Part shown: piece by piece, positions 1 through 64,000 of the stretch
How the letters are laid out: every line of letters begins with the position of its first letter
How positions within the stretch are numbered: position 1 is the first letter of the stretch
NCBI RefSeq assembly: GCF_000328685.1
Contig: NC_019974.1
Location: 921,001-985,000 of the forward strand
Direction: 5' to 3'
From: Natronococcus occultus SP4
GTDB lineage: Archaea > Halobacteriota > Halobacteria > Halobacteriales > Natrialbaceae
DNA length: 64,000 nt
Program-made: the position numbers and the translations under genes
The notes under the pieces: model-generated
The model's input: the letters and a program-made list of their open reading frames with translations, nothing else
Databases searched by the model: none
What the model was told of the DNA's origin: nothing

Positions 1-178
1 TGACGTTCCGCTCTCGACGACCTACCGCAAGCTCGAGCTGCTCGAGGACGCCGACCTGCTCGAGGAGAAGCTCCGGATCCGTCAGTCGGGCCGCCACGCA
101 AGCGAGTACGATCAGCGCGTCGACGGCATCCGGATCTCCGTTGACGGCGAGGACGGGGTCGCGCTGGAGCTCTCGTAG
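1..178 (+). CDS. HTH transcriptional regulator, C-terminal part (cut by window edge)
   Basis: Open at the left edge; 58 residues remain, read from base 2 to a TAG at 176-178. The fragment holds the recognition helix and wing of a winged-helix protein (LSTTYRKLELLEDADLLEE, then RIRQSGRHASEYDQ). It matches, motif for motif, the regulator at 36952..37320 (SSTVYRKLELLTDAGLLEE and GGKHASEY), so the two are paralogues. The complete paralogue sits beside a molybdoenzyme operon; what this copy controls lies outside the window or is the DUF420 gene 50 nt downstream. Specific effector unknown. Family placement (small ArsR/TrmB-like wHTH) is inference. Confidence 0.8.
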   Translation, partial: DVPLSTTYRKLELLEDADLLEEKLRIRQSGRHASEYDQRVDGIRISVDGEDGVALELS

Positions 179-228
179 CGGCCGTCGAAACGGCAAGACA
201 GATAGGCGGGTGCTCCTAACCTCGAACG

Positions 229-828
229 ATGGCAACCGCCGACGCGAGAGAACGACTCCGAGAGCGGCCGATCGGCGTAACGATCCTGTTGACGGTCGTC
301 GGCTACGGACTCGTCATCGGAACCTTCATCGCGGACATTCCGATCTACCCCGATCTGACGAACGCACAGGTCAACCTGTTCACCCACGCGATCGCGGTGA
401 TCAACTCCGTGACGACCGTACTGATCGTCGCCGGCTGGTACTGGATCCGTGCGGGCGAGATCGACAAACACCGCGCGGCGATGACGGGCGCGTTCGCGAC
501 GATCATCCTGTTTCTGGTCGTCTACCTGATTCGGGTCGGCGGGGGCGGGACGAAGGAGTTCGTCGGCCCCTCCCCGGAGTACGAGCTCTACCTCGCGATG
601 CTGGCGATCCACATCGTGCTCTCGATCGTCGCGGTGCCGGTCGTGTTGTACGCGCTGATCCTGGGCCTTACCCACACCCCGTCCGAACTTCGGGAGACTG
701 CTCATGCACGCGTCGGCCGCATCGCCGCTGGAAGCTGGGTCCTGAGTCTCGTGCTGGGCGTCGTCACCTACCTCATGCTCAACCACATCTACGGCTACGA
801 GTTCGCGATGCTCGTTCCGATTCTCTGA
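229..828 (+). CDS. DUF420 membrane protein
   Basis: 199 residues with about five membrane helices (roughly residues 16-36, 49-69, 84-103, 120-143, 166-187) and conserved histidines in or next to helices (FTHAIAVINS, AIHIVLSI, NHIYGY). This pattern fits the DUF420 family, relatives of which (CtaM/YozB) are linked to assembly of heme-copper oxidases in bacteria; in haloarchaea it commonly lies near cytochrome oxidase assembly genes, and heme O synthase lies about 9 kb away here. Exact function in archaea is not established. Start ATG at 229 is chosen because the first helix begins soon after it. Confidence 0.85.
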   Translation: MATADARERLRERPIGVTILLTVVGYGLVIGTFIADIPIYPDLTNAQVNLFTHAIAVINSVTTVLIVAGWYWIRAGEIDKHRAAMTGAFATIILFLVVYLIRVGGGGTKEFVGPSPEYELYLAMLAIHIVLSIVAVPVVLYALILGLTHTPSELRETAHARVGRIAAGSWVLSLVLGVVTYLMLNHIYGYEFAMLVPIL

Positions 829-902
829 GGGCGTCCGCCCCGTGGCCGCGGGCTCGTACCGTCGGGGCGTAGCTTGGTATTCCCGGCGACCGTACGCTCG
901 GT

Positions 903-1436
903 ATGAAGCTCCGAGGCTCGCGCTCCCGCGAGGACGTCGCGGCGTTTCTCGACGACCGATCGATTCCGATCAGACTCGGCTGTCGAACCCCCGCGGACCA
1001 CCCATGGATGGTATCGTTGTGGTATCGCCGACGAACCGTCGAGACGGGACCGACGGGCGACGGCAGCGGTGACGAGGGCGACGGCAGAAGCGCCGAAGAC
1101 GACGAAGGGAACGGAGCTGCCGACGAACACGACGGCTGGGTCCTCGAGTGTGCGACCTCGGCCGAGGCTAACGTCGTCGACTACCTCCAGGAGACCCCCG
1201 CAATCTCGTTCGAGGTCTCGACGAACCGTCCGCCGTACGCGGGGGTTCGCGGCCGGGGCGAGGCGTCGATCGAGCCCGATCCCGAGAAGGCGGTGCTGCG
1301 GGACCTCCTCGAGCGCTACCTCGGCGGCACCGACTCGGAGCTCGCACGGACGCTACTGCGCGAGGATCGCGAGGAGGTGACGATCACGATCGAACCCGCT
1401 GTCGTCTACGGCTGGGACTTTTCCGATCGGATGTAG
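903..1436 (+). CDS. Pyridoxamine 5'-phosphate oxidase-like FMN-binding protein
   Basis: 177 residues. The N-terminal stretch (FLDDRSIPIRLGCRTPADHPWMVSLW split over residues 17-42) has the split-barrel signature of PNPOx-like flavin/F420-binding proteins, where a beta strand carrying a small-molecule binding loop precedes a P-W-V/M-S-L-W-Y turn. An acidic, low-complexity insertion (about residues 45-80, rich in G, D, E) interrupts the barrel and is typical of haloarchaeal adaptation. The C-terminal half contains a strand (SFEVSTNRPPYAGVRGRG) usual for this family. Substrate unknown; could be a general stress or heme-degrading-like flavoprotein. Monocistronic. Confidence 0.72.
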   Translation: MKLRGSRSREDVAAFLDDRSIPIRLGCRTPADHPWMVSLWYRRRTVETGPTGDGSGDEGDGRSAEDDEGNGAADEHDGWVLECATSAEANVVDYLQETPAISFEVSTNRPPYAGVRGRGEASIEPDPEKAVLRDLLERYLGGTDSELARTLLREDREEVTITIEPAVVYGWDFSDRM

Positions 1437-1479
1437 ACGCCAGCCCGGCGGGGATTCATCCTCGCCGTCCGCGACCCGC

Positions 1480-2721
1480 TCAGCGCTCGGCCGCACGCTC
1501 GTACCGGATCGGCAGCGATTCGACGCCGTAGACCAGCGAACTGCGAACCGGCTGCAGATCGGTGTCGACCGTCTCGATCGTCGCGGTTCGGGCACAGAGC
1601 TCCTCGAAGGCGACCCGCGCCTCGAGGCGAGCCAGCGACGCGCCCAGACAGTAGTGGGTCCCGTGGCCGAACGCGAGGTGCTGGTTGGGCGATCGGTCGG
1701 GAACGAACGCGTCCGCGTCCTCGAACTGCCGTTCGTCCCGGTTCGCGGAGCCGAGCCAGACGACGAGCCGATCCCCCGCTTCGATCTCTGCGTCCCGGAG
1801 CGTCACGTCCTCGGTCGCGACGCGGGACATCGCCTGAACCGGGGCCCGGTAGCGCAGCGCCTCCTCGATCGCTCGACCGATCGCGTCCGGCTCCGCGCGG
1901 AGATCGTCGAACAGCTCGTGGGCGTCGAAACAGCGGACGGCGTTCGCGATGAGGTTCGTCGTCGTGATGTTGCCGGCGATGAGCAACAGCATACAGGTTC
2001 CGAGCGCTTCCTCCTCCGAGAGCCGGGAGCCGTCCTCGAGCTCCCGGGTAACGATCTTCGTCATGAGATCGTCCTGGGGCGACTCGCGGCGGTCGGCGAT
2101 CATCTCGAAGAAGTAGTTCGCCATCTCCATCTGGGCCTCCCGCTGTCGCCGGGCGAACGCTTCGCTCTCATCGTCCGCGCTCGAGGACTCGACGAGCGTG
2201 TCCGACCACCGCTTGAACTGGTCGCGATCCTCGGCGGGGACGCCGAGCAGCTGGGCGATGACGACGACGGGAAGCGGGTACGCGACGTCCTCGACGATGT
2301 CCAGTTCGCCCCGGTCGTCGGCAAGCGCATCCGAGAGCAGGTCGATCGCCAGCTCGCGGATCTCGGGCTCGAGCTCCCGGAGCGCCCGCGGTTCGAACGC
2401 GTCGTCGACGACGCCGCGAAGCTCGTCGTGGCGGGGCGGATCCTGGAAGAGCATCGTCTCGAAGAGCAGCCCCTCCTCGGGCCGCTCCGGTTCCTGGAAG
2501 TCGTCGGCCAGCCGCGGGTTCACCGAGAACGTCTCGTCGTCGTCGAGGACGCGCTTGACGTCCGCGTACCGAAAGACATCCCAGGTTCGACGGTCCGGAT
2601 CGTACCGGACGGGTGCGTCCTCGCGCATCTGTCGGTACCAGTCGAACGGTTCGAGCCACGCTTCTCGGGACGCGAGCTCGTCGGGAAACACCTGCAATCC
2701 CTGTGGATCTGCGCTACTCAT
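1480..2721 (-). CDS. Cytochrome P450
   Basis: 413 residues, the usual length of a soluble class-I P450. The ExxR motif is at E287-R290 (EEALR) and the heme loop is FGHGTHYCLG with the axial thiolate Cys358. The I-helix reads AGNITTT (249-255); the acidic residue of the usual AG(G/A)(E/D)TT motif is absent, which is odd because that acid-alcohol pair normally handles proton delivery during O2 activation. No ferredoxin or reductase gene is adjacent, so the redox partner must be elsewhere. Substrate unknown; isoprenoid or fatty-acid hydroxylation would be guesses. ATG at 2719-2721. Confidence 0.95.
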   Translation of the reverse strand: MSSADPQGLQVFPDELASREAWLEPFDWYRQMREDAPVRYDPDRRTWDVFRYADVKRVLDDDETFSVNPRLADDFQEPERPEEGLLFETMLFQDPPRHDELRGVVDDAFEPRALRELEPEIRELAIDLLSDALADDRGELDIVEDVAYPLPVVVIAQLLGVPAEDRDQFKRWSDTLVESSSADDESEAFARRQREAQMEMANYFFEMIADRRESPQDDLMTKIVTRELEDGSRLSEEEALGTCMLLLIAGNITTTNLIANAVRCFDAHELFDDLRAEPDAIGRAIEEALRYRAPVQAMSRVATEDVTLRDAEIEAGDRLVVWLGSANRDERQFEDADAFVPDRSPNQHLAFGHGTHYCLGASLARLEARVAFEELCARTATIETVDTDLQPVRSSLVYGVESLPIRYERAAER

Positions 2722-2761
2722 GGGTACCGGACCACGAGGACGGACAAAACGTTCGGGGTGG

Positions 2762-3535
2762 TCAGTCGGTCGTCGGGATCGAGCGGGCGCCGAGCGCGAA
2801 AAAGACTACCGCGAGGACGGCGAGGATCCCGAGGTTCGCCAGCGCGGGATCGACCCCCGCAATCGCGGACGTCGCGGCGTTGGGATCGGTCGCCGCGCGC
2901 ACCCCGCGGGCGAAGTACGTCAGCGGCGAGAGGTTCACGAGCGGTTCGAACCAGCCGGGCAGCTGCTCGAGCGAGATGAACGTCTCGGAGAGAAAGAGCA
3001 GCGGCAGCCCGATCGCGTTGCTGGCGGCGACGGCGCCGTCCTGGGAGTCGGTGTAGCTACCCAGCATCGCGCCAACGCCACAGAAGCAGACGACGCCGAC
3101 GAGGATGTACGGCACCAGCAGCGGCGAGAAGGCGATCTCGGCGCCCGTCAGGACCACCACGAGCGCGAGGATCAGCAGGCTCGCCAGCCCGATGATGACG
3201 GCGTTGACGACCGTCTGGGCGAGCAGCCACTCGGCTCTGGTCTGGGGTGTCGTCGCGAGCTTCTCGAAGCGACTCCCCTCGCGGTGGCGCGCGACCTCGC
3301 TGCCCAGCCGCGACAGCGGGGTAAAGAGGACGACCACGGCCAGATAACCCGGGACGTAGTACGCCGGGGGCTCGGCGAACAGTCCGCCCCCGCCCGGATC
3401 AGTCCGGACCAGCGCGCCGAAGATGACGATCAGGATCACCGGAAAGAAGAAGGTAAAGAAGACCGCGGTCCGGCGACGGACAAAGGCCCGCCAGCCCGCG
3501 GCGGTCTCGGCGCGGACGCGACCGAGGCGGCTCAC
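2762..3535 (-). CDS. ABC-2 type transporter permease
   Basis: 257 residues with six predicted membrane helices (from about residue 22 FFTFFFPVILIVIFGALV to a last helix near residues 232-250). It fits the ABC-2 superfamily of one-component export permeases (DrrB/NatB/NosY type). GTG start overlaps the TGA of the upstream ATPase gene by 4 nt (3532-3535), so the two are translationally coupled and form one exporter. Substrate cannot be told; candidates include drugs, polysaccharide, Na+ or a respiratory-enzyme cofactor, the last suggested by closeness to heme O synthase. Confidence 0.9.
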   Translation of the reverse strand: MSRLGRVRAETAAGWRAFVRRRTAVFFTFFFPVILIVIFGALVRTDPGGGGLFAEPPAYYVPGYLAVVVLFTPLSRLGSEVARHREGSRFEKLATTPQTRAEWLLAQTVVNAVIIGLASLLILALVVVLTGAEIAFSPLLVPYILVGVVCFCGVGAMLGSYTDSQDGAVAASNAIGLPLLFLSETFISLEQLPGWFEPLVNLSPLTYFARGVRAATDPNAATSAIAGVDPALANLGILAVLAVVFFALGARSIPTTD

Positions 3536-4467
3536 GCCGTCTCACCTGCGGGGGCGAGTCCCGCGCTGTCGGTCCGCTCGAGCTCGGTCCGATCCGCCAG
3601 CTCGAGGTAGACGTCCTCGAGGTCGGGCTCGGCCCACGAGAGCCCGGAGTAGTCGATCCCCCGATCGGCGAGGTAGTCGACGACGCGGCCGATCTCGGCG
3701 GGGGAGACCTCGCGGACGACGACCGCACCGTCCCGGGACGCGACGGGAAACGGGAGGTCCTCGAACGCGGCCGGCTCGGCGGGCGTCTCGATCGTCAGTC
3801 GGCTCGAGCCAGCGTGGTCGGCGACCAGCCCGGCGGGCGTCCCGCGGGCGACGAGCTCGCCGTCGGCCAGCAGCCCGACGCGGTCGGCCAGGCGCTCGGC
3901 CTCGGCCATGTCGTGGGTCGTCAGGAAGACGGTAGTTCCCGCGTCGGCCAGGTCCTCGATCAGCCGCCAGACGGTCCGCCGACCCGCAGGGTCGATGCCC
4001 GTGGTCGGCTCGTCCAGAAAGAGGACGTCGGGGTCGTTGACCAGCGCGGTGCCGACACAGACCCGGCGCTGCTGGCCGCCCGAGAGGTCCTCATACCAGG
4101 TGTCGCCGGCGTCGGCCAGCCCGACGTCAGCCAGCACGGTCTCGGGATCGCGGTGGTCGTCGTACAGCCCCGCGTAGTAGGAGAGCAGCTCGCGGGCGGT
4201 GAGCCGACCCGGCGGCGAGAACGACTGCGGGAGCACGCCCAGACGGTCGCGGTCGACGGCCGTCGGCGCGGCATCCAGAACGCGCGCGCCGCCGGAATCG
4301 GGGTCGGTCGTCCCGGTGAGCGCGCGGACGAGGGTCGTCTTGCCCGCGCCGTTGGGGCCGATGAGCGCGAAGACCTCGCCGCGCTCGACCGACAGCGTCA
4401 CGCCCGCCAGCGCCGTCGTCCCGTCGTATCGTTTCTCGAGTCCCTCGGCAACGACCGGGGTGTCCAT
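3532..4467 (-). CDS. ABC transporter ATP-binding protein (ABC-2 exporter)
   Basis: 311 residues from ATG at 4465-4467. Walker A is GPNGAGKTT near residue 38, Q-loop VLPQSFSPPG, signature LSGGQQRR, Walker B VLFLDEPTTGID and an H-loop TTHDM follow in normal order. A C-terminal domain of about 80 residues after the H-loop (ending in DLEDVYLELADRT) is typical of NatA/CcmA-like exporters. A longer reading upstream of 4467 lacks family similarity and was not used. Cotranscribed with the permease downstream. Divergent from the F420-dependent oxidoreductase gene. Confidence 0.93.
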   Translation of the reverse strand: MDTPVVAEGLEKRYDGTTALAGVTLSVERGEVFALIGPNGAGKTTLVRALTGTTDPDSGGARVLDAAPTAVDRDRLGVLPQSFSPPGRLTARELLSYYAGLYDDHRDPETVLADVGLADAGDTWYEDLSGGQQRRVCVGTALVNDPDVLFLDEPTTGIDPAGRRTVWRLIEDLADAGTTVFLTTHDMAEAERLADRVGLLADGELVARGTPAGLVADHAGSSRLTIETPAEPAAFEDLPFPVASRDGAVVVREVSPAEIGRVVDYLADRGIDYSGLSWAEPDLEDVYLELADRTELERTDSAGLAPAGETA

Positions 4468-4534
4468 GCGGATCGCTATCGGCGCGGCCGGCGTAAGGGG
4501 TTCGATTTCGGCACCGACGCGATCGACGATAGTC

Positions 4535-4552
4535 GTTTGCGTTTGCGTTTGC
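4535..4552. repeat. Hexanucleotide microsatellite (GTTTGC)3
   Basis: Three perfect tandem copies of gtttgc in the divergent promoter region between the ABC exporter (starts 4467, minus) and the oxidoreductase (starts 4626, plus). Too short to assign a role; could be a slippage site altering promoter spacing. Confidence 0.7.
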
Positions 4553-4625
4553 GCTTTTGGAAGCGACTCGCCTCTTGCTTTCGCAGGGCCAACGGTTAGA
4601 CGCACGTTCGTGGTACCACGGGTAG

Positions 4626-5579
4626 ATGGTACAACTCGGATACACGCTCTCGAGCGAGGAACACGAGCCGAACGAACTCGTTTCCATCGCACAGCGGGCG
4701 GAAGCAGCCGGCTTCGATTTCCTCTCGATCTCGGATCACTTCCACCCGTGGGTGCCGGCCCAGGGTGAGTCCCCGTTCGTCTGGTCGACGCTGGGCGGGA
4801 TCGCGACCGCGACGGACGACATCGAGGTCGGGGTCGGCGTCACCTGTCCGACGACCCGGATCCATCCGCTCAACGTCGCTCACGCGGTCGCGACCGTCGA
4901 CGAGATGTTCGGCGACCGGTTCACGTTCGGGGTCGGCACGGGCGAGAACCTGAACGAACACGTCACCGGCGAGCGCTGGCCCGAACACGACGTCCGTCTG
5001 GAGAAGCTCGACGAGGCAATGGACGTGATGGAACAGCTCTGGACCGGCGAGACGACGAGCCACCACGGGAAACACTACACGGTCGAGAACGCCCGCCTCT
5101 ACACCTGCCCCGACGAGCAGCCGACGACGATCGGGAGCGCGTTCGGCCCCCAGACAGCCCGGTGGGTCGCGGACAACGCCGACGGGCTCTGGTGTTCCGG
5201 ACCGAAGGAGGAGCCGGTGGAGGCCTACGAGGACGCCGGCGGCGACGGGCCGAAGTACACCCAACTGCACGGCTGTTACGCCGACACCGAGGACGAGGCC
5301 GTCGAGACGATCTACGAGTACTGGCCGAACGGCTCGGTTCCGGGCGAGCTCGGCCAGGAGCTCCCGATGCCGGCCCACTTCGAACAGGCCGCCCAGATGG
5401 TCGAGAAGGAGGATATCGCCGAGTCGGGGACGACGACCAGCCCGGACCCGCAAGACCACATCGACAGCATCGAGCAGGCGATCGACGCGGGCTACGACCA
5501 CGTTCACTACCACCAGGTCGGCCCCGACCAGGAGTCGGCGATCGAACTCTACGAGGAGGAAGTGCTGCCGTCGTTCTGA
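4626..5579 (+). CDS. F420-dependent LLM-class oxidoreductase (G6PDH-like subgroup)
   Basis: 317 residues of a TIM-barrel luciferase-like monooxygenase fold. The first strand (VQLGYTLSSEEH), SISDHFHPW after strand 2, GVGVTCPTT, and the phosphate-binding GVGTGENLNEHV are features of the F420-dependent glucose-6-phosphate dehydrogenase/TIGR03557-type group. It probably oxidises or reduces a small substrate with coenzyme F420 in the cytoplasm; the actual substrate is unknown, and sugar specificity should not be assumed. Single gene with its own promoter region shared with the divergent ABC genes. Confidence 0.88.
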   Translation: MVQLGYTLSSEEHEPNELVSIAQRAEAAGFDFLSISDHFHPWVPAQGESPFVWSTLGGIATATDDIEVGVGVTCPTTRIHPLNVAHAVATVDEMFGDRFTFGVGTGENLNEHVTGERWPEHDVRLEKLDEAMDVMEQLWTGETTSHHGKHYTVENARLYTCPDEQPTTIGSAFGPQTARWVADNADGLWCSGPKEEPVEAYEDAGGDGPKYTQLHGCYADTEDEAVETIYEYWPNGSVPGELGQELPMPAHFEQAAQMVEKEDIAESGTTTSPDPQDHIDSIEQAIDAGYDHVHYHQVGPDQESAIELYEEEVLPSF

Positions 5580-5680
5580 GGAGCGTTCGAGGTGTCCGAC
5601 CGTCGGGTCGCCGACCGACGTTCCGTCCCGCTGCTCGCTTCACTTCCGATCCTTTGGGTCGGGTGACGACAGCTATTTTG

Positions 5681-5697
5681 CGTACACGTACGTACAC
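5681..5697. promoter_or_regulatory. Candidate operator of the vapBC pair
   Basis: Just before vapB, CGTACAC occurs twice as a direct repeat with 10-nt spacing (5681-5687, 5691-5697), and the 8-nt palindrome ACGTACGT (5686-5693) lies between. A TATA-like CTATTTT is at 5673-5679. VapB-type antitoxins usually bind such repeats to autoregulate; binding here is inferred only from position. Confidence 0.5.
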
Positions 5698-5706
5698 AGT
5701 TTTGGG

Positions 5707-5952
5707 ATGGGAACGAAAACGATCTCGCTCGCCGACGACGCCTACGAACGACTCAAAGCCGAAAAGAGGGAGGGAGAGAGCTTCAGTGACGTCGTACGCC
5801 GACTGACCGATGGCGTCACTCTCGAGGAGTACTACGGTGCGCTGAGTGACGAGACGGCGGACGAACTCGAGGAAATCATTACCGACCGACGAGCGGAGCG
5901 GACGAAAGACCGCCGCGCTCGTGTCGAGCGAATCGCGGACGCCTTCGAATGA
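5707..5952 (+). CDS. vapB: VapB-type antitoxin (haloarchaeal antitoxin VapB family)
   Basis: 81 residues beginning MGTKTISLADDAYERLKAEK, the beta-strand plus helix start of ribbon-helix-helix-like archaeal VapB antitoxins, with a SFSDVVRRL helix. The C-terminal half is a charged helix (TDRRAERTKDRRARVERI) that would wrap around the toxin. ATGA overlap (5949-5952) with vapC downstream gives coupled translation. It should neutralise VapC and repress the operon. Confidence 0.88.
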   Translation: MGTKTISLADDAYERLKAEKREGESFSDVVRRLTDGVTLEEYYGALSDETADELEEIITDRRAERTKDRRARVERIADAFE

Positions 5953-6338
5953 TACTCGACACGTCGTTTCTCATCGACGTACTTCGGGGAAACGAGGAGG
6001 TGGAAACGACCGTCCAACGGATCGATTCGGCCGGCTCTGCGCACGTGAGTACGGTGACCGTAATGGAACTCTGGGAGGGTATTCACCGCTCGAGCGCGTC
6101 CGAGCGCGAGCAAACGGCGGTCGAAAACCTGCTCACCGACGTCCGCGAACTCCCGTTCGATCGCGACTGTGCGATGACCGCCGGCGAACTGAACGCGACG
6201 CTAAGCCGAGCAGGAACACCGATCGAGGATCCCGACGTAATGATCGCTGCGACCGCGCTCGTTCACGACGTTCCCATCGTGACGAACAACGTCGATCATT
6301 TCGATCGGATCGACGAGCTCGATATCTTGACCTACTAG
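5949..6338 (+). CDS. vapC: VapC-type PIN-domain ribonuclease toxin
   Basis: 129 residues. The PIN signature starts at MILDTSFLIDVLRG (Asp4), a mid-protein glutamate lies in VMELWEGIHRS, and the C-terminal part reads DPDVMIAATALVHDVPIVTNN followed by VDHF, supplying the remaining acidic/Asn metal ligands. PIN toxins of this kind cleave tRNA or rRNA. Coupled to vapB by a 4-nt overlap. All catalytic residues appear intact, so the toxin is probably active. Target RNA cannot be read from sequence. Confidence 0.92.
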   Translation: MILDTSFLIDVLRGNEEVETTVQRIDSAGSAHVSTVTVMELWEGIHRSSASEREQTAVENLLTDVRELPFDRDCAMTAGELNATLSRAGTPIEDPDVMIAATALVHDVPIVTNNVDHFDRIDELDILTY

Positions 6339-6390
6339 ATCGAACTTTCGCAGCCCAATCCGTTTTACCGCTCCAGTGAAATCCTCGAGC

Positions 6391-7401
6391 ATGGAGTACA
6401 CGACGCTCGGTAACACGGGCACGACCGTCTCGCAGCTGTGTTTCGGTACCTGGCGGTTCGGCCGCTCGACGGGCGACCTCGAGAACGAGACCGACCACGA
6501 GGAGGCCCGCGAGCTGCTCGATGCGGCCTGGGACCACGGCATCAACTTCATCGACACCGCGAACGTCTACGGGGATCCCAACGGCACCAGCGAGCAGTGG
6601 ATCGGCGAGTGGCTCGCCGACCGCGATATCGACCGCGAGGACGTCGTCCTCGCCTCGAAGGTCTACTTCCCGTTCGACGGTCGGGGCGAGCCGGGGCCGA
6701 ACGACTCCGGGCTCGGCCGCAAACACATCCGCGCCCAGATCGAGGGAACCCTCGAGCGGCTCGGCACCGACTACCTCGATTGTTACTACATCCACCGCTG
6801 GGACGAGGACACCCCGATCGAGGAGACGATGGCGGTGCTGACGGAGCTCGTCCGCGAGGGAAAGGTCCACTACCTGGGCGCCTCGACGATGGCCGCCTGG
6901 CAGCTGACGAAGGCGCTGTGGACGAGCGACGCCGAGGACCTCGCGCGGTTCGACGTCACCCAGCCGATGGTCAACGCCACACATTACGACGCCGTCGGCG
7001 ACTACCTCGACGTCTGTGCCGACCAGGAGCTTGCGGTCTGTCCGTACTCGCCGCTGGCTGGCGGGTTCCTGACGGGCAAGTACGAGCGCACCGACGACGG
7101 CGGCGTCGAGGCGCCCGACGGCTCGCGGGGCGCCCTCGACGACATGTTCGAGGACCTGTACGCGACCGACCGCGCCTGGGACGTCCTCGAGGCCGTCGAG
7201 GACGTCGCCGACGAGCTCGACGCCTCCCCTGCGCAGGTGTCGCTGCGCTGGCTCGTGGAGCAGGACCGCTTTACCTGCGTCCCGATCGTCGGCGCGCGCT
7301 CGCCTGATCAGCTCGCGGAGAACGTCGGCGCGGTCGAACTCGAGCTCAGCGACGAGCAGTTCGAACGGATCGACGCGGCACGGACGGCCACTAAGGACTA
7401 A
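6391..7401 (+). CDS. Aldo/keto reductase
   Basis: 336 residues from the ATG at 6391; a GTG at 6376 would add five residues but the AT-rich TTTTA at 6363-6367 fits a leaderless transcript beginning at 6391. The tetrad is present: Asp and Tyr in FIDTANVYG, Lys in VLASKVYF, His in CYYIHRWD. The NADPH-binding C-terminal motif (CVPIVGARSPDQLAENVGA) is also intact. It belongs to the YajO/Kvbeta-like AKR group reducing aldehydes or ketones with NADPH; physiological substrate unknown. Monocistronic. Confidence 0.92.
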   Translation: MEYTTLGNTGTTVSQLCFGTWRFGRSTGDLENETDHEEARELLDAAWDHGINFIDTANVYGDPNGTSEQWIGEWLADRDIDREDVVLASKVYFPFDGRGEPGPNDSGLGRKHIRAQIEGTLERLGTDYLDCYYIHRWDEDTPIEETMAVLTELVREGKVHYLGASTMAAWQLTKALWTSDAEDLARFDVTQPMVNATHYDAVGDYLDVCADQELAVCPYSPLAGGFLTGKYERTDDGGVEAPDGSRGALDDMFEDLYATDRAWDVLEAVEDVADELDASPAQVSLRWLVEQDRFTCVPIVGARSPDQLAENVGAVELELSDEQFERIDAARTATKD

Positions 7402-7460
7402 CCTCCTCAAACCGGAGTCGTAGGCCTTCGCGCTGCATCCGTGGAAACGAGCACGAGCGT

Positions 7461-8111
7461 TCAAACGAAGCGAAAGACACTCGCGAGCAACACGACGAGG
7501 AGCAAGACGGGGACGACCCTGAGCGCAACGTTTCGAAGCGGGAGTAGCCGCGCCTTGTTCGACCAGTTGACGAACGAGCTTCCGATCTGAACGGGGCCCA
7601 AGATATCGCGCCGCCGCAGGGGTTGAGACGCCGCGACCGCGTCCTCGAGCCACTCGTAAAACGGCCGGAGATCCGGGTGATCGATGCTCGATCGCGTCAG
7701 CTCGACGTTGAGTTCGATATTGTACTCGAAGGCGACCTGCGTGATGTTTCCGGAGCCGACGATACACGTCGGGTTCGGGCCGTCGCGCAGGTAGAGCTTC
7801 GCGTGAAGTCCCTTCGGCTGTTTGTACAGCTGTACCTGATCGTGGTCGTCGAACGACCAGAGATCGTGAGCGATCCGGGCCGAGAACTGGTCCGACGCGG
7901 GACCGACGATCGCGATCAGCTCGTTGTCTCTGGAGCGCTCGAGAAACGAAACGATGTCATCGCGAATCGAGAGATATCCCTGATAGGTGAAGTAGCCGCT
8001 GACCAGATAGATCGTCCCGTTGCCGGTAAACAGCTCGGAGAGAGCGTCCTGAAACCGTCGGTCGGAGGAGTCGGTCGCTAGAATGCCGACACTCGATTCG
8101 GCTTCGATCAT
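7461..8111 (-). CDS. Phospholipase D-like domain protein with C-terminal membrane anchor
   Basis: 216 residues with one complete HxKxxxxD motif (H103, K105, D110 in GLHAKLYLRD) followed by GSGN at 119-122, the hallmark of the PLD superfamily. Only one HKD is present, so activity would need a dimer, as in Nuc- or type II restriction-like single-HKD nucleases. The last 25 residues (ALRVVPVLLLVVLLASV) form one membrane helix, an uncommon arrangement. It lies 69 nt downstream of an EEP-family nuclease gene on the same strand. Could be a nuclease, a phosphodiesterase or a lipid enzyme; defence function is possible but unproven. Confidence 0.8.
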   Translation of the reverse strand: MIEAESSVGILATDSSDRRFQDALSELFTGNGTIYLVSGYFTYQGYLSIRDDIVSFLERSRDNELIAIVGPASDQFSARIAHDLWSFDDHDQVQLYKQPKGLHAKLYLRDGPNPTCIVGSGNITQVAFEYNIELNVELTRSSIDHPDLRPFYEWLEDAVAASQPLRRRDILGPVQIGSSFVNWSNKARLLPLRNVALRVVPVLLLVVLLASVFRFV

Positions 8112-8125
8112 ACCACTAGTGGTAT
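8110..8125. promoter_or_regulatory. Perfect 16-nt palindrome at the PLD gene start
   Basis: ATACCACTAGTGGTAT is a perfect inverted repeat covering the last two bases of the PLD start codon (minus strand) and the bases upstream. A second inverted repeat (CCGATA 8134-8139 with TATCGG 8149-8154) follows. Their location in the 69-nt gap of an AT-richer spacer suggests operator or promoter elements. Confidence 0.6.
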
Positions 8126-8180
8126 TTTTACTTCCGATACTATTGAAATATCGGTATCGTTTCAGCTCCCCGGGAAGCGG

Positions 8181-8957
8181 TTAGCCGGTCGTCTCGAGGA
8201 CGATCGGTCGGTGATCGGACAGCTGTACGTCGAGGACGTCACACCGCTTGACGTCGATCGACGGTGAACAGCAGAACAAATCGAGGCTGCGCGAGTCGAC
8301 GAACAGGTCGTCGAGCGGCCGCGACGGAACGGTTTCGCCGGGAACGCGAAGCTCGAGTCCTGTCTGGTCGGTGAAGTCGGCCAGCGCACCGTTCTCAGCG
8401 AAGGTGTTGAAATCACCGGTAACGACGACGTCTCGGTCGTCGGTTCGGCGCGCGATTAGCTCCGAGAGCTGGTCGAGCTGGCGGGCTCTGCTTCGCGCGC
8501 CGAGCGAGAGATGAACCGCGAACAGGACGGTGTCGCCGAGGTCAGCCTCGATGACAAGCCGTTTTCGCCCGGTGGCGAGGTAGTGTGTCGACACCGCCGA
8601 ATCGAACCGCGAGAGGACCGCGTTGCCGAGGTGACTGTAAAACGGCAGCGACTCCACGATCGTTCCCTCGCCGTACTTGTTCGCAGCGGCGCCCTCGTAG
8701 GAGAGATTCCGCTCGCGAAGTGACTCAACGAGCGTCCGAAACTGGCTGTCCGTAGCCGTCCGGTGAGAGCCCCGATCGACCTCGAGCAGCGAAACCACGT
8801 CGGGTCGCTCGCGGTCGATGATCGACACGAGTTGCTCGAGCTTCCGGCGTTCGATTTCGGTATCACCGAGCAGCGAGGTTATCGGCGGCGGGACGTACCC
8901 CCCGAGAACGTTCTGGTATCCAAGCAGGTAGCCAGCGTTACAAGTGAGGATCTTCAT
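8181..8957 (-). CDS. Endonuclease/exonuclease/phosphatase (EEP) family protein
   Basis: 258 residues from ATG at 8955-8957, where the first strand MKILTCNAGY begins; an upstream ATG at 8999 would add 14 residues of no family character. Metal and catalytic motifs are in order: Asn in TCNAGY, Glu in VVSLLEVDRGS, GDFN in VVVTGDFNTF, and SDHRP near the end. EEP enzymes are Mg-dependent phosphodiesterases acting on DNA, RNA, phosphoinositides or sphingomyelin; no signal peptide is visible, so it is likely cytoplasmic. Pairing with the membrane-anchored PLD protein is notable. Confidence 0.88.
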   Translation of the reverse strand: MKILTCNAGYLLGYQNVLGGYVPPPITSLLGDTEIERRKLEQLVSIIDRERPDVVSLLEVDRGSHRTATDSQFRTLVESLRERNLSYEGAAANKYGEGTIVESLPFYSHLGNAVLSRFDSAVSTHYLATGRKRLVIEADLGDTVLFAVHLSLGARSRARQLDQLSELIARRTDDRDVVVTGDFNTFAENGALADFTDQTGLELRVPGETVPSRPLDDLFVDSRSLDLFCCSPSIDVKRCDVLDVQLSDHRPIVLETTG

Positions 8958-9078
8958 GCGAGACGAACTGGCCGAGAGCCAGATATCGCGCATTAGCACT
9001 GGACCGATATGAGCGTTTCACCGCTTTTCGCTCGGCGCGAACCGTCTCGGGACTACACCGTGACAGTGACAGTTCGGC

Positions 9079-9726
9079 TCAGTCGGCGTCTTCGACCATC
9101 GCGACGATCTCGTCGGCGTCGAGCGGATCCTCGACCTCCTCGTCGTTGACGAACACCGTCGGCGTACGGTCGATCCCGCGATCGTCAGCAGCCTCCCACT
9201 CGGCCGCCAGCGTCGGGTAGTAGGTCCCCTCCTCGAGGGCGTCCGCGACGATCGATGGATCGACGTCGGTCTCCGCCTCGGCGATGGCGACCAGCTCCTC
9301 GTCACCTGGCGTCCCCGCGTCCATCGCGAGCCCCTTGTAATCGAAGAACTGCCCGCTCGGCTCGTCGTCGGTTCCCGTCGCCGCCTGGACCGCGCGGGCG
9401 GCGTTTGCCATCGGAACCGAGCGCTCCTCGTCGGCCGGGAGCGGGAAGTCGTGGTGGCGGTAGGTCGCCGTCTCGTCGTCGAGGACGCGAGCCTCGAGCT
9501 CGGGGAAGACCGTTGCCTGGAACTCCTGGCAGCTGGGACAGGCGAGGTCTTCGTAGACGTCGATACTGACGTCGTTCGAACCGATCGTCGGCGTCGACAG
9601 CTGGTCGGGGTCGGGATCGACGCCGTCGAGCTCGTCGGGGAGCGACGCGCCGAACAGCGCCGTACACCCCGCGAGCGCGACCGAGCCGGTCGCGGCAGTG
9701 AACGTGAGAAACGAACGGCGGTTCAT
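9079..9726 (-). CDS. DsbA-family thiol-disulfide oxidoreductase, Tat lipoprotein
   Basis: 215 residues. The N-terminus MNRRSFLTFTAATGSVALAGC has a twin-arginine motif and a LAGC lipobox (Cys21), so the protein is exported folded and lipid-anchored outside the cell. The thioredoxin active site is CPSC (Cys63, Cys66) in LACPSCQEF; the cis-proline region is RTPTVFVND. It is likely to oxidise or reduce cysteines of exported proteins, for example the CuA site of cytochrome oxidase, which fits its position 50 nt downstream of the CtaA-CtaB gene on the same strand. Confidence 0.9.
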   Translation of the reverse strand: MNRRSFLTFTAATGSVALAGCTALFGASLPDELDGVDPDPDQLSTPTIGSNDVSIDVYEDLACPSCQEFQATVFPELEARVLDDETATYRHHDFPLPADEERSVPMANAARAVQAATGTDDEPSGQFFDYKGLAMDAGTPGDEELVAIAEAETDVDPSIVADALEEGTYYPTLAAEWEAADDRGIDRTPTVFVNDEEVEDPLDADEIVAMVEDAD

Positions 9727-9776
9727 TCGCCCGAACGTAGGTAGTCGGCCCTGTTATCGGTGACGTTTCGACTCGC

Positions 9777-11210
9777 TCAGAACAGCGGCGTCGTCACCAC
9801 GAGCGCGTCGACGAGGATCGCGACCAGCACCGCCCCGAGGAACGCGTTCGAGGCGTGGAAGGAGCGAAACGCCGCGTCCTCGGTCTGCTCGAAATGAAGC
9901 TGGACGGCGGTCCACAGGAAGATCCCGCCGAAGACGACGACCGTCGCCGCGTAGAGTGCGCCAAGCCCGGTGATCCAGGCCAGCGCCACGGTTCCGGCGA
10001 GCGTCGCCGCGATGTAGTAGACGATGTGTTTCCGGGTCTCGGTCTCGCCGCGGACGACGGGCATCATCGGGAACCCGCCGCGGGCGTAGTCGTCCTTGTA
10101 CGCGAGCGCGAGGTTGTAGAAGTGCGCCGGCGTCCAGAGGAAGATGACACCCGCAAGCGCGAGCGCTGGAAGGCCGATCTCGTTGGTGACTGCGGCCCAG
10201 CCGATCAGTGCGGGCAGCGCGCCTGCGGCACCGCCGATGACTGTGTTCTGAACGGTGTTAGGCTTGAGCAACAGCGTGTAGACGACGCTGTAGAAGACGA
10301 TCGCGGCCAGCCCGAGCGCGGCCGCCAGCGTGTTGATCGTCAGGAAGACGGCCATCGACGCCGCCGAGAGGAAAAACCCGAACAGCAAGGCGTTGCGAAC
10401 CGGAACCAGCTCGGTCGCCAGCGGCCGATCCGCGGTGCGGGACATCTTCTGGTCGACGTCCCGCTCGAGGACGTGGTTGAACGTTCCCGAGGCGCCGATC
10501 GCGAGGACGCCACCGCCGAGCGTGGCGACGATCGTCGCGGCGTCGAGCGCGGGGCCGGCGGCCAGGGCCATCCCCGCCGCGGCGACGAGACAGAGCAGCC
10601 ACATCAGCCGCGGCTTCATCATCTTGAAGTACGCGAACGCGGTCAGACGGGCGCGGGCGAGGCGGCTCTCGGGCAGCGTTCGGCCGCCCTCGGGGGTCGG
10701 CTCGGGATCGATCGGGTCGGGCGACTCGATGGCGTCGTCCTCGCTGCCGGTCGCGAGCTCGAGGTCCCAGGCCAGCGCGAGGACGATCGCCGTGAAGATC
10801 ACGACGCCCAGCGCGAGGTGGAGGCCGGGAACGATCGCGGCCGGACCCAGCGTCGCGGTCGCGGCGCCGACCCCAACCTGGACGACGTAGAGGACGGCGC
10901 CGACGAGCAGGGCTGCCGTAACCCGGCCCGAGGCGGTTCCGAGCAGGGCGGCGACCGTGGACGCCGCCACGAGCAGGCCGACGACGACGGCGGCAATCCG
11001 GTGACCCCAGGCGATCGCCAGGTCGGTCTGGCTCAGGGGATCGACCGGCGCGTGACAGAACGGCCACGTCGAACACGACGTGGCTGCGTTCGTGATCGAG
11101 GTCGTGGCACCGATGATCAACAGCAGATAGACGCCGAGCGCGGTCGCTGCAAGCAGTGCTGAGAAGCGACGCCGCGTTCGAATCGGACGGGGGAACGAGT
11201 CGGTTGCCAC
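9777..11210 (-). CDS. ctaB: Heme O synthase with fused CtaA/COX15-like N-terminal half
   Basis: 477 residues. About residues 15-150 hold four membrane helices with WGHRIAAVVVG and GLHLALGV, resembling half of heme A synthase (CtaA/COX15). After a polar linker (150-175) comes a UbiA prenyltransferase domain with the farnesyl-diphosphate motif NHVLERDVDQKMSRTADRPL and a second Asp-rich loop (LAYKDDYARGGFPMMPV), the signature of protoheme IX farnesyltransferase. The product would make heme O, and possibly heme A, for the terminal oxidase in the membrane. This fused form is known in haloarchaea. GTG start at 11208-11210; probable operon with the DsbA-like gene. Confidence 0.93.
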   Translation of the reverse strand: MATDSFPRPIRTRRRFSALLAATALGVYLLLIIGATTSITNAATSCSTWPFCHAPVDPLSQTDLAIAWGHRIAAVVVGLLVAASTVAALLGTASGRVTAALLVGAVLYVVQVGVGAATATLGPAAIVPGLHLALGVVIFTAIVLALAWDLELATGSEDDAIESPDPIDPEPTPEGGRTLPESRLARARLTAFAYFKMMKPRLMWLLCLVAAAGMALAAGPALDAATIVATLGGGVLAIGASGTFNHVLERDVDQKMSRTADRPLATELVPVRNALLFGFFLSAASMAVFLTINTLAAALGLAAIVFYSVVYTLLLKPNTVQNTVIGGAAGALPALIGWAAVTNEIGLPALALAGVIFLWTPAHFYNLALAYKDDYARGGFPMMPVVRGETETRKHIVYYIAATLAGTVALAWITGLGALYAATVVVFGGIFLWTAVQLHFEQTEDAAFRSFHASNAFLGAVLVAILVDALVVTTPLF

Positions 11211-11240
11211 GGCTACTCTCGTCTACACCGTTCGACTCGG

Positions 11241-11250
11241 CGTATTTAGG
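11241..11250 (-). promoter_or_regulatory. TATA-type promoter of ctaB
   Basis: On the minus strand CCTAAATACG lies about 31-40 nt before the GTG start of ctaB, the normal place for a haloarchaeal TATA box of a nearly leaderless transcript. Confidence 0.6.
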
Positions 11251-11344
11251 GTTCCCGCTTTTCCCGCCCGCGATCCCCGCTCCCCGGAACGTGCGATCGG
11301 GGAACCGAACATCTCCAGTCGGCGCCGCGTCGAAGCCCCCGACG

Positions 11345-11635
11345 TCACATTCCCATATCGGCGGCCGCATCGGGAATCGGAAGCTTGTGCGGCGAGACCC
11401 CCAGCAGCTCGCCGACGTGATCGAGCGCCATGTCGAACCCGTAGTAGCGCTCGAGTTCGTCACCGTCCGGCGTCGGTCGCACCTTCAACATCGCGTACCC
11501 CTCGAGGTTCTGGGCGACGGTCGCGGTGCCCCCGGCACCGTCGGTCCGTTCGAACGAGAGGCGTCGCTCCCCGTCGGTTTCCTCGTAGCTGGCGGCGATC
11601 CCGTCGGCTTCGGCGGTTCGGTCCTCGTCGGTCAT
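11345..11635 (-). CDS. Conserved haloarchaeal hypothetical protein
   Basis: 96 residues from ATG at 11633-11635. Acidic protein with the strands ERRLSFERTDGAGGTATVAQNLEGYAML broken over residues 23-50, then DELERYYGFDMALDHVGELLG and a C-terminal HKLPIPDAAADMGM. I recognise it as a small protein widely conserved in haloarchaea (DUF-type) without known function; no catalytic motif, no signal peptide. It faces the DUF3267 gene divergently, 87 nt away. Extensions upstream of 11635 have the composition of antisense shadow and were not used. Confidence 0.72.
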   Translation of the reverse strand: MTDEDRTAEADGIAASYEETDGERRLSFERTDGAGGTATVAQNLEGYAMLKVRPTPDGDELERYYGFDMALDHVGELLGVSPHKLPIPDAAADMGM

Positions 11636-11722
11636 ACCCGTTGCTCGAAGGCCGACCACCGGGAAGCTGTCGGTTTCGGCGACACCGACACCCCTTTGCC
11701 CGCACTCCCGCGAAAGTGAACC

Positions 11723-12655
11723 GTGGCAGCCGCGACGTCGGAGGGAGTCACACCGGACGAGGACGCCGTCGAAGAGCCGATCGAGACGGTCCGGCTCACG
11801 CGGTCGGTCGCCGCCGGGCTGGTCCTCGTCTCGGTCGTCGGCTTTTTCGCGTCGGTCTACGCGTTCGGCGCCGTCCTCGCCGCGAGTTATGGAACCAGTC
11901 TCGAGCCGATCGTCCTCTCGGCAGACGCGCTCTCGAGCGGGCGGCTCCTGCTTGGCGCCGTCGGACTGGGGCTGCTCTCGGTCGTCGCCCACGAGCTCCT
12001 CCACGGGCTGTTCATGGCCCGCTACGGCGACGCGCCGTCCTACGGCGTCGGCGTCTCCCTGATCTTTCCCTACGCCTACGCCCGCGGCGACGCGAGCTAC
12101 GGGCGCAACCAGCTGCTTGCCGTGCTGCTGGCACCCCTCGCGATCGGGACCGCCGGGGGCATCGTCGCGATGGCGATCTTCCCCTCTCCGGTCTGGATCG
12201 TTCCGCTGGCGGTCAACGCCGCCGGCTCGGTCGGCGACCTCTGGATGGCGCTCGCGCTCTGGCGGCACCCCGCGGACGTTCGGATCGGCGAACATCCGCG
12301 GCCGAACGCCCGCGGGTTCGGTATCTACGCTCCCGACTCCGAATCCGATCCCAACGACACCGTCGAGAATCGGCGACGACCCCTGGCCGACTTCCTCTCA
12401 CGGACGCTCGCGGGAACCGCCGTCGTCGCAGTCGCGCTCGCGGCGCTCCTGAGCGGGCTGGTCTTTCGCTCGCTCGCGGTCGGCACTGGAACCGTCGTCG
12501 TCGACGTCGGCCCGTGGACCCTGCTTCGCCACGAACTCCACACCGGCGTCGTCGTTCTCGAGATCGGGGCCGGCCCCCTCACGGTCCTCGCGGTCGGGGG
12601 CGGGCTCGTCTGGGCGCTGGTCGGAACCGTCTGGGACGTCCTCGGGAAACCGTAA
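11723..12655 (+). CDS. DUF3267 membrane metalloprotease-like protein
   Basis: 310 residues, GTG start. Six or so membrane helices; helix 3 ends in VVAHELLHGLFM, an HExxH zinc motif at the membrane face, followed by a GVGVSLIFPYAYA segment and a conserved N-aa-GSVGDLWM helix, as in DUF3267/M50-like membrane peptidases. A hydrophilic insertion (about residues 190-225) separates the last helices. It might be a regulated intramembrane protease, but DUF3267 proteins have not been generally shown to cleave substrates. The PadR-like gene begins 31 nt downstream on the same strand and may be cotranscribed. Confidence 0.82.
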   Translation: MAAATSEGVTPDEDAVEEPIETVRLTRSVAAGLVLVSVVGFFASVYAFGAVLAASYGTSLEPIVLSADALSSGRLLLGAVGLGLLSVVAHELLHGLFMARYGDAPSYGVGVSLIFPYAYARGDASYGRNQLLAVLLAPLAIGTAGGIVAMAIFPSPVWIVPLAVNAAGSVGDLWMALALWRHPADVRIGEHPRPNARGFGIYAPDSESDPNDTVENRRRPLADFLSRTLAGTAVVAVALAALLSGLVFRSLAVGTGTVVVDVGPWTLLRHELHTGVVVLEIGAGPLTVLAVGGGLVWALVGTVWDVLGKP

Positions 12656-12686
12656 CGCTCGAACGGATCCAGGTCGACGCTCCGGT

Positions 12687-12983
12687 ATGAGCAAGTGGCT
12701 TCGGAGCGGTCGCCGTCGGGATATCTGTTTCCTGCTTGCGGCCGAGGACGAACTGCGCGGCCAGCGGCTCAAGTCCCGGCTCGAGTCCCACTACGACGAT
12801 CGGCTCGAGCCGAAGTCGTTCTACGGCTCCCTGTCGGCGCTGGTCGACGCCGGGCTCGTCGAGAAGCGGACGGAAGGTCTCCACGACGTCTACGCGCTGA
12901 CCGAGGCGGGCAAGAAGCGGGTCCGCGACCACGGCGAGTGGGTGCGGGAGTGTCTCGAAGGGACCCCCGAAAAAGACATGTAA
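12687..12983 (+). CDS. PadR-family-like winged-helix regulator
   Basis: 98 residues, about the size of the PadR DNA-binding domain alone. RRRDICFLLAAEDELRGQRLK is helix 1-2, SFYGSLSALVDAGLVEKR the recognition helix region, then the wing LHDVYALTEAGKKRVRDH. A C-terminal dimerisation helix is very short. It probably regulates a neighbouring gene such as the DUF3267 protein. A hydrophobic effector is usual for PadR proteins, not shown here. Confidence 0.8.
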   Translation: MSKWLRSGRRRDICFLLAAEDELRGQRLKSRLESHYDDRLEPKSFYGSLSALVDAGLVEKRTEGLHDVYALTEAGKKRVRDHGEWVRECLEGTPEKDM

Positions 12984-13003
12984 TATCGGCTGAATGTGCC
13001 GTT

Positions 13004-13213
13004 ATGACCGACCGACGACTGCACCGAAAGCTGAACGCGATCGTCCTGCTGCTGGTCCTCCTGACGGGCGCTGTGTTCGGTATCGCTACTGTGTTCGCTC
13101 CGGCAGCGCTGCTTGCTGCGGGTCTGGGTACCGTGATGATCGGCGCGATACTGATCCCCTACGCAATGAGTTCTCCCGACGGGAACGCGGAGGCCGAACC
13201 GAGCGCCGAGTAG
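13004..13213 (+). CDS. Small two-helix membrane protein
   Basis: 69 residues from ATG at 13004. Two hydrophobic helices, about residues 11-32 (NAIVLLLVLLTGAVFGIATV) and 33-54 (FAPAALLAAGLGTVMIGAIL), with a basic N-terminus (TDRRLHRK) and an acidic C-terminus. No recognisable family. It lies 20 nt after the PadR-like gene and converges on the acyl-CoA dehydrogenase gene, ending 9 nt from it. Confidence 0.6.
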   Translation: MTDRRLHRKLNAIVLLLVLLTGAVFGIATVFAPAALLAAGLGTVMIGAILIPYAMSSPDGNAEAEPSAE

Positions 13214-13222
13214 CGCTTTTGG

Positions 13223-14368
13223 CTACTCGTTGAGGACCTGCTCCCCGATCGTGTTGCGCAGCACTTCGCTGGTCCCCTCGTAGATCTCGTTTAACTTGGC
13301 GTCGCGGTAGAACCGCTCGGCGGGGAAGTCCTTCGTGTAGCCGTAGCCGCCGTGGATCTGGATCCCCTCGTTTGCGACCTCGCGGCTCACCTCGGAGGCG
13401 TACAGTTTGGCCTGCGCCGAGGCCTTGATGTAGTCCTCGCCGCGGATCTTCTTGTCCGCGGCCTTGTGCATGAGCAGCTTCGCGGCCTGGATCTTCGTGT
13501 CCATGTCCGCGAGCTTGTGTTTGATCGACTGGAACTCGCCGATCGGCTGGTCGAACTGCTCGCGCTCGGTGGCGTACTCCCGGGCCTCGTCTAAGGCCGC
13601 GCGGGCGATGCCGACACCGCGGGCCGCGATGGTGATCCGGCCGCCGTTCAGGGTTTTCAGCGCCTGGACGAACCCCTCGCCCTCCTCGCCGAGCAGGCGG
13701 TCCTCCGGAATTCGGAGGTCGTCGAATCGGAGTTCGGCGGTGGGACAGCCCTTGTCGCCGAGCTTCTCCTCGGTGCCCTCGACGATGAACCCGTCGTCCT
13801 CCTCGGGACGGACGACGAACGACGAGATGCCCTTGTTGCCCGCGTCGGGGTCGGTCTTGGCGAAGACGGTGACGGTGTCGGCGACCGACCCGTTCGAGAT
13901 CCAGAGCTTGCCGCCCTCGAGGACGTACTCGTCGCCCTTCTTTTTTGCACTCGTCTCCATCGCGGGCACGTCGCTACCCGCGCCGGCCTCCGAAAGCGCG
14001 AACGCGCCGACGTCGCGACCCTCCGCCAGCGGCGTCAGGTACTCCTCTTTCTGGGCCTCGTCACCGAACTCGTAGAGCATGTTGCCCGCAAGCGAGGTGT
14101 GGGCGGCGACGACCGTTCCCAGGCCGCCCGAGCCCCGCGAGATCTCCTCGAGGCCGATCGCGTAGGAGTGATAGTCCAGTCCGGCGCCGCCGTACTCCTC
14201 GGGGAACGGCATCCCCATCAGGCCCAGCTCGGCCATCTCGTCAACGAGGTCAGCTGGGAACTCGTCGTCGTGATCGATCTCGCTCGCGACGGGGACGACC
14301 TCCTCGTCGACGAACTCCGAGACCATATCCCGAATCTGGCGCTGCTCGGCCGAGAGTGCGAACTCCAT
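13223..14368 (-). CDS. Acyl-CoA dehydrogenase
   Basis: 381 residues, standard length. FAD/substrate motifs are clear: FALSEAGAGSDVPAMET, the WISNG strand, ITIAARGVGIARAALDEA, and near the C-terminus IQIHGGYGYTKDFPAERFYRDAK containing the region around the catalytic base; a Glu in LNEIYEGTSEVLRNTI is the usual general base. It performs the first oxidation step of fatty or branched-chain acyl-CoA degradation, passing electrons to ETF. Single gene with a clear TATA box. Confidence 0.95.
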   Translation of the reverse strand: MEFALSAEQRQIRDMVSEFVDEEVVPVASEIDHDDEFPADLVDEMAELGLMGMPFPEEYGGAGLDYHSYAIGLEEISRGSGGLGTVVAAHTSLAGNMLYEFGDEAQKEEYLTPLAEGRDVGAFALSEAGAGSDVPAMETSAKKKGDEYVLEGGKLWISNGSVADTVTVFAKTDPDAGNKGISSFVVRPEEDDGFIVEGTEEKLGDKGCPTAELRFDDLRIPEDRLLGEEGEGFVQALKTLNGGRITIAARGVGIARAALDEAREYATEREQFDQPIGEFQSIKHKLADMDTKIQAAKLLMHKAADKKIRGEDYIKASAQAKLYASEVSREVANEGIQIHGGYGYTKDFPAERFYRDAKLNEIYEGTSEVLRNTIGEQVLNE

Positions 14369-14388
14369 ACGCGAATATTGCGAGGTTG

Positions 14389-14397
14389 ATTATTTAT
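14389..14397 (-). promoter_or_regulatory. TATA box of the acyl-CoA dehydrogenase gene
   Basis: Minus-strand ATAAATAAT centred about 25 nt before the ATG at 14368, implying a leaderless transcript. Confidence 0.65.
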
Positions 14398-14457
14398 GAT
14401 TGTCTCTTGACCGACCGGGCGGCAGTCTCGACGCACGGTCCGGTCGCAGTTCCCCCG

Positions 14458-15093
14458 TTAGCTCGAGCCGAGCCGATCGAGGACGCTCTCGATCGGCTCC
14501 TGGCCCGACAGGAGCTCGAAGGTCTCCCCCACCAGGGCGTCGCGATCGAGGACGGCGACGAGGACGGCGGCGACGTCCTCGCGGGGAATATCGCCCGAGC
14601 CGAGCTCGAGGTCCGAGCCGACCCGGATCTCGCCGGTGCCGGGTTCGTTCGTCAGCTCTCCTGGTCGAACGATCGTATGATCGAGCGGACTCCCCCGGAG
14701 GTACTCGTCGGCCTCGGCCTTCGCGATCAGGTAGTCCCGGAGCGGCTCGGGGCCGGCCTCCGGGTCGTCGGCGCCCATCGAGCTGAGCATCACGAACCTG
14801 TCGGCGCCCGCCTCGGCCGCGGCGTCGATCAGCCGGATCGCGCCGTCCCGATCGACGCCGAAGACGTCCTCGCCGCCCGAGCCGGCGGCGAAGACGACGG
14901 CGTCACAGTCCTCGACCGCGTGGTCGACGGACTCGGTCAGGTCCGCGACCACCGCCGTCGCGCCAGTTTGTTCCATCTCCTCGACCTGGGAGTCGTCGCG
15001 AACCATCGCCCGAACCTCGCGATCGCTCTCGGCGAGCCGTTCCGTAACGTGTCGGCCGACCTGTCCGTGAGAACCCGCAATCAGTACGGTCAT
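14458..15093 (-). CDS. NAD(P)-binding atypical SDR (NmrA/YwnB-like)
   Basis: 211 residues. GSHGQVGRHVTERLAES at residues 7-23 is the glycine-rich NAD(P) motif, followed by RAMVRDDSQ, VVADLTESV and VFAAGSGG. The YxxxK of classical SDRs is replaced by RDYLIAKAEADEYLRGSPLDH, as in atypical SDRs. Function might be NADPH sensing, epimerase-like or quinone reduction; not determinable. A paralogous protein of the same family is at 56801..57538. Convergent context none; head-to-head with the squalene synthase-like gene. Confidence 0.88.
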   Translation of the reverse strand: MTVLIAGSHGQVGRHVTERLAESDREVRAMVRDDSQVEEMEQTGATAVVADLTESVDHAVEDCDAVVFAAGSGGEDVFGVDRDGAIRLIDAAAEAGADRFVMLSSMGADDPEAGPEPLRDYLIAKAEADEYLRGSPLDHTIVRPGELTNEPGTGEIRVGSDLELGSGDIPREDVAAVLVAVLDRDALVGETFELLSGQEPIESVLDRLGSS

Positions 15094-15256
15094 CGTTCCG
15101 ACTTCACAAGCGAGACGGGAAACTGTTGGCCCGTTTGACGCCGGGATTGACAGGGCGTGCGAACCGAAACGATCGGTTCGTCGGGACGTCCCAAACGGAA
15201 CAACGCGCCGCGACCGCGGCGCTTTTCCGGGATGAAAACGAAAGGATATCGAGTAG

Positions 15257-16303
15257 ATGACAACGGGCCAGCCTGAAACAAACCTCGGTACCGACCTCGA
15301 GTGGTGTTACGAGGCGGTGCACGGGGTCTCGCGGACCTTCTCGATCACGATCGAGCGCCTCGACGAGCCGATGGCGAGACATATCTGCCTCGGCTATCTC
15401 CTCTGTCGCGTCGCCGACACCATCGAGGACGCGGGTCACATCCCTCCCGAGACCCAGACCGAACTGTTGAACGCGTACGATCGCCTGCTGGATCCGGCCG
15501 ACTCCCTCGAAGCCGAGGCGTTCATGGCCGAGGTCGAGCCCTGGATCCCCGACGATCCCGACGCCGACTGGGAGGTCGTCGCCGAGACGCCCCGCGTGCT
15601 GCGTACCTTCGAGGCGATCGACGAGGAGCCCCGGGAGATCATGCGCGACCCGGTCCGGGAGCTCGTCGACGGGATGGCGATGTTCACGGACCGGTACGCC
15701 GACGAGGGTGGACTGCGCCTCCAGACCCTGGAGGAGCTCGAGGAGTACTGCTGGTACGCCGCCGGCACTGTCGGCACCCTCATCACGGGGCTGGTCGCCC
15801 GCAGCGCCTCGCCCGACCGGGCCGAGGAGATGCGCAAGAACGCCCGCTCTTTCGCCCTCCTCCTGCAGCTCGTTAACATCGCCAAGGACGTCGAGAACGA
15901 TTATCACGAGGAGAATAACGTCTACCTCCCCGCGGAGTGGCTCGCCGAGGAAGACGTCGACGTCGACGCCGTCACCGCCGCGGACAACCAGAGTGGAGTT
16001 ACCAACGTCATCCAGCGAGTGACCGGTCGCGCCGAGCAGTACCTCGACGACGCCCACCGCTATCTCGAGGTCGTTCCCGAGCGTCACGGCAACCGGCTCT
16101 CGGCGTGGGCGATTCCCTACCTGCTCGCGGTCGGGACGATGCGCGAGCTCCAGGAACGACCCGAGGACGTCGTCCGCGAGGGCGACGTGAAGATCTCGCG
16201 CGCGGAAGTGTTCGCGGTCATCCAGCAGTTCGAGGACGGCGTCTCCCGGGCCCAGCTCCGGGAGCTCCGCAAGGAGATGGCCGAGAAGCCGCTCCACCAC
16301 TGA
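15257..16303 (+). CDS. Squalene/phytoene synthase family protein (probable squalene synthase)
   Basis: 348 residues of an all-helical trans-isoprenyl diphosphate synthase. The first Asp-rich motif is CRVADTIEDAG and the second is NIAKDVENDY, with conserved SRTFSITIERL and VYLPAEWL. It condenses two prenyl diphosphates head-to-head. The CYEAVHGVSRTFSITIE start and DTIED motif resemble the haloarchaeal farnesyl-diphosphate farnesyltransferase group more than CrtB phytoene synthase; squalene is an abundant neutral lipid in these archaea. A prenyl diphosphate synthase that could feed it is at 60618..61682. Choice of squalene over phytoene is an inference. Confidence 0.88.
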   Translation: MTTGQPETNLGTDLEWCYEAVHGVSRTFSITIERLDEPMARHICLGYLLCRVADTIEDAGHIPPETQTELLNAYDRLLDPADSLEAEAFMAEVEPWIPDDPDADWEVVAETPRVLRTFEAIDEEPREIMRDPVRELVDGMAMFTDRYADEGGLRLQTLEELEEYCWYAAGTVGTLITGLVARSASPDRAEEMRKNARSFALLLQLVNIAKDVENDYHEENNVYLPAEWLAEEDVDVDAVTAADNQSGVTNVIQRVTGRAEQYLDDAHRYLEVVPERHGNRLSAWAIPYLLAVGTMRELQERPEDVVREGDVKISRAEVFAVIQQFEDGVSRAQLRELRKEMAEKPLHH

Positions 16304-16544
16304 CGGCCCGACCCGTGCCGCGGTCACCGATCGCGGCTCCACCACCGTGCTGTCTGTGTCGGTCCGCGAAGCGCTCGCCGATCCCGCTGGCCCGGTTCGC
16401 GAGCGTCCTTCTCGTCTCTGTTCCCGTCGACGCCTACCGGAGCGTCGCGGGTATCCGTCTCGAGAACGGTCTCGTCTCCCCAAACTGGCCGTCGACGGAT
16501 CCGTCGAAAAACTGCCGCGTCGGAGCGCGTTCGGCTCGCGACGG

Positions 16545-17417
16545 TTAGTCGTACTCGTAGAACCCCTGGCCCGTCTTCTTCCCGAGGTCGCCCGCCTCGA
16601 CCTTGCGCTTGAGCAGGTAGGCCGGTTTGTACCGGTCGCCCAGCTCCTCGTGAAGCGTCTCGGAGGCGTGGAGACAGATGTCGAGGCCGATGTGGTCGGC
16701 CAGCGTCAGCGGCCCCATCGGAACGTTCGTCCCCAGCTCCATCCCCGCGTCGATGTCCTCTTTCGTCGCGACGCCCTCGTCGTAGGCCCGGATGCCCTCG
16801 TTGATCCAGGGCATCAGGATTCGGTTGGTGACGAACCCGGGTTTGTCGTCGGACTCCCAGGTCGTCTTTCCGAGCTCCTCGGCGACGTCGTGAGCCAGTT
16901 CGGTCGCGGCGTCGGTCGTCTTCTCGCCGACGACGACCTCGACGCCCTCCATGATCGGCACCGGGTTCATGAAGTGCAGCCCGATCACGCGCTCGGGACG
17001 GTCGAGCTCGGCGGCGATCGTCGTGATCGAGAGCGTGCTCGTGTTCGTCGCCAGCACGACGTCCTCGTCGCAGACGTCCTCGAGATCCGCGAAGATCTCC
17101 TGTTTGACGTCCATCTCCTCGAGGGCGGCCTCGACGACGAGGTCGCAGTCGGCGAGCTCGTCGATCTCGGTCGTCCCCTCGATTCGCTCCTGGATGCGCT
17201 CGGGATCGTCCTCGAGGGCGTCCCGGTCCGCGAGCCGTCCGAGGCTGTCCTCGATCGTCTCGAAGCCGCTTTCGACGAACTCCTGGTCGATGTCCCGGAG
17301 GACGACGTCGTAGCCGGACGTCGCGGCGACCTGCGCGATCCCGCTGCCCATCGTTCCTGCGCCGACGACGCCGATCCGATCGATCTGATCGCGTACCATA
17401 CGCCCGCCTTCACTCAT
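16545..17417 (-). CDS. 3-hydroxyacyl-CoA dehydrogenase
   Basis: 290 residues, or 284 if the second ATG at 17399 is used; both are plausible, the second placing the start nearer the first strand. The NAD motif is GVVGAGTMGSGIAQ. The catalytic His is in GLHFMNPVPIMEGVEVV, paired with a Glu in that segment, and the Asn in VTNRILMPWINEG completes the active site. It oxidises (S)-3-hydroxyacyl-CoA to 3-ketoacyl-CoA in beta-oxidation or PHA metabolism. Stand-alone form without an enoyl-CoA hydratase domain. The 240 nt between it and the squalene synthase-like gene hold nothing I can recognise. Confidence 0.94.
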   Translation of the reverse strand: MSEGGRMVRDQIDRIGVVGAGTMGSGIAQVAATSGYDVVLRDIDQEFVESGFETIEDSLGRLADRDALEDDPERIQERIEGTTEIDELADCDLVVEAALEEMDVKQEIFADLEDVCDEDVVLATNTSTLSITTIAAELDRPERVIGLHFMNPVPIMEGVEVVVGEKTTDAATELAHDVAEELGKTTWESDDKPGFVTNRILMPWINEGIRAYDEGVATKEDIDAGMELGTNVPMGPLTLADHIGLDICLHASETLHEELGDRYKPAYLLKRKVEAGDLGKKTGQGFYEYD

Positions 17418-17556
17418 CGACGCCGTAAACGTGCCGATCGACCGTGTAGGTTCGACGCTCGACTGGCCGGAACTGTCTTATCTGTGATGGTTGGAAGCAG
17501 GAATAGTACTCGAGTGCCACCGACCGAGAGCGTCGCTTACTACGACTGTAAGTAAT

Positions 17557-17586
17557 TTATATCAGGCAGACCATCAGAGATATATA
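17557..17586 (+). promoter_or_regulatory. Double TATA promoter of the aldolase-FBPase operon
   Basis: TTTATA at 17557-17562 and TATATA at 17581-17586. The second is centred 27 nt before the ATG at 17611, right for a leaderless transcript; the first could give a start with a 5' leader. Two possible start sites would suit a regulated gluconeogenic operon. Confidence 0.6.
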
Positions 17587-17610
17587 CCGACACGGTGGAC
17601 CGTCTAACAG

Positions 17611-18399
17611 ATGATTCCGATCGACGACTCTCCGATCGTTCGCGACGGCAAGTCACTGATCCTCGCGATGGACCACGGGCTCGAGCACGGCCCGGTCGAC
17701 TTCGAGGACGTCCCGGAGAAGCTCGACCCGTCGACGGTGTTCGAGACGGCGACCCACGACGCGGTCTCGGCGATGGCCGTCCAGAAGGGGATCGCGGAGG
17801 GGTACTACCCCAGCTACGAGGACGACGTCAACCTCCTGTTGAAGGTAAACGGAACCTCGAACCTCTGGATGGGCGAGTACGACTCGGCGGTGAACTGCTC
17901 GGTCGACTACGCAGCCGAACTCGGCGCCGACGCCATCGGCTTCACCCTCTACGGCGGCTCGAACCACGAGGTCGAGATGGCCGAGGAGTTCCGCGACGTT
18001 CAGGAGCAGGCCCGCGAACACGACCTGCCCGTCGTCATGTGGTCGTACCCGCGCGGTCAGGGACTCAAGAACGACACCAAGCCCGACGTCATCTCCTACG
18101 CGACCCGTCTGGGCCTCGAGCTGGGCGCCGACATCGCGAAGGTCAAATATCCCGGGAGCCCCGAGGCGATGGAACACGCCTGCAAGGCCGCCGGCGATAT
18201 GAACGTCGTCATGAGCGGGGGCTCGAAGACCTCGGACTACGAGTTCCTCTCGACGGTCGAGGCCGCCATCAACGCCGGCGCGACGGGGCTGGCCGTCGGC
18301 CGTAACGTCTGGCAGCGCGAGGACCCCACCCAGCTTCTCGACGCCCTCGAGAAAGTCATCTACGAGGAGGAGACGGCCGACGCCGCCCTCGAGGAATGA
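17611..18399 (+). CDS. fba: Class I fructose-bisphosphate aldolase (archaeal DhnA type)
   Basis: 262 residues. The barrel begins KSLILAMDHGLEHGP, the Schiff-base lysine region is ADIAKVKYPGSPE (K177/K179), and the phosphate-binding loops are GFTLYGGSNH and VMSGGSKTSD with GATGLAVGRNVWQ at the end. It condenses or cleaves fructose 1,6-bisphosphate. A relative in this family makes the aromatic-pathway precursor ADH (2-amino-3,7-dideoxy-threo-hept-6-ulosonate), but the 4-nt overlap with FBPase downstream argues strongly for the gluconeogenic aldolase. Confidence 0.92.
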   Translation: MIPIDDSPIVRDGKSLILAMDHGLEHGPVDFEDVPEKLDPSTVFETATHDAVSAMAVQKGIAEGYYPSYEDDVNLLLKVNGTSNLWMGEYDSAVNCSVDYAAELGADAIGFTLYGGSNHEVEMAEEFRDVQEQAREHDLPVVMWSYPRGQGLKNDTKPDVISYATRLGLELGADIAKVKYPGSPEAMEHACKAAGDMNVVMSGGSKTSDYEFLSTVEAAINAGATGLAVGRNVWQREDPTQLLDALEKVIYEEETADAALEE

Positions 18400-19271
18400 G
18401 TGACACAGACGACGACCACGAACAGGTCGTCGACGAGGTGATCGAGACGATCGCGGGGTCGGCAAACGAGATCAGGCGGGGCCTCGTCGGCCGACGCGAG
18501 GACGCCGACGCCGAGAACCCAAGCGGCGAGACCCAGGCCGAAGCCGACGTCTGGGCCGACGACCTGCTGGCCGATCGCATCTCGTCGATCGACGGCGTCT
18601 GCCAGTACGCGAGCGAGGAGCGTCGGGAGACGATCGACTGCGGCGACGACGACGGCCTCTCGGTCGGCGTCGACCCGCTCGACGGCTCCTCGAACCTCAA
18701 GTCGAACAACACGATGGGGACGGTGTTCGGAATTTACGACGAACCCCTTCCCGCGCCGGGAACTGCCCTCGTCGCCTCGGGCTGGATCCTCTACGGACCG
18801 ATCACGACGATGGCGCTCGCCCGCGACGGCACCGTCAAGAAGTACGAGCTCACGAGCGACGATCGCACTCTCGTCGACGACGACGTCGTCCTCCCCGAGG
18901 ACCCGCTCGTCTACGGCTTCGGCGGACGCGTCCCCGACTGGCACGCCGATTTCGAGGCGTTCGTCCGTGAGGTCGAATCCGACGACTCGCTGAAGCTCCG
19001 CTACGGCGGCGCGATGATCGGCGACGTCAACCAGGTGTTGACCTACGGCGGGATCTTCGCCTACCCCGCCCTCGAGGACGCCCCCCGCGGGAAGCTCCGG
19101 CTGCAGTTCGAGGGGAACCCGATCGCACACCTCATCGAAACCGCCGGCGGTAGCTCCTCGGACGGGACCCGGTCGATCCTCGAAGTCAAGCCGGACGAGC
19201 TCCACGACCGAGTGCCGCTCCACGTCGGCAACGACGAGCTGATCGACCGCCTCGAGGACGTCCTCGAGTAG
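18396..19271 (+). CDS. fbp: Fructose-1,6-bisphosphatase class 1
   Basis: 291 residues. Metal-binding Glu is in QYASEERRETI and the signature is VGVDPLDGSSNLKSN; the FGGRVPDW and KLRLQFEGNPIAHLIETAGG segments follow. It hydrolyses fructose 1,6-bisphosphate to fructose 6-phosphate, the committed gluconeogenic step. ATGA overlap (18396-18399) couples it to the aldolase gene, so condensation and dephosphorylation are made together and push flux towards hexoses. Confidence 0.95.
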   Translation: MSDTDDDHEQVVDEVIETIAGSANEIRRGLVGRREDADAENPSGETQAEADVWADDLLADRISSIDGVCQYASEERRETIDCGDDDGLSVGVDPLDGSSNLKSNNTMGTVFGIYDEPLPAPGTALVASGWILYGPITTMALARDGTVKKYELTSDDRTLVDDDVVLPEDPLVYGFGGRVPDWHADFEAFVREVESDDSLKLRYGGAMIGDVNQVLTYGGIFAYPALEDAPRGKLRLQFEGNPIAHLIETAGGSSSDGTRSILEVKPDELHDRVPLHVGNDELIDRLEDVLE

Positions 19272-19351
19272 GGCTCCGTCGGATTTTTTGAGGCGTCCGG
19301 GCGAGCGAGAAGTCGTTCGAACCAGTCGTCGACGGAAGACAAGCGGCGCGG

Positions 19352-19615
19352 TCAGGATCCCGACGTCGACCCACCCCACCAGGCGGTGAACTGGACGTAG
19401 AGTCCGACCCCGCCGAGCAGAAGGGCGTAGAACAGCCACCGCGGCCAGTTCGTCGAGAGAAACAGCAGCGTCAGAAACAGGACCCAGAGACCCACGACGA
19501 GCGCGTCGAGGACGAGACGGGTACCGACGCCGACGACCGCCGCGAGGCTGGCGAGGACGCGGCGGGGCCGTGAGCGTCGGTCGTCGGACATCGCTGGCGT
19601 GGTGTCGGATACCAT
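19352..19615 (-). CDS. Small membrane protein coupled to the serine protease gene
   Basis: 87 residues with two or three hydrophobic helices (about 21-52, RVLASLAAVVGVGTRLVLDA onward, and 58-80). Its ATG (19613-19615) comes one nucleotide after the TGA of the protease gene, which supports this start over the internal ATG at 19591 and indicates coupled translation. No known family. It might anchor, inhibit or help export the protease, but only the gene order suggests this. Confidence 0.65.
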   Translation of the reverse strand: MVSDTTPAMSDDRRSRPRRVLASLAAVVGVGTRLVLDALVVGLWVLFLTLLFLSTNWPRWLFYALLLGGVGLYVQFTAWWGGSTSGS

Positions 19616-19616
19616 C

Positions 19617-20789
19617 TCAGAAGTGATAACCGTACTGCTCGGTGACCCGGTAGGCCGCGACCCCCCAGACGTAGCTCTGGCCGGGCCACCAGGTGCGGGC
19701 GTTGTTGAACCCGGCGACGAGGACGTCCTCGGCCTCGCCCTCGGGATCCGAGTAGTAGCTGACCGAGCCGCTGTCGCCGTCTGTCAGGTCCATCTCGCCG
19801 CCCCAGCGGATCTGACCGCGCCGACAGAAGTCGTCAGTGAAACAGGTCACGGCGTCGAACCCCTGGACGCGCCCGGTCGTATGGCCCGTCAGCGCGCCGA
19901 CCTTCTCGAGGTTCTCGTCGCGAGCGATGAGGTCCGCGAGCCCCCAGCGGGTGAGCTGGCCGCGGACACGAACCGGTTCGGGCGCGTCGATCCACGTCGA
20001 CGGCGAGAGCTCGCCGTTGGGCTCGATAGCGGCGACGTCCTCGACCGGATAGGCGCTTCTGACCGGACCGAGCTCGACGGGTTCCTCGGACGAGACCGGA
20101 AGCGACAGCGACGCGCCGGCGACGTCGTCCTGTTCCTCGAAGGCGTGCTCGGCCGTCACGAAGTACTCCTGTTCGTCCTCGGGGTCGAACAGGGCAGGCC
20201 CGAGCGTCGCGAGACTCGAGGGGGTCTCGCAGGCGATCCCTGCGGGAACGCGACTGGCGGTCACTGACTCGACCATCCGCGGTTCGTAGTGGTCGGAGTT
20301 GTCCTCGACCGCGTCGACCTCGAGGACCGAACGGAGATCCAGCGAGACGCCGTCGCCGAGCTCGCCGATCGTCTCCCGGACCGAGTCGAGGTCACCGGAG
20401 ACGCCGACCGAGACCGCAGCGCCGCCGTCGTCGTAGCTCTTGGGGACGACCGCGCTGCCGAGATACCCGGTGAACGCCACCCGGGAGAGCCGGTCGTTCA
20501 GCTCGATGGCCTTCTGGACGGCCGCGTACCAGTCGGCGGGGACGTACTCCGTGCGTTCCTCGAGCGACCAGGGGTCGTCGGGATCGCTTCTGACGAGTGC
20601 GGTGACGACCGGGACCTCGTCGTCGTCGGCCGCCAGGAAGTCCTCGACGCCGAGGAAGTGAGCCATTCCGACCGCGTACCCGCCGGTAACGAGAGTGCGA
20701 ACGAACTCGCGGCGATCCATTCCCTGCTCTACCCGATCGCGGATCGAGGCGAGTCTGGTTGCGGAACTGGAACGGGTCGCGTCGGACAT
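19617..20789 (-). CDS. Tat-exported chymotrypsin-fold (S1-like) serine protease
   Basis: 390 residues. A twin-arginine motif (MDRREFVRTLVTGGYAVGMA, residues 24-43) follows a 23-residue lead. After a pro-like region of about 120 residues (60-175), the protease domain begins near VPAGIACETPSSLATLGPAL. The triad is visible as H215 (VTAEHAF), D251 (VEDVAAIEP) and S340 (TDGDSGSVSY); GALTGHTTGRVQG before the serine resembles the strand of streptogrisin/alpha-lytic-type enzymes. It should be secreted folded and be active in high salt. Halolysins of haloarchaea are subtilisin-like, so this is a different fold. Substrate unknown. Confidence 0.85.
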   Translation of the reverse strand: MSDATRSSSATRLASIRDRVEQGMDRREFVRTLVTGGYAVGMAHFLGVEDFLAADDDEVPVVTALVRSDPDDPWSLEERTEYVPADWYAAVQKAIELNDRLSRVAFTGYLGSAVVPKSYDDGGAAVSVGVSGDLDSVRETIGELGDGVSLDLRSVLEVDAVEDNSDHYEPRMVESVTASRVPAGIACETPSSLATLGPALFDPEDEQEYFVTAEHAFEEQDDVAGASLSLPVSSEEPVELGPVRSAYPVEDVAAIEPNGELSPSTWIDAPEPVRVRGQLTRWGLADLIARDENLEKVGALTGHTTGRVQGFDAVTCFTDDFCRRGQIRWGGEMDLTDGDSGSVSYYSDPEGEAEDVLVAGFNNARTWWPGQSYVWGVAAYRVTEQYGYHF

Positions 20790-21039
20790 GCTACGGATCT
20801 ATCGAGCGCTGGGCTCCGTCGTACTCCCCGGGAACGCATAGCTAATCTTCACGTACACCCGTGGGTTCGGCAGTTACTACGTGGTTGGGCTAATTAGAGC
20901 ATACCGGTTCTGCCTGCAGGTGCTACACCGGTTTCGGACTGTGACAGTCATCGAACGTGGCGTTTCGACGTGGTCGCTGATCTGATCCCGCCGCCCGCGA
21001 GTGAAAACGGTTTTGGGACCCCCCGTCGCAATTTTTGTC

Positions 21040-22818
21040 ATGAAAGTTCGTATCACCGAGACGGCGTCCGACGACGAGGCAGCCGCGATCGCGGCCGCGC
21101 TGGCCGAGCACGTCGGAAACGATGTCGAGGTGTACGTCGGCGACGAGGACGAACCGGCAGCGACCCACGAGGAACCGCCCGAATCCGAACCGACGGCGGA
21201 TCGGTCGGCGGACGATCGAACCGCGGAGTCGCTCGGCCCAACTGACCGCGAAGAGCTGCTGTGGGAGGAGATCGAGGACATTCTCGAGGGCGGGCCGAAG
21301 AAGTACCGCGAGCAACTCGAGGACGGCGAGAAGCTGTTCGTCCGGGATCGACTCGACCTGTGGTTCGGCGGCGACGACGGCGACCTGCTGTTCGAGGACG
21401 GAAAGTTCGCGGCGTTTGACGACTGGCACCCCCGCGGAGCCGACGCCGACGAGGAGACCGACGATCGGCTGCCGGCGGACGGGCTCATCACCGGCGCCGC
21501 GGAATTCGAGGGGCGGGACGTCCACTTCATGGCCAACGACTACACCGTCAAGCGCGGCAGCATGGCCGCAAAGGGCGTCGAGAAGTTCCTTCGAATGCAA
21601 CAGCGGGCGCTGAAGACCGGCCAGCCCGTGCTCTACCTGATGGACTCCTCGGGCGGACGGATCGACCAGCAGACGGGCTTTTTCGCCAACCGCGAGGGGA
21701 TCGGGAAGTACTACTACAACCACTCGATGCTCTCGGGTCGGGTGCCCCAGATCTGCGTGCTCTACGGCCCCTGTATCGCCGGAGCGGCCTACACGCCCGT
21801 CTTCGCCGATTTCACGATCATGGTCGAGGGGATGTCCGCGATGGCGATCGCCTCCCCGCGGATGGTCCAGATGGTCACCGGCGAGGACATCGATCTCGAG
21901 GAGCTCGGGGGGCCCGCGGTCCACGCCCGCGAGTCGGGGTCGGCGGATCTGGTTGCACGGGACGAGGAACACGCCCGCGAGCTCGTCGCCCAGCTGATCA
22001 CCTACCTCCCCGACAGCGCCGACGAGAAACCGCCGAAACAGGAGCCGAAACCCCCGGCCGCCTCTCCCGAGGGGATCGACGCGATCGTGCCCCAGGAGCC
22101 GAACAAGGGGTACGACATGACCGACGTCATCGATCGCGTCGTCGACGACGGGTCCTACTTCGAGTTACGGCCCGACTACGGCGAGGAGATCATCACGGCC
22201 TACGCCCGGATCGACGGCCGCCCCGTCGGGATCGTCGCGAACCAGCCGGCCCACCGCGCGGGCGCGATCTTCCCCGACGCCGCCGAGAAGGCCGCGGAGT
22301 TCATCTGGAAGTCCGACGCGTTCGATATTCCCTTGCTCTATCTCTGTGACACGCCCGGCTTCATGGCCGGCTCGCAGGTCGAGCAGGAGGGGATCTTAGA
22401 GCAGGGCAAGAAGATGATCTACGCGACCTCGTCGGCGACGGTGCCGAAACAGACCGTCGTCGTCCGCAAGGCCTACGGCGCCGGGATCTACGCGATGGGC
22501 GGCCCCGCCTACGACCCCGAGAGCGTCATCGGGCTCCCCTCCGGCGAAATCGCCATCATGGGCCCCGAGGCCGCGATCAACGCCGTCTACGCGCGCAAGC
22601 TCTCGGAGATCGACGACCCCGAGGAGCGCGAACGCCGCGAGCAGGAACTGCGCGAGGAGTACCGCGAGGACATCGACGTCCACCGGATGGCCAGCGAGGT
22701 TGTCATCGACGAGATCGTCCCGCCGAGCACGCTCCGCGAGGAGCTGTCGGCCCGCTTCGCGTTCTACGAAGGTCTCGAGAAGGAACTCCCCGACAAGAAA
22801 CACGGCACGATCCTGTAG
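21040..22818 (+). CDS. Acyl-CoA carboxylase, carboxyltransferase (beta) subunit with N-terminal extension
   Basis: 592 residues from ATG at 21040; a GTG 13 codons upstream lacks family character. Residues 1-70 (MKVRITETASDDEAAAIAAA, then an acidic linker) precede the usual carboxyltransferase start. The N- and C-terminal crotonase-like halves are both present: SSGGRIDQQTGFF and GPCIAGAAYTPVFAD for the first, IVANQPAHRAGAIFPDAAEKA, CDTPGFMAGSQVEQEG and AYGAGIYAMGGPAYDP for the second. It transfers CO2 from biotin to acetyl- or propionyl-CoA. The biotin carboxylase/BCCP partner is not in the window. The extension may correspond to a small epsilon/PccX-like subunit fused on, which is inference. 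Confidence 0.93.
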   Translation: MKVRITETASDDEAAAIAAALAEHVGNDVEVYVGDEDEPAATHEEPPESEPTADRSADDRTAESLGPTDREELLWEEIEDILEGGPKKYREQLEDGEKLFVRDRLDLWFGGDDGDLLFEDGKFAAFDDWHPRGADADEETDDRLPADGLITGAAEFEGRDVHFMANDYTVKRGSMAAKGVEKFLRMQQRALKTGQPVLYLMDSSGGRIDQQTGFFANREGIGKYYYNHSMLSGRVPQICVLYGPCIAGAAYTPVFADFTIMVEGMSAMAIASPRMVQMVTGEDIDLEELGGPAVHARESGSADLVARDEEHARELVAQLITYLPDSADEKPPKQEPKPPAASPEGIDAIVPQEPNKGYDMTDVIDRVVDDGSYFELRPDYGEEIITAYARIDGRPVGIVANQPAHRAGAIFPDAAEKAAEFIWKSDAFDIPLLYLCDTPGFMAGSQVEQEGILEQGKKMIYATSSATVPKQTVVVRKAYGAGIYAMGGPAYDPESVIGLPSGEIAIMGPEAAINAVYARKLSEIDDPEERERREQELREEYREDIDVHRMASEVVIDEIVPPSTLREELSARFAFYEGLEKELPDKKHGTIL

Positions 22819-22984
22819 TCGGTCCCTGTCGTTGCGAGTCGCCGTTGCGCTCCGGGCTGCTCGGTCTGTAGGAACGCGGCGTTCGGGATCGGCAACCGTT
22901 TAGCAGGCACCTATCGAGTTCATATCGCTGGCATAACAAAATCGCTCTCGCCCGTCGAGGTTACACGCTCCCGCGGGCGCGAGG

Positions 22985-23009
22985 ACCGGTTCGACTCCGG
23001 TCGGGGGTC
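22985..23009 (+). other. Isolated tRNA T-arm-like hairpin
   Basis: A perfect 5-bp stem (ACCGG/CCGGT) with the loop TTCGACT, then CGGGGGT and a C, looks exactly like the T arm and 3' acceptor strand of a tRNA. No matching 5' acceptor strand (ACCCCCG), D arm or anticodon arm is found upstream, so this is at most a tRNA 3' fragment, such as a relic of an integration site, or chance. It lies in the 193-nt gap before the small membrane protein gene, just upstream of its ATG. Confidence 0.35.
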
Positions 23010-23011
23010 TC

Positions 23012-23362
23012 ATGGGTGTCGACCAGGGACGGGCCTCCCAGTGGCTCCCCGACGAGATGTCGCCGAGGACGCTCGAGCGCGCGCTCTGGCTGCTTGTCGC
23101 CCTCTCGCTGGTCGGCGACGTCGTCACGACGTTCGTCGGGCTCCAGCTCGGGCTGGCCGAGTCGAACCCGATCGCCAGAAACGTGATCTACAGCCACGGG
23201 CTGACCGGAATGCTCGCAATGAAAGGTGCCGCCGTCGGCGTCGGCCTCGCCTGTCGGCCCCTCCTCCCGCAGGCGTACCGGATGATCGTCCCCGCCGGGC
23301 TCGCGGTCCCCTGGACCGTCGCGGTCGGGATCAACCTCTACATGATCTCGCAGGTCGTCTGA
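23012..23362 (+). CDS. DUF5658-like small membrane protein
   Basis: 116 residues (101 if the second ATG at 23057 is used). Helices at about 21-42 (LERALWLLVALSLVGDVVTTF), 63-80 and 92-113. The pattern GDVVTTFVGLQLGLAESNP followed by ARN is the mark of the DUF5658 group of small haloarchaeal/bacterial membrane proteins of unknown function. The 5' part overlaps no obvious promoter; which start is used is uncertain. Confidence 0.72.
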   Translation: MGVDQGRASQWLPDEMSPRTLERALWLLVALSLVGDVVTTFVGLQLGLAESNPIARNVIYSHGLTGMLAMKGAAVGVGLACRPLLPQAYRMIVPAGLAVPWTVAVGINLYMISQVV

Positions 23363-23403
23363 GCGGGCACCGACCGCGAGGTCAGCGTCGTTTTTCCGGA
23401 TCG

Positions 23404-24057
23404 TCAGCGATCTTCGCACGGGTCGGTCGCGTCCTCGATCGTCACTCGCCAGTTCCGAACCTCGTCCCGAACCGCCTCCCACTGCGCTCGCGTTCCGGGG
23501 ATCTCACCGACCGCGTCGCCCGTCGCGGCCCGCTCGAGGACGCGCCGGACGACAAGCGGGTCGTCGATCGAGCGAAACGCCAGCGTCGATCCGCTGGCGG
23601 TCTCGACGGCGACCGTGCCGGCATCGATCACCGTCTCGATCGCCCCCTGAGTAACGGTCGTGTTCTGGGTCCGTTCGAGCGCGACCGCACGCACTGAAAC
23701 CCCGAGGACGCCCCGCCTGATCGCCACTCGACGATCCGTGATCACGAACGCCGTCCTGGCGACCCGAACGTAGCGCCACAGTGGCAACGCCGAAAGCACC
23801 GGGAGCCAGCCAAGCGCCAGCGGCGAGAGCCACCCGACAGCGACGGCGACGGCGATCCCAGCCATGCCGAGGACGGCGACCGCCAGCCAGGGGACCACCG
23901 TCTGGATCCGCGGGCGACCGTGCCACCGGACCGTCTCGTCGTCCGCGAGCGCAAGCCAGGCGTCGATCCGCTCCCGGTCGGTCGGCTCGTCGACTCCCGG
24001 GTGGGTGTCGGCCGCTGGATCCGAGTCGGGGTCGGAATCGGACGTCGCGGTCGTCAT
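23404..24057 (-). CDS. PH domain (bPH_2) membrane protein
   Basis: 217 residues from ATG at 24055-24057. An acidic N-terminus of about 50 residues is followed by two helices (about 58-95, VVPWLAVAVLGMAGIAVAVA and ALGWLPVLSALPLW) and a bacterial pleckstrin-homology domain (FVITDRRVAIRRGVLGVSV, VALERTQNTTV, then TVAVETASGSTLAFRSIDDP). This is the YdbS/YdbT type of membrane PH protein. The start overlaps the TGA of the upstream PH-domain gene by 4 nt, so the two are a coupled pair, probably one complex. Function unknown; bacterial relatives affect membrane stress and antibiotic export. Confidence 0.85.
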   Translation of the reverse strand: MTTATSDSDPDSDPAADTHPGVDEPTDRERIDAWLALADDETVRWHGRPRIQTVVPWLAVAVLGMAGIAVAVAVGWLSPLALGWLPVLSALPLWRYVRVARTAFVITDRRVAIRRGVLGVSVRAVALERTQNTTVTQGAIETVIDAGTVAVETASGSTLAFRSIDDPLVVRRVLERAATGDAVGEIPGTRAQWEAVRDEVRNWRVTIEDATDPCEDR

Positions 24058-24836
24058 CGGCGGGATCGCTCGTCGTTCGTTGCGGGTCCGTCCCCGGGCG
24101 ACCGCTCCTCGGGCAAGTCCGTTTCGGGGACGTCCTCGTCGGTCGCGATCGAGTCGCCCGGCGGTCGCTCCCGACGAACGGGTGATCGCCGCTCCGACCC
24201 GGACCGTTCCGTCCCGGAGTCCGGTTCGCGCGTGGACTCCGAATCGGGGCCAGGATCGGGTTCGGGCAGCCGTTCGCCCTCGATCGTCGGCACGTCGCCG
24301 CGTTCGTCCTCGACCGCCGCACCGTTGCTCTCCTCGAGGAGCGTGCGGATCGCCCGCAGCTCGGCGAGGATCTCCTCGAGGACGTCGTCCTCGCCCCGAT
24401 CCGGGTCGCGGTGGCTCGCAACCTGTTCGCTGATCCGTTGCTGGACCGTCCGTGGGTCGGTGACCGATCGGAAAGCCATTTCGACGCCGGCCCCGCCCGC
24501 GGTCGTGAGCTCGACGGTACCGTAGCCGAAGGCAGAGCCGAGCGCGGACTGACTGTAGGAGATGTCCTGAACTTTCTCGTGGTCGATACGTTTGACGTCC
24601 CTGGAGAGCACGCCCGTCTTCCTGTAGATCGCCTCGTCGGTGATCACGTAGTCCGTGTTGCGAACGCGGAGATACTCCCCGACGATGATGAGGATCCCGA
24701 TCAGCACGATCGAGAGGGGGATCCCGATCGCGAGCGTCGGCACCAGCGTACGGCGATCGGGGCCGCCGGCCCAGACGATCGTCTCGTCGTCCTCCAGCGA
24801 GAGCCACTCGAGGGCGTCCTCACCGGAGGCCGACAT
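24054..24836 (-). CDS. PH domain (bPH_2) membrane protein with long acidic tail
   Basis: 260 residues from ATG at 24834-24836. Two helices near residues 30-58 (LVPTLAIGIPLSIVLIGILI), then a PH domain: DYVITDEAIYRKTGVLSRDV, DHEKVQDISYSQSALGSAFG, GTVELTTAGGAGVEMAFRSV. After about residue 150 comes a short helix (DDVLEEILAELRAIRTLLEE), a possible coiled coil, then a disordered Pro/Ser/Glu-rich tail of about 85 residues. The stop overlaps the next PH gene, and it begins 2 nt after the MaoC gene ends, so three genes form an operon. Function unknown. Confidence 0.85.
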   Translation of the reverse strand: MSASGEDALEWLSLEDDETIVWAGGPDRRTLVPTLAIGIPLSIVLIGILIIVGEYLRVRNTDYVITDEAIYRKTGVLSRDVKRIDHEKVQDISYSQSALGSAFGYGTVELTTAGGAGVEMAFRSVTDPRTVQQRISEQVASHRDPDRGEDDVLEEILAELRAIRTLLEESNGAAVEDERGDVPTIEGERLPEPDPGPDSESTREPDSGTERSGSERRSPVRRERPPGDSIATDEDVPETDLPEERSPGDGPATNDERSRR

Positions 24837-24838
24837 CC

Positions 24839-25300
24839 TCACTCCGCCTCCGCGTGCTCGCGTTTCAGCGAGAGAACGGTGCGATCGAACTCGCAGACGA
24901 GTTCGTCGTCCTGGTTGAACGCCTCGACGCGCATCGTGACGATCCCGCGCTCGCCGTCACTGGTCTCGCGCTTGTCGGTTACCGTCGACTGGACCCGGAT
25001 CGTATCGCCGTGAAATACGGGCTGTGGGTGTTCGACGTTGTCGTAAGAGAGGTTCGCGACGATCGTCCCGTCGGTCGTCTCCGGGATCGAGATCCCGACC
25101 GCAAGCGACATCGTGTAGAGCCCGTTGACTAGCCGGTCGCCGAACTGCGTCTCGTCAGCGAACTCCGCGTCGAGGTGGAGGGGCTGCTGGTTCATCGTCA
25201 TATCACAGAAGCGCTGGTTGTCGCTCTCGGAGACCGTCCGTCGGCGCTCGTGTTCGATGGTCTCGCCGACCTCGAACTCCTCGTAGTACAGTCCCGTCAT
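24839..25300 (-). CDS. MaoC-family (hot-dog) enoyl-CoA hydratase-like protein
   Basis: 153 residues from ATG at 25298-25300 (an upstream start at 25327 is less likely as the strand YYEEFEVGETIEH comes just after the second ATG). The hydratase-2 catalytic pair lies in CDMTMNQQPLHLDAEFADE (Asp/Asn and His), followed by FGDRLVNGLYTMSLAVGI and VFHGDTIRV. It probably hydrates an (R)-specific enoyl- or mesaconyl-type CoA ester. First gene of a run with the two PH-domain genes. Substrate undetermined. Confidence 0.88.
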   Translation of the reverse strand: MTGLYYEEFEVGETIEHERRRTVSESDNQRFCDMTMNQQPLHLDAEFADETQFGDRLVNGLYTMSLAVGISIPETTDGTIVANLSYDNVEHPQPVFHGDTIRVQSTVTDKRETSDGERGIVTMRVEAFNQDDELVCEFDRTVLSLKREHAEAE

Positions 25301-25554
25301 GGGTTCGACCTCCACGAGATCGTACAAAAACGCGTCGGGATCTCGAGACGTCGACTGCAGGTGCCATACCGAGAACGCGGGACGTCGGGATCGAATCGAA
25401 GCGGGCGCTCGACCGTTCGTAGTTGCAAGTATTGCTCGAATTAGCCCGAAGTGACAAGGGTTATTGTTCGACGCACCGATCAGTCGGATCGAGCCTGCAC
25501 TGCGATCCGGGTCGACGGCTCGTCGATCCGTCGCGGTACAGCAACCGTCTCACA

Positions 25555-26829
25555 ATGACAACAGCCGAACCCACAGCGGAATCCGAACCGGAAAGCGCCG
25601 TCGAAACCGCCCGCCGTCAGCTCGAGCGCGCGGCCGCTCACCTCGAGGTCGACGACGGCGTCGTCGAGCGGCTTCGCTATCCGAAGGACGTCTACCGGGT
25701 GACGATTCCGCTCGAGCGCGACGACGGCACTACCGAGATGTTTACCGGTTACCGCGCCCACCACGACAGCGTTCGGGGGCCGTTCAAGGGCGGACTGCGC
25801 TACCACCCGGGCGTCACCGAAGACGAGTGCGTCGGGCTCTCGATGTGGATGACCTGGAAGTGTGCCGTGATGGATCTCCCCTTCGGCGGTGCGAAAGGCG
25901 GCGTCGTCGTCGATCCCAAGGAGCTGAGCCGGGGCGAGAAGGAACGGCTCACGCGACGGTTCGCCGAGGAGCTCCGCCCCGTGATCGGGCCGATGAAGGA
26001 TATCCCCGCCCCCGACATGGGGACCGATCCACAGACGATGGCGTGGTTCATGGACTCCTACTCGATGCAGGTCGGTGAGACGACGCCGGGCGTCGTCACG
26101 GGGAAACCGCCCGTCATCGGCGGCTCCAAGGGCCGCGAGAAGGCACCTGGACGCAGCGTCGGGATCATCACCCGGGAGGCGATCGACTACTACGACTGGG
26201 AGCTCGAGGACACGACGGTCGCGGTCCAGGGGTTCGGTAGCGTCGGCGCCAACGCGGCCCGCTACCTCGACGAGCGCGGAGCGACGATCGTCGCGGTTTC
26301 GGACGTCGACGGCGCAATCTACGACCCCGACGGGTTCGACACGAACGACGTCGAGGATCACGACAAGACGCCGGGGATGGTCTCGACCTACGACGCCCCC
26401 GAGACGCTCTCTAACGCGGAGCTACTGGAGCTCGATGTCGACGTGTTGATCCCGGCCGCGGTCGGGAACGTGTTGACCGCCGAGAACGCCAGAAACGTCC
26501 AGGCCGACATGATCGTCGAGGGCGCGAACGGTCCGACGACGTCGGCGGCCGACCAGGTCTTCGAGGACCAGGGCGTCCACGTGATCCCCGACATCCTCGC
26601 GAACGCCGGCGGTGTGACGGTGAGTTACTTCGAGTGGCTCCAGGACATCAACCGCCGTGCCTGGAGCTTAGAGCGGGTCCACGAGGAACTCGAGACCGAG
26701 ATGCTTCGAGGCTGGAACGCAGTTCGTGAAGAGTACGACACCCGCGACGTGACCTGGCGAGACGCTACCTACCTGGTCGCGCTCTCGCGAATCGCGGAAG
26801 CCCACAACGCTCGCGGTCTGTGGCCCTGA
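25555..26829 (+). CDS. gdh: Glutamate dehydrogenase (Glu/Leu/Phe/Val dehydrogenase family)
   Basis: 424 residues from ATG at 25555. Glutamate-binding lysine region is [13 protein letters not shown] and the catalytic lysine is in [32 protein letters not shown] follows. The Rossmann domain begins [18 protein letters not shown]. It interconverts glutamate and 2-oxoglutarate plus ammonia. The aspartate after the second beta strand ([10 protein letters not shown]) favours NAD over NADP but does not settle it. The 3' end points towards the origin region; haloarchaea usually carry several gdh paralogues. Confidence 0.94.
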
Positions 26830-26870
26830 CAGTCGTCGACGAGCCGCTATAGCGGCAGGTATGGGCCGGA

Positions 26871-26896
26871 CCCACACCCCTCGTTCAGAGTGAAAG
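26871..26896 (-). other. Origin recognition box-like element A
   Basis: Minus-strand core TTTCACTCTGAACGAGGGG with a following TGTGGG tail, lying between gdh and the 3' end of orc1/cdc6. It matches element E exactly over 17 bases and elements B, C and D with few changes. It shows that boxes lie on both sides of the initiator gene. Confidence 0.75.
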
Positions 26897-26942
26897 ATTT
26901 GTGAGAGAGCCCTCGCCCCCTTTTCCGTCGTCGGTCGACTGT

Positions 26943-27022
26943 CTTCGCTCCGTCTCGGCTCTCTTCGCTCCGTCTCGGCTCTCTTCGCTCCGTCTCGGCT
27001 CTCTTCGCTCCGTCTCGGCTCT
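26943..27022. repeat. Tandem repeat, 4 perfect copies of a 20-bp unit
   Basis: CTTCGCTCCGTCTCGGCTCT repeated four times without a mismatch, in the gap between gdh and orc1/cdc6. Not a multiple of 3 and not in a gene. Perfect identity implies recent expansion. Confidence 0.95.
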
Positions 27023-27045
27023 CTTTGCCTTCATCGATTGATCGA

Positions 27046-27185
27046 TCGAGTCACTACAAGGACGTCGAGCGACGCGAACCGCTACGGAACCGTCGAGAGG
27101 CTCGAACCGATACGAGAACGTCGAGAAGCTCGGATCAATACGGGAACGTCGAGAACCGCGAATCGCTACGAAAACGTCGAAAGAT
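27046..27185. repeat. Five degenerate 28-bp tandem units overlapping the orc1/cdc6 3' end
   Basis: CGTCGAG (CGTCGAA in the last) recurs at 27063, 27091, 27119, 27147 and 27175, exactly 28 bp apart. The rest of each unit is like CGAACCGCTACGGRAACG. The last unit runs 20 nt into the coding end of the initiator gene. No spacers separate the units, so it is not a CRISPR. Position beside the origin suggests iterons or an expanded segment. Confidence 0.85.
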
Positions 27186-28449
27186 CGACGCGGCCGCGGG
27201 TCGAGCCGTCGGTGTCGGTGAGTTTGTCGTACGGCGGCAGCTCTCCGAGCGAGTCGTCCCGCCGAACCGCCTTGACGATGTGTTTCGGATCGGTCACCAG
27301 CCGGTGGAGAAGGTAACTCCCCTGAGAGCGACCACCACCCGTCTTCTCCGACTCGATGACACCCAGGAACGCCTGCTCTTTGAGCTGGCGGTAGAGGCCG
27401 TTCTCGGTGATCGGATCGGTCGCGACCAGCTCGCAGATATCGGCGTAGCGCTCGTAGATCTCGCGGGTCTTGTAGGTCTCGCGATCCCCAGTGACGATAC
27501 AGCTTGCCAGCGCGTACAGTGCCAGCTTCGCGTGGACGGTCGCTCCGCTGGTGAGCTCCTCGATCCGATTGATCTCGGCGACCTCCTGGGCCTGCTTGAT
27601 ATGACGTTCCGAAACCGCTTCCGAGGTCGTCCGACGGGCGAGCTCGCCGGCCTCCTTGAGGATCTCGATTGCCTTGCGCGCGTCGCCGTGTTTCTTCGCC
27701 GCCAGCGCCGCACAGAGCTCGATCGTTCCGTCCTCGAGGACGTCGGGCTGGAAGGCGTCCTCGCGGTTGCGCATGATCTCTCGGAGCTGGGCGGCGTCGT
27801 AGGGGTGGAAAAACAGCTCCCGGTGGCCGAAGCTGCTGTCGATGCGCTCGTCTAAGGTCTCGCGGTACTGGACCTTGTTACTGATCCCGATGACACCGAT
27901 GTAGGTGTCGGTCTTGCGTGCCTCGCGGGCCCGGGAGAGCTGCATCAAAATGTTGCTGTTGTCGAGCTTGTCGATCTCGTCGAGGATCACGATCACCGAG
28001 TCGAAAAACTCCTCGAGGATCGACCAGATGTGCTGGTAGTACTCCATCGTTCCGACCCCGCGGACCGGGATGTGGTCGTCGTAGCTGGTCTGGTCGGCGA
28101 GACTGAGCGCCAGCTGGCGGGTCGCCCGCGTCTCGGTGTTGGCCTCCGAGCAGTCGACGTAGAGGACGTCGCAGTCGATCTCGTTGTCCTCGGCAGCGTC
28201 CCGGGCTCGCGTCGCGACGTGGCGGGAGATGAGGCTCTTCCCGGTCCCGGTCTTGCCGTAGATCATTACGTTGTTCGGTGGGTCGCCCCGCGTGATCGCC
28301 CCGATTTCGGCGGCGACGGACTGGATCTCGTCGTCCCGACCGACGATCCGGTCCTCCTCGGGGACGTGGCCGACGTGCAGGAGTTCTTTCCGATTGAAGA
28401 TCGGATCCTGCGACTGGAAGAGAGGATCCCCACCGGCCTGTTCGGTCAT
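27166..28449 (-). CDS. cdc6: Orc1/Cdc6 family replication initiator
   Basis: 427 residues. AAA+ domain: Walker A GKTGTGKS (65-72), Walker B VIVILDEID with D157/E158, sensor 1 in IGVIGISNKV, arginine-finger region DERIDSSFG. A C-terminal winged-helix domain (about residues 330-425, LYRQLKEQAFLGVIESEK and YLLHRLV) binds origin boxes. It should recognise the box elements around it, open the AT-rich region and recruit MCM. The gene is divergent from the origin spacer, the standard layout in haloarchaea where each origin is linked to its own initiator. No truncation seen. Confidence 0.96.
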   Translation of the reverse strand: MTEQAGGDPLFQSQDPIFNRKELLHVGHVPEEDRIVGRDDEIQSVAAEIGAITRGDPPNNVMIYGKTGTGKSLISRHVATRARDAAEDNEIDCDVLYVDCSEANTETRATRQLALSLADQTSYDDHIPVRGVGTMEYYQHIWSILEEFFDSVIVILDEIDKLDNSNILMQLSRAREARKTDTYIGVIGISNKVQYRETLDERIDSSFGHRELFFHPYDAAQLREIMRNREDAFQPDVLEDGTIELCAALAAKKHGDARKAIEILKEAGELARRTTSEAVSERHIKQAQEVAEINRIEELTSGATVHAKLALYALASCIVTGDRETYKTREIYERYADICELVATDPITENGLYRQLKEQAFLGVIESEKTGGGRSQGSYLLHRLVTDPKHIVKAVRRDDSLGELPPYDKLTDTDGSTRGRVDLSTFS

Positions 28450-28776
28450 ATTCTCCCCTTGGAGAGTTATCTAATAAAGCTATGGAAGGTAGCTCAGACT
28501 GATAACGAGTGGGCAACAGCCCTGAACCGGTACGTTTCGAGGATCTGCCGTCTCGCCGTCTCGAAACCGGATGCAGACTGAATACGACCCGACGGTCGAT
28601 GGTGACTGGCTGGTCGGCAGGGATCGTCGACTCGGGAGGGACTGCCAGTTCGGTTCGGACTGCGGGGTACGGTCGCCACCAGTCCGGTCGGCCCGTCGAG
28701 TACGATCACTACCGAGCCGGACGGTTCGTCCGGACCGACACTGTCGTGACTACTCATCCACCCCTTCATCTCTCCT

Positions 28777-28813
28777 ACCCCACCCCACCCCCACCCCTCG
28801 TTCAGACTGAAAC
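28777..28813 (-). other. Origin recognition box-like element B
   Basis: Minus-strand TTTCAGTCTGAACGAGGGG followed by a G-rich tail TGGGGGTGGGG. Two bases differ from the common core. The core end faces the AT-rich region and the G tail points to the initiator gene. Confidence 0.8.
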
Positions 28814-28824
28814 GGCCCGAGAAG

Positions 28825-28849
28825 GTGGGGGGTGGGGGTGGGGCGGGGG
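28825..28849 (+). other. G-tract (possible G-quadruplex) beside box B
   Basis: Runs of 6, 5, 4 and 5 guanines separated by single T or C bases in 25 nt. It starts 11 nt after box B, whose own tail is C-rich on this strand, so the two G/C tracts are inverted relative to each other and could also pair as a hairpin. Confidence 0.7.
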
Positions 28850-28902
28850 TCCGAAGGTGGATCGAGACCGTGGTACTTCATTCGCGCACAGAAGACAGAC
28901 GT

Positions 28903-28944
28903 ATTCCAGATATCCGATAGAGAGATTCCAGACGTCCGATAGAG
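28903..28944. repeat. Direct repeat pair in the origin region
   Basis: ATTCCAGATATCCGATAGAG (28903-28922) and ATTCCAGACGTCCGATAGAG (28925-28944) match in 18 of 20 positions with a 22-bp period. A further short pair, TGGAAATC at 28993 and 29004, lies just beyond. Possible accessory protein sites. Confidence 0.75.
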
Positions 28945-29140
28945 CTTCCATCGTTGTTTGGCGCCGTCGATAGCAGCCGGGTGTACTGCCTGTGGAAATC
29001 GAATGGAAATCCAACGTGGTGCGAGAATTGACAGGAGGGAAAAGCTCGGAACGACGCTCTCCGAGAGGAAACGCCTCATGGTCAACGCTGCCGTGATTTG
29101 GCAGTTTCTCGACTAATCCCTCACACACTGCTCCAAGGCC

Positions 29141-29268
29141 TACTAGCTAGTATTATATCTTATGGTATAGGTAGTAGCTTCCTATACCACAGTTATAATA
29201 ATATACAAAATATCCAAATGTGTTGTTTAGTGTTACCTATCTAGATCTAGCTCTTTCTAGGTTACTAG
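29141..29268. other. AT-rich duplex-unwinding region
   Basis: A stretch far richer in A+T than anything else in the window, with runs such as AGTTATAATAATATACAAAA. It contains palindromes TACTAGCTAGTA (29141-29152) and CTAGATCTAG (29241-29250) and the inverted repeat TGGTATAGG/CCTATACCA (29163-29171 and 29181-29189). It lies between boxes B and C, the position of the unwinding element in known archaeal origins. Confidence 0.8.
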
Positions 29269-29369
29269 CGGTCCAGCCGCTCAGCTCCTCGAATACGCGG
29301 CTTCGTCCCTGTCGAGGATTTCCCTTCCTTCCCTTCCCCCTCCCCGGGGTGGGGATTCTCGTTCGGCCG

Positions 29370-29399
29370 TTTTCACTCTGAATCGGGGGTGGGGGTGGG
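29370..29399 (+). other. Origin recognition box-like element C
   Basis: Plus-strand TTTTCACTCTGAATCGGGGG followed by TGGGGGTGGG. The core faces the AT-rich region and the G tail points away, mirror-image to box B. Confidence 0.8.
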
Positions 29400-29431
29400 A
29401 AGGGTCGTCTCGAGACGGATCCGCCGCTTCT

Positions 29432-29459
29432 CCCCCCCACACCCAACTCAGAGTGAAAT
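29432..29459 (-). other. Origin recognition box-like element D
   Basis: Minus-strand ATTTCACTCTGAGTTGGG with tail TGTGGGGGGG. The half nearest the G tail diverges from the consensus, but TTTCACTCTGA is intact. Confidence 0.7.
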
Positions 29460-29486
29460 CACCACCCACTCCGTCGCTCGATCTCG

Positions 29487-29506
29487 CTTCACTCTGAACG
29501 AGGGGA
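29487..29506 (+). other. Origin recognition box-like element E
   Basis: Plus-strand CTTCACTCTGAACGAGGGG, the same core as box A, but the G tail stops after four G. It is about 90 nt before the Mrp-like gene and may also affect its promoter. Confidence 0.75.
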
Positions 29507-29598
29507 CCGAGTGCCAGGATTCCGATACCGAGCGAGCGTGTTCCCAGGCCCTGGGAAGAGCCGCCGGGTGAAAGACCATCCGTTCCGAACTGACGCCT

Positions 29599-30891
29599 AT
29601 GGAAGACGAGACACCGCGGACCGACGAGGAGATCAAACGCGCAGTCATCGACAGAACCCGAGAGGTACAGCTGGCCGACGGTGACCCGGTCAGCGAGCAG
29701 CTCCTCGAGGACGTCTCCGTCGAGGACGGGGTCGTCACGTTCACGGTCGTCTTCGATCGGCTCAACCGACGGTTGAGCGAGCGCCTCTCGGATCAACTCC
29801 GGGGTGCAGGCCTCGCGACCGAGGGGATCGACCACGTTCGGATCGAGGCGACCGACGCCGAGGCACCCGAGAGCGGTCTTCCCGTGACGGGTGTCGACTC
29901 GCTGATCGCGATCGGCAGCGCGAAAGGCGGGGTCGGCAAGACGACGATCACCGCCGCGCTCGCGCGGGCGCTCAACGAGTCCGGACTCGACGTGGCGGTC
30001 TTCGACGCGAACGTCTACGCGCCGGACATCCCTGACCTGCTGGGTGCGGAGGGACCGGTCCAGAACACGCCCTCGGGACGGCCTAAGCCGATCGAGGCCG
30101 ACGGAATCGAGGTCGTCAGTCTCGATCTGATCGCTGAGGACGGCCCCGTCGCCTGGCGCGGCGCGATGGTCCACGACGTCCTGAAGGACCTGCTCGGGGA
30201 CGCGACCTGGGACGACCGGGACGTCCTGCTGGTCGATCTCCCGCCGGGGATCGGCGACGCCGTCTACACGATCGTCCAGCAGGCACCGCTCGACGGCGCC
30301 CTGCTCGTCAGCACGCCGACCGACGCCGGCGTCCGGGCGACCGAGCGCACCGGCGCGTTGTTTACCGCCAACGACGTCGAGACGATCGGCGTCGTCCCGA
30401 ACATGACCGCGACGGGAGCCGAGTCCTCTCCCTACGAGGGGGATGGACGCGAGCTCGAGGACGCGATCAACGAGGAGGCGATCGCGTCGATCGACCCCGT
30501 CCCCTTCGACTCCGCGCTCCGGACGCCGACGGCGTGTTCGTTCGGCGAGGACGGCTCGCCCGGCGAGCGGGCGGTCGCCGCGCTCGGCGAGACCGTTGCC
30601 GAGTTCGTCGCGGGCCGCGGCGGGAGTCGGGCGCCCGCGGACGCGATCGATCTACGCGGGCTTCCGCCCGAGACCTGTAAGCGACAGGCGATCACGGAGC
30701 TGGCCGTCAGTGACGGCGAGCTCACGCTGCTCTGTCGACACGACCCCGAGGAGCTGCGTGAGTCGATCGAGGAGACTCTCGCGTCCGACGGGAAGCGACT
30801 CGACCGGGTAGACATCGAGGATATCGGTCAGGAGGGCTGGGTCCTCGAACTCGAGACCGAGCTACTCGCGCGGTCGGAGCCGCTGGCCTGA
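29599..30891 (+). CDS. Mrp/NBP35-like P-loop ATPase with C-terminal DUF2249-like domain
   Basis: 430 residues in three parts: an N-terminal MIP18/DUF59-like segment (about 8-85), a MinD/Mrp ATPase (P-loop GSAKGGVGKTT, residues 106-116; switch DVLLVDLPPGIGDA), and a C-terminal stretch from about 352 (DLRGLPPETCKRQAITELA, CRHDPEEL) resembling DUF2249/TusA-like modules. The CxxC that holds the bridging Fe-S cluster in Mrp/NBP35 is missing where expected (GVVPNMTATGAESSP). It may help mature the molybdoenzyme or its Fe-S beta subunit encoded 316 nt downstream; DUF2249 proteins are frequent in denitrification loci. An alternative is a replication or partition role, as it starts at the origin. Confidence 0.82.
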   Translation: MEDETPRTDEEIKRAVIDRTREVQLADGDPVSEQLLEDVSVEDGVVTFTVVFDRLNRRLSERLSDQLRGAGLATEGIDHVRIEATDAEAPESGLPVTGVDSLIAIGSAKGGVGKTTITAALARALNESGLDVAVFDANVYAPDIPDLLGAEGPVQNTPSGRPKPIEADGIEVVSLDLIAEDGPVAWRGAMVHDVLKDLLGDATWDDRDVLLVDLPPGIGDAVYTIVQQAPLDGALLVSTPTDAGVRATERTGALFTANDVETIGVVPNMTATGAESSPYEGDGRELEDAINEEAIASIDPVPFDSALRTPTACSFGEDGSPGERAVAALGETVAEFVAGRGGSRAPADAIDLRGLPPETCKRQAITELAVSDGELTLLCRHDPEELRESIEETLASDGKRLDRVDIEDIGQEGWVLELETELLARSEPLA

Positions 30892-31003
30892 GTCATCGAC
30901 CCGATCTGATCTGGCTCGATCCCACGTTTGCGTCCTCGATTCGGACGCTGTCCGGAACGGTTTTCGAACGATCCGAAACGGTGTCTCGTTCCATCTTCCT
31001 CAC

Positions 31004-31026
31004 CCCGTTATAAACTCCCCGCTATA
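31004..31026 (+). promoter_or_regulatory. Shared upstream element of the molybdoenzyme operon
   Basis: CCCCGTTATAAACTCCCC followed by GCTATA, about 200 nt before the alpha-subunit start. A near-identical element is at 36876-36898, before the HTH regulator. The palindromic TTATAA flanked by C-runs could be a TATA box plus BRE, a regulator site, or both. The rest of the 316-nt gap (30892-31207) has no gene I can support. Confidence 0.65.
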
Positions 31027-31207
31027 CCGTGGTTTCCGGGCCGTTCGTACCCATTCGGTGGGAACAGACGTGTCTGGTTAAAGAATAGCCTCCCAACGGT
31101 ATCCTGTATGAAACACGGACAATCGGAACCCACGGAACGCCATCCGTGCCGGGCAACGACTGCACCGTCCGTCGGCTCTCTCCGGGCGACGGTTACGGGG
31201 TGGTACC

Positions 31208-34200
31208 ATGGCTGAGGACGACGCCGGCATCGAGATGACCCGCCGCGAACTCGGCGCCGCGGCGGCCGGGGTCGCCGGTGCCTCCGGACTCGGTCTGCTT
31301 GGTTACCGACGGCTCTCGGGTGATGCGGACGAGACGGCCGAGGACGGCCCGATGAACCCCCTCGAGGAGTATCCGAACCGGGAGTGGGAGGAACACTACC
31401 GCGACGTGTGGGAGCCCGACGACTCCTACATGCTCACGTGTACGCCCAACGACACCCACAACTGCTACCTCGAAGCATCCATCAAGAACGGCCAGGTTAC
31501 CCGCCTCGGTCCCTCGATGAACTACGGCGAGGCGACGGACCTGGACGGCAACCAGGCGACCCAGCGCTGGGACCCCCGCGTCTGTAACAAGGGTCTGGCG
31601 ATGATCGAGCGGTTCTACAGCGACCAGCGAGTCCAGGCCCCGATGGTTCGAGAAGGGTTCAGACAGTGGGTCGAGGACGGCTTCCCCCGCGAGGACGACG
31701 GCTCGATGCCCCAGGAGTATGCCAACCGCGGCGAGGACGACTGGGTCGAGATGGAGTTCGACGAGGCGTACGAACTCGCTGCGGAAGCGATCTACAATAT
31801 CGCCGAAAACTACAACGGTGACGCGGGCGCACAGCGGCTCCTCGAGCAGGAGTACGACGAGCGCGTCGTCGAGGAGACCGAAGGGATCGGCACGCAAGTG
31901 CTGAAGTTCCGCGGCGGGATGCCCCTGCTCGGGATGATCCGACTGATGGGGATGTACCGCGTCGCGAATCAGATGGCGCTGGTCGACCAGCACATCCGCG
32001 ATGTCGACGAGACCGAAGCCGTCGGCGGCGTCGGCCTGGACAACTACTCCTGGCACACTGACCTGCCGCCGGGACACACGATGGTTACCGGCCAGCAGAC
32101 CGTCGACTTCGACCTCGTGAACGTCGAGTACGCGGACCACGTCATCCTCGCGGGGATCAACTTCCTGACGACGAAGATGGCCGACTGCCACTGGCTGACC
32201 GAGGCCAGACTCAAGGGCACGAAGGTCACCGGCGTCTTCACCGACTACAACGCGACGGCCTCGAAGTGCGACGAACTGGTCGTGCTCCGTCCGGCGACCG
32301 ACTCCGCGCTGTTCCTCGGTGCGGCCAAGATCATCATCGAGGAGGAACAGTACGACGAGGACTACGTCCGTCGCTTTACCGACCTCCCAATGCTCGTCCG
32401 CATGGACGATAAGTCGCTCCTGCGTGCGAGCGACGTCGTCGAGGGCTACGAGCCCGCCGACCTCGAGAAGACGATGGTCGTCGAGGACGACGAGGACCGA
32501 CCCCGGGAGGGGACGACCGAGGTCTGGGAGAACGTCCTCACTGAGGACCTTCGCGACGAGTGGGGTGACTTCGTCGTCCGCGACGAGGAGAGCGGTGAGC
32601 TCGAGCCCGTCACGCGCGACGAGATCGGTGACGACTTCGACGTCCCGGCGAGCCTCGAGGGTAGCTTCGAGGTCGAGACCGTCGACGGCGAGACCGTCGA
32701 GGTCCGTCCCGTCTTCGACTTGATCAAGCAGCACCTGATCGACACCTGGGACGCCGAATCCGTCGCGGAGGTCACCGGTAGCTCGCCGGAGGCCGTCGAG
32801 AATCTGGCCGCGGACGTCGCGGACAACCACGAGAAAACGCTCATCCTCACGGGGATGGGACCGAACCACTACACGAACCAGGACCAGAAGGACCGCGCCG
32901 TGTTCCTGCTGGCCTCGCTGACGAAGAACGTCGGCCGCCACGCCGGCAACGTCGGCAGCTACGCAGGTAACTACCGTGGCGCATACTTTAACGGCCGCGA
33001 CCAGTGGATCTACGAGGATCCGTTCGATCCCGAACTCGATCCCGACTCGGACGTCGACATCCGGAATACGACGACGGCCCAGTCGGCCCACTGGTACTCC
33101 AACGGCGACCGTCCGCTAAAGATCGAGGGCGAGTACCACATGGGTGACTCGCATATGCCGACACCGACGAAGCTGCTGTGGGTGTCGGGTTCGAACTCGA
33201 TCCTGGGCAACGCGAAGGGTTCCTACGATATCATCGAGAACATGCTTCGTAACGGCCGGATCGAGGCCTTTTTCACCAACGAGTGGTGGTGGACGGGGAC
33301 CTGCGAGTACTCCGATATCGTCTTCCCGGCCGACTCGTGGGCCGAGCACAACATGAACGACATCACGGCCGCGGTGACGAACCCGTTCGTGATGGCGATC
33401 CCCACGACCGAGATCGACCGGATCTACGATACCCGTAACGACGCGGAGATCTACGCGGGCGTCGCCGAGAAGCTCGGCGAACTTCTCGACGACGACCGGT
33501 TCGAGGACTACTGGGCCTTTATCAATGAGGAGGACACGGCCCGGCCGTACCTCCAGCGGATCATCGACCACTCGAACACCGTCAAAGGGTACGACATCGA
33601 CGACATGCTCGACGAGGCCCGCGACGGGACGCCGAAGCTCATCCAGACCCAGACGTACCCGAAGAAGGTCGGTGGCCGTCAGGCCGTCGACGGTGACCCC
33701 TGGTTCACGAAGACCGGTCGGATGGAGTTCTTCCGCGAGGAGGAGCTGTTCACCGAGGCCGGCGAGAACATCCCGCTCCACCGCGAGCCGATGGACGGGA
33801 CGTTCTACGAGCCCAACGCCATCGTCTCCGGCGACGATCACCCGATCATCGATCCCGAGACCCCGGAGGACTTAGACTGGGACGAGGATCGCCGCGACGG
33901 CGACGCCCGACAGGTCCGTAACCGGATCTACACGCCGGAGGAGCTCACCGACACCGAGCACCCGCTCAAGGAGCTCGACGAGGGGTACGACTACAGCTAC
34001 ATGACACCGAAGTACCGCCACGGTACCCACACCTTCGCGAACTCGCTACCGAACATCGCGGTCTGGTGGGGTCCCTTCGGCGACATGGAGCGCCACGACG
34101 AGCGCAAGCCCTACTACGGCGAGGGGTACGTCGAGATGAACCCAGAGGACATGGAAGAGGAGGGCTTCAACGACGGCGACTACGTCTGGGTCGACGCCGA

Positions 34201-34717
34201 CCCCGAGGACCGGCCGTACCGCGGCGCCGACTCCGAGGACGAGGACAACTACGCCCGCGCGAAGATGCGCGTTCGTAGCCAGCCGGCGATGCCACGGGGC
34301 GTCACCCGCAGCTGGATGAACCTGAACGGCGCCTCCCACGGTACCGTCGAGGCCCACAACGACGAGGACGGCGACGGGATGGCGGTCAACGAACAGACCG
34401 ACTACGCGTCGCTGTACCGGCAGGGGAGCCACCAGAGCGCGACCCGAACCTGGTTCCGGCCGACCCTGCTGACCGACGACATGGCCCGGAAGAACTACGG
34501 TGGGCAAAACATCGACGTCGGCTTCGAGATGGACGTTCACGTCGCTAACGGCGCGCCAAAGGAGTCGTTCGTCAAGATCGAGAAGGCCGAGGACGCGGCC
34601 CACGAAGAGGACGAGGAACAGTGGATGCCCGACCGGAAGGGAATGCGACCCGCGGGCGAGGACGAATCGATGGAAGAGTACCTGAGCGGTAACTTCGTGA
34701 CGACTTCCGACGACTAA
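31208..34717 (+). CDS. NXR/p-side NarG-type molybdopterin oxidoreductase, alpha (catalytic) subunit
   Basis: 1169 residues, type II DMSO reductase family. A Tat signal ([19 protein letters not shown], residues 9-27) puts the active site outside the membrane. The Fe-S cluster motif is Cys78-x3-Asp82-x3-Cys86-x39-Cys126 ([10 protein letters not shown]), with Asp replacing one ligand as in Nitrospira-type NxrA and archaeal p-side NarG. The Mo-ligand aspartate is probably D285 in [12 protein letters not shown], with Y280 at the spacing of perchlorate reductase's gate tyrosine. Possible reactions: nitrate, chlorate or perchlorate reduction, or nitrite oxidation; sequence cannot decide. The C-terminus ([16 protein letters not shown]) is normal. 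Followed at 16 nt by the beta subunit. Confidence 0.92.
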
Positions 34718-34721
34718 CACA

Positions 34722-34728
34722 AGGTGAT
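34722..34728 (+). promoter_or_regulatory. Strong Shine-Dalgarno site of the beta subunit
   Basis: AGGTGAT, perfectly complementary to the archaeal 16S rRNA 3' end, ends 5 nt before the ATG at 34734. It confirms this start and separate, efficient translation of the beta subunit in the operon. Confidence 0.8.
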
Positions 34729-34733
34729 TACAA

Positions 34734-35942
34734 ATGGCTGAAGTATACAACTGGCAGATCGGACGCGAGATGGAGTACCCCTACGCAGAGTCCCGACCGG
34801 AGAAGCAGTGGGGGGCCGTCTTCGACATCAACAAATGTATCGCGTGCCAGACATGTACGCTGTCGTGCAAGACGACCTGGACCCACGGCGAGGGCCAGGA
34901 GCACATGTTCTGGAACAACGTCGAGACCAAACCCTACGGCTCCCATCCCATCGGCTGGGACAAGGAGATACTCGAGGAGCTCGGCGTCGGCGAGTGGACA
35001 GAACAGGACGGCGAGTACGTGTACGAGGGAGACACGATCTTCGAGGCCAACGACGTCGACTGGGAGGATATGGAGCCCGACGACGATCCCCAGAACATGC
35101 ACGGCGAGGGGATCGAGGGCTACCTGCCCGACAGCGAGGACTGGGCCTACCCCAACCTCGGCGAGGACGAGCCGGCCGGCGAGCAGTTCCAGGCGGACAC
35201 GCATATCTCGGAGGATCAGGAGACCCACCCGATGTGGTTCTTCTACCTCCCGCGGCTGTGCAACCACTGCTCGTTCGCGGGCTGTGCCGGAGGGTGTCCG
35301 GTCCAGGCGGTCTACAAGCGCGAGGAAGACGGGATCGTCCTGATCGACGAGGAGAACTGCGAGGCGTACCAGGAGTGCGTTCGGGCCTGCCCGTACGGCA
35401 AGTCCGTCTTCAACACCGAGAAGAACGTCTCCCAGAAGTGTGTCGGCTGCTACCCGAAGGTCGAGGAAGGGCTCGTCCCGCAGTGTTTCGAGAACTGTCT
35501 GGGCAAGATCCGCCAGCACGGCTGGATCAACCCGCCCGAAGAGGCCGACTCCTCGAACCCGATCGACTACCTCGTCCACGACGCCGAGGTCGCGCTGCCG
35601 CTGTACCCCCAGCTCGGCCTCGAGCCCAACGTCTACTACATTCCGCCGATCAACGTCCCGGACGATTACCTCGTCCAGATGTTCGGTCCGCGGGTCAAAG
35701 AGGCCAAGGAGACCTACCAGGCCGCCCGTCGCGGCGACGAGGAGTACCGCAAGCTCCGCGGCCTGCTCCACCTGATGGGGTCGACCGAGTGGCGCGTCGA
35801 GGAGTTCGAGGTCACCGACGAGGAAGCCATCGGCTACGACGAGGACGGCTCGACGGTTGCTCGCGTCCCGATGGAGGAACCGCAGTACGAACGCGACCTC
35901 TACGACGAGGAGAACGACGCCTACCGGCTCGACATCACGTAA
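34734..35942 (+). CDS. NXR/NarH-type iron-sulfur beta subunit
   Basis: 402 residues with four cysteine groups: CIACQTCTLSC, CNHCSFAGCAGGCP, CEAYQECVRACP and KCVGCYPKVEEGLVPQCFENC, for four Fe-S clusters passing electrons from the molybdenum subunit to an outside partner. The start VYNWQIGREMEYPY and the segments WNNVETKPYG and ALPLYPQLGLEPNVYYIPP closely recall NxrB of Nitrospira and related NarH/PcrB proteins. No signal peptide: it would ride out with the Tat-exported alpha subunit. An acidic insertion (about 75-145) between the first and second groups is a lineage feature. Confidence 0.93.
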   Translation: MAEVYNWQIGREMEYPYAESRPEKQWGAVFDINKCIACQTCTLSCKTTWTHGEGQEHMFWNNVETKPYGSHPIGWDKEILEELGVGEWTEQDGEYVYEGDTIFEANDVDWEDMEPDDDPQNMHGEGIEGYLPDSEDWAYPNLGEDEPAGEQFQADTHISEDQETHPMWFFYLPRLCNHCSFAGCAGGCPVQAVYKREEDGIVLIDEENCEAYQECVRACPYGKSVFNTEKNVSQKCVGCYPKVEEGLVPQCFENCLGKIRQHGWINPPEEADSSNPIDYLVHDAEVALPLYPQLGLEPNVYYIPPINVPDDYLVQMFGPRVKEAKETYQAARRGDEEYRKLRGLLHLMGSTEWRVEEFEVTDEEAIGYDEDGSTVARVPMEEPQYERDLYDEENDAYRLDIT

Positions 35943-35944
35943 CC

Positions 35945-36733
35945 ATGACCGCAATCACTCACGTTCACCGCGCACGACTGTACAAGCTCGCCTCGATGGC
36001 GTTCGACCGCCCCGACGAGCAGTTCGAGGAGGCACTGCTCTCGGGAACCTTCGAGCAGCAGCTGCTCGAGTCCGCCGAAGCGCTCGGTGGTGAGGACCTC
36101 GAGGAACACGCCACGACGGTAGCCGAGGCGGCACCGTCCGACGAGGACGGCATCGACGACCTCTACTCGGACTGGGCCACGCTGTTTGGTTTCGAGGAAG
36201 GTGGAAACATCTCTCAGTACCAGATCGAGTACAGTCCGGGAACGCTCGTCACCAGTACGGATGTGCTGGCCGACATTTCGGGCTTTTACGGCGCGTTCGG
36301 CCTCTCGATGGACGAGGGGAACCGCGATCGCGTCGACCATCTCTGCATCCAGCTCGAGTTCCTCTCGCACCTGGCTCTGCAGACGGCCTACCTCGAGAAC
36401 GAGGGCGACGAGACCGGTGTCGAGGTCGTGACCGACGCCCAGGGGAGCTTCCTCGAGGACCATCTCGGACGCTGGACCGGACGGTTCCGCGAGACGCTTT
36501 CGGAGGACGCCGACATCGAGTTCTACCGAGCGCTCGCGTCAGTGGTCGACGTGCTCGTCGCCGACGACACCGACCGGTTCGACGTCGAACCGAAGGAGTT
36601 CGACGAGACGCAGCCCTCGCCCCTCGAGGGACTTAACGACGGAGAGGGTGACTTCCGCTGTGGGACCTGTGGTGCGACGCCCTCGGGATCGACCGCCGAG
36701 ATGCCGATGGGTGACCGAAAGGGTCCCTACTAA
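35945..36733 (+). CDS. TorD/DmsD/NarJ-like molybdoenzyme chaperone
   Basis: 262 residues, all-helical, from ATG 2 nt after the beta-subunit stop. RARLYKLASMAFDRPDEQFE is the usual first helix; LYSDWATLFGF, SQYQIEYSPGT (the family's E-Y-xx-S/P element), DISGFYGAFGLSMD and DHLCIQLEFLSHLALQTAYLE follow, as in the type II chaperones SerD/DdhD/EbdD. It should hold the alpha subunit until cofactor loading is done and proofread Tat export. Unusually it ends with a glycine-rich tail holding CGTCG (near residue 240), a possible metal or disulfide site. Confidence 0.88.
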   Translation: MTAITHVHRARLYKLASMAFDRPDEQFEEALLSGTFEQQLLESAEALGGEDLEEHATTVAEAAPSDEDGIDDLYSDWATLFGFEEGGNISQYQIEYSPGTLVTSTDVLADISGFYGAFGLSMDEGNRDRVDHLCIQLEFLSHLALQTAYLENEGDETGVEVVTDAQGSFLEDHLGRWTGRFRETLSEDADIEFYRALASVVDVLVADDTDRFDVEPKEFDETQPSPLEGLNDGEGDFRCGTCGATPSGSTAEMPMGDRKGPY

Positions 36734-36875
36734 CTATCCGTTCAGTTCCATCCGATCTCGCGTTCTTTCGATCCGAGTCACCTTCGAGCCCGGCTCCAGC
36801 TCGACCGTTTGCCGACGGCACGCGGACCGGCTCCGAACCCGAGATGGTTCACGGATTTTCCCGTCCGTCTTCACT

Positions 36876-36898
36876 CCCCGTTATAAACGCCCCCGTAT
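36876..36898 (+). promoter_or_regulatory. Second copy of the shared element, before the HTH regulator
   Basis: CCCCGTTATAAACGCCCCC then GTATA, 55-75 nt before the regulator's ATG. Sixteen or so positions match the copy at 31004-31026. Points to co-regulation, likely with the regulator acting on both. Confidence 0.65.
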
Positions 36899-36951
36899 AT
36901 TTTGGGCGTCAATTGGTACGAATCCCACCAAAAGAAGGGAGTAGAACGACG

Positions 36952-37320
36952 ATGTCCGCGACGAACTCCACTACTGATTCCGCTTCCCCGCTATCGACCG
37001 AGACCAACGCCGACACCGGCACCGTCCTCGCGGCCCTCGAGGACGGCGATTGCCGAGCGATCCTCGAGGCGACGGCCGACGAGGCCCTGACCGCCGCCGA
37101 ACTCGCGAGCCGCTGTGAGATCCCATCCTCGACAGTGTACCGCAAGCTTGAGCTGTTGACCGACGCCGGCCTGCTCGAGGAGCGAATCCGCATCCAGATG
37201 GGTGGCAAACACGCCAGCGAGTACTGCCAGTGTTTCGACGAGATCTCGATTTCCGTGTCGGATATCGACGGCGTATCAATCGACGCTTCCGGGGCGGGAT
37301 CGAGTGCGCTCTCCGACTAA
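36952..37320 (+). CDS. Winged-helix regulator linked to the molybdoenzyme operon
   Basis: 122 residues. After a Ser/Thr-rich N-terminus (1-22) comes TVLAALEDGDCRAILEATA, ALTAAELASRCEIPSSTVYR (recognition helix), KLELLTDAGLLEERIRI and the wing GGKHASEYCQCFD. The Cys pair CQC in the C-terminal strand could sense redox state or metal, but one such pair alone is weak evidence. It lies 218 nt behind the chaperone gene and shares a promoter element with the oxidoreductase gene, so it probably controls this operon. Its closest visible relative is the fragment at 1..178, which has DQ in place of CQC. Confidence 0.85.
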   Translation: MSATNSTTDSASPLSTETNADTGTVLAALEDGDCRAILEATADEALTAAELASRCEIPSSTVYRKLELLTDAGLLEERIRIQMGGKHASEYCQCFDEISISVSDIDGVSIDASGAGSSALSD

Positions 37321-37371
37321 TACGACGCTTCTTTGGCCGTCGAGCGACCGAACCGCGTTATCCCACTCGGC

Positions 37372-37878
37372 TCACAGAACGAGTTCCATCTCGTGTTCGC
37401 CCCGTCCGCTGGCGGTCGTCTCGAACCCGGCCGACCAGTAGAGGTTCATCGCGATCCGATTGCTCCGGGAGACGGTCAGCCAGACGTGGCCGACCCCGTT
37501 CTCCTGTCCCTGGCCGAGCAACCCGCGGATGAGCTGGGTTCCGATTCCCGCGGCCTGGTACTCCGGCCGGACGAAGATCGCCAGTTCGTACAGCTCGCCG
37601 GAGGGCACGAGCACTGCGTGGCCGACCACGTCCTCGCCGTGGCGCGCGATGGTGTTGAGCCCCTTCTCGAGTAGCCCCTCGAGCCACTCGCGGGTTCGGG
37701 AGTCGGATCGAGGTGGCAGTCCCTGCGATCGCGACGCCTCCTCGAAGTGGCCGTACATCTCGACGAGCGGGTCGGCGTCGCCGTCGTAGGCTTCGACCGT
37801 TATCGTTCGGCCCTCGTTGTCGTCGGCCGTCGTCGGCGGACGCGGGAACCGCGGCTGTTGGTCGGGCGGGAGGGTCAT
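37372..37878 (-). CDS. GNAT-family N-acetyltransferase
   Basis: 168 residues. Motif A is ELYELAIFVRPEYQAAGIGTQ (with Q/R-x-x-G-x-G for acetyl-CoA), motif B VWLTVSRSNRIAMNLYWSAGF near the C-terminus. It transfers acetyl from acetyl-CoA to an amine; the acceptor cannot be identified. Converges on the regulator gene with a 51-nt gap. Confidence 0.92.
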   Translation of the reverse strand: MTLPPDQQPRFPRPPTTADDNEGRTITVEAYDGDADPLVEMYGHFEEASRSQGLPPRSDSRTREWLEGLLEKGLNTIARHGEDVVGHAVLVPSGELYELAIFVRPEYQAAGIGTQLIRGLLGQGQENGVGHVWLTVSRSNRIAMNLYWSAGFETTASGRGEHEMELVL

Positions 37879-38056
37879 ATGGAGTCTTCGAACCGGACGT
37901 TCCTAAGCCTGTCTCGTGTTCCTGGTAACTGGGAGCGATGGACGGTCGTCGTCCGGGATGAGAACCAGTATCGAAGGATGTGACCGGCACGCCCGGGTCA
38001 AAACCGGCGATTCGCTCGCGTCACGGTTTTGCCGCTTCGGCCCGGACGTTCGTCCG

Positions 38057-39100
38057 ATGAATCGACGCCAGTTGCTCTCCGCGGGCCTCGCTACTGCCGG
38101 AGTCGCGACGGTCGCCGGGTGTTCCGGTACCGACGACGCCGGCACTGGGGGCTCGTTTCCCGCCCTCGACGTTCCGGCCTACGCCGACTGGATCCCCGAA
38201 GCGAGCCGCGACGACGCGGGCGCGTTTTTCGCTCACCTCGATTGGACGAGCCTCGGGGGGTTCGACGAAGACGACGGGCCCAGAACTGACGGCGAAGAAA
38301 CCGAGGCGCTCGTCGAGGACGTCCCGATCCTTGGACTCCCGATGTACGGCGGTCTGATCGCCCCGTTCGCGGTGTTCGGAATCATGTTCTACCCGTTCTC
38401 CGGCGAGATCCTCCCCGACGACGAGCGGGAGATCGACGGGATCGCGACGGAGTCGATGACCTGGACCGAGGACGCGATCGTGTTCCGCGGGGAGTACGAT
38501 CCCGAGCTGTTCGTCGCCCGGTACTCCGAGGGGTTTGAACAGGTCGACGAGCGCGACGGGTTTACGGTCTACGTCGCCCCCGAGGAGCTGGCCTACGCCG
38601 TCTCCGAGGACGCGGTGGTCGTCGCGATCCAGCCCGGCGACGACGACGTCTACCGTCCCGAGGACGTCGTCGACAACGCGCTCGAGCGAACGCTCTCGAC
38701 GGTCGACCGGATCGTCGACACCGACGACGGCCGGTGGCTCTTCGAGACGACCGGCGACGCGGCGATGGCGTTCGGCGTCTGGGACGCCGACGACGTCGAC
38801 GCCGTTCTCGATCCGGCCGAGAAGATCGACACCGGCAACGAGCCCGAGGCCGAGATCGAACTGGGCGACGATCCCGTCCTCGACGGCGCCAGGGGTTTCG
38901 TTACCAGCCTCGTCGTGTCCGCCGAGGACGGCGAGCTGCTCGAAACCGAGGCTCGGTTCTCGGGGCTCTACCCGGAGGACTCGGCCCCACCCGAGGACGT
39001 GGTCCGGGACCGGCTTCTTGCCGAAGACGTCTCTCATGAGATCGTCCTCGAGGGGGATCGAGTCCACGCGTCGGCGACGTTCGAGGAGCTGCCGTCGTAG
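38057..39100 (+). CDS. Tat lipoprotein of unknown function
   Basis: 347 residues from ATG at 38057, chosen because the signal starts there: MNRRQLLSAGLATAGVATVAGC, with twin arginines and a VAGC lipobox (Cys about 22). The mature part is very acidic, with a hydrophobic patch LPMYGGLIAPFAVFGIMFYP (about 96-115) and a repeated DDxDA-type strand pattern. No enzyme motif recognised. It looks like one of the many secreted haloarchaeal lipoproteins of unknown role. The region to 39304 has no gene I can support. Confidence 0.8.
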   Translation: MNRRQLLSAGLATAGVATVAGCSGTDDAGTGGSFPALDVPAYADWIPEASRDDAGAFFAHLDWTSLGGFDEDDGPRTDGEETEALVEDVPILGLPMYGGLIAPFAVFGIMFYPFSGEILPDDEREIDGIATESMTWTEDAIVFRGEYDPELFVARYSEGFEQVDERDGFTVYVAPEELAYAVSEDAVVVAIQPGDDDVYRPEDVVDNALERTLSTVDRIVDTDDGRWLFETTGDAAMAFGVWDADDVDAVLDPAEKIDTGNEPEAEIELGDDPVLDGARGFVTSLVVSAEDGELLETEARFSGLYPEDSAPPEDVVRDRLLAEDVSHEIVLEGDRVHASATFEELPS

Positions 39101-39304
39101 GCTGGTCGCGCCGCACGCTGGCGAGTGGCCGTATCGCGAGTTCGCAGGCTGGCGCTCACGGGACCACTTCCGAGAACCGCGGCTGTTGCTCGACGCGTAT
39201 TGTTAGGCGATAATAACGTGATCCCGACTGGATCCGAACCGCCGGGATAGTTCGCGTTCGTGGACGCCGCTCCCGTCGGTCGACGATCGGTGCGACGGGG
39301 CGGC

Positions 39305-39409
39305 TCAGTACCCGAGCTCTTTGCGGTGTTCCTGCAGGGAGTGTTCCTCGAGGTCGTCTCTCGAGTCGAACGTGTCCTCGCGGATCGGGCACTCGTGGTT
39401 CCCAGACAT
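39305..39409 (-). CDS. Tiny degenerate zinc-finger-like protein
   Basis: 34 residues from ATG at 39407-39409. NHECPIREDTFDSRDDLEEH then SLQEHR has the Phe-x5-Leu-x2-His-x4-His arrangement of a single C2H2 finger, as in very small haloarchaeal zinc-finger proteins, but the second Cys of CxxC is Arg (codon CGC, one change from TGC). So zinc binding by the usual four ligands is lost, unless His before the Cys substitutes. Could be a decaying gene. Confidence 0.42.
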   Translation of the reverse strand: MSGNHECPIREDTFDSRDDLEEHSLQEHRKELGY

Positions 39410-39581
39410 GGGCGATATTCGTGCCCGCCAGCGGGCAATACTTCGGCCCTTCGTGTGCTGCCGCTTGCGGCGTCTCGGGTTCGTAGTACGACTGGCCGCC
39501 GTGCGGTGGTGGCCTTCGCTTCGCGCTGCTCCCCAATTCGGACCGGGAGAGTGGTTTATTTCAGCTACCAAATTTAGAAAT

Positions 39582-39606
39582 ATAGTCTCGGGCGGATTCG
39601 AACCGC
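39582..39606 (-). repeat. Partial duplicate of the tRNA-Gln 3' end (attachment-site-like)
   Basis: 25 bp identical, except one base (39588), to the 3' end of the tRNA-Gln gene at 39682-39706, exactly 100 bp away and in the same orientation. It covers the T loop, the 3' acceptor strand and two bases beyond, the part usually copied when integrative elements use a tRNA gene. A third TTCGAA-containing segment at 39631-39640 lies between. Confidence 0.8.
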
Positions 39607-39682
39607 GAGGACTCGATCCTCTCGTCCTCTGGGTTCGAACCGACGAGGATATCTGCTGCTCACGAATTTATTCGCAGCAGGA

Positions 39683-39785
39683 TAGTCCCGGGCGGATTCG
39701 AACCGCCGTCGTGGGCTGTCTTCCGTGACGGACTGAACCGAACACGTCCAAAGGCCCATATGATTGGCCACTACACCACGGGACT
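39683..39785 (-). tRNA. trnQ: tRNA-Gln(TTG) with a 30-nt intron
   Basis: 103 nt on the minus strand. Acceptor AGTCCCG/CGGGACT plus discriminator A, T arm GGCGG-TTCGAAT-CCGCC, anticodon stem TGGGC/GCCCA and loop CTTTGGA with anticodon TTG at 39749-39751. The loop is interrupted after position 37 by about 30 nt (39718-39747), leaving a 73-nt mature tRNA. A spliced intron at this place in tRNA-Gln is known in haloarchaea and is removed by the bulge-helix-bulge endonuclease. CCA is not encoded. Confidence 0.95.
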
Positions 39786-39921
39786 TCTCACGTCGTTCGA
39801 AGCTCCCGCGTACCTCGCGATTCCTTCGGAACCGCTTACTACTGCGGGACTTCACTCGCAGGTTAGACTCCCGTCGCACAATAGTGTTACTTTTCGTCGC
39901 GAGGTACTCGGTCGAGACTGA

Positions 39922-41070
39922 CTAGAGGTATCCTTCGTCGACCAGTCGCTCGATACCCTCCTGCAGTCGCTCCTCGCTCGCGGCGTAGGAGATCCGGGCG
40001 TAGCCCGGCGTGCCGAACGCGCTGCCGGGAACCGTGGCGACGTGGGCGTCCTCGAGCGCGCCCTCACACCACTCCTGATCGTCCTCGTCGACGGGCAGCA
40101 TCATGTAGAACGCCCCCTCGGGGACCGCGACGTCGACACCGTGGCCCTCGAGCAGGTCGACGACCAGGTCCCGACGCTCGGCGAAGGCGGCGACCATCTC
40201 GGCGACGGCCTCGTCGGTGTTCTCGAGGGCTTCGACGCCGGCGTGCTGGACGAAGTTCACCGCCGAGGACACCGAGTGGCTGTGGAGCTTGCCGGCCTGG
40301 TCGATCAGCTCCTCGGGGCCGGCGAAATAACCCAGTCGCCAGCCGGTCATCGAGTACGCTTTCGAGAAGCCGTTGACCGTGACGGTGCGGTCTTCCATCC
40401 CCTCCAGGGTCCCCAGACTCGTTGGTTCGACGCCGTAGGTGATCTCCTTGTAGATCTCGTCGCTGATGACGGTGATATCGTGCTCGACGGCGAGGTCGCG
40501 CACGCCCTCGAGCGCTTCGTCGGAGTAGACGGCGCCCGTGGGGTTCGACGGCGAGTTGACGATCAGCAGCTCGGTCTCGTCCGACACCGCGGCCTCGAGG
40601 TCCTCGAGGGCGGGCTCGAGCTGGAAGTCGGTTTCGGAGAGGTCGACTCGCGACAGCGAGCCGCCGGCCATCTTGACCATCGCCTCGTAGGAGACCCACG
40701 CGGGATCCAGGAGCACTACTTCGTCGCCTTCGGCGACCAGGGCCTGGACGATCTCGTAGAGTGCCTGCTTCGCTCCGGGCGTGACGATGATCTCGTCGGT
40801 ACCGTGCTCGAGACCGTCATCGGCGAGCTTCTCGGAGATCGCTTCGCGCAGTTCGAGGATCCCCGCCGAGGTTGTGTAGCCGGTGTGGCCGGCGTCCATC
40901 GCGTCCTTGCCGGCCTCGACGACGTTCTCGGGCGTGGGGAAGTCGGGCTCGCCGACCGAGAGGTCGACGACGTCGGCGCCGTCGTTCTCGAGTTCGGTCG
41001 CGAGCGCGGAGATGGCAAGCGTTGCGGACGGTTCGACTCGGGTCAGGCGGTCGGTGAATTCCATCGTCAT
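39922..41070 (-). CDS. Pyridoxal-phosphate class I/II aminotransferase
   Basis: 382 residues, fold type I. VDLSVGEPDFPTPENVVEA near the N-terminus, TPGAKQALYEIVQ, SPSNPTGAVYSDEAL, the PLP lysine in VNGFSKAYSMTGWRLGYFAG and Arg in GTPGYARISYAASEE place it with AspC-like aspartate/aromatic aminotransferases. Its ATG overlaps the TGA of ribH (41067-41070), so the two are coupled. The pairing with a riboflavin gene is probably just operon packing; substrate likely aspartate or an aromatic amino acid. Confidence 0.93.
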   Translation of the reverse strand: MTMEFTDRLTRVEPSATLAISALATELENDGADVVDLSVGEPDFPTPENVVEAGKDAMDAGHTGYTTSAGILELREAISEKLADDGLEHGTDEIIVTPGAKQALYEIVQALVAEGDEVVLLDPAWVSYEAMVKMAGGSLSRVDLSETDFQLEPALEDLEAAVSDETELLIVNSPSNPTGAVYSDEALEGVRDLAVEHDITVISDEIYKEITYGVEPTSLGTLEGMEDRTVTVNGFSKAYSMTGWRLGYFAGPEELIDQAGKLHSHSVSSAVNFVQHAGVEALENTDEAVAEMVAAFAERRDLVVDLLEGHGVDVAVPEGAFYMMLPVDEDDQEWCEGALEDAHVATVPGSAFGTPGYARISYAASEERLQEGIERLVDEGYL

Positions 41071-41486
41071 TGTTGGGTAGCTTCCGGCAGCTCGGCGACG
41101 AGATCCAGCGCGCCGTCGACTGCTTTCGCCGCGTTGTCGACCCGTTCGCGGGCCTCCGCGGCGGACATGCCGGGGCCGGTGACGCCGAGCGTTACGGGAG
41201 TGTCACGCTCGAGACTGACGTCGGAGAGTCGCTGTGCGGCCGCGTCGGTGATCACCTGGTCGTGGTCGGTGTCGCCGGTGATGACCGTGCCGATCACGGC
41301 GACGGCGTCGACGTCCTCGCGGCGAGCGAGTCGGTCGGCCGCGAGCGGGGCGTCGTAGACTCCCGGAACGCGAACCGTCTCGTACACCTCGGCGCCGGCG
41401 TCGTCGGCGGTCTCGCGGGCAACGGTCTCCATCTGCTCGGTGATCTCTCGGTTGAACTCCGCGACCACCAGTCCGAGCGTGGTCAT
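41067..41486 (-). CDS. ribH: 6,7-Dimethyl-8-ribityllumazine synthase
   Basis: 139 residues from ATG at 41484-41486. LGLVVAEFNREITEQM, ETVRVPGVYDAPLAADRLA, AVAVIGTVITGDTDHDQVI with the catalytic His (DTDHD), and PVTLGVTGPGMSAAEARER fit archaeal lumazine synthases. It joins the ribityl-pyrimidine with dihydroxybutanone phosphate, the step before riboflavin. Needed for the many FMN/FAD and F420-type enzymes here. First gene of a pair with the aminotransferase. Confidence 0.92.
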   Translation of the reverse strand: MTTLGLVVAEFNREITEQMETVARETADDAGAEVYETVRVPGVYDAPLAADRLARREDVDAVAVIGTVITGDTDHDQVITDAAAQRLSDVSLERDTPVTLGVTGPGMSAAEARERVDNAAKAVDGALDLVAELPEATQQ

Positions 41487-41699
41487 ACTCGAGCGGTCGG
41501 GTGGGGAGTTCAAAGAGGTACCGTTCTCGGCGGACGTCGCGGCTTCTGCGACGAGGACGCGACCTCGTTGTTGACCGCAACGGTCAGTCGGTGGCTGCCC
41601 GCTCGAGTACTCACGAACGTGCTGATCGATACCGGGACTTCGTCGCTAAATCGACAGGATTGAGAATACTTAAACGACGGCCCGTCCAACCCACGCCCG

Positions 41700-42863
41700 A
41701 TGACGACGCTACGGACGCCGGGGCCGACCCTCGGCGTGGTCGGTGGCGGACAGCTCGGACGAATGCTCGCCGAGGCGGCCGCGCCGCTTGGCGTCGAGGT
41801 CGTCGTGCTCGATCCGACGCCGGACTGTCCGGCCGCGCCCGTCGCGCGTGACCAGATCGTCGCCGAGTTCGACGACGAAGCCGGCATTCGGGAGCTCGCC
41901 GCGCGGGCCGACGTCCTCACCTTCGAGATCGAACTGGCCGACCAGGACGTCCTCGAGCGGGTCAGCGAGGACTCGGGGACGCCCGTCCACCCCGATCCCG
42001 CGACCCTCGAGACGATCCACGACAAGCTCGTCCAGAAGCGAACCCTCGAGGACGCGGGCGTTCCCGTCCCGCCGTTTCGGGCGGTCGATGGTCCTGACGA
42101 CGTCCGCGAGGCGATCGACGACTACGGCGCGCCCGTCATGCTGAAGGCCCGGACTGGCGGGTACGACGGTCGCGGAAACGTCCCCGTCGAGTCGAAAGCC
42201 GACGCGGCCGAGGCCCTCGAGTCGGTCGCCGGCCCCGCGATGGTCGAATCGTTCGTCGACTTCAAACGGGAGATCTCGGTGATCGCGGTCAAGGGCGACG
42301 ACGAGACCGCTGCGTTCCCGATCGGGGAGAACGTCCACGAGGACGAGATCCTGCGGGAGACGATCGTTCCTGCGGGCTCCGAGGAGGCCGTCGAGCAACG
42401 AGCCCGCGAGGTCGCCGAGGACGTCCTCGGGGTGATGGAGGGACGGGGCGTGTACGGGATCGAACTCTTTGAAGCACCCAACGGCGACGTCCTGCTCAAC
42501 GAGATCGCCCCCCGCCCGCACAACTCCGGCCACTGGACCATCGAGGGCGCACAGAGCTCGCAGTTCGAACAGCACGTCCGTGCGGTGCTTGGCTGGCCGC
42601 TGGCCGCGACCGACCTGCGCTCGCCGACGGTGTCGGTGAACCTGCTCGGCGACGTCGATAAGTCGCGAGACGCCGAGCTCCGGAACGTTGACCGCGTCCT
42701 CGAGACGCCCGCGGCGAACCTCCACTGGTACGGAAAGCGACAGGTTCGGCCGCTGCGGAAGATGGGCCACGTCACGCTCGCCGGACGCGAGGGCGAGACG
42801 ACCGAGGAGTTGCTCGAGACCGCCCGGGAACTCGAGCGTGCCGTCACGTTCACGTCGGAGTAA
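41700..42863 (+). CDS. purK: 5-(carboxyamino)imidazole ribonucleotide synthase
   Basis: 387 residues of ATP-grasp fold. N-terminal GVVGGGQLGRMLAEAAAPLG, adenine loop VMLKARTGGYDGRGNVPV, metal Glu region GIELFEAPNGDVLLNEIAPRPHNSGHWT and the C-terminal NLHWYGKRQVRPLRKMGHVT are PurK hallmarks. It makes N5-CAIR from AIR, ATP and bicarbonate in purine synthesis; PurE, the next enzyme, is encoded 15 nt downstream. Confidence 0.96.
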   Translation: MTTLRTPGPTLGVVGGGQLGRMLAEAAAPLGVEVVVLDPTPDCPAAPVARDQIVAEFDDEAGIRELAARADVLTFEIELADQDVLERVSEDSGTPVHPDPATLETIHDKLVQKRTLEDAGVPVPPFRAVDGPDDVREAIDDYGAPVMLKARTGGYDGRGNVPVESKADAAEALESVAGPAMVESFVDFKREISVIAVKGDDETAAFPIGENVHEDEILRETIVPAGSEEAVEQRAREVAEDVLGVMEGRGVYGIELFEAPNGDVLLNEIAPRPHNSGHWTIEGAQSSQFEQHVRAVLGWPLAATDLRSPTVSVNLLGDVDKSRDAELRNVDRVLETPAANLHWYGKRQVRPLRKMGHVTLAGREGETTEELLETARELERAVTFTSE

Positions 42864-42878
42864 GCAACACTGCCTACC

Positions 42879-43511
42879 ATGAGCGACACCGTCGAGGAGC
42901 TGATCGACCGCCTGCACCGCGAAGCCGACCAGGATCGCCCGGACGCCGAGACGCCCGACGTCGGGATCGTCATGGGCAGCGACTCCGACCTCGAGGTGAT
43001 GTCGACTGGTGGCCGTCGCCGCGGCGCTTACGACGCCCTCGTCGACGAACTCGGTTTCGAGGAACAGACCGACTACGAGACTCCGCCCGAGGCCCGGTTT
43101 ACCTTCGAGACGTACGTCACCTCCGCCCACCGCACGCCGGAGCTGATGACCGCCTACGCCGAGACGGCCGAGGACCGCGGGCTCGAGGTGCTGATCGCGG
43201 GCGCGGGCGGCAAGTCCGCCGACCTGCCGAATATGACCGCCTCGATCGCCTACCCGCTGCCGGTGATCGGCGTTCCGGTCCAGGAGAAGTCCGTCGACAG
43301 CGTCATCGGGATGCCGACTGGCGCGCCGCTGGTCGCGGTCGACGCCGGCAAGTCGTTCAACGCCGCACTCTCGGCCGCCCAGATCCTCGCCCGTCGACAC
43401 GAGCCCGTTCGAGAGCGACTCCTCGAGTATCACGAGCGCTTGCGAGACGAAGTCGGCGCGGTCTCACGCCGGCTTCACGACGAGGGAACCGCGGCGTTCT
43501 CGGAAGAGTGA
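42879..43511 (+). CDS. purE: N5-carboxyaminoimidazole ribonucleotide mutase
   Basis: 210 residues. The motifs GIVMGSDSDLEVM, TSAHRTPELM, AGAGGKSADLPNM, PVIGVPVQ and GMPTGAPLVAVDAGKSFNAAL are intact. Between GSDSD and SAHRTPE there are about 15-20 extra residues (GRRRGAYDALVDELGFEEQ region) and there is a C-terminal extension, so it is longer than bacterial PurE (about 165). It moves the carboxyl of N5-CAIR to C4. Operon with purK. Confidence 0.95.
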   Translation: MSDTVEELIDRLHREADQDRPDAETPDVGIVMGSDSDLEVMSTGGRRRGAYDALVDELGFEEQTDYETPPEARFTFETYVTSAHRTPELMTAYAETAEDRGLEVLIAGAGGKSADLPNMTASIAYPLPVIGVPVQEKSVDSVIGMPTGAPLVAVDAGKSFNAALSAAQILARRHEPVRERLLEYHERLRDEVGAVSRRLHDEGTAAFSEE

Positions 43512-43579
43512 GCTGACTGACGCGGGAGCGCGTGGGAAACGCCCTCTACAAGTAGAGCAGGGCGAGTACCGGGATCGTT

Positions 43580-43600
43580 CGAGAGAGCTTTGCTCTCTCG
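43580..43600. terminator. Perfect hairpin between purE and the nuo operon
   Basis: A 9-bp perfect stem (CGAGAGAGC with GCTCTCTCG) and a 3-nt TTT loop, 68 nt after the purE stop. No long T-run follows, so it may be a processing or pausing signal rather than a classical terminator. The remaining 340-nt gap has the nuo promoter at its end and no supportable gene. Confidence 0.5.
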
Positions 43601-43812
43601 TGAGGACGAGGATCGGCGATTCTCGAACCACTTGCCCCGAGGTAGTTCACTGCAGTCGGTCGACGAATACCCGTTGGACGTCCCTCGGCTGTCGATCGGA
43701 CCGATTCTTCGTGACGAACGGGGTAGTCGTTGTGCTGACGATCGTTTGCGGGCGTCCTCGCGCGACGAAAACGGATGCTGGTGCTCCTACGGGCCGAAAC
43801 GGGAAGAATCAC

Positions 43813-43820
43813 CCTTATAT
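43813..43820 (+). promoter_or_regulatory. TATA box of the nuo operon
   Basis: CCTTATAT about 35 nt before the nuoA ATG, giving a transcript with a 5' leader of around 10 nt. Confidence 0.55.
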
Positions 43821-43852
43821 GCGTGGACTCTGAAGCCTCGAACGTTATCGAG

Positions 43853-44266
43853 ATGAATGACTGGATCGCTATCGGCGCGCTCGCGCTCGTGGGACTGCTG
43901 ATACCGCTCGGGATGATGGCGGTATCGTACCTCCTGCGGCCGAGCGTCCCCGAAACGAGCAAACGTGCCACCTACGAGAGTGGCGAGGTGCCGACCGGCG
44001 GGACGCGCATCCGATTCAATATCCAGTACTACATGGTTGCGCTTCTGTTTCTCGTCTTCGACATCGAAACCGTCCTGCTGTTTCCGTGGGCGGTCGTCTA
44101 CCAGGATGCGCTCGCAGCCGAGGAGTACGGACTCGTCCACGCCCTCGGTCCGATGGTCGCGTTCGTCGTCATCCTGCTGATCGGCTTCGCCTGGGCGTGG
44201 CGAACCGGTGCCGTCCAGTGGGCGAGGACGCAGGAACAAGTCGAAGCTGGAGCTGATCGATCATGA
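43853..44266 (+). CDS. nuoA: NADH-quinone oxidoreductase subunit A
   Basis: 137 residues from ATG at 43853. Three helices and the family motif YESGEVPTGGTRIRFNIQYYMVALLFLVFDIE (split; the conserved E and FDIE) identify NuoA. It sits in the membrane arm next to the quinone site. First gene of the operon; overlaps nuoB by ATGA. No start upstream of 43853 is supported by family length. Confidence 0.95.
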   Translation: MNDWIAIGALALVGLLIPLGMMAVSYLLRPSVPETSKRATYESGEVPTGGTRIRFNIQYYMVALLFLVFDIETVLLFPWAVVYQDALAAEEYGLVHALGPMVAFVVILLIGFAWAWRTGAVQWARTQEQVEAGADRS

Positions 44267-44970
44267 GCAGCGACAAACCACGGCAAGACATCTACGAGAG
44301 TACCGCTCCGTCGACCGACACTCGCGAGGCACGGATGGGGGCCGGTCCCGACGACCGATTCAACTCGAAGCTTCGGGAGGCGTTCGGATCGACCCCGTTC
44401 ATCCTCACGAAGTTCGACCAGTTCATGAACTGGGTTCGGGGGAACTCGATGTTCATGCTACAGTTCGGGATCGCCTGCTGTAGCATCGAGATGATGCACA
44501 CGTACGCGATCAAACACGACCTCGACCGGTTCGGCGCGGGCGTTCCCCGAGCCTCGCCGCGCCAGGCCGACGTGATGATCGTCCCGGGAACGATCGTCTC
44601 GAAGTTCGGGCCCCGGATGAAGCGGGTCTACGACCAGATGCCCGAACCCAAGTTCGTCGTCGGGATGGGGTCGTGTACGATCTCCGGGGGGCCGTTCCAG
44701 GAGGGATACAACGTGGTCAAGGGAGCCGAGGAGATCATTCCCGTCGACATCCACGTTCCCGGCTGCCCGCCCCGACCGGAGGCGCTGATCTACGGCGTCG
44801 CCAAACTGCAAGAACGGATCCGCAACGGCGAGACCTCGCCCGTCGTGGTCAAACCGTACGAACTCGAACAGTTCGGCGACCTGCCGAAGGACGAACTCGT
44901 ACAGAAACTCGCGGACGACATCGACGAGGACGATCTCGTCATGCGGTACAACTGGGCTGATTCACCATGA
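44263..44970 (+). CDS. nuoB: NADH-quinone oxidoreductase subunit B
   Basis: 235 residues. Ligands of terminal cluster N2 are in [11 protein letters not shown] (tandem Cys), MGSCTISGG and [13 protein letters not shown]-terminal 60 residues are a polar extension. It passes electrons to quinone. ATGA overlaps on both sides with nuoA and nuoCD. Confidence 0.97.
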
Positions 44971-46619
44971 GCACGGGCGTCGAACGAGAGGCACGGGAGC
45001 TCACAGAGGACGAACTCGAGGCGTTGATCGGTGATCGTGCGCTCAGACGCGACGATCACCTCAACGCGCCCGGCTTCGTCATCCGCCCGGACGATGTGCA
45101 GGACGTCCTGTTCGATCTCCGGGACCAGGCAGGGTTCGATCACCTCTCCTGTCTGACCGCACAGCAGTACGAGGACCGATACGAGTCGATCTACCACCTC
45201 CGGAAGTACGCCGACCCGACCCAGGAGGTGTCGGTCATCGTTCCGACGAGCGTCGACGACCCGGTCAGCCAGAGCGCCGAGCCGGTCTACCGGACCGCCG
45301 ACTGGCACGAGCGGGAGGCGTTCGACCTCGTGGGGATCGACTACGAGGGACATCCGGACCCGCGCCGGATCCTCCTGCCCGAAACCTGGCAGGGCCACCC
45401 CCTCTCGAAGGACTACGATCAGGAACAGCCCCAGGTCGTCACCCTCACCGAGCACGCCAACCCGATCCAGCCCGACCACCACGACGAGGAGTCGGACACG
45501 ATGTTTCTCAACATCGGTCCCCACCATCCGGCGACCCACGGCGTGCTCCACGTCAAGACGGTGCTCGACGGCGAGACCGTCGTCGACATCGATCCCGACA
45601 TCGGCTACCTCCACCGCTGCGAGGAGCAGATGTGCCAGCAGGGGACCTACCGCCACCAGATCATGCCCTACCCCGACCGGTGGGACTACGTCTCGGCCGG
45701 CCTGTTGAACGAGTGGGCCTACGCCCGCACGGCGGAGGATCTGGCCGACATCGAGGTCCCCGAGTACGCCCAGATCATCCGAACGATGGGCGCCGAACTC
45801 TGCCGGATCGCCTCGCATTTCCTGGCGCTCGGGACCTTCGCGCTGGACGTCTACGGCGACTTTACCGCCGTCTTCCAGTACGCGTTCCGCGACCGGGAAG
45901 TCGTCCAGGACATCCTCGAGGACCTCACCGGCCAGCGGCTGATGTTCAACTACTTCCGGCTCGGGGGGGTCGCCTGGGACCTGCCCGAGCCCCGCGAGGA
46001 GTTCTTCGAGAAGACGCGGGACTTCCTCGACGGCCTCCCCGCGAAGACAAACGAGTACCACAATCTCCTCACCGGCAACGAGATCTTCCAGATCCGGTGT
46101 AACGACACGGGCGTCCTCGAACCCGAAGTCGCCAAGTCCTACGGCTGTACGGGCCCCGTCGCTCGCGCCTCGGGAGTCGACTACGACCTCCGGCGTGACG
46201 ACCCCTACGGCTACTACGAGAACCTCGAGTGGGACGTCATCACCCGCCAGGGCTGTGACAACTACGCCCGCGTTCTCTGCCGGATGGAGGAGGTCGAGGA
46301 GTCGGCAAAGATCATCGAGCAGTGTCTCGACTTACTCGAGGACTGGCCCGAGGACGACCGTGAGATTCAGGCCAACGTTCCCCGGACGCTCAAACCCGAT
46401 CCCGACACGGAGATTTACCGGGCCGTCGAGGCCGCGAAGGGCGAGCTGGGCATCTACATCCGGTCGGACGGTACCGACAAGCCGGGCCGGTTCAAGATCC
46501 GCAGCCCGTGTTTCCACAACCTCTCGGCACTTGAGGAGATCAGCGAAGGGGAGTACATCCCCGACCTGATCGCCTCGCTCGGAAGCCTCGATATCGTGCT
46601 CGGTGAGGTGGATCGATGA
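44967..46619 (+). CDS. nuoCD: NADH-quinone oxidoreductase subunit C/D fusion
   Basis: 550 residues: NuoC-like part about 1-165 ([20 protein letters not shown], then [19 protein letters not shown]) and NuoD-like part from about 180 ([15 protein letters not shown], the quinone-site His, LHRCEEQM, and a C-terminal RIRSPCFHN-like [10 protein letters not shown]). These form the hydrophilic quinone module. Fusion is standard in haloarchaea. ATGA overlap with nuoH. Confidence 0.96.
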
Positions 46620-47701
46620 TCGAGGGGCCGTTCCTCCAGACCGGTGATACCGTGTTGCTCCCCGAGCGGCTCGGCGACCTGCTCGGCCTGGATCAGTTCG
46701 GGCTCGCCGGTGAGCTACTCGCGGCGTTTCTCGCCGCCTTCATTATCGGCAATCTGATGCTGGCGATGACCGGCGTCGCCGGCCCGTGGGCGAAACGGAA
46801 GATCACCGCCGCGTTCACGGACCGGATCGCCGTCAACCGGCTCGGGCCCGCCGGCCTGTTTATCATCGTTGCCGACGCGGTGCGACTGCTCTCGAAGGAA
46901 AACATCATTCCCGAGAACGCCGACCGCCCGGCCTACGACCTCGCGCCGATCGTGGTCGCGTCCTCGGCGCTTTTGGGCTTCGCGGTGATCCCGATGGGAA
47001 GCGGGATCCACCTCGCCGACCCCGAGGTCGGTCTGGTGTTCGTCTTTGCGGTCGCCGGCATCGCGAGTCTCGGTCTGGTGATGGCCGGCTACTCGTCGGC
47101 GAACAAGTACTCGATGCTCGGCGGATTGCGTGCGGTCGCACAGAACGTCGCCTACGAGATCCCGCTCGTCGTCACCGGGATGTCGGTCGTGATCTTCACC
47201 GGCTCCCTGCAGATGAGCGAGATCGTCGCCGTCCAGAACCAGCCGCTGGTCGATCTCGGTGTGGTCGCGATCCCGCAGTGGTTCGCGATCGTCAACCCGT
47301 TCGCGTTCGTGTTGTTCCTGGCGGCGAACTTCGCGGAAGTCGGTCGCAACCCCTTCGACACGCCGGAGGCCCCGACCGAGATCGTCGCGGGATATCAGAC
47401 CGAGTACTCCTCGGTCTACTTCGTGTTGATGTATCTCGGCGAGTTCCTGCATATCTTCCTGGGCGGGGCGATCATCGCGACGATCTTCCTCGGCGGCCCC
47501 GCCGGACCCGGCCCCGAGGCGATCGGGATCGTCTGGTTCATCATCAAGATCTGGGGCGTCTTCCTGCTGACCCAGTGGATGCGGTCGGCGGTGCCCCGGG
47601 TTCGGATCGATCAGCTGATCGAAATCGGCTGGAAGGGACTGCTCGTCCTTTCGTTTGCCAATCTCATACTGACCGCGGTAATCGTGGGGATCATCCAATG
47701 A
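46616..47701 (+). CDS. nuoH: NADH-quinone oxidoreductase subunit H
   Basis: 361 residues with eight or so helices; the signature loops are [21 protein letters not shown] (with I in place of A), [22 protein letters not shown] and [20 protein letters not shown], lining the quinone chamber. ATGA overlaps with nuoCD and nuoI. Confidence 0.96.
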
Positions 47702-48159
47702 TCGGACTACTCAAATCGATGGCAACGACGATGAAACACGCGTTAGACGGCTCGACGTTCACCGTCGAGTACCCCGAAACCGCGCCGGACGTCTCGCCGC
47801 GCTTTCGGGGAGTCCACAAGTTCAGCCAGGAGCGGTGTATCTGGTGTCGCCAGTGCGAGAACGTCTGTCCGAACGATACGATCCAGATCGTGATGGACGA
47901 CCAGCGCAACGGCGAACAGTACAACCTCCACATCGGACAGTGTATCTACTGTCGACTCTGCGAGGAGGTCTGTCCAGTCGACGCCATCCTGCTCACCCAG
48001 AACTTCGAGTTCACGGGCGATACCAAACACGATCTGGTGTACAACAAAGAGCAGCTGAAAGCGGTACCGTGGTACAAGGATATCGATCCGCTCGAGTCAC
48101 GCGAACCCGACCGGGGTGCGTGGATCGGCGAGGGTGACGGAGAGGTCGATTACCAGTAA
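47698..48159 (+). CDS. nuoI: NADH-quinone oxidoreductase subunit I
   Basis: 153 residues from the ATG overlapping the nuoH stop (47698-47701). Two 4Fe-4S motifs, CIWCRQCENVCP and CIYCRLCEEVCP, carry electrons to NuoB. With no NuoEFG encoded nearby, NuoI is the likely docking site of the unknown electron donor, probably a ferredoxin or another carrier; this is inference from how such 11-subunit complexes work in archaea. Confidence 0.96.
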   Translation: MIGLLKSMATTMKHALDGSTFTVEYPETAPDVSPRFRGVHKFSQERCIWCRQCENVCPNDTIQIVMDDQRNGEQYNLHIGQCIYCRLCEEVCPVDAILLTQNFEFTGDTKHDLVYNKEQLKAVPWYKDIDPLESREPDRGAWIGEGDGEVDYQ

Positions 48160-48199
48160 TCGGGCCGCCCGTCCCGAGAACGGGCAGACACATCCAACA

Positions 48200-48484
48200 A
48201 TGACATACGAGCTGATCGCGTTCGCGCTGTTCGCGTTCGTCACGCTCACCAGCGCGCTCGGCGTCGTGTTGCTTGCCGATCCGTGGCACTCGGCACTGAT
48301 GCTCGGCGTGACGCTGGTCAGCGTCGCGGTGTACTACGTGATGCTGGCGGCGGAGTTCGTCGCCATGATGCAGGTCCTCGTCTACGTCGGCGGAGTCCTC
48401 ATCCTCATCACGTTCGCCGTGATGCTCACCCAGCGCGAGGAGCCGGACGCGGAAACCGAGTCCGACGAGGTGGTACAGACATGA
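48200..48484 (+). CDS. nuoJ1: NADH-quinone oxidoreductase subunit J, first half
   Basis: 94 residues from ATG at 48200, three helices with VVLLADPWHSALMLG and AAEFVAMMQVLVYVGGVLILITFAVM, the N-terminal half of NuoJ including the conserved helix that links quinone site to pumps. It overlaps the next half by ATGA. Split nuoJ is a known haloarchaeal trait. Confidence 0.9.
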   Translation: MTYELIAFALFAFVTLTSALGVVLLADPWHSALMLGVTLVSVAVYYVMLAAEFVAMMQVLVYVGGVLILITFAVMLTQREEPDAETESDEVVQT

Positions 48485-48942
48485 GTAACAGACCCCAGCT
48501 CCGGCTGGGCGAGTCGCTGGTCCCGGGCGTTCTGGCCGTCGCGCTGTTCGGCGCGATGGCGATGATCGCGCTGAATACGGGCTTTGCCGACGAAATGGTC
48601 GGCTTTCCGGACGGCATCTCGGTAACCTCCGAGATCGGCTACGCGCTGTTTGACTTTACGGCCCTGCAGTCGACCGAGGGATCGATCGGCAACACCGAGC
48701 CGTTCCTCGCTTCGTTCCTGCTCATCGCAGTCGTTCTGGACGCCGCGCTCGACGCCGCGCTCGTCCTCGCGAAACGCGAGACGGAGGGCCAGCCCGTCGC
48801 TCCCCTCGCGAGCGTTACCGGGTCCGGTCCGGGAACGACGGGCAGCGACCAGATCGCCGCGGCGGACGGCGGCGACCTCGAGCGCGGGTCGCGCTCGGAG
48901 TCGACGGAGTCGACCGACGCCGAGGACGGAGGTGACGCCTGA
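48481..48942 (+). CDS. nuoJ2: NADH-quinone oxidoreductase subunit J, second half
   Basis: 153 residues. Helices at about 13-35 (GVLAVALFGAMAMIALNTG) and 78-100 (PFLASFLLIAVVLDAALDAA) match the last part of NuoJ; the final 50 residues are a polar acidic tail that the bacterial subunit lacks. Ends TGA overlapping the ATG of nuoK (TGATG). Confidence 0.88.
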   Translation: MSNRPQLRLGESLVPGVLAVALFGAMAMIALNTGFADEMVGFPDGISVTSEIGYALFDFTALQSTEGSIGNTEPFLASFLLIAVVLDAALDAALVLAKRETEGQPVAPLASVTGSGPGTTGSDQIAAADGGDLERGSRSESTESTDAEDGGDA

Positions 48943-49247
48943 TGGACGTCCCTATCGAGTACTTCGTCCTGCTGTCGATGGCGCTGTTTTCCATCGGCCT
49001 CTTTGGCATTCTGACGCGTCGCAACGCACTGATGTTCCTGATGTCCGTCGAGATTATGGTCAACGCGGCGAACATCAATCTGATCGCGTTCGCACTGTAT
49101 CACGGTAACCTCACGGGACAGGTGTTCGCGCTGTTTGCGATGGCGCTTGCCGCCGCGGAGGTCGCGATCGGGCTCGGGATCATCCTGGTGTTGTACCGTA
49201 ACTTCCGTGACGTCGACGTCACGGTTCCGACGACGATGAGGTGGTAA
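48942..49247 (+). CDS. nuoK: NADH-quinone oxidoreductase subunit K
   Basis: 101 residues, three helices. The conserved acidic residues are in LMSVEIMVNAANINLIAF and MALAAAEVAIGLGI, as in MrpC/NuoK proton channels. Spacing to nuoL is one base. Confidence 0.96.
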   Translation: MDVPIEYFVLLSMALFSIGLFGILTRRNALMFLMSVEIMVNAANINLIAFALYHGNLTGQVFALFAMALAAAEVAIGLGIILVLYRNFRDVDVTVPTTMRW

Positions 49248-49248
49248 G

Positions 49249-51288
49249 ATGGAAGGGTTATTCGACTACGCACCGGCGATCGCGCTGTTCCCGCTTGCGG
49301 CGTTCGTTATCGCTCTCGCCTTCGGGCCGAAGCTGCCCAAGAAGGGGGCGATCCCGGGCATCGTCGCGACGGGTGGCTCACTGGCCCTCTCGCTTGCGAT
49401 GCTCGCGGCCGTCGCGGGCGGCGAAGAAGGATACTACCACGAGACGCTGTTCACCTGGGCGGCCGGCGACGCCGCCGGCGAGATCGGCACCGACGCCATC
49501 GAGTTCACGTTCGGCATCCTGATCGATCCGCTGGCCGCGCTGATGCTCGTGATCGTCTCGCTGATCGCGTTTCTCGTTCACGTCTTCAGCCTTGAGTACA
49601 TGAACGCCGAGGGCGAGACCGGACTCCCGCGGTACTACGCCGGGCTCGGCCTCTTTACGTTCAGCATGCTCGCGTTCGTCTACGCGGACAACCTGCTGAT
49701 GGCGTTTATGTTCTTCGAGCTGGTGGGGCTGTGCTCGTTCCTGCTGATCGGGTTCTGGTTCCGCACCCGCTCGGCGCCCTCGGCCGCGAAGAAGGCGTTC
49801 CTGGTCACCCGCTTCGGTGACTACTTCTTCCTGATCGGGGTCGTCGCCATCGCCGCAACCTTCGGCACGCTCCAGTTCGCCGGTGACGATTCGTTCGTCG
49901 CCGCGGCCGAGACGGCAATCGACGACGGCGGCCAACTGTTCGGTTTCGACGCCGAGACTTGGGTGACGATCACCGGACTGCTCGTCCTCGGCGGGGTCAT
50001 CGGGAAATCCGCCCAGTTCCCGCTTCACACCTGGCTGCCCGACGCGATGGAGGGTCCCACCACCGTCTCCGCGCTGATTCACGCGGCGACGATGGTCGCG
50101 GCCGGGGTCTACCTGGTCGCCCGGATGTTCGGCTACTACGCCCTCTCGCCGACGGCGCTTGCGATCATCGCCTTCGTCGGCGGTTTCACCGCGCTGTTTG
50201 CGGCGACGATGGGCGTCGTCAAAGACGACATCAAGCAGGTGCTGGCGTACTCGACGATCAGCCAGTACGGCTACATGATGCTCGGGCTCGGCGTCGGCGG
50301 CTACGTCGCCGGGGTCTTCCACCTGATGAACCACGCCTTCTTCAAGGCCCTGCTGTTCCTGGGGGCCGGCGCCGTCATCATCCTCATGCACCACGAACAG
50401 GACATGTGGAAGATGGGCGGCCTGAAGAACAAGGCGCCCGTCACCTACTACACGTTCCTCGCGGGCGCGCTCGCGCTCGCCGGGATCATTCCGTTCTCGG
50501 GCTTCTGGTCGAAAGACGAGATCCTCTACGACGCCCTGATCGTCGGCGTCGAACAGCCCCTGATCATGGCAGCCTACGCGATGGGACTGCTCGCCGTCTT
50601 CTTCACCGGCTTCTACACCTTCCGGATGGTGTTCCTGACGTTCCACGGCGAACCCCGCTCGGACGTCGCCGAGGACCCACACTCCGTCGGCTGGGCGGTG
50701 AAGTTCCCGCTCGCGTCGCTTGGTGTCCTCGCGCTGGTGGCCGGCGTCGCCAATCTCGCGCCGGTCGCGAAGCTCACCGGTGCGGAGATCGAGTTCCTCA
50801 ACGAGTGGCTCAGCGGCGGCGTCGAGGGAACGACGTACGCTGCCTACACCGACGCGCTCGCGGCGGTCTACGACACCGGCTACATCGGCACCGAGTCGAC
50901 GACGGTGCTGGTCGCGGCGGGACTGTCACTGCTGCTTGCCTTCTCGGGTGCCGGACTAGCCTGGAAGCTGTACAACGTCCCCGAACCGGTCGCCCACAAG
51001 GAGCGACTCGGGAACGTCCGCGAGACGATCGAGTCCAACTACTACCAGGACGAGTACCAGGTCTGGCTCGCCGAGGGGCTGACCCTGCCGCTGTCCCGTG
51101 CCGCGGATCGATTCGACCAGACCGTCATCGACGGGACCGTCGATGGCGTCTCGTCGGTGAGTCTGTTCGGTAGCGACCGCGTCAAGCGGATCCAGACAGG
51201 CATCGTGACCAACTACGCGGCGTTGATCGTCGCCGGGTTCATCGCCTTGCTTGTCGTCCTCGGCGTCCTCGGAGGGTGGTTCCTATGA
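49249..51288 (+). CDS. nuoL: NADH-quinone oxidoreductase subunit L
   Basis: 679 residues, antiporter-like pump subunit. Key segments: LMAFMFFELVGLCSFLLIGFW, SAQFPLHTWLPDAMEGPTTVSALIHAATMV, and the lysine/His-bearing helix FFKALLFLGAGAVI. The C-terminal part includes the long lateral helix region found in NuoL. ATG of nuoM overlaps its stop. Confidence 0.97.
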   Translation: MEGLFDYAPAIALFPLAAFVIALAFGPKLPKKGAIPGIVATGGSLALSLAMLAAVAGGEEGYYHETLFTWAAGDAAGEIGTDAIEFTFGILIDPLAALMLVIVSLIAFLVHVFSLEYMNAEGETGLPRYYAGLGLFTFSMLAFVYADNLLMAFMFFELVGLCSFLLIGFWFRTRSAPSAAKKAFLVTRFGDYFFLIGVVAIAATFGTLQFAGDDSFVAAAETAIDDGGQLFGFDAETWVTITGLLVLGGVIGKSAQFPLHTWLPDAMEGPTTVSALIHAATMVAAGVYLVARMFGYYALSPTALAIIAFVGGFTALFAATMGVVKDDIKQVLAYSTISQYGYMMLGLGVGGYVAGVFHLMNHAFFKALLFLGAGAVIILMHHEQDMWKMGGLKNKAPVTYYTFLAGALALAGIIPFSGFWSKDEILYDALIVGVEQPLIMAAYAMGLLAVFFTGFYTFRMVFLTFHGEPRSDVAEDPHSVGWAVKFPLASLGVLALVAGVANLAPVAKLTGAEIEFLNEWLSGGVEGTTYAAYTDALAAVYDTGYIGTESTTVLVAAGLSLLLAFSGAGLAWKLYNVPEPVAHKERLGNVRETIESNYYQDEYQVWLAEGLTLPLSRAADRFDQTVIDGTVDGVSSVSLFGSDRVKRIQTGIVTNYAALIVAGFIALLVVLGVLGGWFL

Positions 51289-52814
51289 TGATCGAAGCAC
51301 TTCTCGCGGTTACACTGATCGGTGCACTGGTAACCTTCGTCGCGCCGAATCGTCTCGCCGGTAAACTGGCCTTCGCGATCAGTCTGATCCCCGCCGGGCT
51401 CAGCCTGTGGATGTTCTCGGCGTTCGACGGCAGCGGGAACGCCTTGCTCGACGGCGAACTCGCCTTCGAGTCCCAGTACGAGTGGATCCAGCTGGGCGAG
51501 TACACGATCTCGTGGCTCGTCGGCCTCGACGGCATCAGTCTACCGCTTGTCGTGTTGACGACGATACTGACCTCGCTCGCGATCATGAGCTCCTGGACGC
51601 CGATCGACGACCGCGAGTCCCAGTTCTACGGGCTTGTGCTGTTCATCGAGGCGAATCTGATCGGCGTCTTCGCGGCGCTTGATTTCTTCGTCTGGTTCAT
51701 CTTCTGGGAGGCCGTGCTGATCCCGATGTACCTGCTTATCGGTGTCTGGGGCGGCCCACGCCGGAAGTACGCGGCGATCAAGTTCTTCGTCTACACGAAC
51801 GTCGCCTCGCTGTTGATGTTCGGTGCCTTCATCGTGCTGGTCTTCAGTCTCGGCGACGCCGTCACGAGCTTCGCGCTGCCGGAGGTCGCGACGGCGATGC
51901 TAAATGGCGGGCCCGAGGCGTTCATGGGCGTTGCAGGCTCGACGATCGCCGCGGCGGTGTTCGTGGCGATGTTCCTCGGGTTCGCCGTGAAGGTCCCTAT
52001 CGTCCCCTTCCACACCTGGCTGCCCGACGCCCACGTCGAGGCACCCACGCCCGCCTCCGTGCTGCTGGCGGGTGTGTTGCTGAAGATGGGGACCTACGCT
52101 TTGCTGCGGTTCAACTTCACGATGTTCCCCGATCAGGTCGAAGCCTACGCGGTGCCGATCGCGGCGATCGCGGTTATCAGCGTCATCTACGGTGCGATGC
52201 TGGCGCTGGCCCAGACCGACCTCAAGCGAATCGTCGCCTACTCCTCGGTGTCGTCGATGGGCTACGTCATCCTCGGGCTGATCGCCTACACCCAGTTCGG
52301 GGTCGGTGGCGCCACCTTCCAGATGGTCAGCCACGGGCTGATCTCCGGCCTGATGTTCATGGCCGTCGGCGTCATCTACAACGCGACTCACACCCGGATG
52401 GTCACCGACATGTCCGGGATGGCAGACCGGATGCCCGTCGCCGTCGGCATCCTCGTCGCCGGTGCCTTCGGCTACATGGGGCTGCCGCTGATGAGTGGCT
52501 TCTTCGGCGAGTACGCGATCTTCTTCGGCGCCTTCGGCTCCGGGCTGCTCCCGTACTCGCAGGTGTTTACCCCGCTGGCGATGTTCGGTATCGTCATCGT
52601 CGCCGGCTACCTGCTGTTTGCCCTCCAGCGGACCGTCTTCGGACCGTACCACCTGGAAACCGACTACGATGTGGGCCGCGCGCCGCTGCACGACGTCGCA
52701 CCGATGTTCGTGCTGCTTGGCATCATCATCGCCCTCGGCGTCGCGCCCGAACTGATCTTCGAGATGATTACCGACGCAGTCGATCCGATCCTGGAGAACG
52801 GAGGTGAGCTGTGA
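51285..52814 (+). CDS. nuoM: NADH-quinone oxidoreductase subunit M
   Basis: 509 residues from ATG at 51285, the first of a tandem ATGATG. Antiporter motifs: FIFWEAVLIPMYLLIGVWGG, VPFHTWLPDAHVEAPTPASV, and AYSSVSSMGYVILGL. About 14 helices. Proton pump; TGATG overlap with nuoN. Confidence 0.97.
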   Translation: MMIEALLAVTLIGALVTFVAPNRLAGKLAFAISLIPAGLSLWMFSAFDGSGNALLDGELAFESQYEWIQLGEYTISWLVGLDGISLPLVVLTTILTSLAIMSSWTPIDDRESQFYGLVLFIEANLIGVFAALDFFVWFIFWEAVLIPMYLLIGVWGGPRRKYAAIKFFVYTNVASLLMFGAFIVLVFSLGDAVTSFALPEVATAMLNGGPEAFMGVAGSTIAAAVFVAMFLGFAVKVPIVPFHTWLPDAHVEAPTPASVLLAGVLLKMGTYALLRFNFTMFPDQVEAYAVPIAAIAVISVIYGAMLALAQTDLKRIVAYSSVSSMGYVILGLIAYTQFGVGGATFQMVSHGLISGLMFMAVGVIYNATHTRMVTDMSGMADRMPVAVGILVAGAFGYMGLPLMSGFFGEYAIFFGAFGSGLLPYSQVFTPLAMFGIVIVAGYLLFALQRTVFGPYHLETDYDVGRAPLHDVAPMFVLLGIIIALGVAPELIFEMITDAVDPILENGGEL

Positions 52815-54343
52815 TGGCGGTGTTCGAACTTCCCGACTGGGCCGCCCTCGCTCCGGCGTTGATCCTCGTGGCGACGGCGCTCGCGCTGTTCGTCATCGAC
52901 AGCATCAACCCGCACACGAGAAACCGCTCGCTGCTGGCAGGGACGACCGCCGTCGGCTCGCTCGCGGCACTCGCCGTCGCGGTCTGGTTTATGCTCGCCG
53001 GCGTCGGCACTCCGACAGCCGAGGGTGGCCGCGGCGTCGTCGAGCTGTTCGGCGGCCAGTTCGTCGTCGACCAGATGGCGCTGTTCTTCATGACCGTCGT
53101 CTCGGTCGTCACCGCACTCGTCGCCGTGGCGAGCTACGACTACATGGCCGACCACGCCTACCAGGCCGAGTACTACTCGCTGATGATGCTCGCGGCGACC
53201 GGGATGGCCACGATGGCCGCCGCGAACAGCCTCGTGACCATCTTCATCGCTCTCGAGCTGGCGAGTCTCCCTTCCTACGCCCTCGTGGCGATCCTCAAGA
53301 ACAACCGCGGGAGCGTCGAGGCCGGCCTGAAGTACTTCCTGATCGGCGCGCTCTCGTCGGCGATTATGGTTTACGGGATCTCGCTTGTCTACGGTGCGAC
53401 CGGGCACCTCCAGCTCGAGGCGATCGCTGCCAACCTCGAGGGTGCCGGCGAGTACGGCGGCCTGCTTGGACTGGGGATCTTGATGCTGATCGGCGGTTTC
53501 GCGTTCAAGACCGCCAGCGTCCCCTTCCACTTCTGGGCGCCTGAAGCCTACGAGGGTGGGCCCGCACCGGTGGCCGCGTTCCTCTCCTCGGCCTCCAAGG
53601 CGGCAGGCTTCGTGATCGCGTTCCGCGTGTTCACGACCGCGTTCCCGATCGAGCCGACGACTGCCGTCATCGGCGTCGACTGGACGGTCGCCTTCATCAT
53701 CCTCGCGATCGTCACGATGACACTCGGGAACTTCGCCGCAGCGACCCAGGACAACGTCAAGCGGATGCTCGCGTACTCTTCGGTCGGCCACGCCGGCTAC
53801 GCCCTGATCGGGCTCGCCGGTCTCTCGGCCGACGGGGGCGAGATCGTGATGGGCGCGGCGATGATGCACCTGCTGGTCTACGGCTTCATGAACACCGGTG
53901 CCTTCCTGTTCGTCGCGCTCGCGGAGTACTGGGGCGTCGGCCGCACGTTCGAGGACTACAACGGACTCTCGAACCAGGCGCCGGTCGCCTGCTTCGCGCT
54001 CGGTATCTTCATGTTCAGCCTCGCCGGCATCCCGCCGCTGGGCGGGTTCTGGAGCAAGTACTTCCTCTTTACCGGCGCGATCGAGGCCGCGGCGGCAAAC
54101 AGCGCCATGTTGGTCGTCGCGGCTGCGCTCGTGGTAAACAGTGCACTCTCGCTGTACTACTACGCGCGACTTGTGAAGGCCGTCTGGATCGAGGACCCGG
54201 TCGTCGACCGGGACACCCTCACACAGCCGACGGGGCTGTACGCCGCGATCGTCGTCGCTGCCGTGCTGACCGTCGTTGCGCTGCCGGTGTTTGGCCCGAT
54301 CGCCGACGCGGCACAGCAGGCCGCGACCGTCGCGATCAGCTAA
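52814..54343 (+). CDS. nuoN: NADH-quinone oxidoreductase subunit N
   Basis: 509 residues from ATG at 52814 (a GTG at 52811 is in frame). FIALELASLPSYALVAI, KYFLIGALSSAIMVYG, VPFHFWAPEAYEGGPAPV and AYSSVGHAGYALIGLAG are NuoN features. Last gene of the operon, so the cluster is A-B-CD-H-I-J1-J2-K-L-M-N; nuoE, F and G are absent from the window. Confidence 0.97.
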   Translation: MAVFELPDWAALAPALILVATALALFVIDSINPHTRNRSLLAGTTAVGSLAALAVAVWFMLAGVGTPTAEGGRGVVELFGGQFVVDQMALFFMTVVSVVTALVAVASYDYMADHAYQAEYYSLMMLAATGMATMAAANSLVTIFIALELASLPSYALVAILKNNRGSVEAGLKYFLIGALSSAIMVYGISLVYGATGHLQLEAIAANLEGAGEYGGLLGLGILMLIGGFAFKTASVPFHFWAPEAYEGGPAPVAAFLSSASKAAGFVIAFRVFTTAFPIEPTTAVIGVDWTVAFIILAIVTMTLGNFAAATQDNVKRMLAYSSVGHAGYALIGLAGLSADGGEIVMGAAMMHLLVYGFMNTGAFLFVALAEYWGVGRTFEDYNGLSNQAPVACFALGIFMFSLAGIPPLGGFWSKYFLFTGAIEAAAANSAMLVVAAALVVNSALSLYYYARLVKAVWIEDPVVDRDTLTQPTGLYAAIVVAAVLTVVALPVFGPIADAAQQAATVAIS

Positions 54344-54410
54344 CCGCCGGGTCCGGTTCGTCCTCTCCAAGCCGGTAGCTTTTACCCGACGGGGTTGCAA
54401 GCCGCACCGT

Positions 54411-55886
54411 ATGGTTTTCCGGCTCGTACTCGGGTGCGGAACCGTCGGTCGCCAGACGATCACACAGCTCCCCGAGTGCGACGGCCGGCTGCTGGTCGTT
54501 ACCGAGGACGACCAGACCGTCGAGACGCTCCGCGACGAGAGCGTTCCCGCCCGTGAGGGGGATCCGACGGCGCCCGAACTACTTGCAAGCGTCGACCGAC
54601 CGGAGCTCGTTTTCGTCGCTGGCGACCGCACCGACCGCAACCGACTCGCCCTCGAGCGGGCCCGGGAGCGGTTTCCGTCCGCGACGATCGTCGCCTACCT
54701 CGGGGGGAAGCCGACGCCCGAGGACCGCGCGGCGTTCGACGAGCTCGCCGACCGTGTGATCGACCCCGAGCGGGCGCTTGGCGACGCCGTCCTCGAGGCG
54801 ACGACGAGTGCACCCGCCGACGCCGCGATCCGGCTGCGGCAACACCTCCAGGGGATCGACGGCCGCCTTGCGGTCGTGATGCACGACAATCCCGACCCCG
54901 ACGCGATCGCGAGCGCGGTCGCGCTGGCCGGAATCGCCGAGTCGGTCGGCGTCCGGGCCGACCCCTGTTACTTCGGCCAGATCTCCCACCAGGAAAACAG
55001 AGCGATGGTCAACGTCCTCGGGTTGGACCTGCGCAATCTCGAGCCCGGGGAATCCCTCGAGGAGTACGACGCCTTCGCGCTGGTCGATCACTCCAGACCG
55101 GGCGTCAACGATCAGCTTCCCGAGGACCTCCACATCGACGTCGTCATCGACCATCACCCGCCCCGCGGTCCGGTACCAAGCGACTACGTCGATCTGCGGG
55201 AACACGCCGGTGCAACGAGCACGGTGTTGACCGAGTATCTCGACCAGTTCGGCTCGGCGTTCGATCGGGCGACTGCGACGGCACTGCTGTACGGTATTCG
55301 AGTCGACACCGACGAGTTCACCCGGGAAGTGTCCTCGGCGGACTTCGAGGCCGCGGCGACGCTGTGGCCCCACGTCGATACCGACGTCCTTCGTCGGATC
55401 GAACAGCCCTCCCTCGAGGGCGAAACGCTGGATACGATCGCTCGCGCGATCAAGAGCCGGGAACAGCGCGGCTCGGTCGCGGCAGCCAGCGCCGGACGGA
55501 TCGGCGACCGCGACGCGCTCCCGCAGGCGGCAGACCGGCTGCTCACGATGGAGGGTGTCGACACGTCGCTGGTGTTCGGGTTCATCGACGAGATGGTGTT
55601 CGTCTCCGCACGTTCTCGAGCGAGCGACGTCGATCTCGGCGAAGCGCTCCGGGACGCCTTCGACCGGATCGGGAGCGCGGGCGGCCACGCCGACATGGCT
55701 GGGGCCCAGCTCGAGATCGGCATCCTCGGCGCCGCAGACGACGACCAGGTCGACTCGATCGTCAGCGTCGTCGAGGAAGTCATCACCGATCGGTTCTTCG
55801 AGGCGATCGAGACCCAGCCCGGGACGCCCGTCGGCTCCTACACCCAGACCAGCGAGGTGCTGTTCGAACTCGAGGACGGGGAGTGA
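54411..55886 (+). CDS. TrkA-N/DHH-DHHA1 fusion phosphoesterase
   Basis: 491 residues from ATG at 54411. Residues 1-115 form a TrkA-N/RCK-like Rossmann domain (LVLGCGTVGRQTI). Then DHH phosphoesterase motifs: HDNPDPDAIASAVALA, ALVDHSRPGVN, VVIDHHPPRG, and the DHHA1 end GSAGGHADMAGAQL. Family members break down cyclic di-AMP, pApA or nanoRNA; a nucleotide-sensing RCK domain attached suggests control by NAD(H) or c-di-AMP. This fusion is found across haloarchaea; c-di-AMP is known in these archaea, but substrate here is inferred. Confidence 0.88.
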   Translation: MVFRLVLGCGTVGRQTITQLPECDGRLLVVTEDDQTVETLRDESVPAREGDPTAPELLASVDRPELVFVAGDRTDRNRLALERARERFPSATIVAYLGGKPTPEDRAAFDELADRVIDPERALGDAVLEATTSAPADAAIRLRQHLQGIDGRLAVVMHDNPDPDAIASAVALAGIAESVGVRADPCYFGQISHQENRAMVNVLGLDLRNLEPGESLEEYDAFALVDHSRPGVNDQLPEDLHIDVVIDHHPPRGPVPSDYVDLREHAGATSTVLTEYLDQFGSAFDRATATALLYGIRVDTDEFTREVSSADFEAAATLWPHVDTDVLRRIEQPSLEGETLDTIARAIKSREQRGSVAAASAGRIGDRDALPQAADRLLTMEGVDTSLVFGFIDEMVFVSARSRASDVDLGEALRDAFDRIGSAGGHADMAGAQLEIGILGAADDDQVDSIVSVVEEVITDRFFEAIETQPGTPVGSYTQTSEVLFELEDGE

Positions 55887-55929
55887 CCGCGACGGCAGTG
55901 CTTTTGGACCGGGGTCGCGTTGGTCCAGT

Positions 55930-56736
55930 ATGGACGTTGCGTCGGATCGGACCAAGCCCCAGGTCGAAGACTACATGACCCGCGACGTGGCGACGGTCTC
56001 GCCGGAGACGACCGTCGGCGAGGTCGCCAACCGGATCGCCGAGACCGACAACCACAGCGGGTTCCCCGTCTGCGAGCGCCGGCGCGTGGAGGGGTTCGTC
56101 AGCGCGCGTGATCTGTTGTTGGCCGACGACGGCGACCCCATCTTCAAAGTGATGACGACGGATCTGCTCGTCGCCCACCCCGAGATGAAAGTGACCGACG
56201 CCGCGCGGGTGATTCTTCGCTCGGGAATCCAGAAGCTGCCCGTCGTCGACGACGCGGGCAACCTCGTAGGGATTATCTCGAACGCCGACGTGATCCGCAG
56301 TCAGATCGAGCGTGCGACGCCCAAGAAGGTCGGGAAGCTCGTCAACACCCTGGAGCAGATCCACGACGTCGAACTGCGCCAGGAGCGACGGACGGTCCCC
56401 CTCGCCGACCTCACGCCGACCCAGGGACGAGTCTACGCCGACGAGCTCGAGGGGCGACGGTACGAACTCGAGCACGGCCTGGCCGAACCTCTCGTCGTCA
56501 TCGACAACGCCGGGACCTTGCTGCTTGCCGACGGCCACCACCGCGTGCTGGCGGCCGACCGCCTCGAGATCGACGAGATGGACGCCTACGTCATCGTCAT
56601 CGATCAGCCGATCGACCTCGGGATGGCCCGCACGGCGAAAAAGGAGGGGCTCGAACGGATCGACGACATCGAGGTCGTCGACTACGCGCGCCACCCGCTG
56701 GTTCAGACGACCGAACGGCTCCAGTCGGAGAAGTAG
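55930..56736 (+). CDS. CBS-domain protein with C-terminal ParB-like nuclease domain
   Basis: 268 residues from ATG at 55930. Two CBS repeats (YMTRDVATVSPETTVGEVANRI, and VMTTDLLVAHPEMKVTDAARV, split at residues 15 and 75) end with LVGIISNADVIRSQIE at about 125. Residues about 155-230 are ParB/Srx-like (PLADLTPTQ, PLVVIDNAGTLLLADGHHRVL), where GHHR is the family phosphate/nucleotide site. CBS pairs sense adenine nucleotides. It lies 43 nt after the TrkA-N/DHH gene and may form an operon with it. Role unknown; may sense energy state or c-di-AMP and act on nucleotides. Confidence 0.87.
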   Translation: MDVASDRTKPQVEDYMTRDVATVSPETTVGEVANRIAETDNHSGFPVCERRRVEGFVSARDLLLADDGDPIFKVMTTDLLVAHPEMKVTDAARVILRSGIQKLPVVDDAGNLVGIISNADVIRSQIERATPKKVGKLVNTLEQIHDVELRQERRTVPLADLTPTQGRVYADELEGRRYELEHGLAEPLVVIDNAGTLLLADGHHRVLAADRLEIDEMDAYVIVIDQPIDLGMARTAKKEGLERIDDIEVVDYARHPLVQTTERLQSEK

Positions 56737-56800
56737 GGCGAACCGTTCGCTCCGTTGATCACTGGTCAGGGTTTTCCCGCTCGGCCGAGTACGCGATCCG

Positions 56801-57538
56801 ATGACCGATGACAGTTCAACGCGCGTACTCATCGCGGGCGCGAGCGGCGACACTGGGACGGAACTGCTCGCCGTGCTCCGTCCGACGGATCTCACCGTCC
56901 GCGCAACGACTCGCTCGCACGCCAGCGTCGATTATCTCGAACGGCTCGGCGCCGACGACGTCCTCGTCGCCGATTTCTTCGAACCAGGCGACGCGGTCGC
57001 AGCGGTCGAGGACTGTGATCTCGTCTACTGTGCGCTCGGGACGCCCCCCAGCTACCGTCACACCATCGGCGGCAAGCTGGTCGATCGAACCGGGGTCAGC
57101 AACCTCCTGACGGCCGCCGTGGGCGAGGACGTCTCCCACTTCGTCCACCAGAGCGCGATCGGCGTCGGGAGCTCGAAGGCGGGACTCTCCGTGCCGGCCA
57201 GGCTGGCCCTCCGGGGCTCGCTGAAGGCAAAGGCCGACGCCGAGACCGCGATCCGTCGGTCGGGGATCGACTACACGATCCTCAGACCGGGACGGCTCAC
57301 GAACGAGCCGCCGAACGGCGATATCGTCGTCGGCGAGGGTGGGGATTCGGTCGCCGGTTCGATCCGCCGGACCGACGTTGCCCGCGTTATGGCCGCAGCG
57401 CCGTTCACGCCGGCAGCACGAAATCGGACGCTCGAGGTCGTCAACCGTGACGGGCTCTCCGGCTCGCCGAAACGGGTCGTCGACGTCGACTGGGCGTTCG
57501 ACCGGGTCAAGGCCGACCGGGATCGGATGCGCCTGTAG
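56801..57538 (+). CDS. NAD(P)-binding atypical SDR (NmrA-like)
   Basis: 245 residues. IAGASGDTGTELLAVL is the nucleotide motif; LVYCALGTPPSYRHTIGG, SHFVHQSAIGVGSSKAG, the lysine in AKADAETAIRRSGIDYTILRPG and RRTDVARV follow. Similar layout to the protein at 14458..15093 but longer. Might be a reductase or a redox-sensing protein. The 46-nt gap to the mutase gene suggests cotranscription but no functional link is apparent. Confidence 0.87.
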   Translation: MTDDSSTRVLIAGASGDTGTELLAVLRPTDLTVRATTRSHASVDYLERLGADDVLVADFFEPGDAVAAVEDCDLVYCALGTPPSYRHTIGGKLVDRTGVSNLLTAAVGEDVSHFVHQSAIGVGSSKAGLSVPARLALRGSLKAKADAETAIRRSGIDYTILRPGRLTNEPPNGDIVVGEGGDSVAGSIRRTDVARVMAAAPFTPAARNRTLEVVNRDGLSGSPKRVVDVDWAFDRVKADRDRMRL

Positions 57539-57584
57539 AGGACACCCGGAATCCTTAATGGATCGTCCGGCAAAAATTACGATC

Positions 57585-59285
57585 ATGTACGACGATGAGG
57601 ATCTGGAGTCGATCCAGGAGGCCAGCGAGGAGTGGACCGAAGAGACGCTCGAGCCGACGCTGGAGGCCCACGGCGAGCGCCAGGATCGGTTCGCGACGGT
57701 GTCGAACCTCGAGGTCGATCGGCTCTACACGCCCGAGGACGTCGCCGACCTCGACTATCTCGAGGATCTCGGATTCCCCGGCGAGGAGCCCTACACTCGG
57801 GGCCCGTATCCGACGATGTACCGCGGACGGACGTGGACGATGCGCCAGTTCGCCGGCTTCGGCACCGCCGAGGAGACCAACGAACGGTTCCACTACCTGA
57901 TCGACGAGGGTCAGACCGGGCTGTCGGTCGCGTTCGACATGCCGACGCTGATGGGGCTGGACTCCGACGACCCGATGAGCGAGGGCGAGATCGGGAAGGA
58001 GGGCGTCGCGGTCGACACGCTGCGGGACATGGAGATTCTGTTCGACGGGATCGACTTAGAGGAGATCTCGACCTCGTTTACGATCAACCCCTCCGCGCCG
58101 GTGATCTACGCGATGTACGTCGCACTGGCCGACCAGCAGGGCGTCCCCCGCGAGGAGATCCGCGGCACCCTCCAGAACGACATGTTCAAGGAGTTCATCG
58201 CCCAGAAGGAGTGGGTGATCCCGCCGGAACCCTCGCTGGAGCTGGTAACGGACACGATCGAGTTTTCAACCGAGCAGACCCCGAAGTTCCACCCCGTCTC
58301 GATCTCGGGCTATCACATCCGCGAGGCCGGCTCGACCGCGGTCCAGGAGCTTGCCTTCACGCTGGCGGACGGCTTCGGCTACGTCGAGGACGCGATCGAT
58401 CGCGGGCTCGACGTCGACGACTTTGCCCCTCGCCTCTCCTTTTTCTTCAACTGCCACAACTCCTTCTTCGAGGAGATCGCGAAGTACCGGGCGGCTCGCC
58501 GGATCTACGCCCGGGTGATGGACGACTGGTACGACGCCGAGCGTGCGGAGTCGAAGCGACTGAAGTTCCACACCCAGACCGCGGGCCAGTCCCTGACCGC
58601 CCAGCAGCCGCTGAACAACGTCGCCCGCGTGACGATCCAGGCACTAGCGGGCGTCCTCGGGGGGACCCAGTCGCTGCACACCAACAGCTTCGACGAGGCG
58701 CTCGCTCTGCCCGGCGAGAAGGCGGTACGGGTGGCGCTTCGCACCCAGCAGATCATCGCCGAGGAGTCCGGCGCCGCCGACATCGTCGACCCGCTGGGCG
58801 GGAGCTTCGCCGTCGAGGCGCTGACCGACGAGACCGAACGGCGCGCGATGGAGTACATCGAGGAGATCCGCGAGATGGGCGACGGCTCGGTCCGTGACGG
58901 CATCCTCACCGGAATCAACGAGGGCTACTTCCTCCGGGAGATCCAGGAGGCCTCCTACGAGTACCAGGAGCGGGTCGAACGCGGTGAGGAGGTCGTCGTC
59001 GGGGTCAACGAGTACACCATCGAGGAAGACACCAGCCCCGATATCCTCCAGGTCGACGAGGACACCGCCGACCGCCAGCTGAGCCGGCTCGCGGACGTCA
59101 AGGCGGACCGCGACGACGACGCCGTCGAGGACGCCCTCGACGAGCTCCAGGGGGCGATCGATCGCGGCGAGAACACGATGCCGTACATCGTCGACGCCGT
59201 GAAGGCCTACGCGACGATGGGCGAGATCATGGACGTCTTCGAGGCCGAGCACGGCGCCTACAGCGAGCAGATCGGGCTGGCCTGA
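57585..59285 (+). CDS. mutA: Methylmalonyl-CoA mutase, large (catalytic) subunit
   Basis: 566 residues from ATG at 57585 (an ATG at 57558 would add nine). CoA-binding GPYPTMYRGRTWTMRQFAGFGTAEETNERF, the substrate pocket VAFDMPTLMGLDSDDPM and the RLSFFFNCHNSFFEEIAKYRAARRI helix fit the alpha subunit; HTQTAGQSLTAQQPLNNVARV is diagnostic. The B12-binding domain is missing, as expected for the two-subunit archaeal enzyme whose small subunit lies elsewhere. It makes succinyl-CoA from methylmalonyl-CoA, pairing with propionyl-CoA carboxylase, likely the enzyme at 21040..22818. Confidence 0.95.
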   Translation: MYDDEDLESIQEASEEWTEETLEPTLEAHGERQDRFATVSNLEVDRLYTPEDVADLDYLEDLGFPGEEPYTRGPYPTMYRGRTWTMRQFAGFGTAEETNERFHYLIDEGQTGLSVAFDMPTLMGLDSDDPMSEGEIGKEGVAVDTLRDMEILFDGIDLEEISTSFTINPSAPVIYAMYVALADQQGVPREEIRGTLQNDMFKEFIAQKEWVIPPEPSLELVTDTIEFSTEQTPKFHPVSISGYHIREAGSTAVQELAFTLADGFGYVEDAIDRGLDVDDFAPRLSFFFNCHNSFFEEIAKYRAARRIYARVMDDWYDAERAESKRLKFHTQTAGQSLTAQQPLNNVARVTIQALAGVLGGTQSLHTNSFDEALALPGEKAVRVALRTQQIIAEESGAADIVDPLGGSFAVEALTDETERRAMEYIEEIREMGDGSVRDGILTGINEGYFLREIQEASYEYQERVERGEEVVVGVNEYTIEEDTSPDILQVDEDTADRQLSRLADVKADRDDDAVEDALDELQGAIDRGENTMPYIVDAVKAYATMGEIMDVFEAEHGAYSEQIGLA

Positions 59286-59348
59286 GCGCCGTCCGGCCGC
59301 CCGACGATTCCCCGCGTTCTTAGTGGTGCGCCAAGAGATGGCTACCGA

Positions 59349-60263
59349 ATGGTCTCGACGCGTGTCGTCGTCCTCGTCTCGCTGGTCGCGAGTACTGCGA
59401 TCGCGATCGCGAAGTTCGTCGCCTATCTGCTGACGGGCAACGTGAGCATGCTGAGCCAGACCTACTACTCGCTCGCCGATGTCGCCAACCAGGGGCTGTT
59501 GTTGCTTGGCTTCCGGCTCAGCGAGGAAGGCGCGAGCCGCAAACACCCGTTCGGCCGCGGGAAAGAGCAGTACTTCTTCGCGTTCGTCGTCACCGTGCTC
59601 CTGTTCGGGATCGCCGGCTTCGCCTCGGTCCGGGAGGGGTACGCCGCGCTCGAAGCCGGCGGCGGAGCCGCCGACGTCAACGTGACGATCAACTACGTCG
59701 TCCTCGGCGTGGCGCTGCTCTTCGAGTCCTACGCGCTGTACACCTCCTACGGCGGGATGCAAACCGAGCGCGAGGCGAAGGGGTTCGGCTCCATGTTCGA
59801 GACGTTCCGTCGTTCCAAGGACCCCTCGTTGCTGACCGCGGCCACGGAGAACTTCGTCGCGGTCGTCGGCGTAGGTGTCGCGATCCTCGGGATCTACCTC
59901 ACCGACCGCACCGGCGCGGTCGTCTACGACGCGGCGGCGAGTATCGTCATCGGACTCCTGTTGATGGGGCTGGCGCTGGCGCTGGCCTGGGAGAGTCGCA
60001 GTCTCATCGTCGGCGAGGGCGTGACCCGTCGCGAGCGGATCGCCATCGTCGACGCGATCCGCGCGGTCGAGGACGTCGAGGAGCTGCTCGATCTGCGGAC
60101 GATGCATCTGGGTCCGGAGTCGGTACTCGTGGCGTGTGACGTCCGGTTCCGGCCGGATCTCGAGACGACTGAGCTCGAGCGAACGGTCGACGCCGTCGAG
60201 GACGCGATCCGGGAGCAGGTCCCCGAGGCCGACCGGATCTACGTCGAGGCCGAGTCGGTCTGA
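59349..60263 (+). CDS. Cation diffusion facilitator (CDF) transporter
   Basis: 304 residues, six helices and a cytosolic C-terminal domain (about 205-300, EGVTRRERIAIVDAIRAVED). The helix 2 SMLSQTYYSLADVANQGLLLLGF carries the S-x3-D-x2-N metal site, and helix 5 starts TAATENFVAVVGVGVAILG; the second ligand position differs from the HxxxD of zinc-specific members, so another metal such as Mn or Fe is possible. Ends one base before the convergent small membrane protein gene. Confidence 0.9.
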   Translation: MVSTRVVVLVSLVASTAIAIAKFVAYLLTGNVSMLSQTYYSLADVANQGLLLLGFRLSEEGASRKHPFGRGKEQYFFAFVVTVLLFGIAGFASVREGYAALEAGGGAADVNVTINYVVLGVALLFESYALYTSYGGMQTEREAKGFGSMFETFRRSKDPSLLTAATENFVAVVGVGVAILGIYLTDRTGAVVYDAAASIVIGLLLMGLALALAWESRSLIVGEGVTRRERIAIVDAIRAVEDVEELLDLRTMHLGPESVLVACDVRFRPDLETTELERTVDAVEDAIREQVPEADRIYVEAESV

Positions 60264-60542
60264 TCAGCTGTCCTCGAGGCGCGAGATCGACGCGAACACG
60301 AACGCCAGCGTCACCAGAAAGACGCCGACGGCCACGCCGGCGTACAGCGCCCCCGTCGTCGGCGAGACGACGAACGTGATCCCGAGGACGGTGACGTCCT
60401 CGAGGGCGGTCCCCACCGACAGCGCGTATCCGAGCGCCGCGCCGACGGCGGCCGACGCGGCGACGGTGGCAGCGAGGAGCCCGAGCAGCGAGGTCGGGAT
60501 CCACCGAGAACGGCGAGTTCGGCGATCCGATTCGGTAGTCAC
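60264..60542 (-). CDS. Small membrane protein of unknown function
   Basis: 92 residues with two hydrophobic helices (about 18-40, LLGLLAATVAASAAVGAALG, and 57-85, GALYAGVAVGVFLVTLAFVF). A basic N-terminus (SDRRTRRSRW). No family recognised; converges on the CDF gene with no gap. Confidence 0.6.
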   Translation of the reverse strand: MTTESDRRTRRSRWIPTSLLGLLAATVAASAAVGAALGYALSVGTALEDVTVLGITFVVSPTTGALYAGVAVGVFLVTLAFVFASISRLEDS

Positions 60543-60617
60543 GCTCGAGGGTTGGACGGGGCGGTATACAGGAATACTGGTTCCGATCGGCGTCGGCGAA
60601 ACGGCGGCGTCGCCCGC

Positions 60618-61682
60618 TCAAACGTCGCGATCGATGACGAACTCCGTGAACTCGCGGAGCTGGCGTTCGATCTCGGGATCGAACCCGAGGCCGTCGATCT
60701 CTCCGCGGGCCTGGGCGGCCAGCTCGAGGGCGTGGTCGCGGGCGTACTCGATGCTACCGGCCTCCTCTAAGATCGACAGCGCCTCGCCGATCTCCTCGTC
60801 GGTGTTCTCGTCGGCCTCCAGAATGGCCTCGAGCCGACGAGCCGTCTCGGGGTCGCTCTCTTCGATGGCGTGGATCACGAGCAGGGTCTTCTTTCCCTCG
60901 CGGACGTCGTTACCGAACTCCTTGCCGAACTCGCCGGCCCGGCCAAGCGAGTTCTCGACGTCCAGGATGTCGTCGCCGATCTGGAAGGCGACGGCGGTCA
61001 GCTCGGCGTAGCTGGCGACTGCCTCCTCGACGTCGGCGGGCTGATCGGTGAGAATCGCCGCCAGCCGGGCGACGATCCGCCCCAGACAGCCCGTCTTGCA
61101 GGCACACATCTCGAGGTACTGCTCCGGCGTGACCCGCACCTCGCTCTCGTTGTGCCAGCAGATGTCCATCCCCTGGCCGAGGTGGGTCCGATTGAGCTCG
61201 TCCATCAACATATCGTACGCGGCCAGCCGCCGATCGGCCGGCAGGTCGGTCTGTTCTCGGGTCAGGATCTTCAGGGGCAGGAAGTACATCGCGTTGCCCG
61301 CGTTGAGCGCGACGTCCTCGTCGAAAACGTGGTGTAAGGCGGGCTCCCCCCGACGCATCGCGGCCTCGTCCTCGACGTCGTCGACGATGATCGTCCCGTT
61401 GTGCAGGATCTCCGGAATGCAGGCGTAGTGCAGGTACTCCTCGGGATCCTCTCCGAACGCGTCAATAAAGACCAGAAACAGCACGGCTCGCCACCGTTTT
61501 CCGCCCCGATCGAGCAGCTCCCAGAGCGGGTCCGACAGCGCCCGCTGGATCCCCTCGGGATCGTACTCGTAGGTTGGCTCACCGAAGAAGTCCTCGAGGT
61601 ACTCCCCCTCGACCTCGCGCGGTACGAGATCGGCGATCGCCTCGTCGATGGCCGGCCGCCACTCGCCAAGCGTCTCCCGCAT
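60618..61682 (-). CDS. Polyprenyl (geranylgeranyl-type) diphosphate synthase
   Basis: 354 residues. GGKRWRAVL for substrate binding, first Asp-rich motif VDDVEDEAAMRRGEP (DDVED), second FQIGDDILDVEN (DDILD), and GKEFGNDVREGKKTLL follow in order. It makes C15-C25 diphosphates for archaeal lipids and carotenoids. The bulky residue at the position controlling chain length (HNGTIIVDD) does not let me choose between GGPP and farnesyl products. It could feed the synthase at 15257..16303. Single gene, ATG at 61680-61682. Confidence 0.92.
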   Translation of the reverse strand: MRETLGEWRPAIDEAIADLVPREVEGEYLEDFFGEPTYEYDPEGIQRALSDPLWELLDRGGKRWRAVLFLVFIDAFGEDPEEYLHYACIPEILHNGTIIVDDVEDEAAMRRGEPALHHVFDEDVALNAGNAMYFLPLKILTREQTDLPADRRLAAYDMLMDELNRTHLGQGMDICWHNESEVRVTPEQYLEMCACKTGCLGRIVARLAAILTDQPADVEEAVASYAELTAVAFQIGDDILDVENSLGRAGEFGKEFGNDVREGKKTLLVIHAIEESDPETARRLEAILEADENTDEEIGEALSILEEAGSIEYARDHALELAAQARGEIDGLGFDPEIERQLREFTEFVIDRDV

Positions 61683-61850
61683 ACCACCTCCGAGAGGGAG
61701 CGGAGTGAAAAAGATTCAGTTCTTCGTGTCTGCCACCGTTCGTGGAGGGTCGCGCTCGACGGACTACCGCACCGTGACGAACTGTCAGCCAGTACACCCG
61801 TCGCCGCCGAAGCCGATACCGTTACACGGCGGCGGGGAGACGATGTGGGC

Positions 61851-63161
61851 ATGAGTACGTGGATCGGCGACCTGTTTACCAGTGACGTCGGATGGACCCA
61901 CCTCGAGGACCTGGTCGACATCGGGAACCGGATGGCCGGCAGCCCGGGCGAGCGCGAGGCCGCCGAGCTGACCCGCGACGTCCTCGCGGACATCGGCGCC
62001 CGGAACGCCCGCCTCGAGACGTTCGAGATCCAGGGATGGACTCGCGGCGAGAGCTCGATCGCCGCAGGCGAGACGAGCCAGGACTGCATCGCGTTGCCGC
62101 GCAGCCCCGCCGACGCCGTCGAGGCACCGCTGGTCGATCTCGGCTACGGCCTCCCCGAGGACTTCGAGGACGCCGACCTCGAGGGGACGATCGTCATGGT
62201 CCGCAGCGACATTCCCAGCTACGCGGATCGGTACGTCCACCGCCGAGAGAAGTACTACCACGCCGTCGAGAACGGCGCCGTCGGCTTCGTCTACCGTAAC
62301 CATGTCGAGGGCTGTCTGCCGCCGACGGGCAGTGTCGGGACGAAGGCGGACCCGATCGGCGAGATTCCGGCCGTCGGGGTCTCGAGCGAGGTCGGAGCAC
62401 GGCTGGCTCGTCGGTTCGAGGACGAGCCGATCGAGGTCACGGTCGACGCCGACGTCCACGACGCCGAGAGCCAGAACGTCCACGCCGAGCTCGGGCCCGA
62501 CACCGACGAGCGCGTCCTTGTGACGAGCCACCTCGACGCCCACGATATCGCCGAGGGAGCCCTGGACAACGGCGCTGGGACCGCGATGGTCGTCGAACTG
62601 GCGAACGCGCTGGCCGAGCGCGAGGACGAGCTCGAGACCCGCGTCGAGTTCGTCGCCTACGGCGCCGAGGAGGTCGGGCTGGTCGGCTCGAGCTACCACG
62701 CCGACGAGGTCGACCACGACGCGATCGCGGCGATCGTCAACAACGACGGCGTCGTCCGGGATCGCACCCTCGAGTTCACGACCCACGGCTTCGACGAACT
62801 CGCAGACGCCGTCGAGGCGGTCGCCGATCGGTACGAGCACCCGGTCGACATCGTTCCCCGACTCGGGCCACACAGTGACCACTGGCCGTTCGTCCAGTGG
62901 GGCGTTCCGGGCTACCACGTCATGTCCACGTCCGGCGACGTGGGTCGCGGCTGGGGCCACACCTTCGCGGACACCCTCGACAAACTCGAGCAACGCGACC
63001 TGCGCGAGCAGGCGATCCTCCTGACCGACCTCGTCGTGGAGATGGCGAGCGAGGACTGCACCGTCGAACACCGCTCGCCCGACGAGATCGTCGCCGACCT
63101 CGAGGCCCAGGATCTCGCCGAGGGGATGAAAGTCACCGGCGACTGGCCCTACGACGGGTAG
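61851..63161 (+). CDS. M28-family zinc aminopeptidase
   Basis: 436 residues from ATG at 61851. A PA-domain-like insertion (about 95-195) sits between the start and the catalytic core. Zinc ligands: H227 and D229 in TSHLDAHDIAEGALDNGAG, the Glu pair in YGAEEVGL, Asp in NNDGVV and His in GRGWGHTFADT. No signal peptide, so it is cytoplasmic. Removes N-terminal residues from peptides, or could act on a modified small molecule. Head-to-head with the prenyl synthase gene. Confidence 0.9.
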   Translation: MSTWIGDLFTSDVGWTHLEDLVDIGNRMAGSPGEREAAELTRDVLADIGARNARLETFEIQGWTRGESSIAAGETSQDCIALPRSPADAVEAPLVDLGYGLPEDFEDADLEGTIVMVRSDIPSYADRYVHRREKYYHAVENGAVGFVYRNHVEGCLPPTGSVGTKADPIGEIPAVGVSSEVGARLARRFEDEPIEVTVDADVHDAESQNVHAELGPDTDERVLVTSHLDAHDIAEGALDNGAGTAMVVELANALAEREDELETRVEFVAYGAEEVGLVGSSYHADEVDHDAIAAIVNNDGVVRDRTLEFTTHGFDELADAVEAVADRYEHPVDIVPRLGPHSDHWPFVQWGVPGYHVMSTSGDVGRGWGHTFADTLDKLEQRDLREQAILLTDLVVEMASEDCTVEHRSPDEIVADLEAQDLAEGMKVTGDWPYDG

Positions 63162-63211
63162 CGAGCGCTCGCAACCGTACCCTTTTGATCGGGCCGCGTC
63201 AACGTCGAGGT

Positions 63212-63982
63212 ATGGACGACGCGTGGGAACCGCCGGACGAGAAGCCCGTCGTCGGCGTCGTCGGGCACGAGGACGCCGACCGCGGGCCGTCCGTCGCCGA
63301 GACGCTCGCAGACGTCCTCGGAACGGAGGGGCGGCTCCGCGAGGGCTCGGCTGCGACGCGTTCCGACGGCGACCGCTCGCTGGTGGTCGCCGTCGGCGAG
63401 GCCGCGGTCTCGACGGCCGTTCGCGGGGGCGTCGACGCGCCCGTCCTTCCGGTCGGCGAGGTCCCCGGCCTCGAGACGGTCGCACTCGACGATGTCGGGG
63501 TGGCTCTCGAGGCGGCGCTTTCGGGTGACGCGCGGCTGTGCCCGCAGCCAATCCTTGAGGCTCGGCTGAACGGCCAGCGCTACCGCGGACTGTTCGACGT
63601 CTCCATGGTGACCGCGGAGCCGGCCAGGATCTCGGAGTACAGCGTTCGGACCGACGGCGAGCTCGTCGACTCGGTCCGCGCGGACGGCGTCGTCGTGGCG
63701 ACGCCGGCGGGCACCCACGGCTACGCGGGAGCCGTCGACGCGCCCGCGCTCTCGCCCGCGCTCGAGGCGGTCGCCGTCGCGCCGATCGCCCCGTTCGCGA
63801 CGCGCGCCCGGCAGTGGGTGGTTCCGAACGAGGGGATCGAACTCCGGGTCGAACGCGACGAGTGCTCGATCACGCTCGTCGTCGACGACCGAGCTGTCGG
63901 TTCCGTTCCAATCGGTTCGTCCGTCGGGATCGGCGTCGACGGGCGACTGCGGATGCTGGTCGTTCCCTCCGGGTGCCGATAA
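63212..63982 (+). CDS. NAD(P) kinase-like protein lacking the GGDGT motif
   Basis: 256 residues. The C-terminal beta-sandwich of NAD kinase is recognisable: GVVVATPAGTHGYAGAVDAP (for the TPTGSTAYSLSAGGP loop), ISEYSVRTDGELVDSV and LEAVAVAPIAPFATRARQWVVP. Where GGDGT should be, the sequence reads VVAVGEAAVSTAVRGG, so the ATP/phosphate-binding Asp is missing. It is therefore probably not an NAD kinase but a paralogue with another or regulatory function; NAD binding is possible. Start ATG at 63212; 50 nt after the peptidase gene. Confidence 0.8.
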   Translation: MDDAWEPPDEKPVVGVVGHEDADRGPSVAETLADVLGTEGRLREGSAATRSDGDRSLVVAVGEAAVSTAVRGGVDAPVLPVGEVPGLETVALDDVGVALEAALSGDARLCPQPILEARLNGQRYRGLFDVSMVTAEPARISEYSVRTDGELVDSVRADGVVVATPAGTHGYAGAVDAPALSPALEAVAVAPIAPFATRARQWVVPNEGIELRVERDECSITLVVDDRAVGSVPIGSSVGIGVDGRLRMLVVPSGCR

Positions 63983-64000
63983 CGAGTCTGATTCACCTCG

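Follow-up and report, generated by a model that had tools for sequence, protein, structure and literature searches.

A predicted orc1/cdc6-linked replication origin in Natronococcus occultus SP4 whose putative Orc binding boxes vary with the initiator clade

Since the work of Wu et al. (2012; PMC3528665) it has been known that ORBs fall into families, one particular to each Orc family. At the haloarchaeal origins described there, as at the locus reported here, Orc-linked boxes bearing a G-string are inverted around an AT-rich stretch, and the ORB sequence follows the Orc family. The groups set out in that work were limited to homologues with 80% identity or more, whereas the present comparison covers 125 genomes of the family, homologues of 74-77% identity and a sister clade of 51-54%. 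The motif itself may already have been drawn in their Figure 2B; the ORB family principle is not new, and what we add is a testable correspondence between the recognition helix and the box bases. A second precedent is the oriC2-cdc6E/oriC2D region of Haloarcula hispanica (PMC3936714), where ORBs lie on both sides of the initiator gene, as here, with eleven of them downstream at oriC2D against usually one at the loci studied here; titration is the role that work puts forward for downstream ORBs. The same account describes an AT-rich element with ORBs on its flanks, recognition of the G-string through the AAA+ domain, a requirement of the origins for their cognate cdc6 genes and, at oriC1, G-strings that are essential; the same frame has been published for Sulfolobus (PMC12141716). 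Natrinema J7 has predicted origins, oriC5 and oriC6, on either side of one cdc6 gene (PMC5350488). We considered equivalence to this pair and dropped it, the gap of about 1.2 kb giving no clear fit to the orc gene studied here. Literature searches on the letters of the core gave, among the matches listed, titles unrelated to archaeal origins, and a search combining the organism name with origin terms found no report on a Natronococcus origin.

The window, that is, the whole stretch of 64,000 nucleotides analysed (G000:C1:921001-985000), comes from a genome of 4,314,118 bases in three contigs that groups with a genus group including Natronococcus jeotgali and N. amylolyticus. The boxes lie in and near an intergenic region that adjoins a gene of the orc1/cdc6 type, whose product has AAA+ and winged-helix domains, and the following features can be read directly from the DNA:

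26877-26895, minus strand: downstream box, with the exact core TTTCACTCTGAACGAGGGG, downstream of the orc gene
27166-28449, minus strand: orc1/cdc6 initiator gene, 427 amino acids, AAA+ plus winged helix (NCBIfam TIGR02928, 4.7e-117)
28778-28848, no strand: inverted repeat rich in G, its two arms (28778-28797 and 28829-28848) 95% complementary; the G tail of the proximal box forms the left arm
28794-28812, minus strand: proximal box TTTCAGTCTGAACGAGGGG, G tail toward orc, to about 28777
29141-29240, no strand: AT-rich candidate unwinding element separating the proximal box from the distal ones; its 28% GC is the minimum for any 100 bp in the intergenic region
29371-29389, plus strand: distal box TTTCACTCTGAATCGGGGG, G tail to about 29404
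29440-29458, minus strand: distal box TTTCACTCTGAGTTGGGTG, the most divergent copy
29487-29505, plus strand: distal box CTTCACTCTGAACGAGGGG, with a short G tail (only GGGG before the G run ends)

The initial annotation counted five boxes between 28777 and 29506. Only four are present there, and a scan allowing up to three mismatches found no further box in that interval; the fifth exists, but outside it, at 26877-26895, and is the only exact copy in the window of the 19-mer given in that annotation. The asymmetric G tail was rightly noted. The dyad was described as imperfect, but TTCA-3 bp-TGAA is fully symmetrical (4+4) in all of the five boxes but one, the copy at 29440, which has TGAG. With up to three mismatches the 19-mer has four matches against a mean of 0.02 in shuffled sequence, and four were reached in none of 100 shuffles. 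The 11-mer core alone, with two mismatches, matches 24 times against a mean of 22.45, which is chance level, so that the G tail is needed for specificity. Exact TTTCASWCTGA occurs six times in the 4.31 Mb of the genome, four of them at this locus, and the two other copies (C1:301526 and C1:2920799) lack a G tail. The boxes at 28794 (minus) and 29371 (plus) are inverted around 29141-29240 with their G tails pointing outward. The G-rich repeat at 28778-28848 resembles the enhancer repeat, likewise G-rich, of oriC1 in H. hispanica (PMC3936714); by a simple pattern, similar strings of G and C runs occur upstream of orc at all six loci tested in the Natronococcus group. A short tandem repeat with a unit of about 20 bp, tctcttcgctccgtctcggc, was also seen at 26940-27030, between the glutamate dehydrogenase (GDH) and orc genes.

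Our preferred reading, to which we give a probability of roughly 0.85, is that the locus is an orc1/cdc6-linked haloarchaeal chromosomal origin with Orc binding boxes, in which initiator and boxes co-evolve as one module. Boxes, 28% GC stretch and initiator gene together are predicted to form an ordinary haloarchaeal ORB/DUE origin, and at every point testable by sequence the locus fits the published ORB/DUE frame.

The structure model of the Orc protein (mean pLDDT 85.8) aligns with the A. pernix ORC1 structure 2v1u_A (VIA Z 34.4, rmsd 4.2, 377 residues aligned) and with S. solfataricus Orc1 2qby_A (Z 32.5, rmsd 3.9, 362 aligned), which are also its phmmer matches and which, by their titles, are DNA complexes. 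On this model the recognition helix would be residues 349-361 of the winged helix, and the wing residues 365-384. In solved complexes the winged helix reads the box core. We infer that a monomer of the 27166-28449 product most likely occupies each box, its winged helix reading the TTCA-3 bp-TGAA core and its AAA+ domain touching the asymmetric G tail, which would set the orientation. Orc bound at the proximal and first distal boxes would then melt the AT-rich stretch between them and load MCM there, from which the origin would fire; the conserved downstream box is probably accessory, serving in titration or autoregulation. Orc and boxes would evolve together, position 11 of the box being A here and G in the sister clade, alongside four changes in the helix.

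Evidence for such a module comes from the distribution of the box across the family. An orthologue, defined by an E value below 1e-170, is present in 60 of the 125 genomes, seven further genomes with matches of only 52-56% identity being counted as lacking it. The strict core TTTCASTCTGAAYNNGGGG was found in 60/60 genomes with the orthologue and in just 3/65 without, and the same pattern read backwards in 0/125, figures in which the genomes are related and so represent fewer than 125 independent trials. Among the matches listed, nearly all occurrences of the strict core are no more than about 2.3 kb from the orthologue, those away from it being in G024, G077, G034:C63, G052:C78, G053:C41 and G055:C35:390354; the G034:C63 exception is probably the same locus split over contigs.

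At all 35 named orthologue loci boxes are present, usually as a distal cluster, a proximal box about 130-340 bp upstream and a downstream box, the last within 400 bp of the gene at 31 of the 35. The pattern used in this layout scan fixed box positions 8-11, and the selection criterion of the scans accounts for part of the G-tail signal. By that pattern eight loci (L048, L050, L052, L062, L066, L070, L074 and L084) gave no proximal match; L053 and L083 gave no downstream match, and in L056 and L080 the downstream box is 1.5-2.6 kb away. The homologues of 74-77% identity, in Halegenticoccus, Halobellus and Halogeometricum, keep ...CTCTGAAC, and in two of them, the 75% homologue L103 and the Halobellus ramosii plasmid locus L150, boxes lie solely downstream of the gene. 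The same box thus adjoins homologues of 74-96% identity, none of which was found beside an unrelated box, and the suggestion that the specificity is private to this one origin does not hold: it belongs, on these comparisons, to the Orc clade.

Several of these loci have features of their own. At L150 five tandem boxes with an iteron-like spacing of 53-54 bp lie 42-255 bp downstream of the 76.7% orc homologue. Natronorubrum bangense has a chromosomal and a plasmid copy of the origin (L061 and L064), the plasmid being of 828 kb, and the box positions are the same in both. A scan of the viral_contigs set with TTNCASTCTNRAYGAGGGGTG gave no match; this pattern demands GAGGGGTG, so looser boxes could escape it.

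The three genomes that have the core without the gene deserve attention. In G007 and G024 the boxes lie directly between the same GDH gene and a gene for a CitE-like aldolase, both genes named by eye, with two intact boxes about 130 bp apart in G007, and in G024 one intact box with two sites that look decayed by eye; in G077 a single box sits in an unrelated place. A CitE-like homologue (65-91%) is also found upstream of orc, on the side of the distal boxes, at 19 of the 37 named loci searched (L048-L084); none was found in the region of the window. The parsimonious reading is that in G007 and G024 the orc gene and the AT-rich stretch were lost from between flanking boxes.

The N. occultus genome itself holds many other initiators, with 18 tblastn matches to orc loci, some of them fragments of one gene. 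A repeated, G-tailed, box-like core was found at nine of the 16 orc-like loci searched, this locus included, the other eight being:

L002: ATACAGCGGCACCG
L003: TCACCGGAAACGTGG
L004: GTTACATCCGCGAGG
L005: TCATCTGAAATCCGG
L006: TCATTTCGCACACGG
L008: TAACAGCGGAAGTAGTGGGG
L009: CTCCGGAAACAGTGG
L012, oriC1-type: TCGAGTGGAAACGG

The same search for repeated cores gave simple or tandem repeats, or nothing convincing, at L007, L010, L011 and L013-L016. At L010, repeats of 42 bp (TTCTTTGTTCCGCAGTGGGTGTG...) are arrayed at 391-684 bp upstream of another orc of this genome, possibly as the iterons of a different initiator, and the core at L008 is similar to an element that Wu et al. printed (TAACAGCGGAAACAGTGGGG..., PMC3528665). 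As that work describes for other haloarchaea, several distinct putative ORB families are thus found in one genome, the box sequence being common within an Orc family and different between families.

The classic oriC1 ORB has a dyad of the TTCC-GGAA form. It shares with the present boxes the Orc fold, a G tail and a similar half-site dyad. In this genome, however, the oriC1-type core, GTGGAAAC or similar, sits at L012 and the core here is CTCTGAACG, which places the locus outside the oriC1 family and bears out the remark in the initial annotation that the core is unlike the form known from other origins. Also related to the Orc protein are the plasmid initiators of the Orc4 type (pNRC200 orc4, L158), which are about 49% identical and share the helix end KEQAFLG but have the helix SVRRFRDILKEQAFLG and a repeated ACGACGGAAACG where the present loci have CTCTGAACGAGG; at five such loci (about 49%) our box was not found, ACGACGGAAACG being repeated in its place.

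This abundance of initiators lends some credit to a second reading, in which Orc binds the boxes and the origin is dormant or minor, firing rarely or only under stress or on loss of oriC1. Another orc locus, L012, is of the oriC1 type; of seven predicted H. hispanica origins, two lacked ARS activity (PMC3528665); no clear inflection is visible at the locus in GC or keto skew within +/-200 kb; and the gene is absent from 65 of the 125 family genomes and hence dispensable. The skew result and this absence also count against the origin module as such. However, boxes, AT-rich stretch and gene have been retained together in 60 genomes of the family, and one genome that lost the gene has boxes with a decayed look, both of which argue for continuing use. 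We consider dormancy a serious possibility, short of even odds.

Distinctly less probable is that the boxes serve mainly in gene regulation or in titration of the initiator, by autoregulation of orc or as a sink like oriC2D, with a secondary role as origin. The frequent downstream box fits such a use; the downstream ORB cluster of H. hispanica likely titrates Cdc6E (PMC3936714), and an archaeal Orc1-2 that is a regulator and not an initiator is known (PMC9738581). So does a lone G-tailed box with the same core that lies away from the orthologue, near position 1500, in three Natrialba-type genomes (L109, L111 and L127), in surroundings 79-94% identical among the three, about 55-90 bp upstream of a small gene that has, by eye, a ribbon-helix-helix look. 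A pure origin role leaves these single ectopic boxes unexplained, and they could mark an Orc-regulated gene or a sink. Yet boxes inverted around an AT-rich stretch, and homologues that serve as orc1/cdc6 proteins of plasmids, fit an origin better. Finally, G-rich runs are abundant in this intergenic region and the bare 11-mer is at chance level, but the excess of 19-mer matches over shuffled sequence and the strict core in every orthologue genome refute chance or low-complexity repeats as the source of the boxes.

We return to the origin module and to the correspondence that it offers between protein and DNA. The sister clade (51-54% identity, often on plasmids) has a box of the form ...CTCT[G/T]GAC, and de novo k-mer counting recovered TT[A/T]CACTCT[G/T]GACGAGGGGTG beside 16 of 18 homologues of 47-54%. 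When scans left positions 3, 10 and 11 free, positions 10-11 were GA in 156 of 164 boxes at the 35 orthologue loci, in 8/8 boxes at three loci of 74-75% identity and in all five boxes of L150. At the 16 sister loci they were TG or GG in 91 of 95 boxes, and likewise in 47/48 boxes at eight further plasmid loci of the sister clade, some of them closely related; GA stood there in 0/143 sister boxes. The other two of the 18 loci, L100 and L101 (47%), yielded a single box between them in these scans.

The proteins differ in step with the boxes. Residues 350-352 and 355 read NGL..Q in 39/39 members of this clade and HRV..L in 16/16 of the sister (in L154, another sister, residue 352 is I), so that the fixed helix changes going with the box shift are N350H, G351R, L352V and Q355L, while KEQAFLG and the wing TGGGR are nearly unchanged. 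The basic pair at the start of the helix is HR in the sister clade and RR in six of the 12 aligned paralogues of the N. occultus genome, against NG in the Orc studied here. It is conceivable, and we propose it tentatively, as something we would bet against by a modest margin, that N350-G351, with L352 and Q355, replaced the basic pair and so made A, in place of G, the preferred base at position 11. In the tree the two clades are sisters with support 98/99, that of the present Orc on a long stem, and about 68 other residues differ between them in fixed or nearly fixed form; the clade difference amounts to about one evolutionary event, and the link between helix and base is therefore a correlation. 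We do not put forward as established the simpler rule that Arg351 reads G11, since RR Orcs adjoin differently spaced boxes.

Haloarchaeal genomes encode numerous Orc proteins, and most of what is known about how each one locates its proper origin comes from genetics. Genomes that keep boxes and have lost the gene display how such an origin gets dismantled, and two sister clades that differ by four fixed helix residues and by essentially one box base make a recognition rule testable by a small swap. If the switch is true, changing a small number of residues in the helix could redirect an initiator to different origins.

Follow-up and report, generated by a model that had tools for sequence, protein, structure and literature searches.

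To our knowledge, almost all of the nitrate found in nature is made by nitrite oxidoreductase (NXR), an enzyme whose origin has not been settled. Luecker et al. (2013, PMC3578206) offered the speculation that it came from a bacterial or archaeal donor that either reduced nitrate or oxidised nitrite. The NXR from Kuenenia catalyses nitrate reduction besides nitrite oxidation. In its catalytic subunit, NxrA, the ligands of the FS0 cluster are C67, D71, C75 and C115, N70 is the substrate asparagine and D275 is the ligand of molybdenum (PMC8387239).

Kuenenia NxrAB (PDB 7b04) and a set of bacterial NXR or NXR-like enzymes (Anammoxibacter, Planctomycetota, Actinomycetota, Chloroflexota MAGs) are the closest known relatives of a haloarchaeal enzyme encoded at positions 29599-37320 of a 64,000-nucleotide stretch of DNA (the window). 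The source is a 4.3-Mb genome of the genus Natronococcus, assembled in three contigs. The operon is intact and runs in the order Mrp-type ATPase, alpha, beta and TorD/NarJ-type chaperone, with a helix-turn-helix regulator downstream (Table 1). The molybdenum-binding aspartate, the Tat motif and the alpha-beta-chaperone operon, which are features of the type II DMSO reductase superfamily, are all present. The Mrp/NUBPL ATPase is a probable Fe-S cluster carrier, and beta is expected to hold three [4Fe-4S] clusters and one [3Fe-4S] cluster. The twin-arginine motif of alpha is at residues 12-13. Beta has no export signal of its own and is therefore presumably exported together with alpha. Alpha is under purifying selection (dN/dS of 0.030/0.324 in the comparison with N. 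amylolyticus). The start of the regulator gene is uncertain, its relatives starting near 36952. This gene adjoins the operon in four Natronococcus genomes and possibly regulates it. No denitrification genes are adjacent to the window copy.

Table 1. Features of the operon, in window coordinates
Feature	Position	Strand	Basis or remark
Mrp/NUBPL (ApbC/NBP35-like) P-loop ATPase	29599..30891	+	first operon gene; Pfam PF10609, 4.6e-51
Alpha, NXR-like Mo-bisMGD catalytic subunit, 1169 aa	31208..34717	+	phmmer, tree, Foldseek
Tat signal of alpha, aa 11-28, without lipobox	31238..31291	+	read from sequence
FS0 motif C78-x3-D82-x3-C86-x39-C126, with N81 (substrate Asn)	31439..31585	+	alignment with Kuenenia NxrA
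Mo ligand D285 of alpha	32060..32062	+	aligned with D275 of Kuenenia NxrA, D170 of PcrA and the conserved NarG Asp
Gate residue Y589 of alpha	32972..32974	+	alignment column
Beta, NxrB-like, 402 aa, 15 cluster Cys	34734..35942	+	NxrB match; beta tree 100/100
TorD/NarJ-family assembly chaperone (Nitrate_red_del/TorD-type)	35945..36733	+	PF02613, 1.2e-17; TIGR03482, 104 bits (below cut-off)
HTH_20/ArsR-like regulator	36844..37320	+	PF12840, 3.1e-13

Judged from their sequences, both subunits are far nearer to NXR than to haloarchaeal NarGH. In phmmer searches of the PDB, the match of alpha to Kuenenia NxrA reaches 739 bits, those to PcrA and E. coli NarG reach 168 and 139 bits, respectively, and beta matches Kuenenia NxrB at 328 bits. 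Canonical haloarchaeal NarG gives the opposite pattern (PcrA 773 bits, NarG ~500, NxrA 188). The identity between alpha and Kuenenia NxrA is 37% across the whole length. The AlphaFold model of alpha, of which the overall fold match alone was used (mean pLDDT of 65, active-site loop 280-299 below 50), retrieves 7b04 first with Foldseek (E 2e-81), followed by PcrA (5e-43) and NarG (1e-35). The NCBIfam model TIGR03479 matches at 283 bits, under its cut-off of 984.75.

The residues around the cofactors point in the same direction. A reading of the sequence alone had claimed that alpha carries a Cys-x3-Asp-x3-Cys-x39-Cys motif and a 12-residue NXR-like segment, and that beta carries VYNWQIGREMEYPY and WNNVETKPYG. 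The alpha motif is indeed present, the segment is there too and contains Y280 and D285, and both stretches are found in beta. The Kuenenia residues C67/D71/C75/C115, N70 and D275 align with C78/D82/C86/C126, N81 and D285, all of which were invariant in the first alignment. The gate position is a tyrosine in Kuenenia NXR and in the window alpha, a glutamate in NarG and a tryptophan (Trp461) in PcrA. The FS0 site with three cysteines and one aspartate, the NYxWH block of alpha, its Tat motif and the N-terminal extension of the NxrB type in beta are also shared with bacterial NXR. Unlike the bacterial enzymes, the haloarchaeal ones have a "NEWWWT" block in place of "TDIEIT" and Ile, Met or Leu instead of the bacterial Lys at position 317; they also lack the NxrC/EB_dh gamma subunit and form a separate clade.

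Among 391 haloarchaeal genomes, a set of alphas is 64-100% identical to that of the window, followed by a gap down to about 34% and about 31%. The ~34% set, which we call group 2, consists mostly of proteins of 1050-1130 aa, and the ~31% set is canonical NarG, of about 950-1050 aa. In a scan across 84,980 species genomes, 32 of the loci retrieved were haloarchaeal and 24 were bacterial, the latter at 35-38%. The haloarchaeal hosts are Natronococcus, Natrialba, Natronorubrum, Halobiforma nitratireducens (which has two copies), Halovenus carboxidivorans, Halorubrum trapanicum, Natrinema thermotolerans, Haloterrigena, Halopiger, Halovivax, Halostagnicola and MAGs. The N-termini of these alphas are of two kinds, a Tat signal with a lipobox (LAGC or FAGC) and a Tat signal without the cysteine, as in the window, which suggests different modes of membrane attachment.

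Maximum-likelihood trees of alpha were computed from 59 rows (LG+G4) and from 23 rows (LG+C20). The haloarchaeal clade and the bacterial NXR/NXR-like clade, which includes Kuenenia and Anammoxibacter, are sisters; group 2 is the next branch, and haloarchaeal NarG, PcrA, NarG and ClrA lie outside. In the 23-row tree the supports are 100/100, 100/100 and 100/99, and the haloarchaeal and bacterial NXR groups each have 100/100. The trees were built without the enzymes of Nitrospira, Nitrotoga, Hydrogenobaculum and Beggiatoa, and the sister placement is relative to the sampled NXR only. In the beta tree, the betas of the haloarchaeal clade form one group (100/100) within a 100/100 group that also holds bacterial NXR and group 2. 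Neither subunit is placed inside haloarchaeal NarGH, so the proposal of an NXR-like molybdoenzyme stands as far as affinity is concerned, for both subunits and on the evidence of sequence identity, the ligands of FS0, the residue at the gate, the fold match and the trees. It needs correction in other respects, since alpha does not fall inside the NxrA clade as sampled from bacterial NXR and NXR-like proteins and the haloarchaeal proteins are a deep sister clade rather than members, the gamma subunit through which electrons leave NXR is missing, and the genomic context favours nitrate reduction in denitrification over nitrite oxidation. The family is thus best described, from the trees and gene content, as a predicted gamma-less archaeal sister lineage of NXR.

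Group 2 (e.g., on a plasmid of Halobaculum sp. CBA1158, L063) resembles the window enzyme in the NxrB-like N-terminal extension of beta and in the gate tyrosine. It differs by a Cys-x3-Cys-x3-Cys FS0 motif, by the presence of an EB_dh gamma subunit and by its distance in sequence (34% identity). Type II molybdoenzymes of this group (L061-L064, L066) are encoded in 13 out of 125 Natrialbaceae genomes and also by plasmids of Halobaculum.

The absence of Rieske and cytochrome b genes from the locus, which had been remarked on before, is confirmed and extends to the family. The 29 loci of the NXR-like type that were examined, as stretches of 13-26 kb, encode no heme-b gamma subunit (EB_dh), cytochrome b or Rieske protein; all three are present at five out of five canonical Nar loci, and gamma is found at all five group 2 loci. 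At the level of genomes, a short EB_dh gamma is found in 5/5 with canonical NarG and 13/13 with group 2, and in none of those with the NXR-like type alone. A search of the window's whole genome returned neither EB_dh (PF09459) nor NarI (PF02665), and a search run without a positive control gave no match to canonical Nar-type cytochrome b there. The chaperone is encoded at all 29 NXR-like loci and a Mrp homologue at 25 of them; Mrp homologues also occur near canonical Nar loci. The absence of an electron donor suits neither catalytic direction. In some relatives, mobB, modA/modB-like and HTH_10 regulator genes lie within the operon. Denitrifying conditions induce a mobA/modA operon in H. mediterranei (PMC11218638).

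The same genome has a second operon, 72% identical to the first, on the 288-kb contig C3, with alpha at 114.9-118.4 kb. A nitric-oxide reductase is encoded at 121.6-124.8 kb; about 25 kb from the operon, at 86-89.7 kb, lie nosZ and a nosD-like gene. The operon is also accompanied by a Ric/ScdA-type repair protein and by a divergent HTH_10 regulator of the NarO/DmsR kind, homologues of which flank canonical Nar loci as well. The C3 alpha begins with a Tat signal and a lipobox (LAGC). In this assembly it is split into 135 + 1048 aa (L033, G000 C3:106001-126000, 8819-12369) by a one-base deletion after GGGG, and it is intact in relatives (L100, L077). The dN/dS of its body is low (0.020/0.214).

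Among 125 Natrialbaceae genomes, 32 encode an NXR-like alpha and 5 a canonical NarG; there is no overlap, a pattern that is not significant (p=0.33). NirK is present in 25/32 genomes with the NXR-like alpha compared to 43/93 of the others (p=0.002), and full-length NosZ in 20/32 compared to 20/93 (p=4e-5); the genomes are related by descent and shared ancestry inflates both p-values. H. lacisalsi has NirK and NosZ, and its sole NarG/NXR-type subunit is the NXR-like alpha. Six NarG of Natrialbaceae were recorded as "longer" in a 2021 survey (PMC8400030), which saw no other difference in them and also noted nitrate-respiring species without canonical NarG. From their length and taxonomy, these longer NarG are apparently the NXR-like haloarchaeal family, and the earlier description of the system as undescribed has to be softened to that extent. 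Halobiforma species have also been listed with narG, narH, nirK and nosZ, and without narI (PMC11052009).

The lineage, the co-occurrence with denitrification genes, the C3 island and the earlier literature therefore favour nitrate reduction, with nitrite oxidation still conceivable. The enzyme, an alpha-beta molybdoenzyme that belongs to the NXR lineage and is predicted to lie outside the cytoplasm, probably serves respiration by reducing nitrate. A few observations qualify this picture. Of the two operons, only the one on C3 has denitrification genes nearby, and its alpha is the frameshifted one. NirK has no match in the window's genome, so the denitrification set of this genome is incomplete. 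The genome also encodes an assimilatory NasA, which, rather than the NXR-like enzyme, could be behind nitrate phenotypes; in our literature search, no paper directly described how Natronococcus responds to nitrate or nitrite. The looser of two motifs that were looked for, CGAAC-N4/5-GTTCG, has scattered matches; in a set of 26 upstream regions, three matches are exact, a raw count from which we draw no conclusion. The other, the denitrification promoter motif CGAAYATDKTYG (PMC10062603), occurs neither in the window nor in the scanned C3 stretches.

We propose that the Mrp ATPase and the chaperone would load Fe-S clusters and Mo-bisMGD in the cytoplasm, after which alpha would be exported through Tat, carrying beta along. 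Nitrate would be reduced to nitrite outside the membrane, at the molybdenum and opposite N81, with electrons coming in via the four-cluster wire of beta. The heme-b subunit that usually fills the role of donor (EB_dh/NarI) would not do so here; as a guess, the donor could be a halocyanin or an unlinked quinol dehydrogenase. Within Natrialbaceae, the family seems to replace canonical NarGH and would feed the NirK-Nor-Nos steps.

Canonical haloarchaeal NarGH (Haloferax/Haloarcula type) also consists of a Tat-exported type II alpha with a molybdenum aspartate, a beta and a chaperone, with a Mrp-like ATPase near some loci, and the survey cited above filed the six Natrialbaceae proteins under NarG with greater length as their sole distinction. 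It is nevertheless highly improbable that the window encodes such an enzyme with a long alpha: the bit-score pattern is reversed (NxrA is the best match here, PcrA for haloarchaeal NarG), the FS0 site of NarGH has three cysteines and one histidine (His-x3-Cys-x3-Cys), with His replaced here by Cys and Cys by Asp, the gate changes from Glu to Tyr, the identity is ~31% over part of alpha, the two are separated in the trees at 100/100, and gamma, cytochrome b and Rieske, present at all five canonical loci examined, are missing. This identity was rejected on lineage (tree, motif and gene content); the function may still match. The two copies might also divide the work, the C3 enzyme being the nitrate reductase of denitrification and the window copy, under the HTH_20 regulator, acting in the other direction or on another substrate. 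This reading, which overlaps with the others, is a possible but minority one. The copies do belong to separate subclades, their regulators differ (HTH_20 in the window, NarO-like on C3) and so do their N-termini (plain Tat and Tat with lipobox, respectively), but Y280, D285 and Y589 are identical in both, though the pocket neighbours 317, 320 and 321 differ, and many relatives with a single copy still have NirK and NosZ.

The reduction of another oxyanion (chlorate, perchlorate, selenate, iodate or bromate), or a promiscuous oxyanion reductase, is rather unlikely. Type II DMSO reductases are promiscuous, and the gate tyrosine differs from both the tryptophan of PcrA and the glutamate of NarG. 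PcrAB (4ydd) and ClrAB share the type II fold and the molybdenum aspartate with the window enzyme; however, they have an FS0 histidine ligand and are distant in the trees, ClrA has a glycine where N81 is retained here, and no chlorite dismutase was noticed beside the operon, unlike at the clr locus or at a plasmid locus (L130) described below. The remaining alternative, a true nitrite oxidoreductase, would work aerobically outside the membrane, its electrons going to an oxidase and halocyanin, and might supply supplementary energy in soda lakes. The potential of the NO3-/NO2- couple drops by ~59 mV per pH unit, and halocyanin would then be a feasible acceptor at pH 10. The closest characterised enzymes are NXRs, the FS0 aspartate, gate tyrosine and NYxWH block are NXR-like, and the chromosomal copy is unlinked to denitrification genes. 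We consider this alternative unlikely: neither an NxrC-type gamma nor NarI is encoded genome-wide, denitrification genes co-occur with the family and cluster with the C3 copy, the haloarchaeal sequences fall outside the bacterial NXR that were sampled, and some NXR relatives beyond the NXR clade, those of Hydrogenobaculum and Beggiatoa, are nitrate reductases according to their description (PMC8387239). That a gamma-less haloarchaeal NXR oxidises nitrite extracellularly, its sister lineage then being informative on the origin of bacterial NXR, is quite improbable. If the nitrite-oxidation reading were true, these would be the first nitrite-oxidising archaea.

On the favoured reading, respiratory nitrate reduction, the family may account for nitrate reduction in Natrialbaceae devoid of canonical NarG, having apparently been lumped with NarG so far. 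The clade, an archaeal and deeply branching sister of NXR, has the same cofactor set as NXR and no electron-exit subunit, and its presence in haloarchaea that are cultured and genome-sequenced would make it possible to probe which residues or partners fix the direction of nitrate/nitrite catalysis.

A few further observations concern related loci and the rest of the window. On a plasmid of Alisedimentitalea scapharcae (L130, NZ_CP123588.1), a chlorite dismutase, a type II alpha-beta pair, a TorD chaperone, a cytochrome c and a Mrp/NBP35 ATPase are encoded in one run; this is, by its predicted gene content, a (per)chlorate-type locus that has a Mrp partner too. In Natronococcus sp. A-GB7 and N. 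jeotgali (L039/L076 and L045/L096), the operon is at the same chromosomal site as in the window. The first 150 aa of the window alpha are ~91% identical to theirs and the remainder mostly 60-75% (with blocks of 53% and 88%), and identity remains at around 88-89% for Mrp and for the beta of N. jeotgali; the pattern looks like an in-place exchange of the catalytic body of alpha. Elsewhere in the window, a PIN-domain-like gene comes after a small ribbon-helix-helix-like one (5707-6338), and the two resemble a VapBC toxin-antitoxin pair. Two ORFs at 7461-8993 have a third-codon GC of 0.78-0.79, compared to ~0.9 in their neighbours, and are possibly a recent acquisition. The gene run at 43775-54343 resembles, by eye only, an NADH dehydrogenase-like complex I (nuo).
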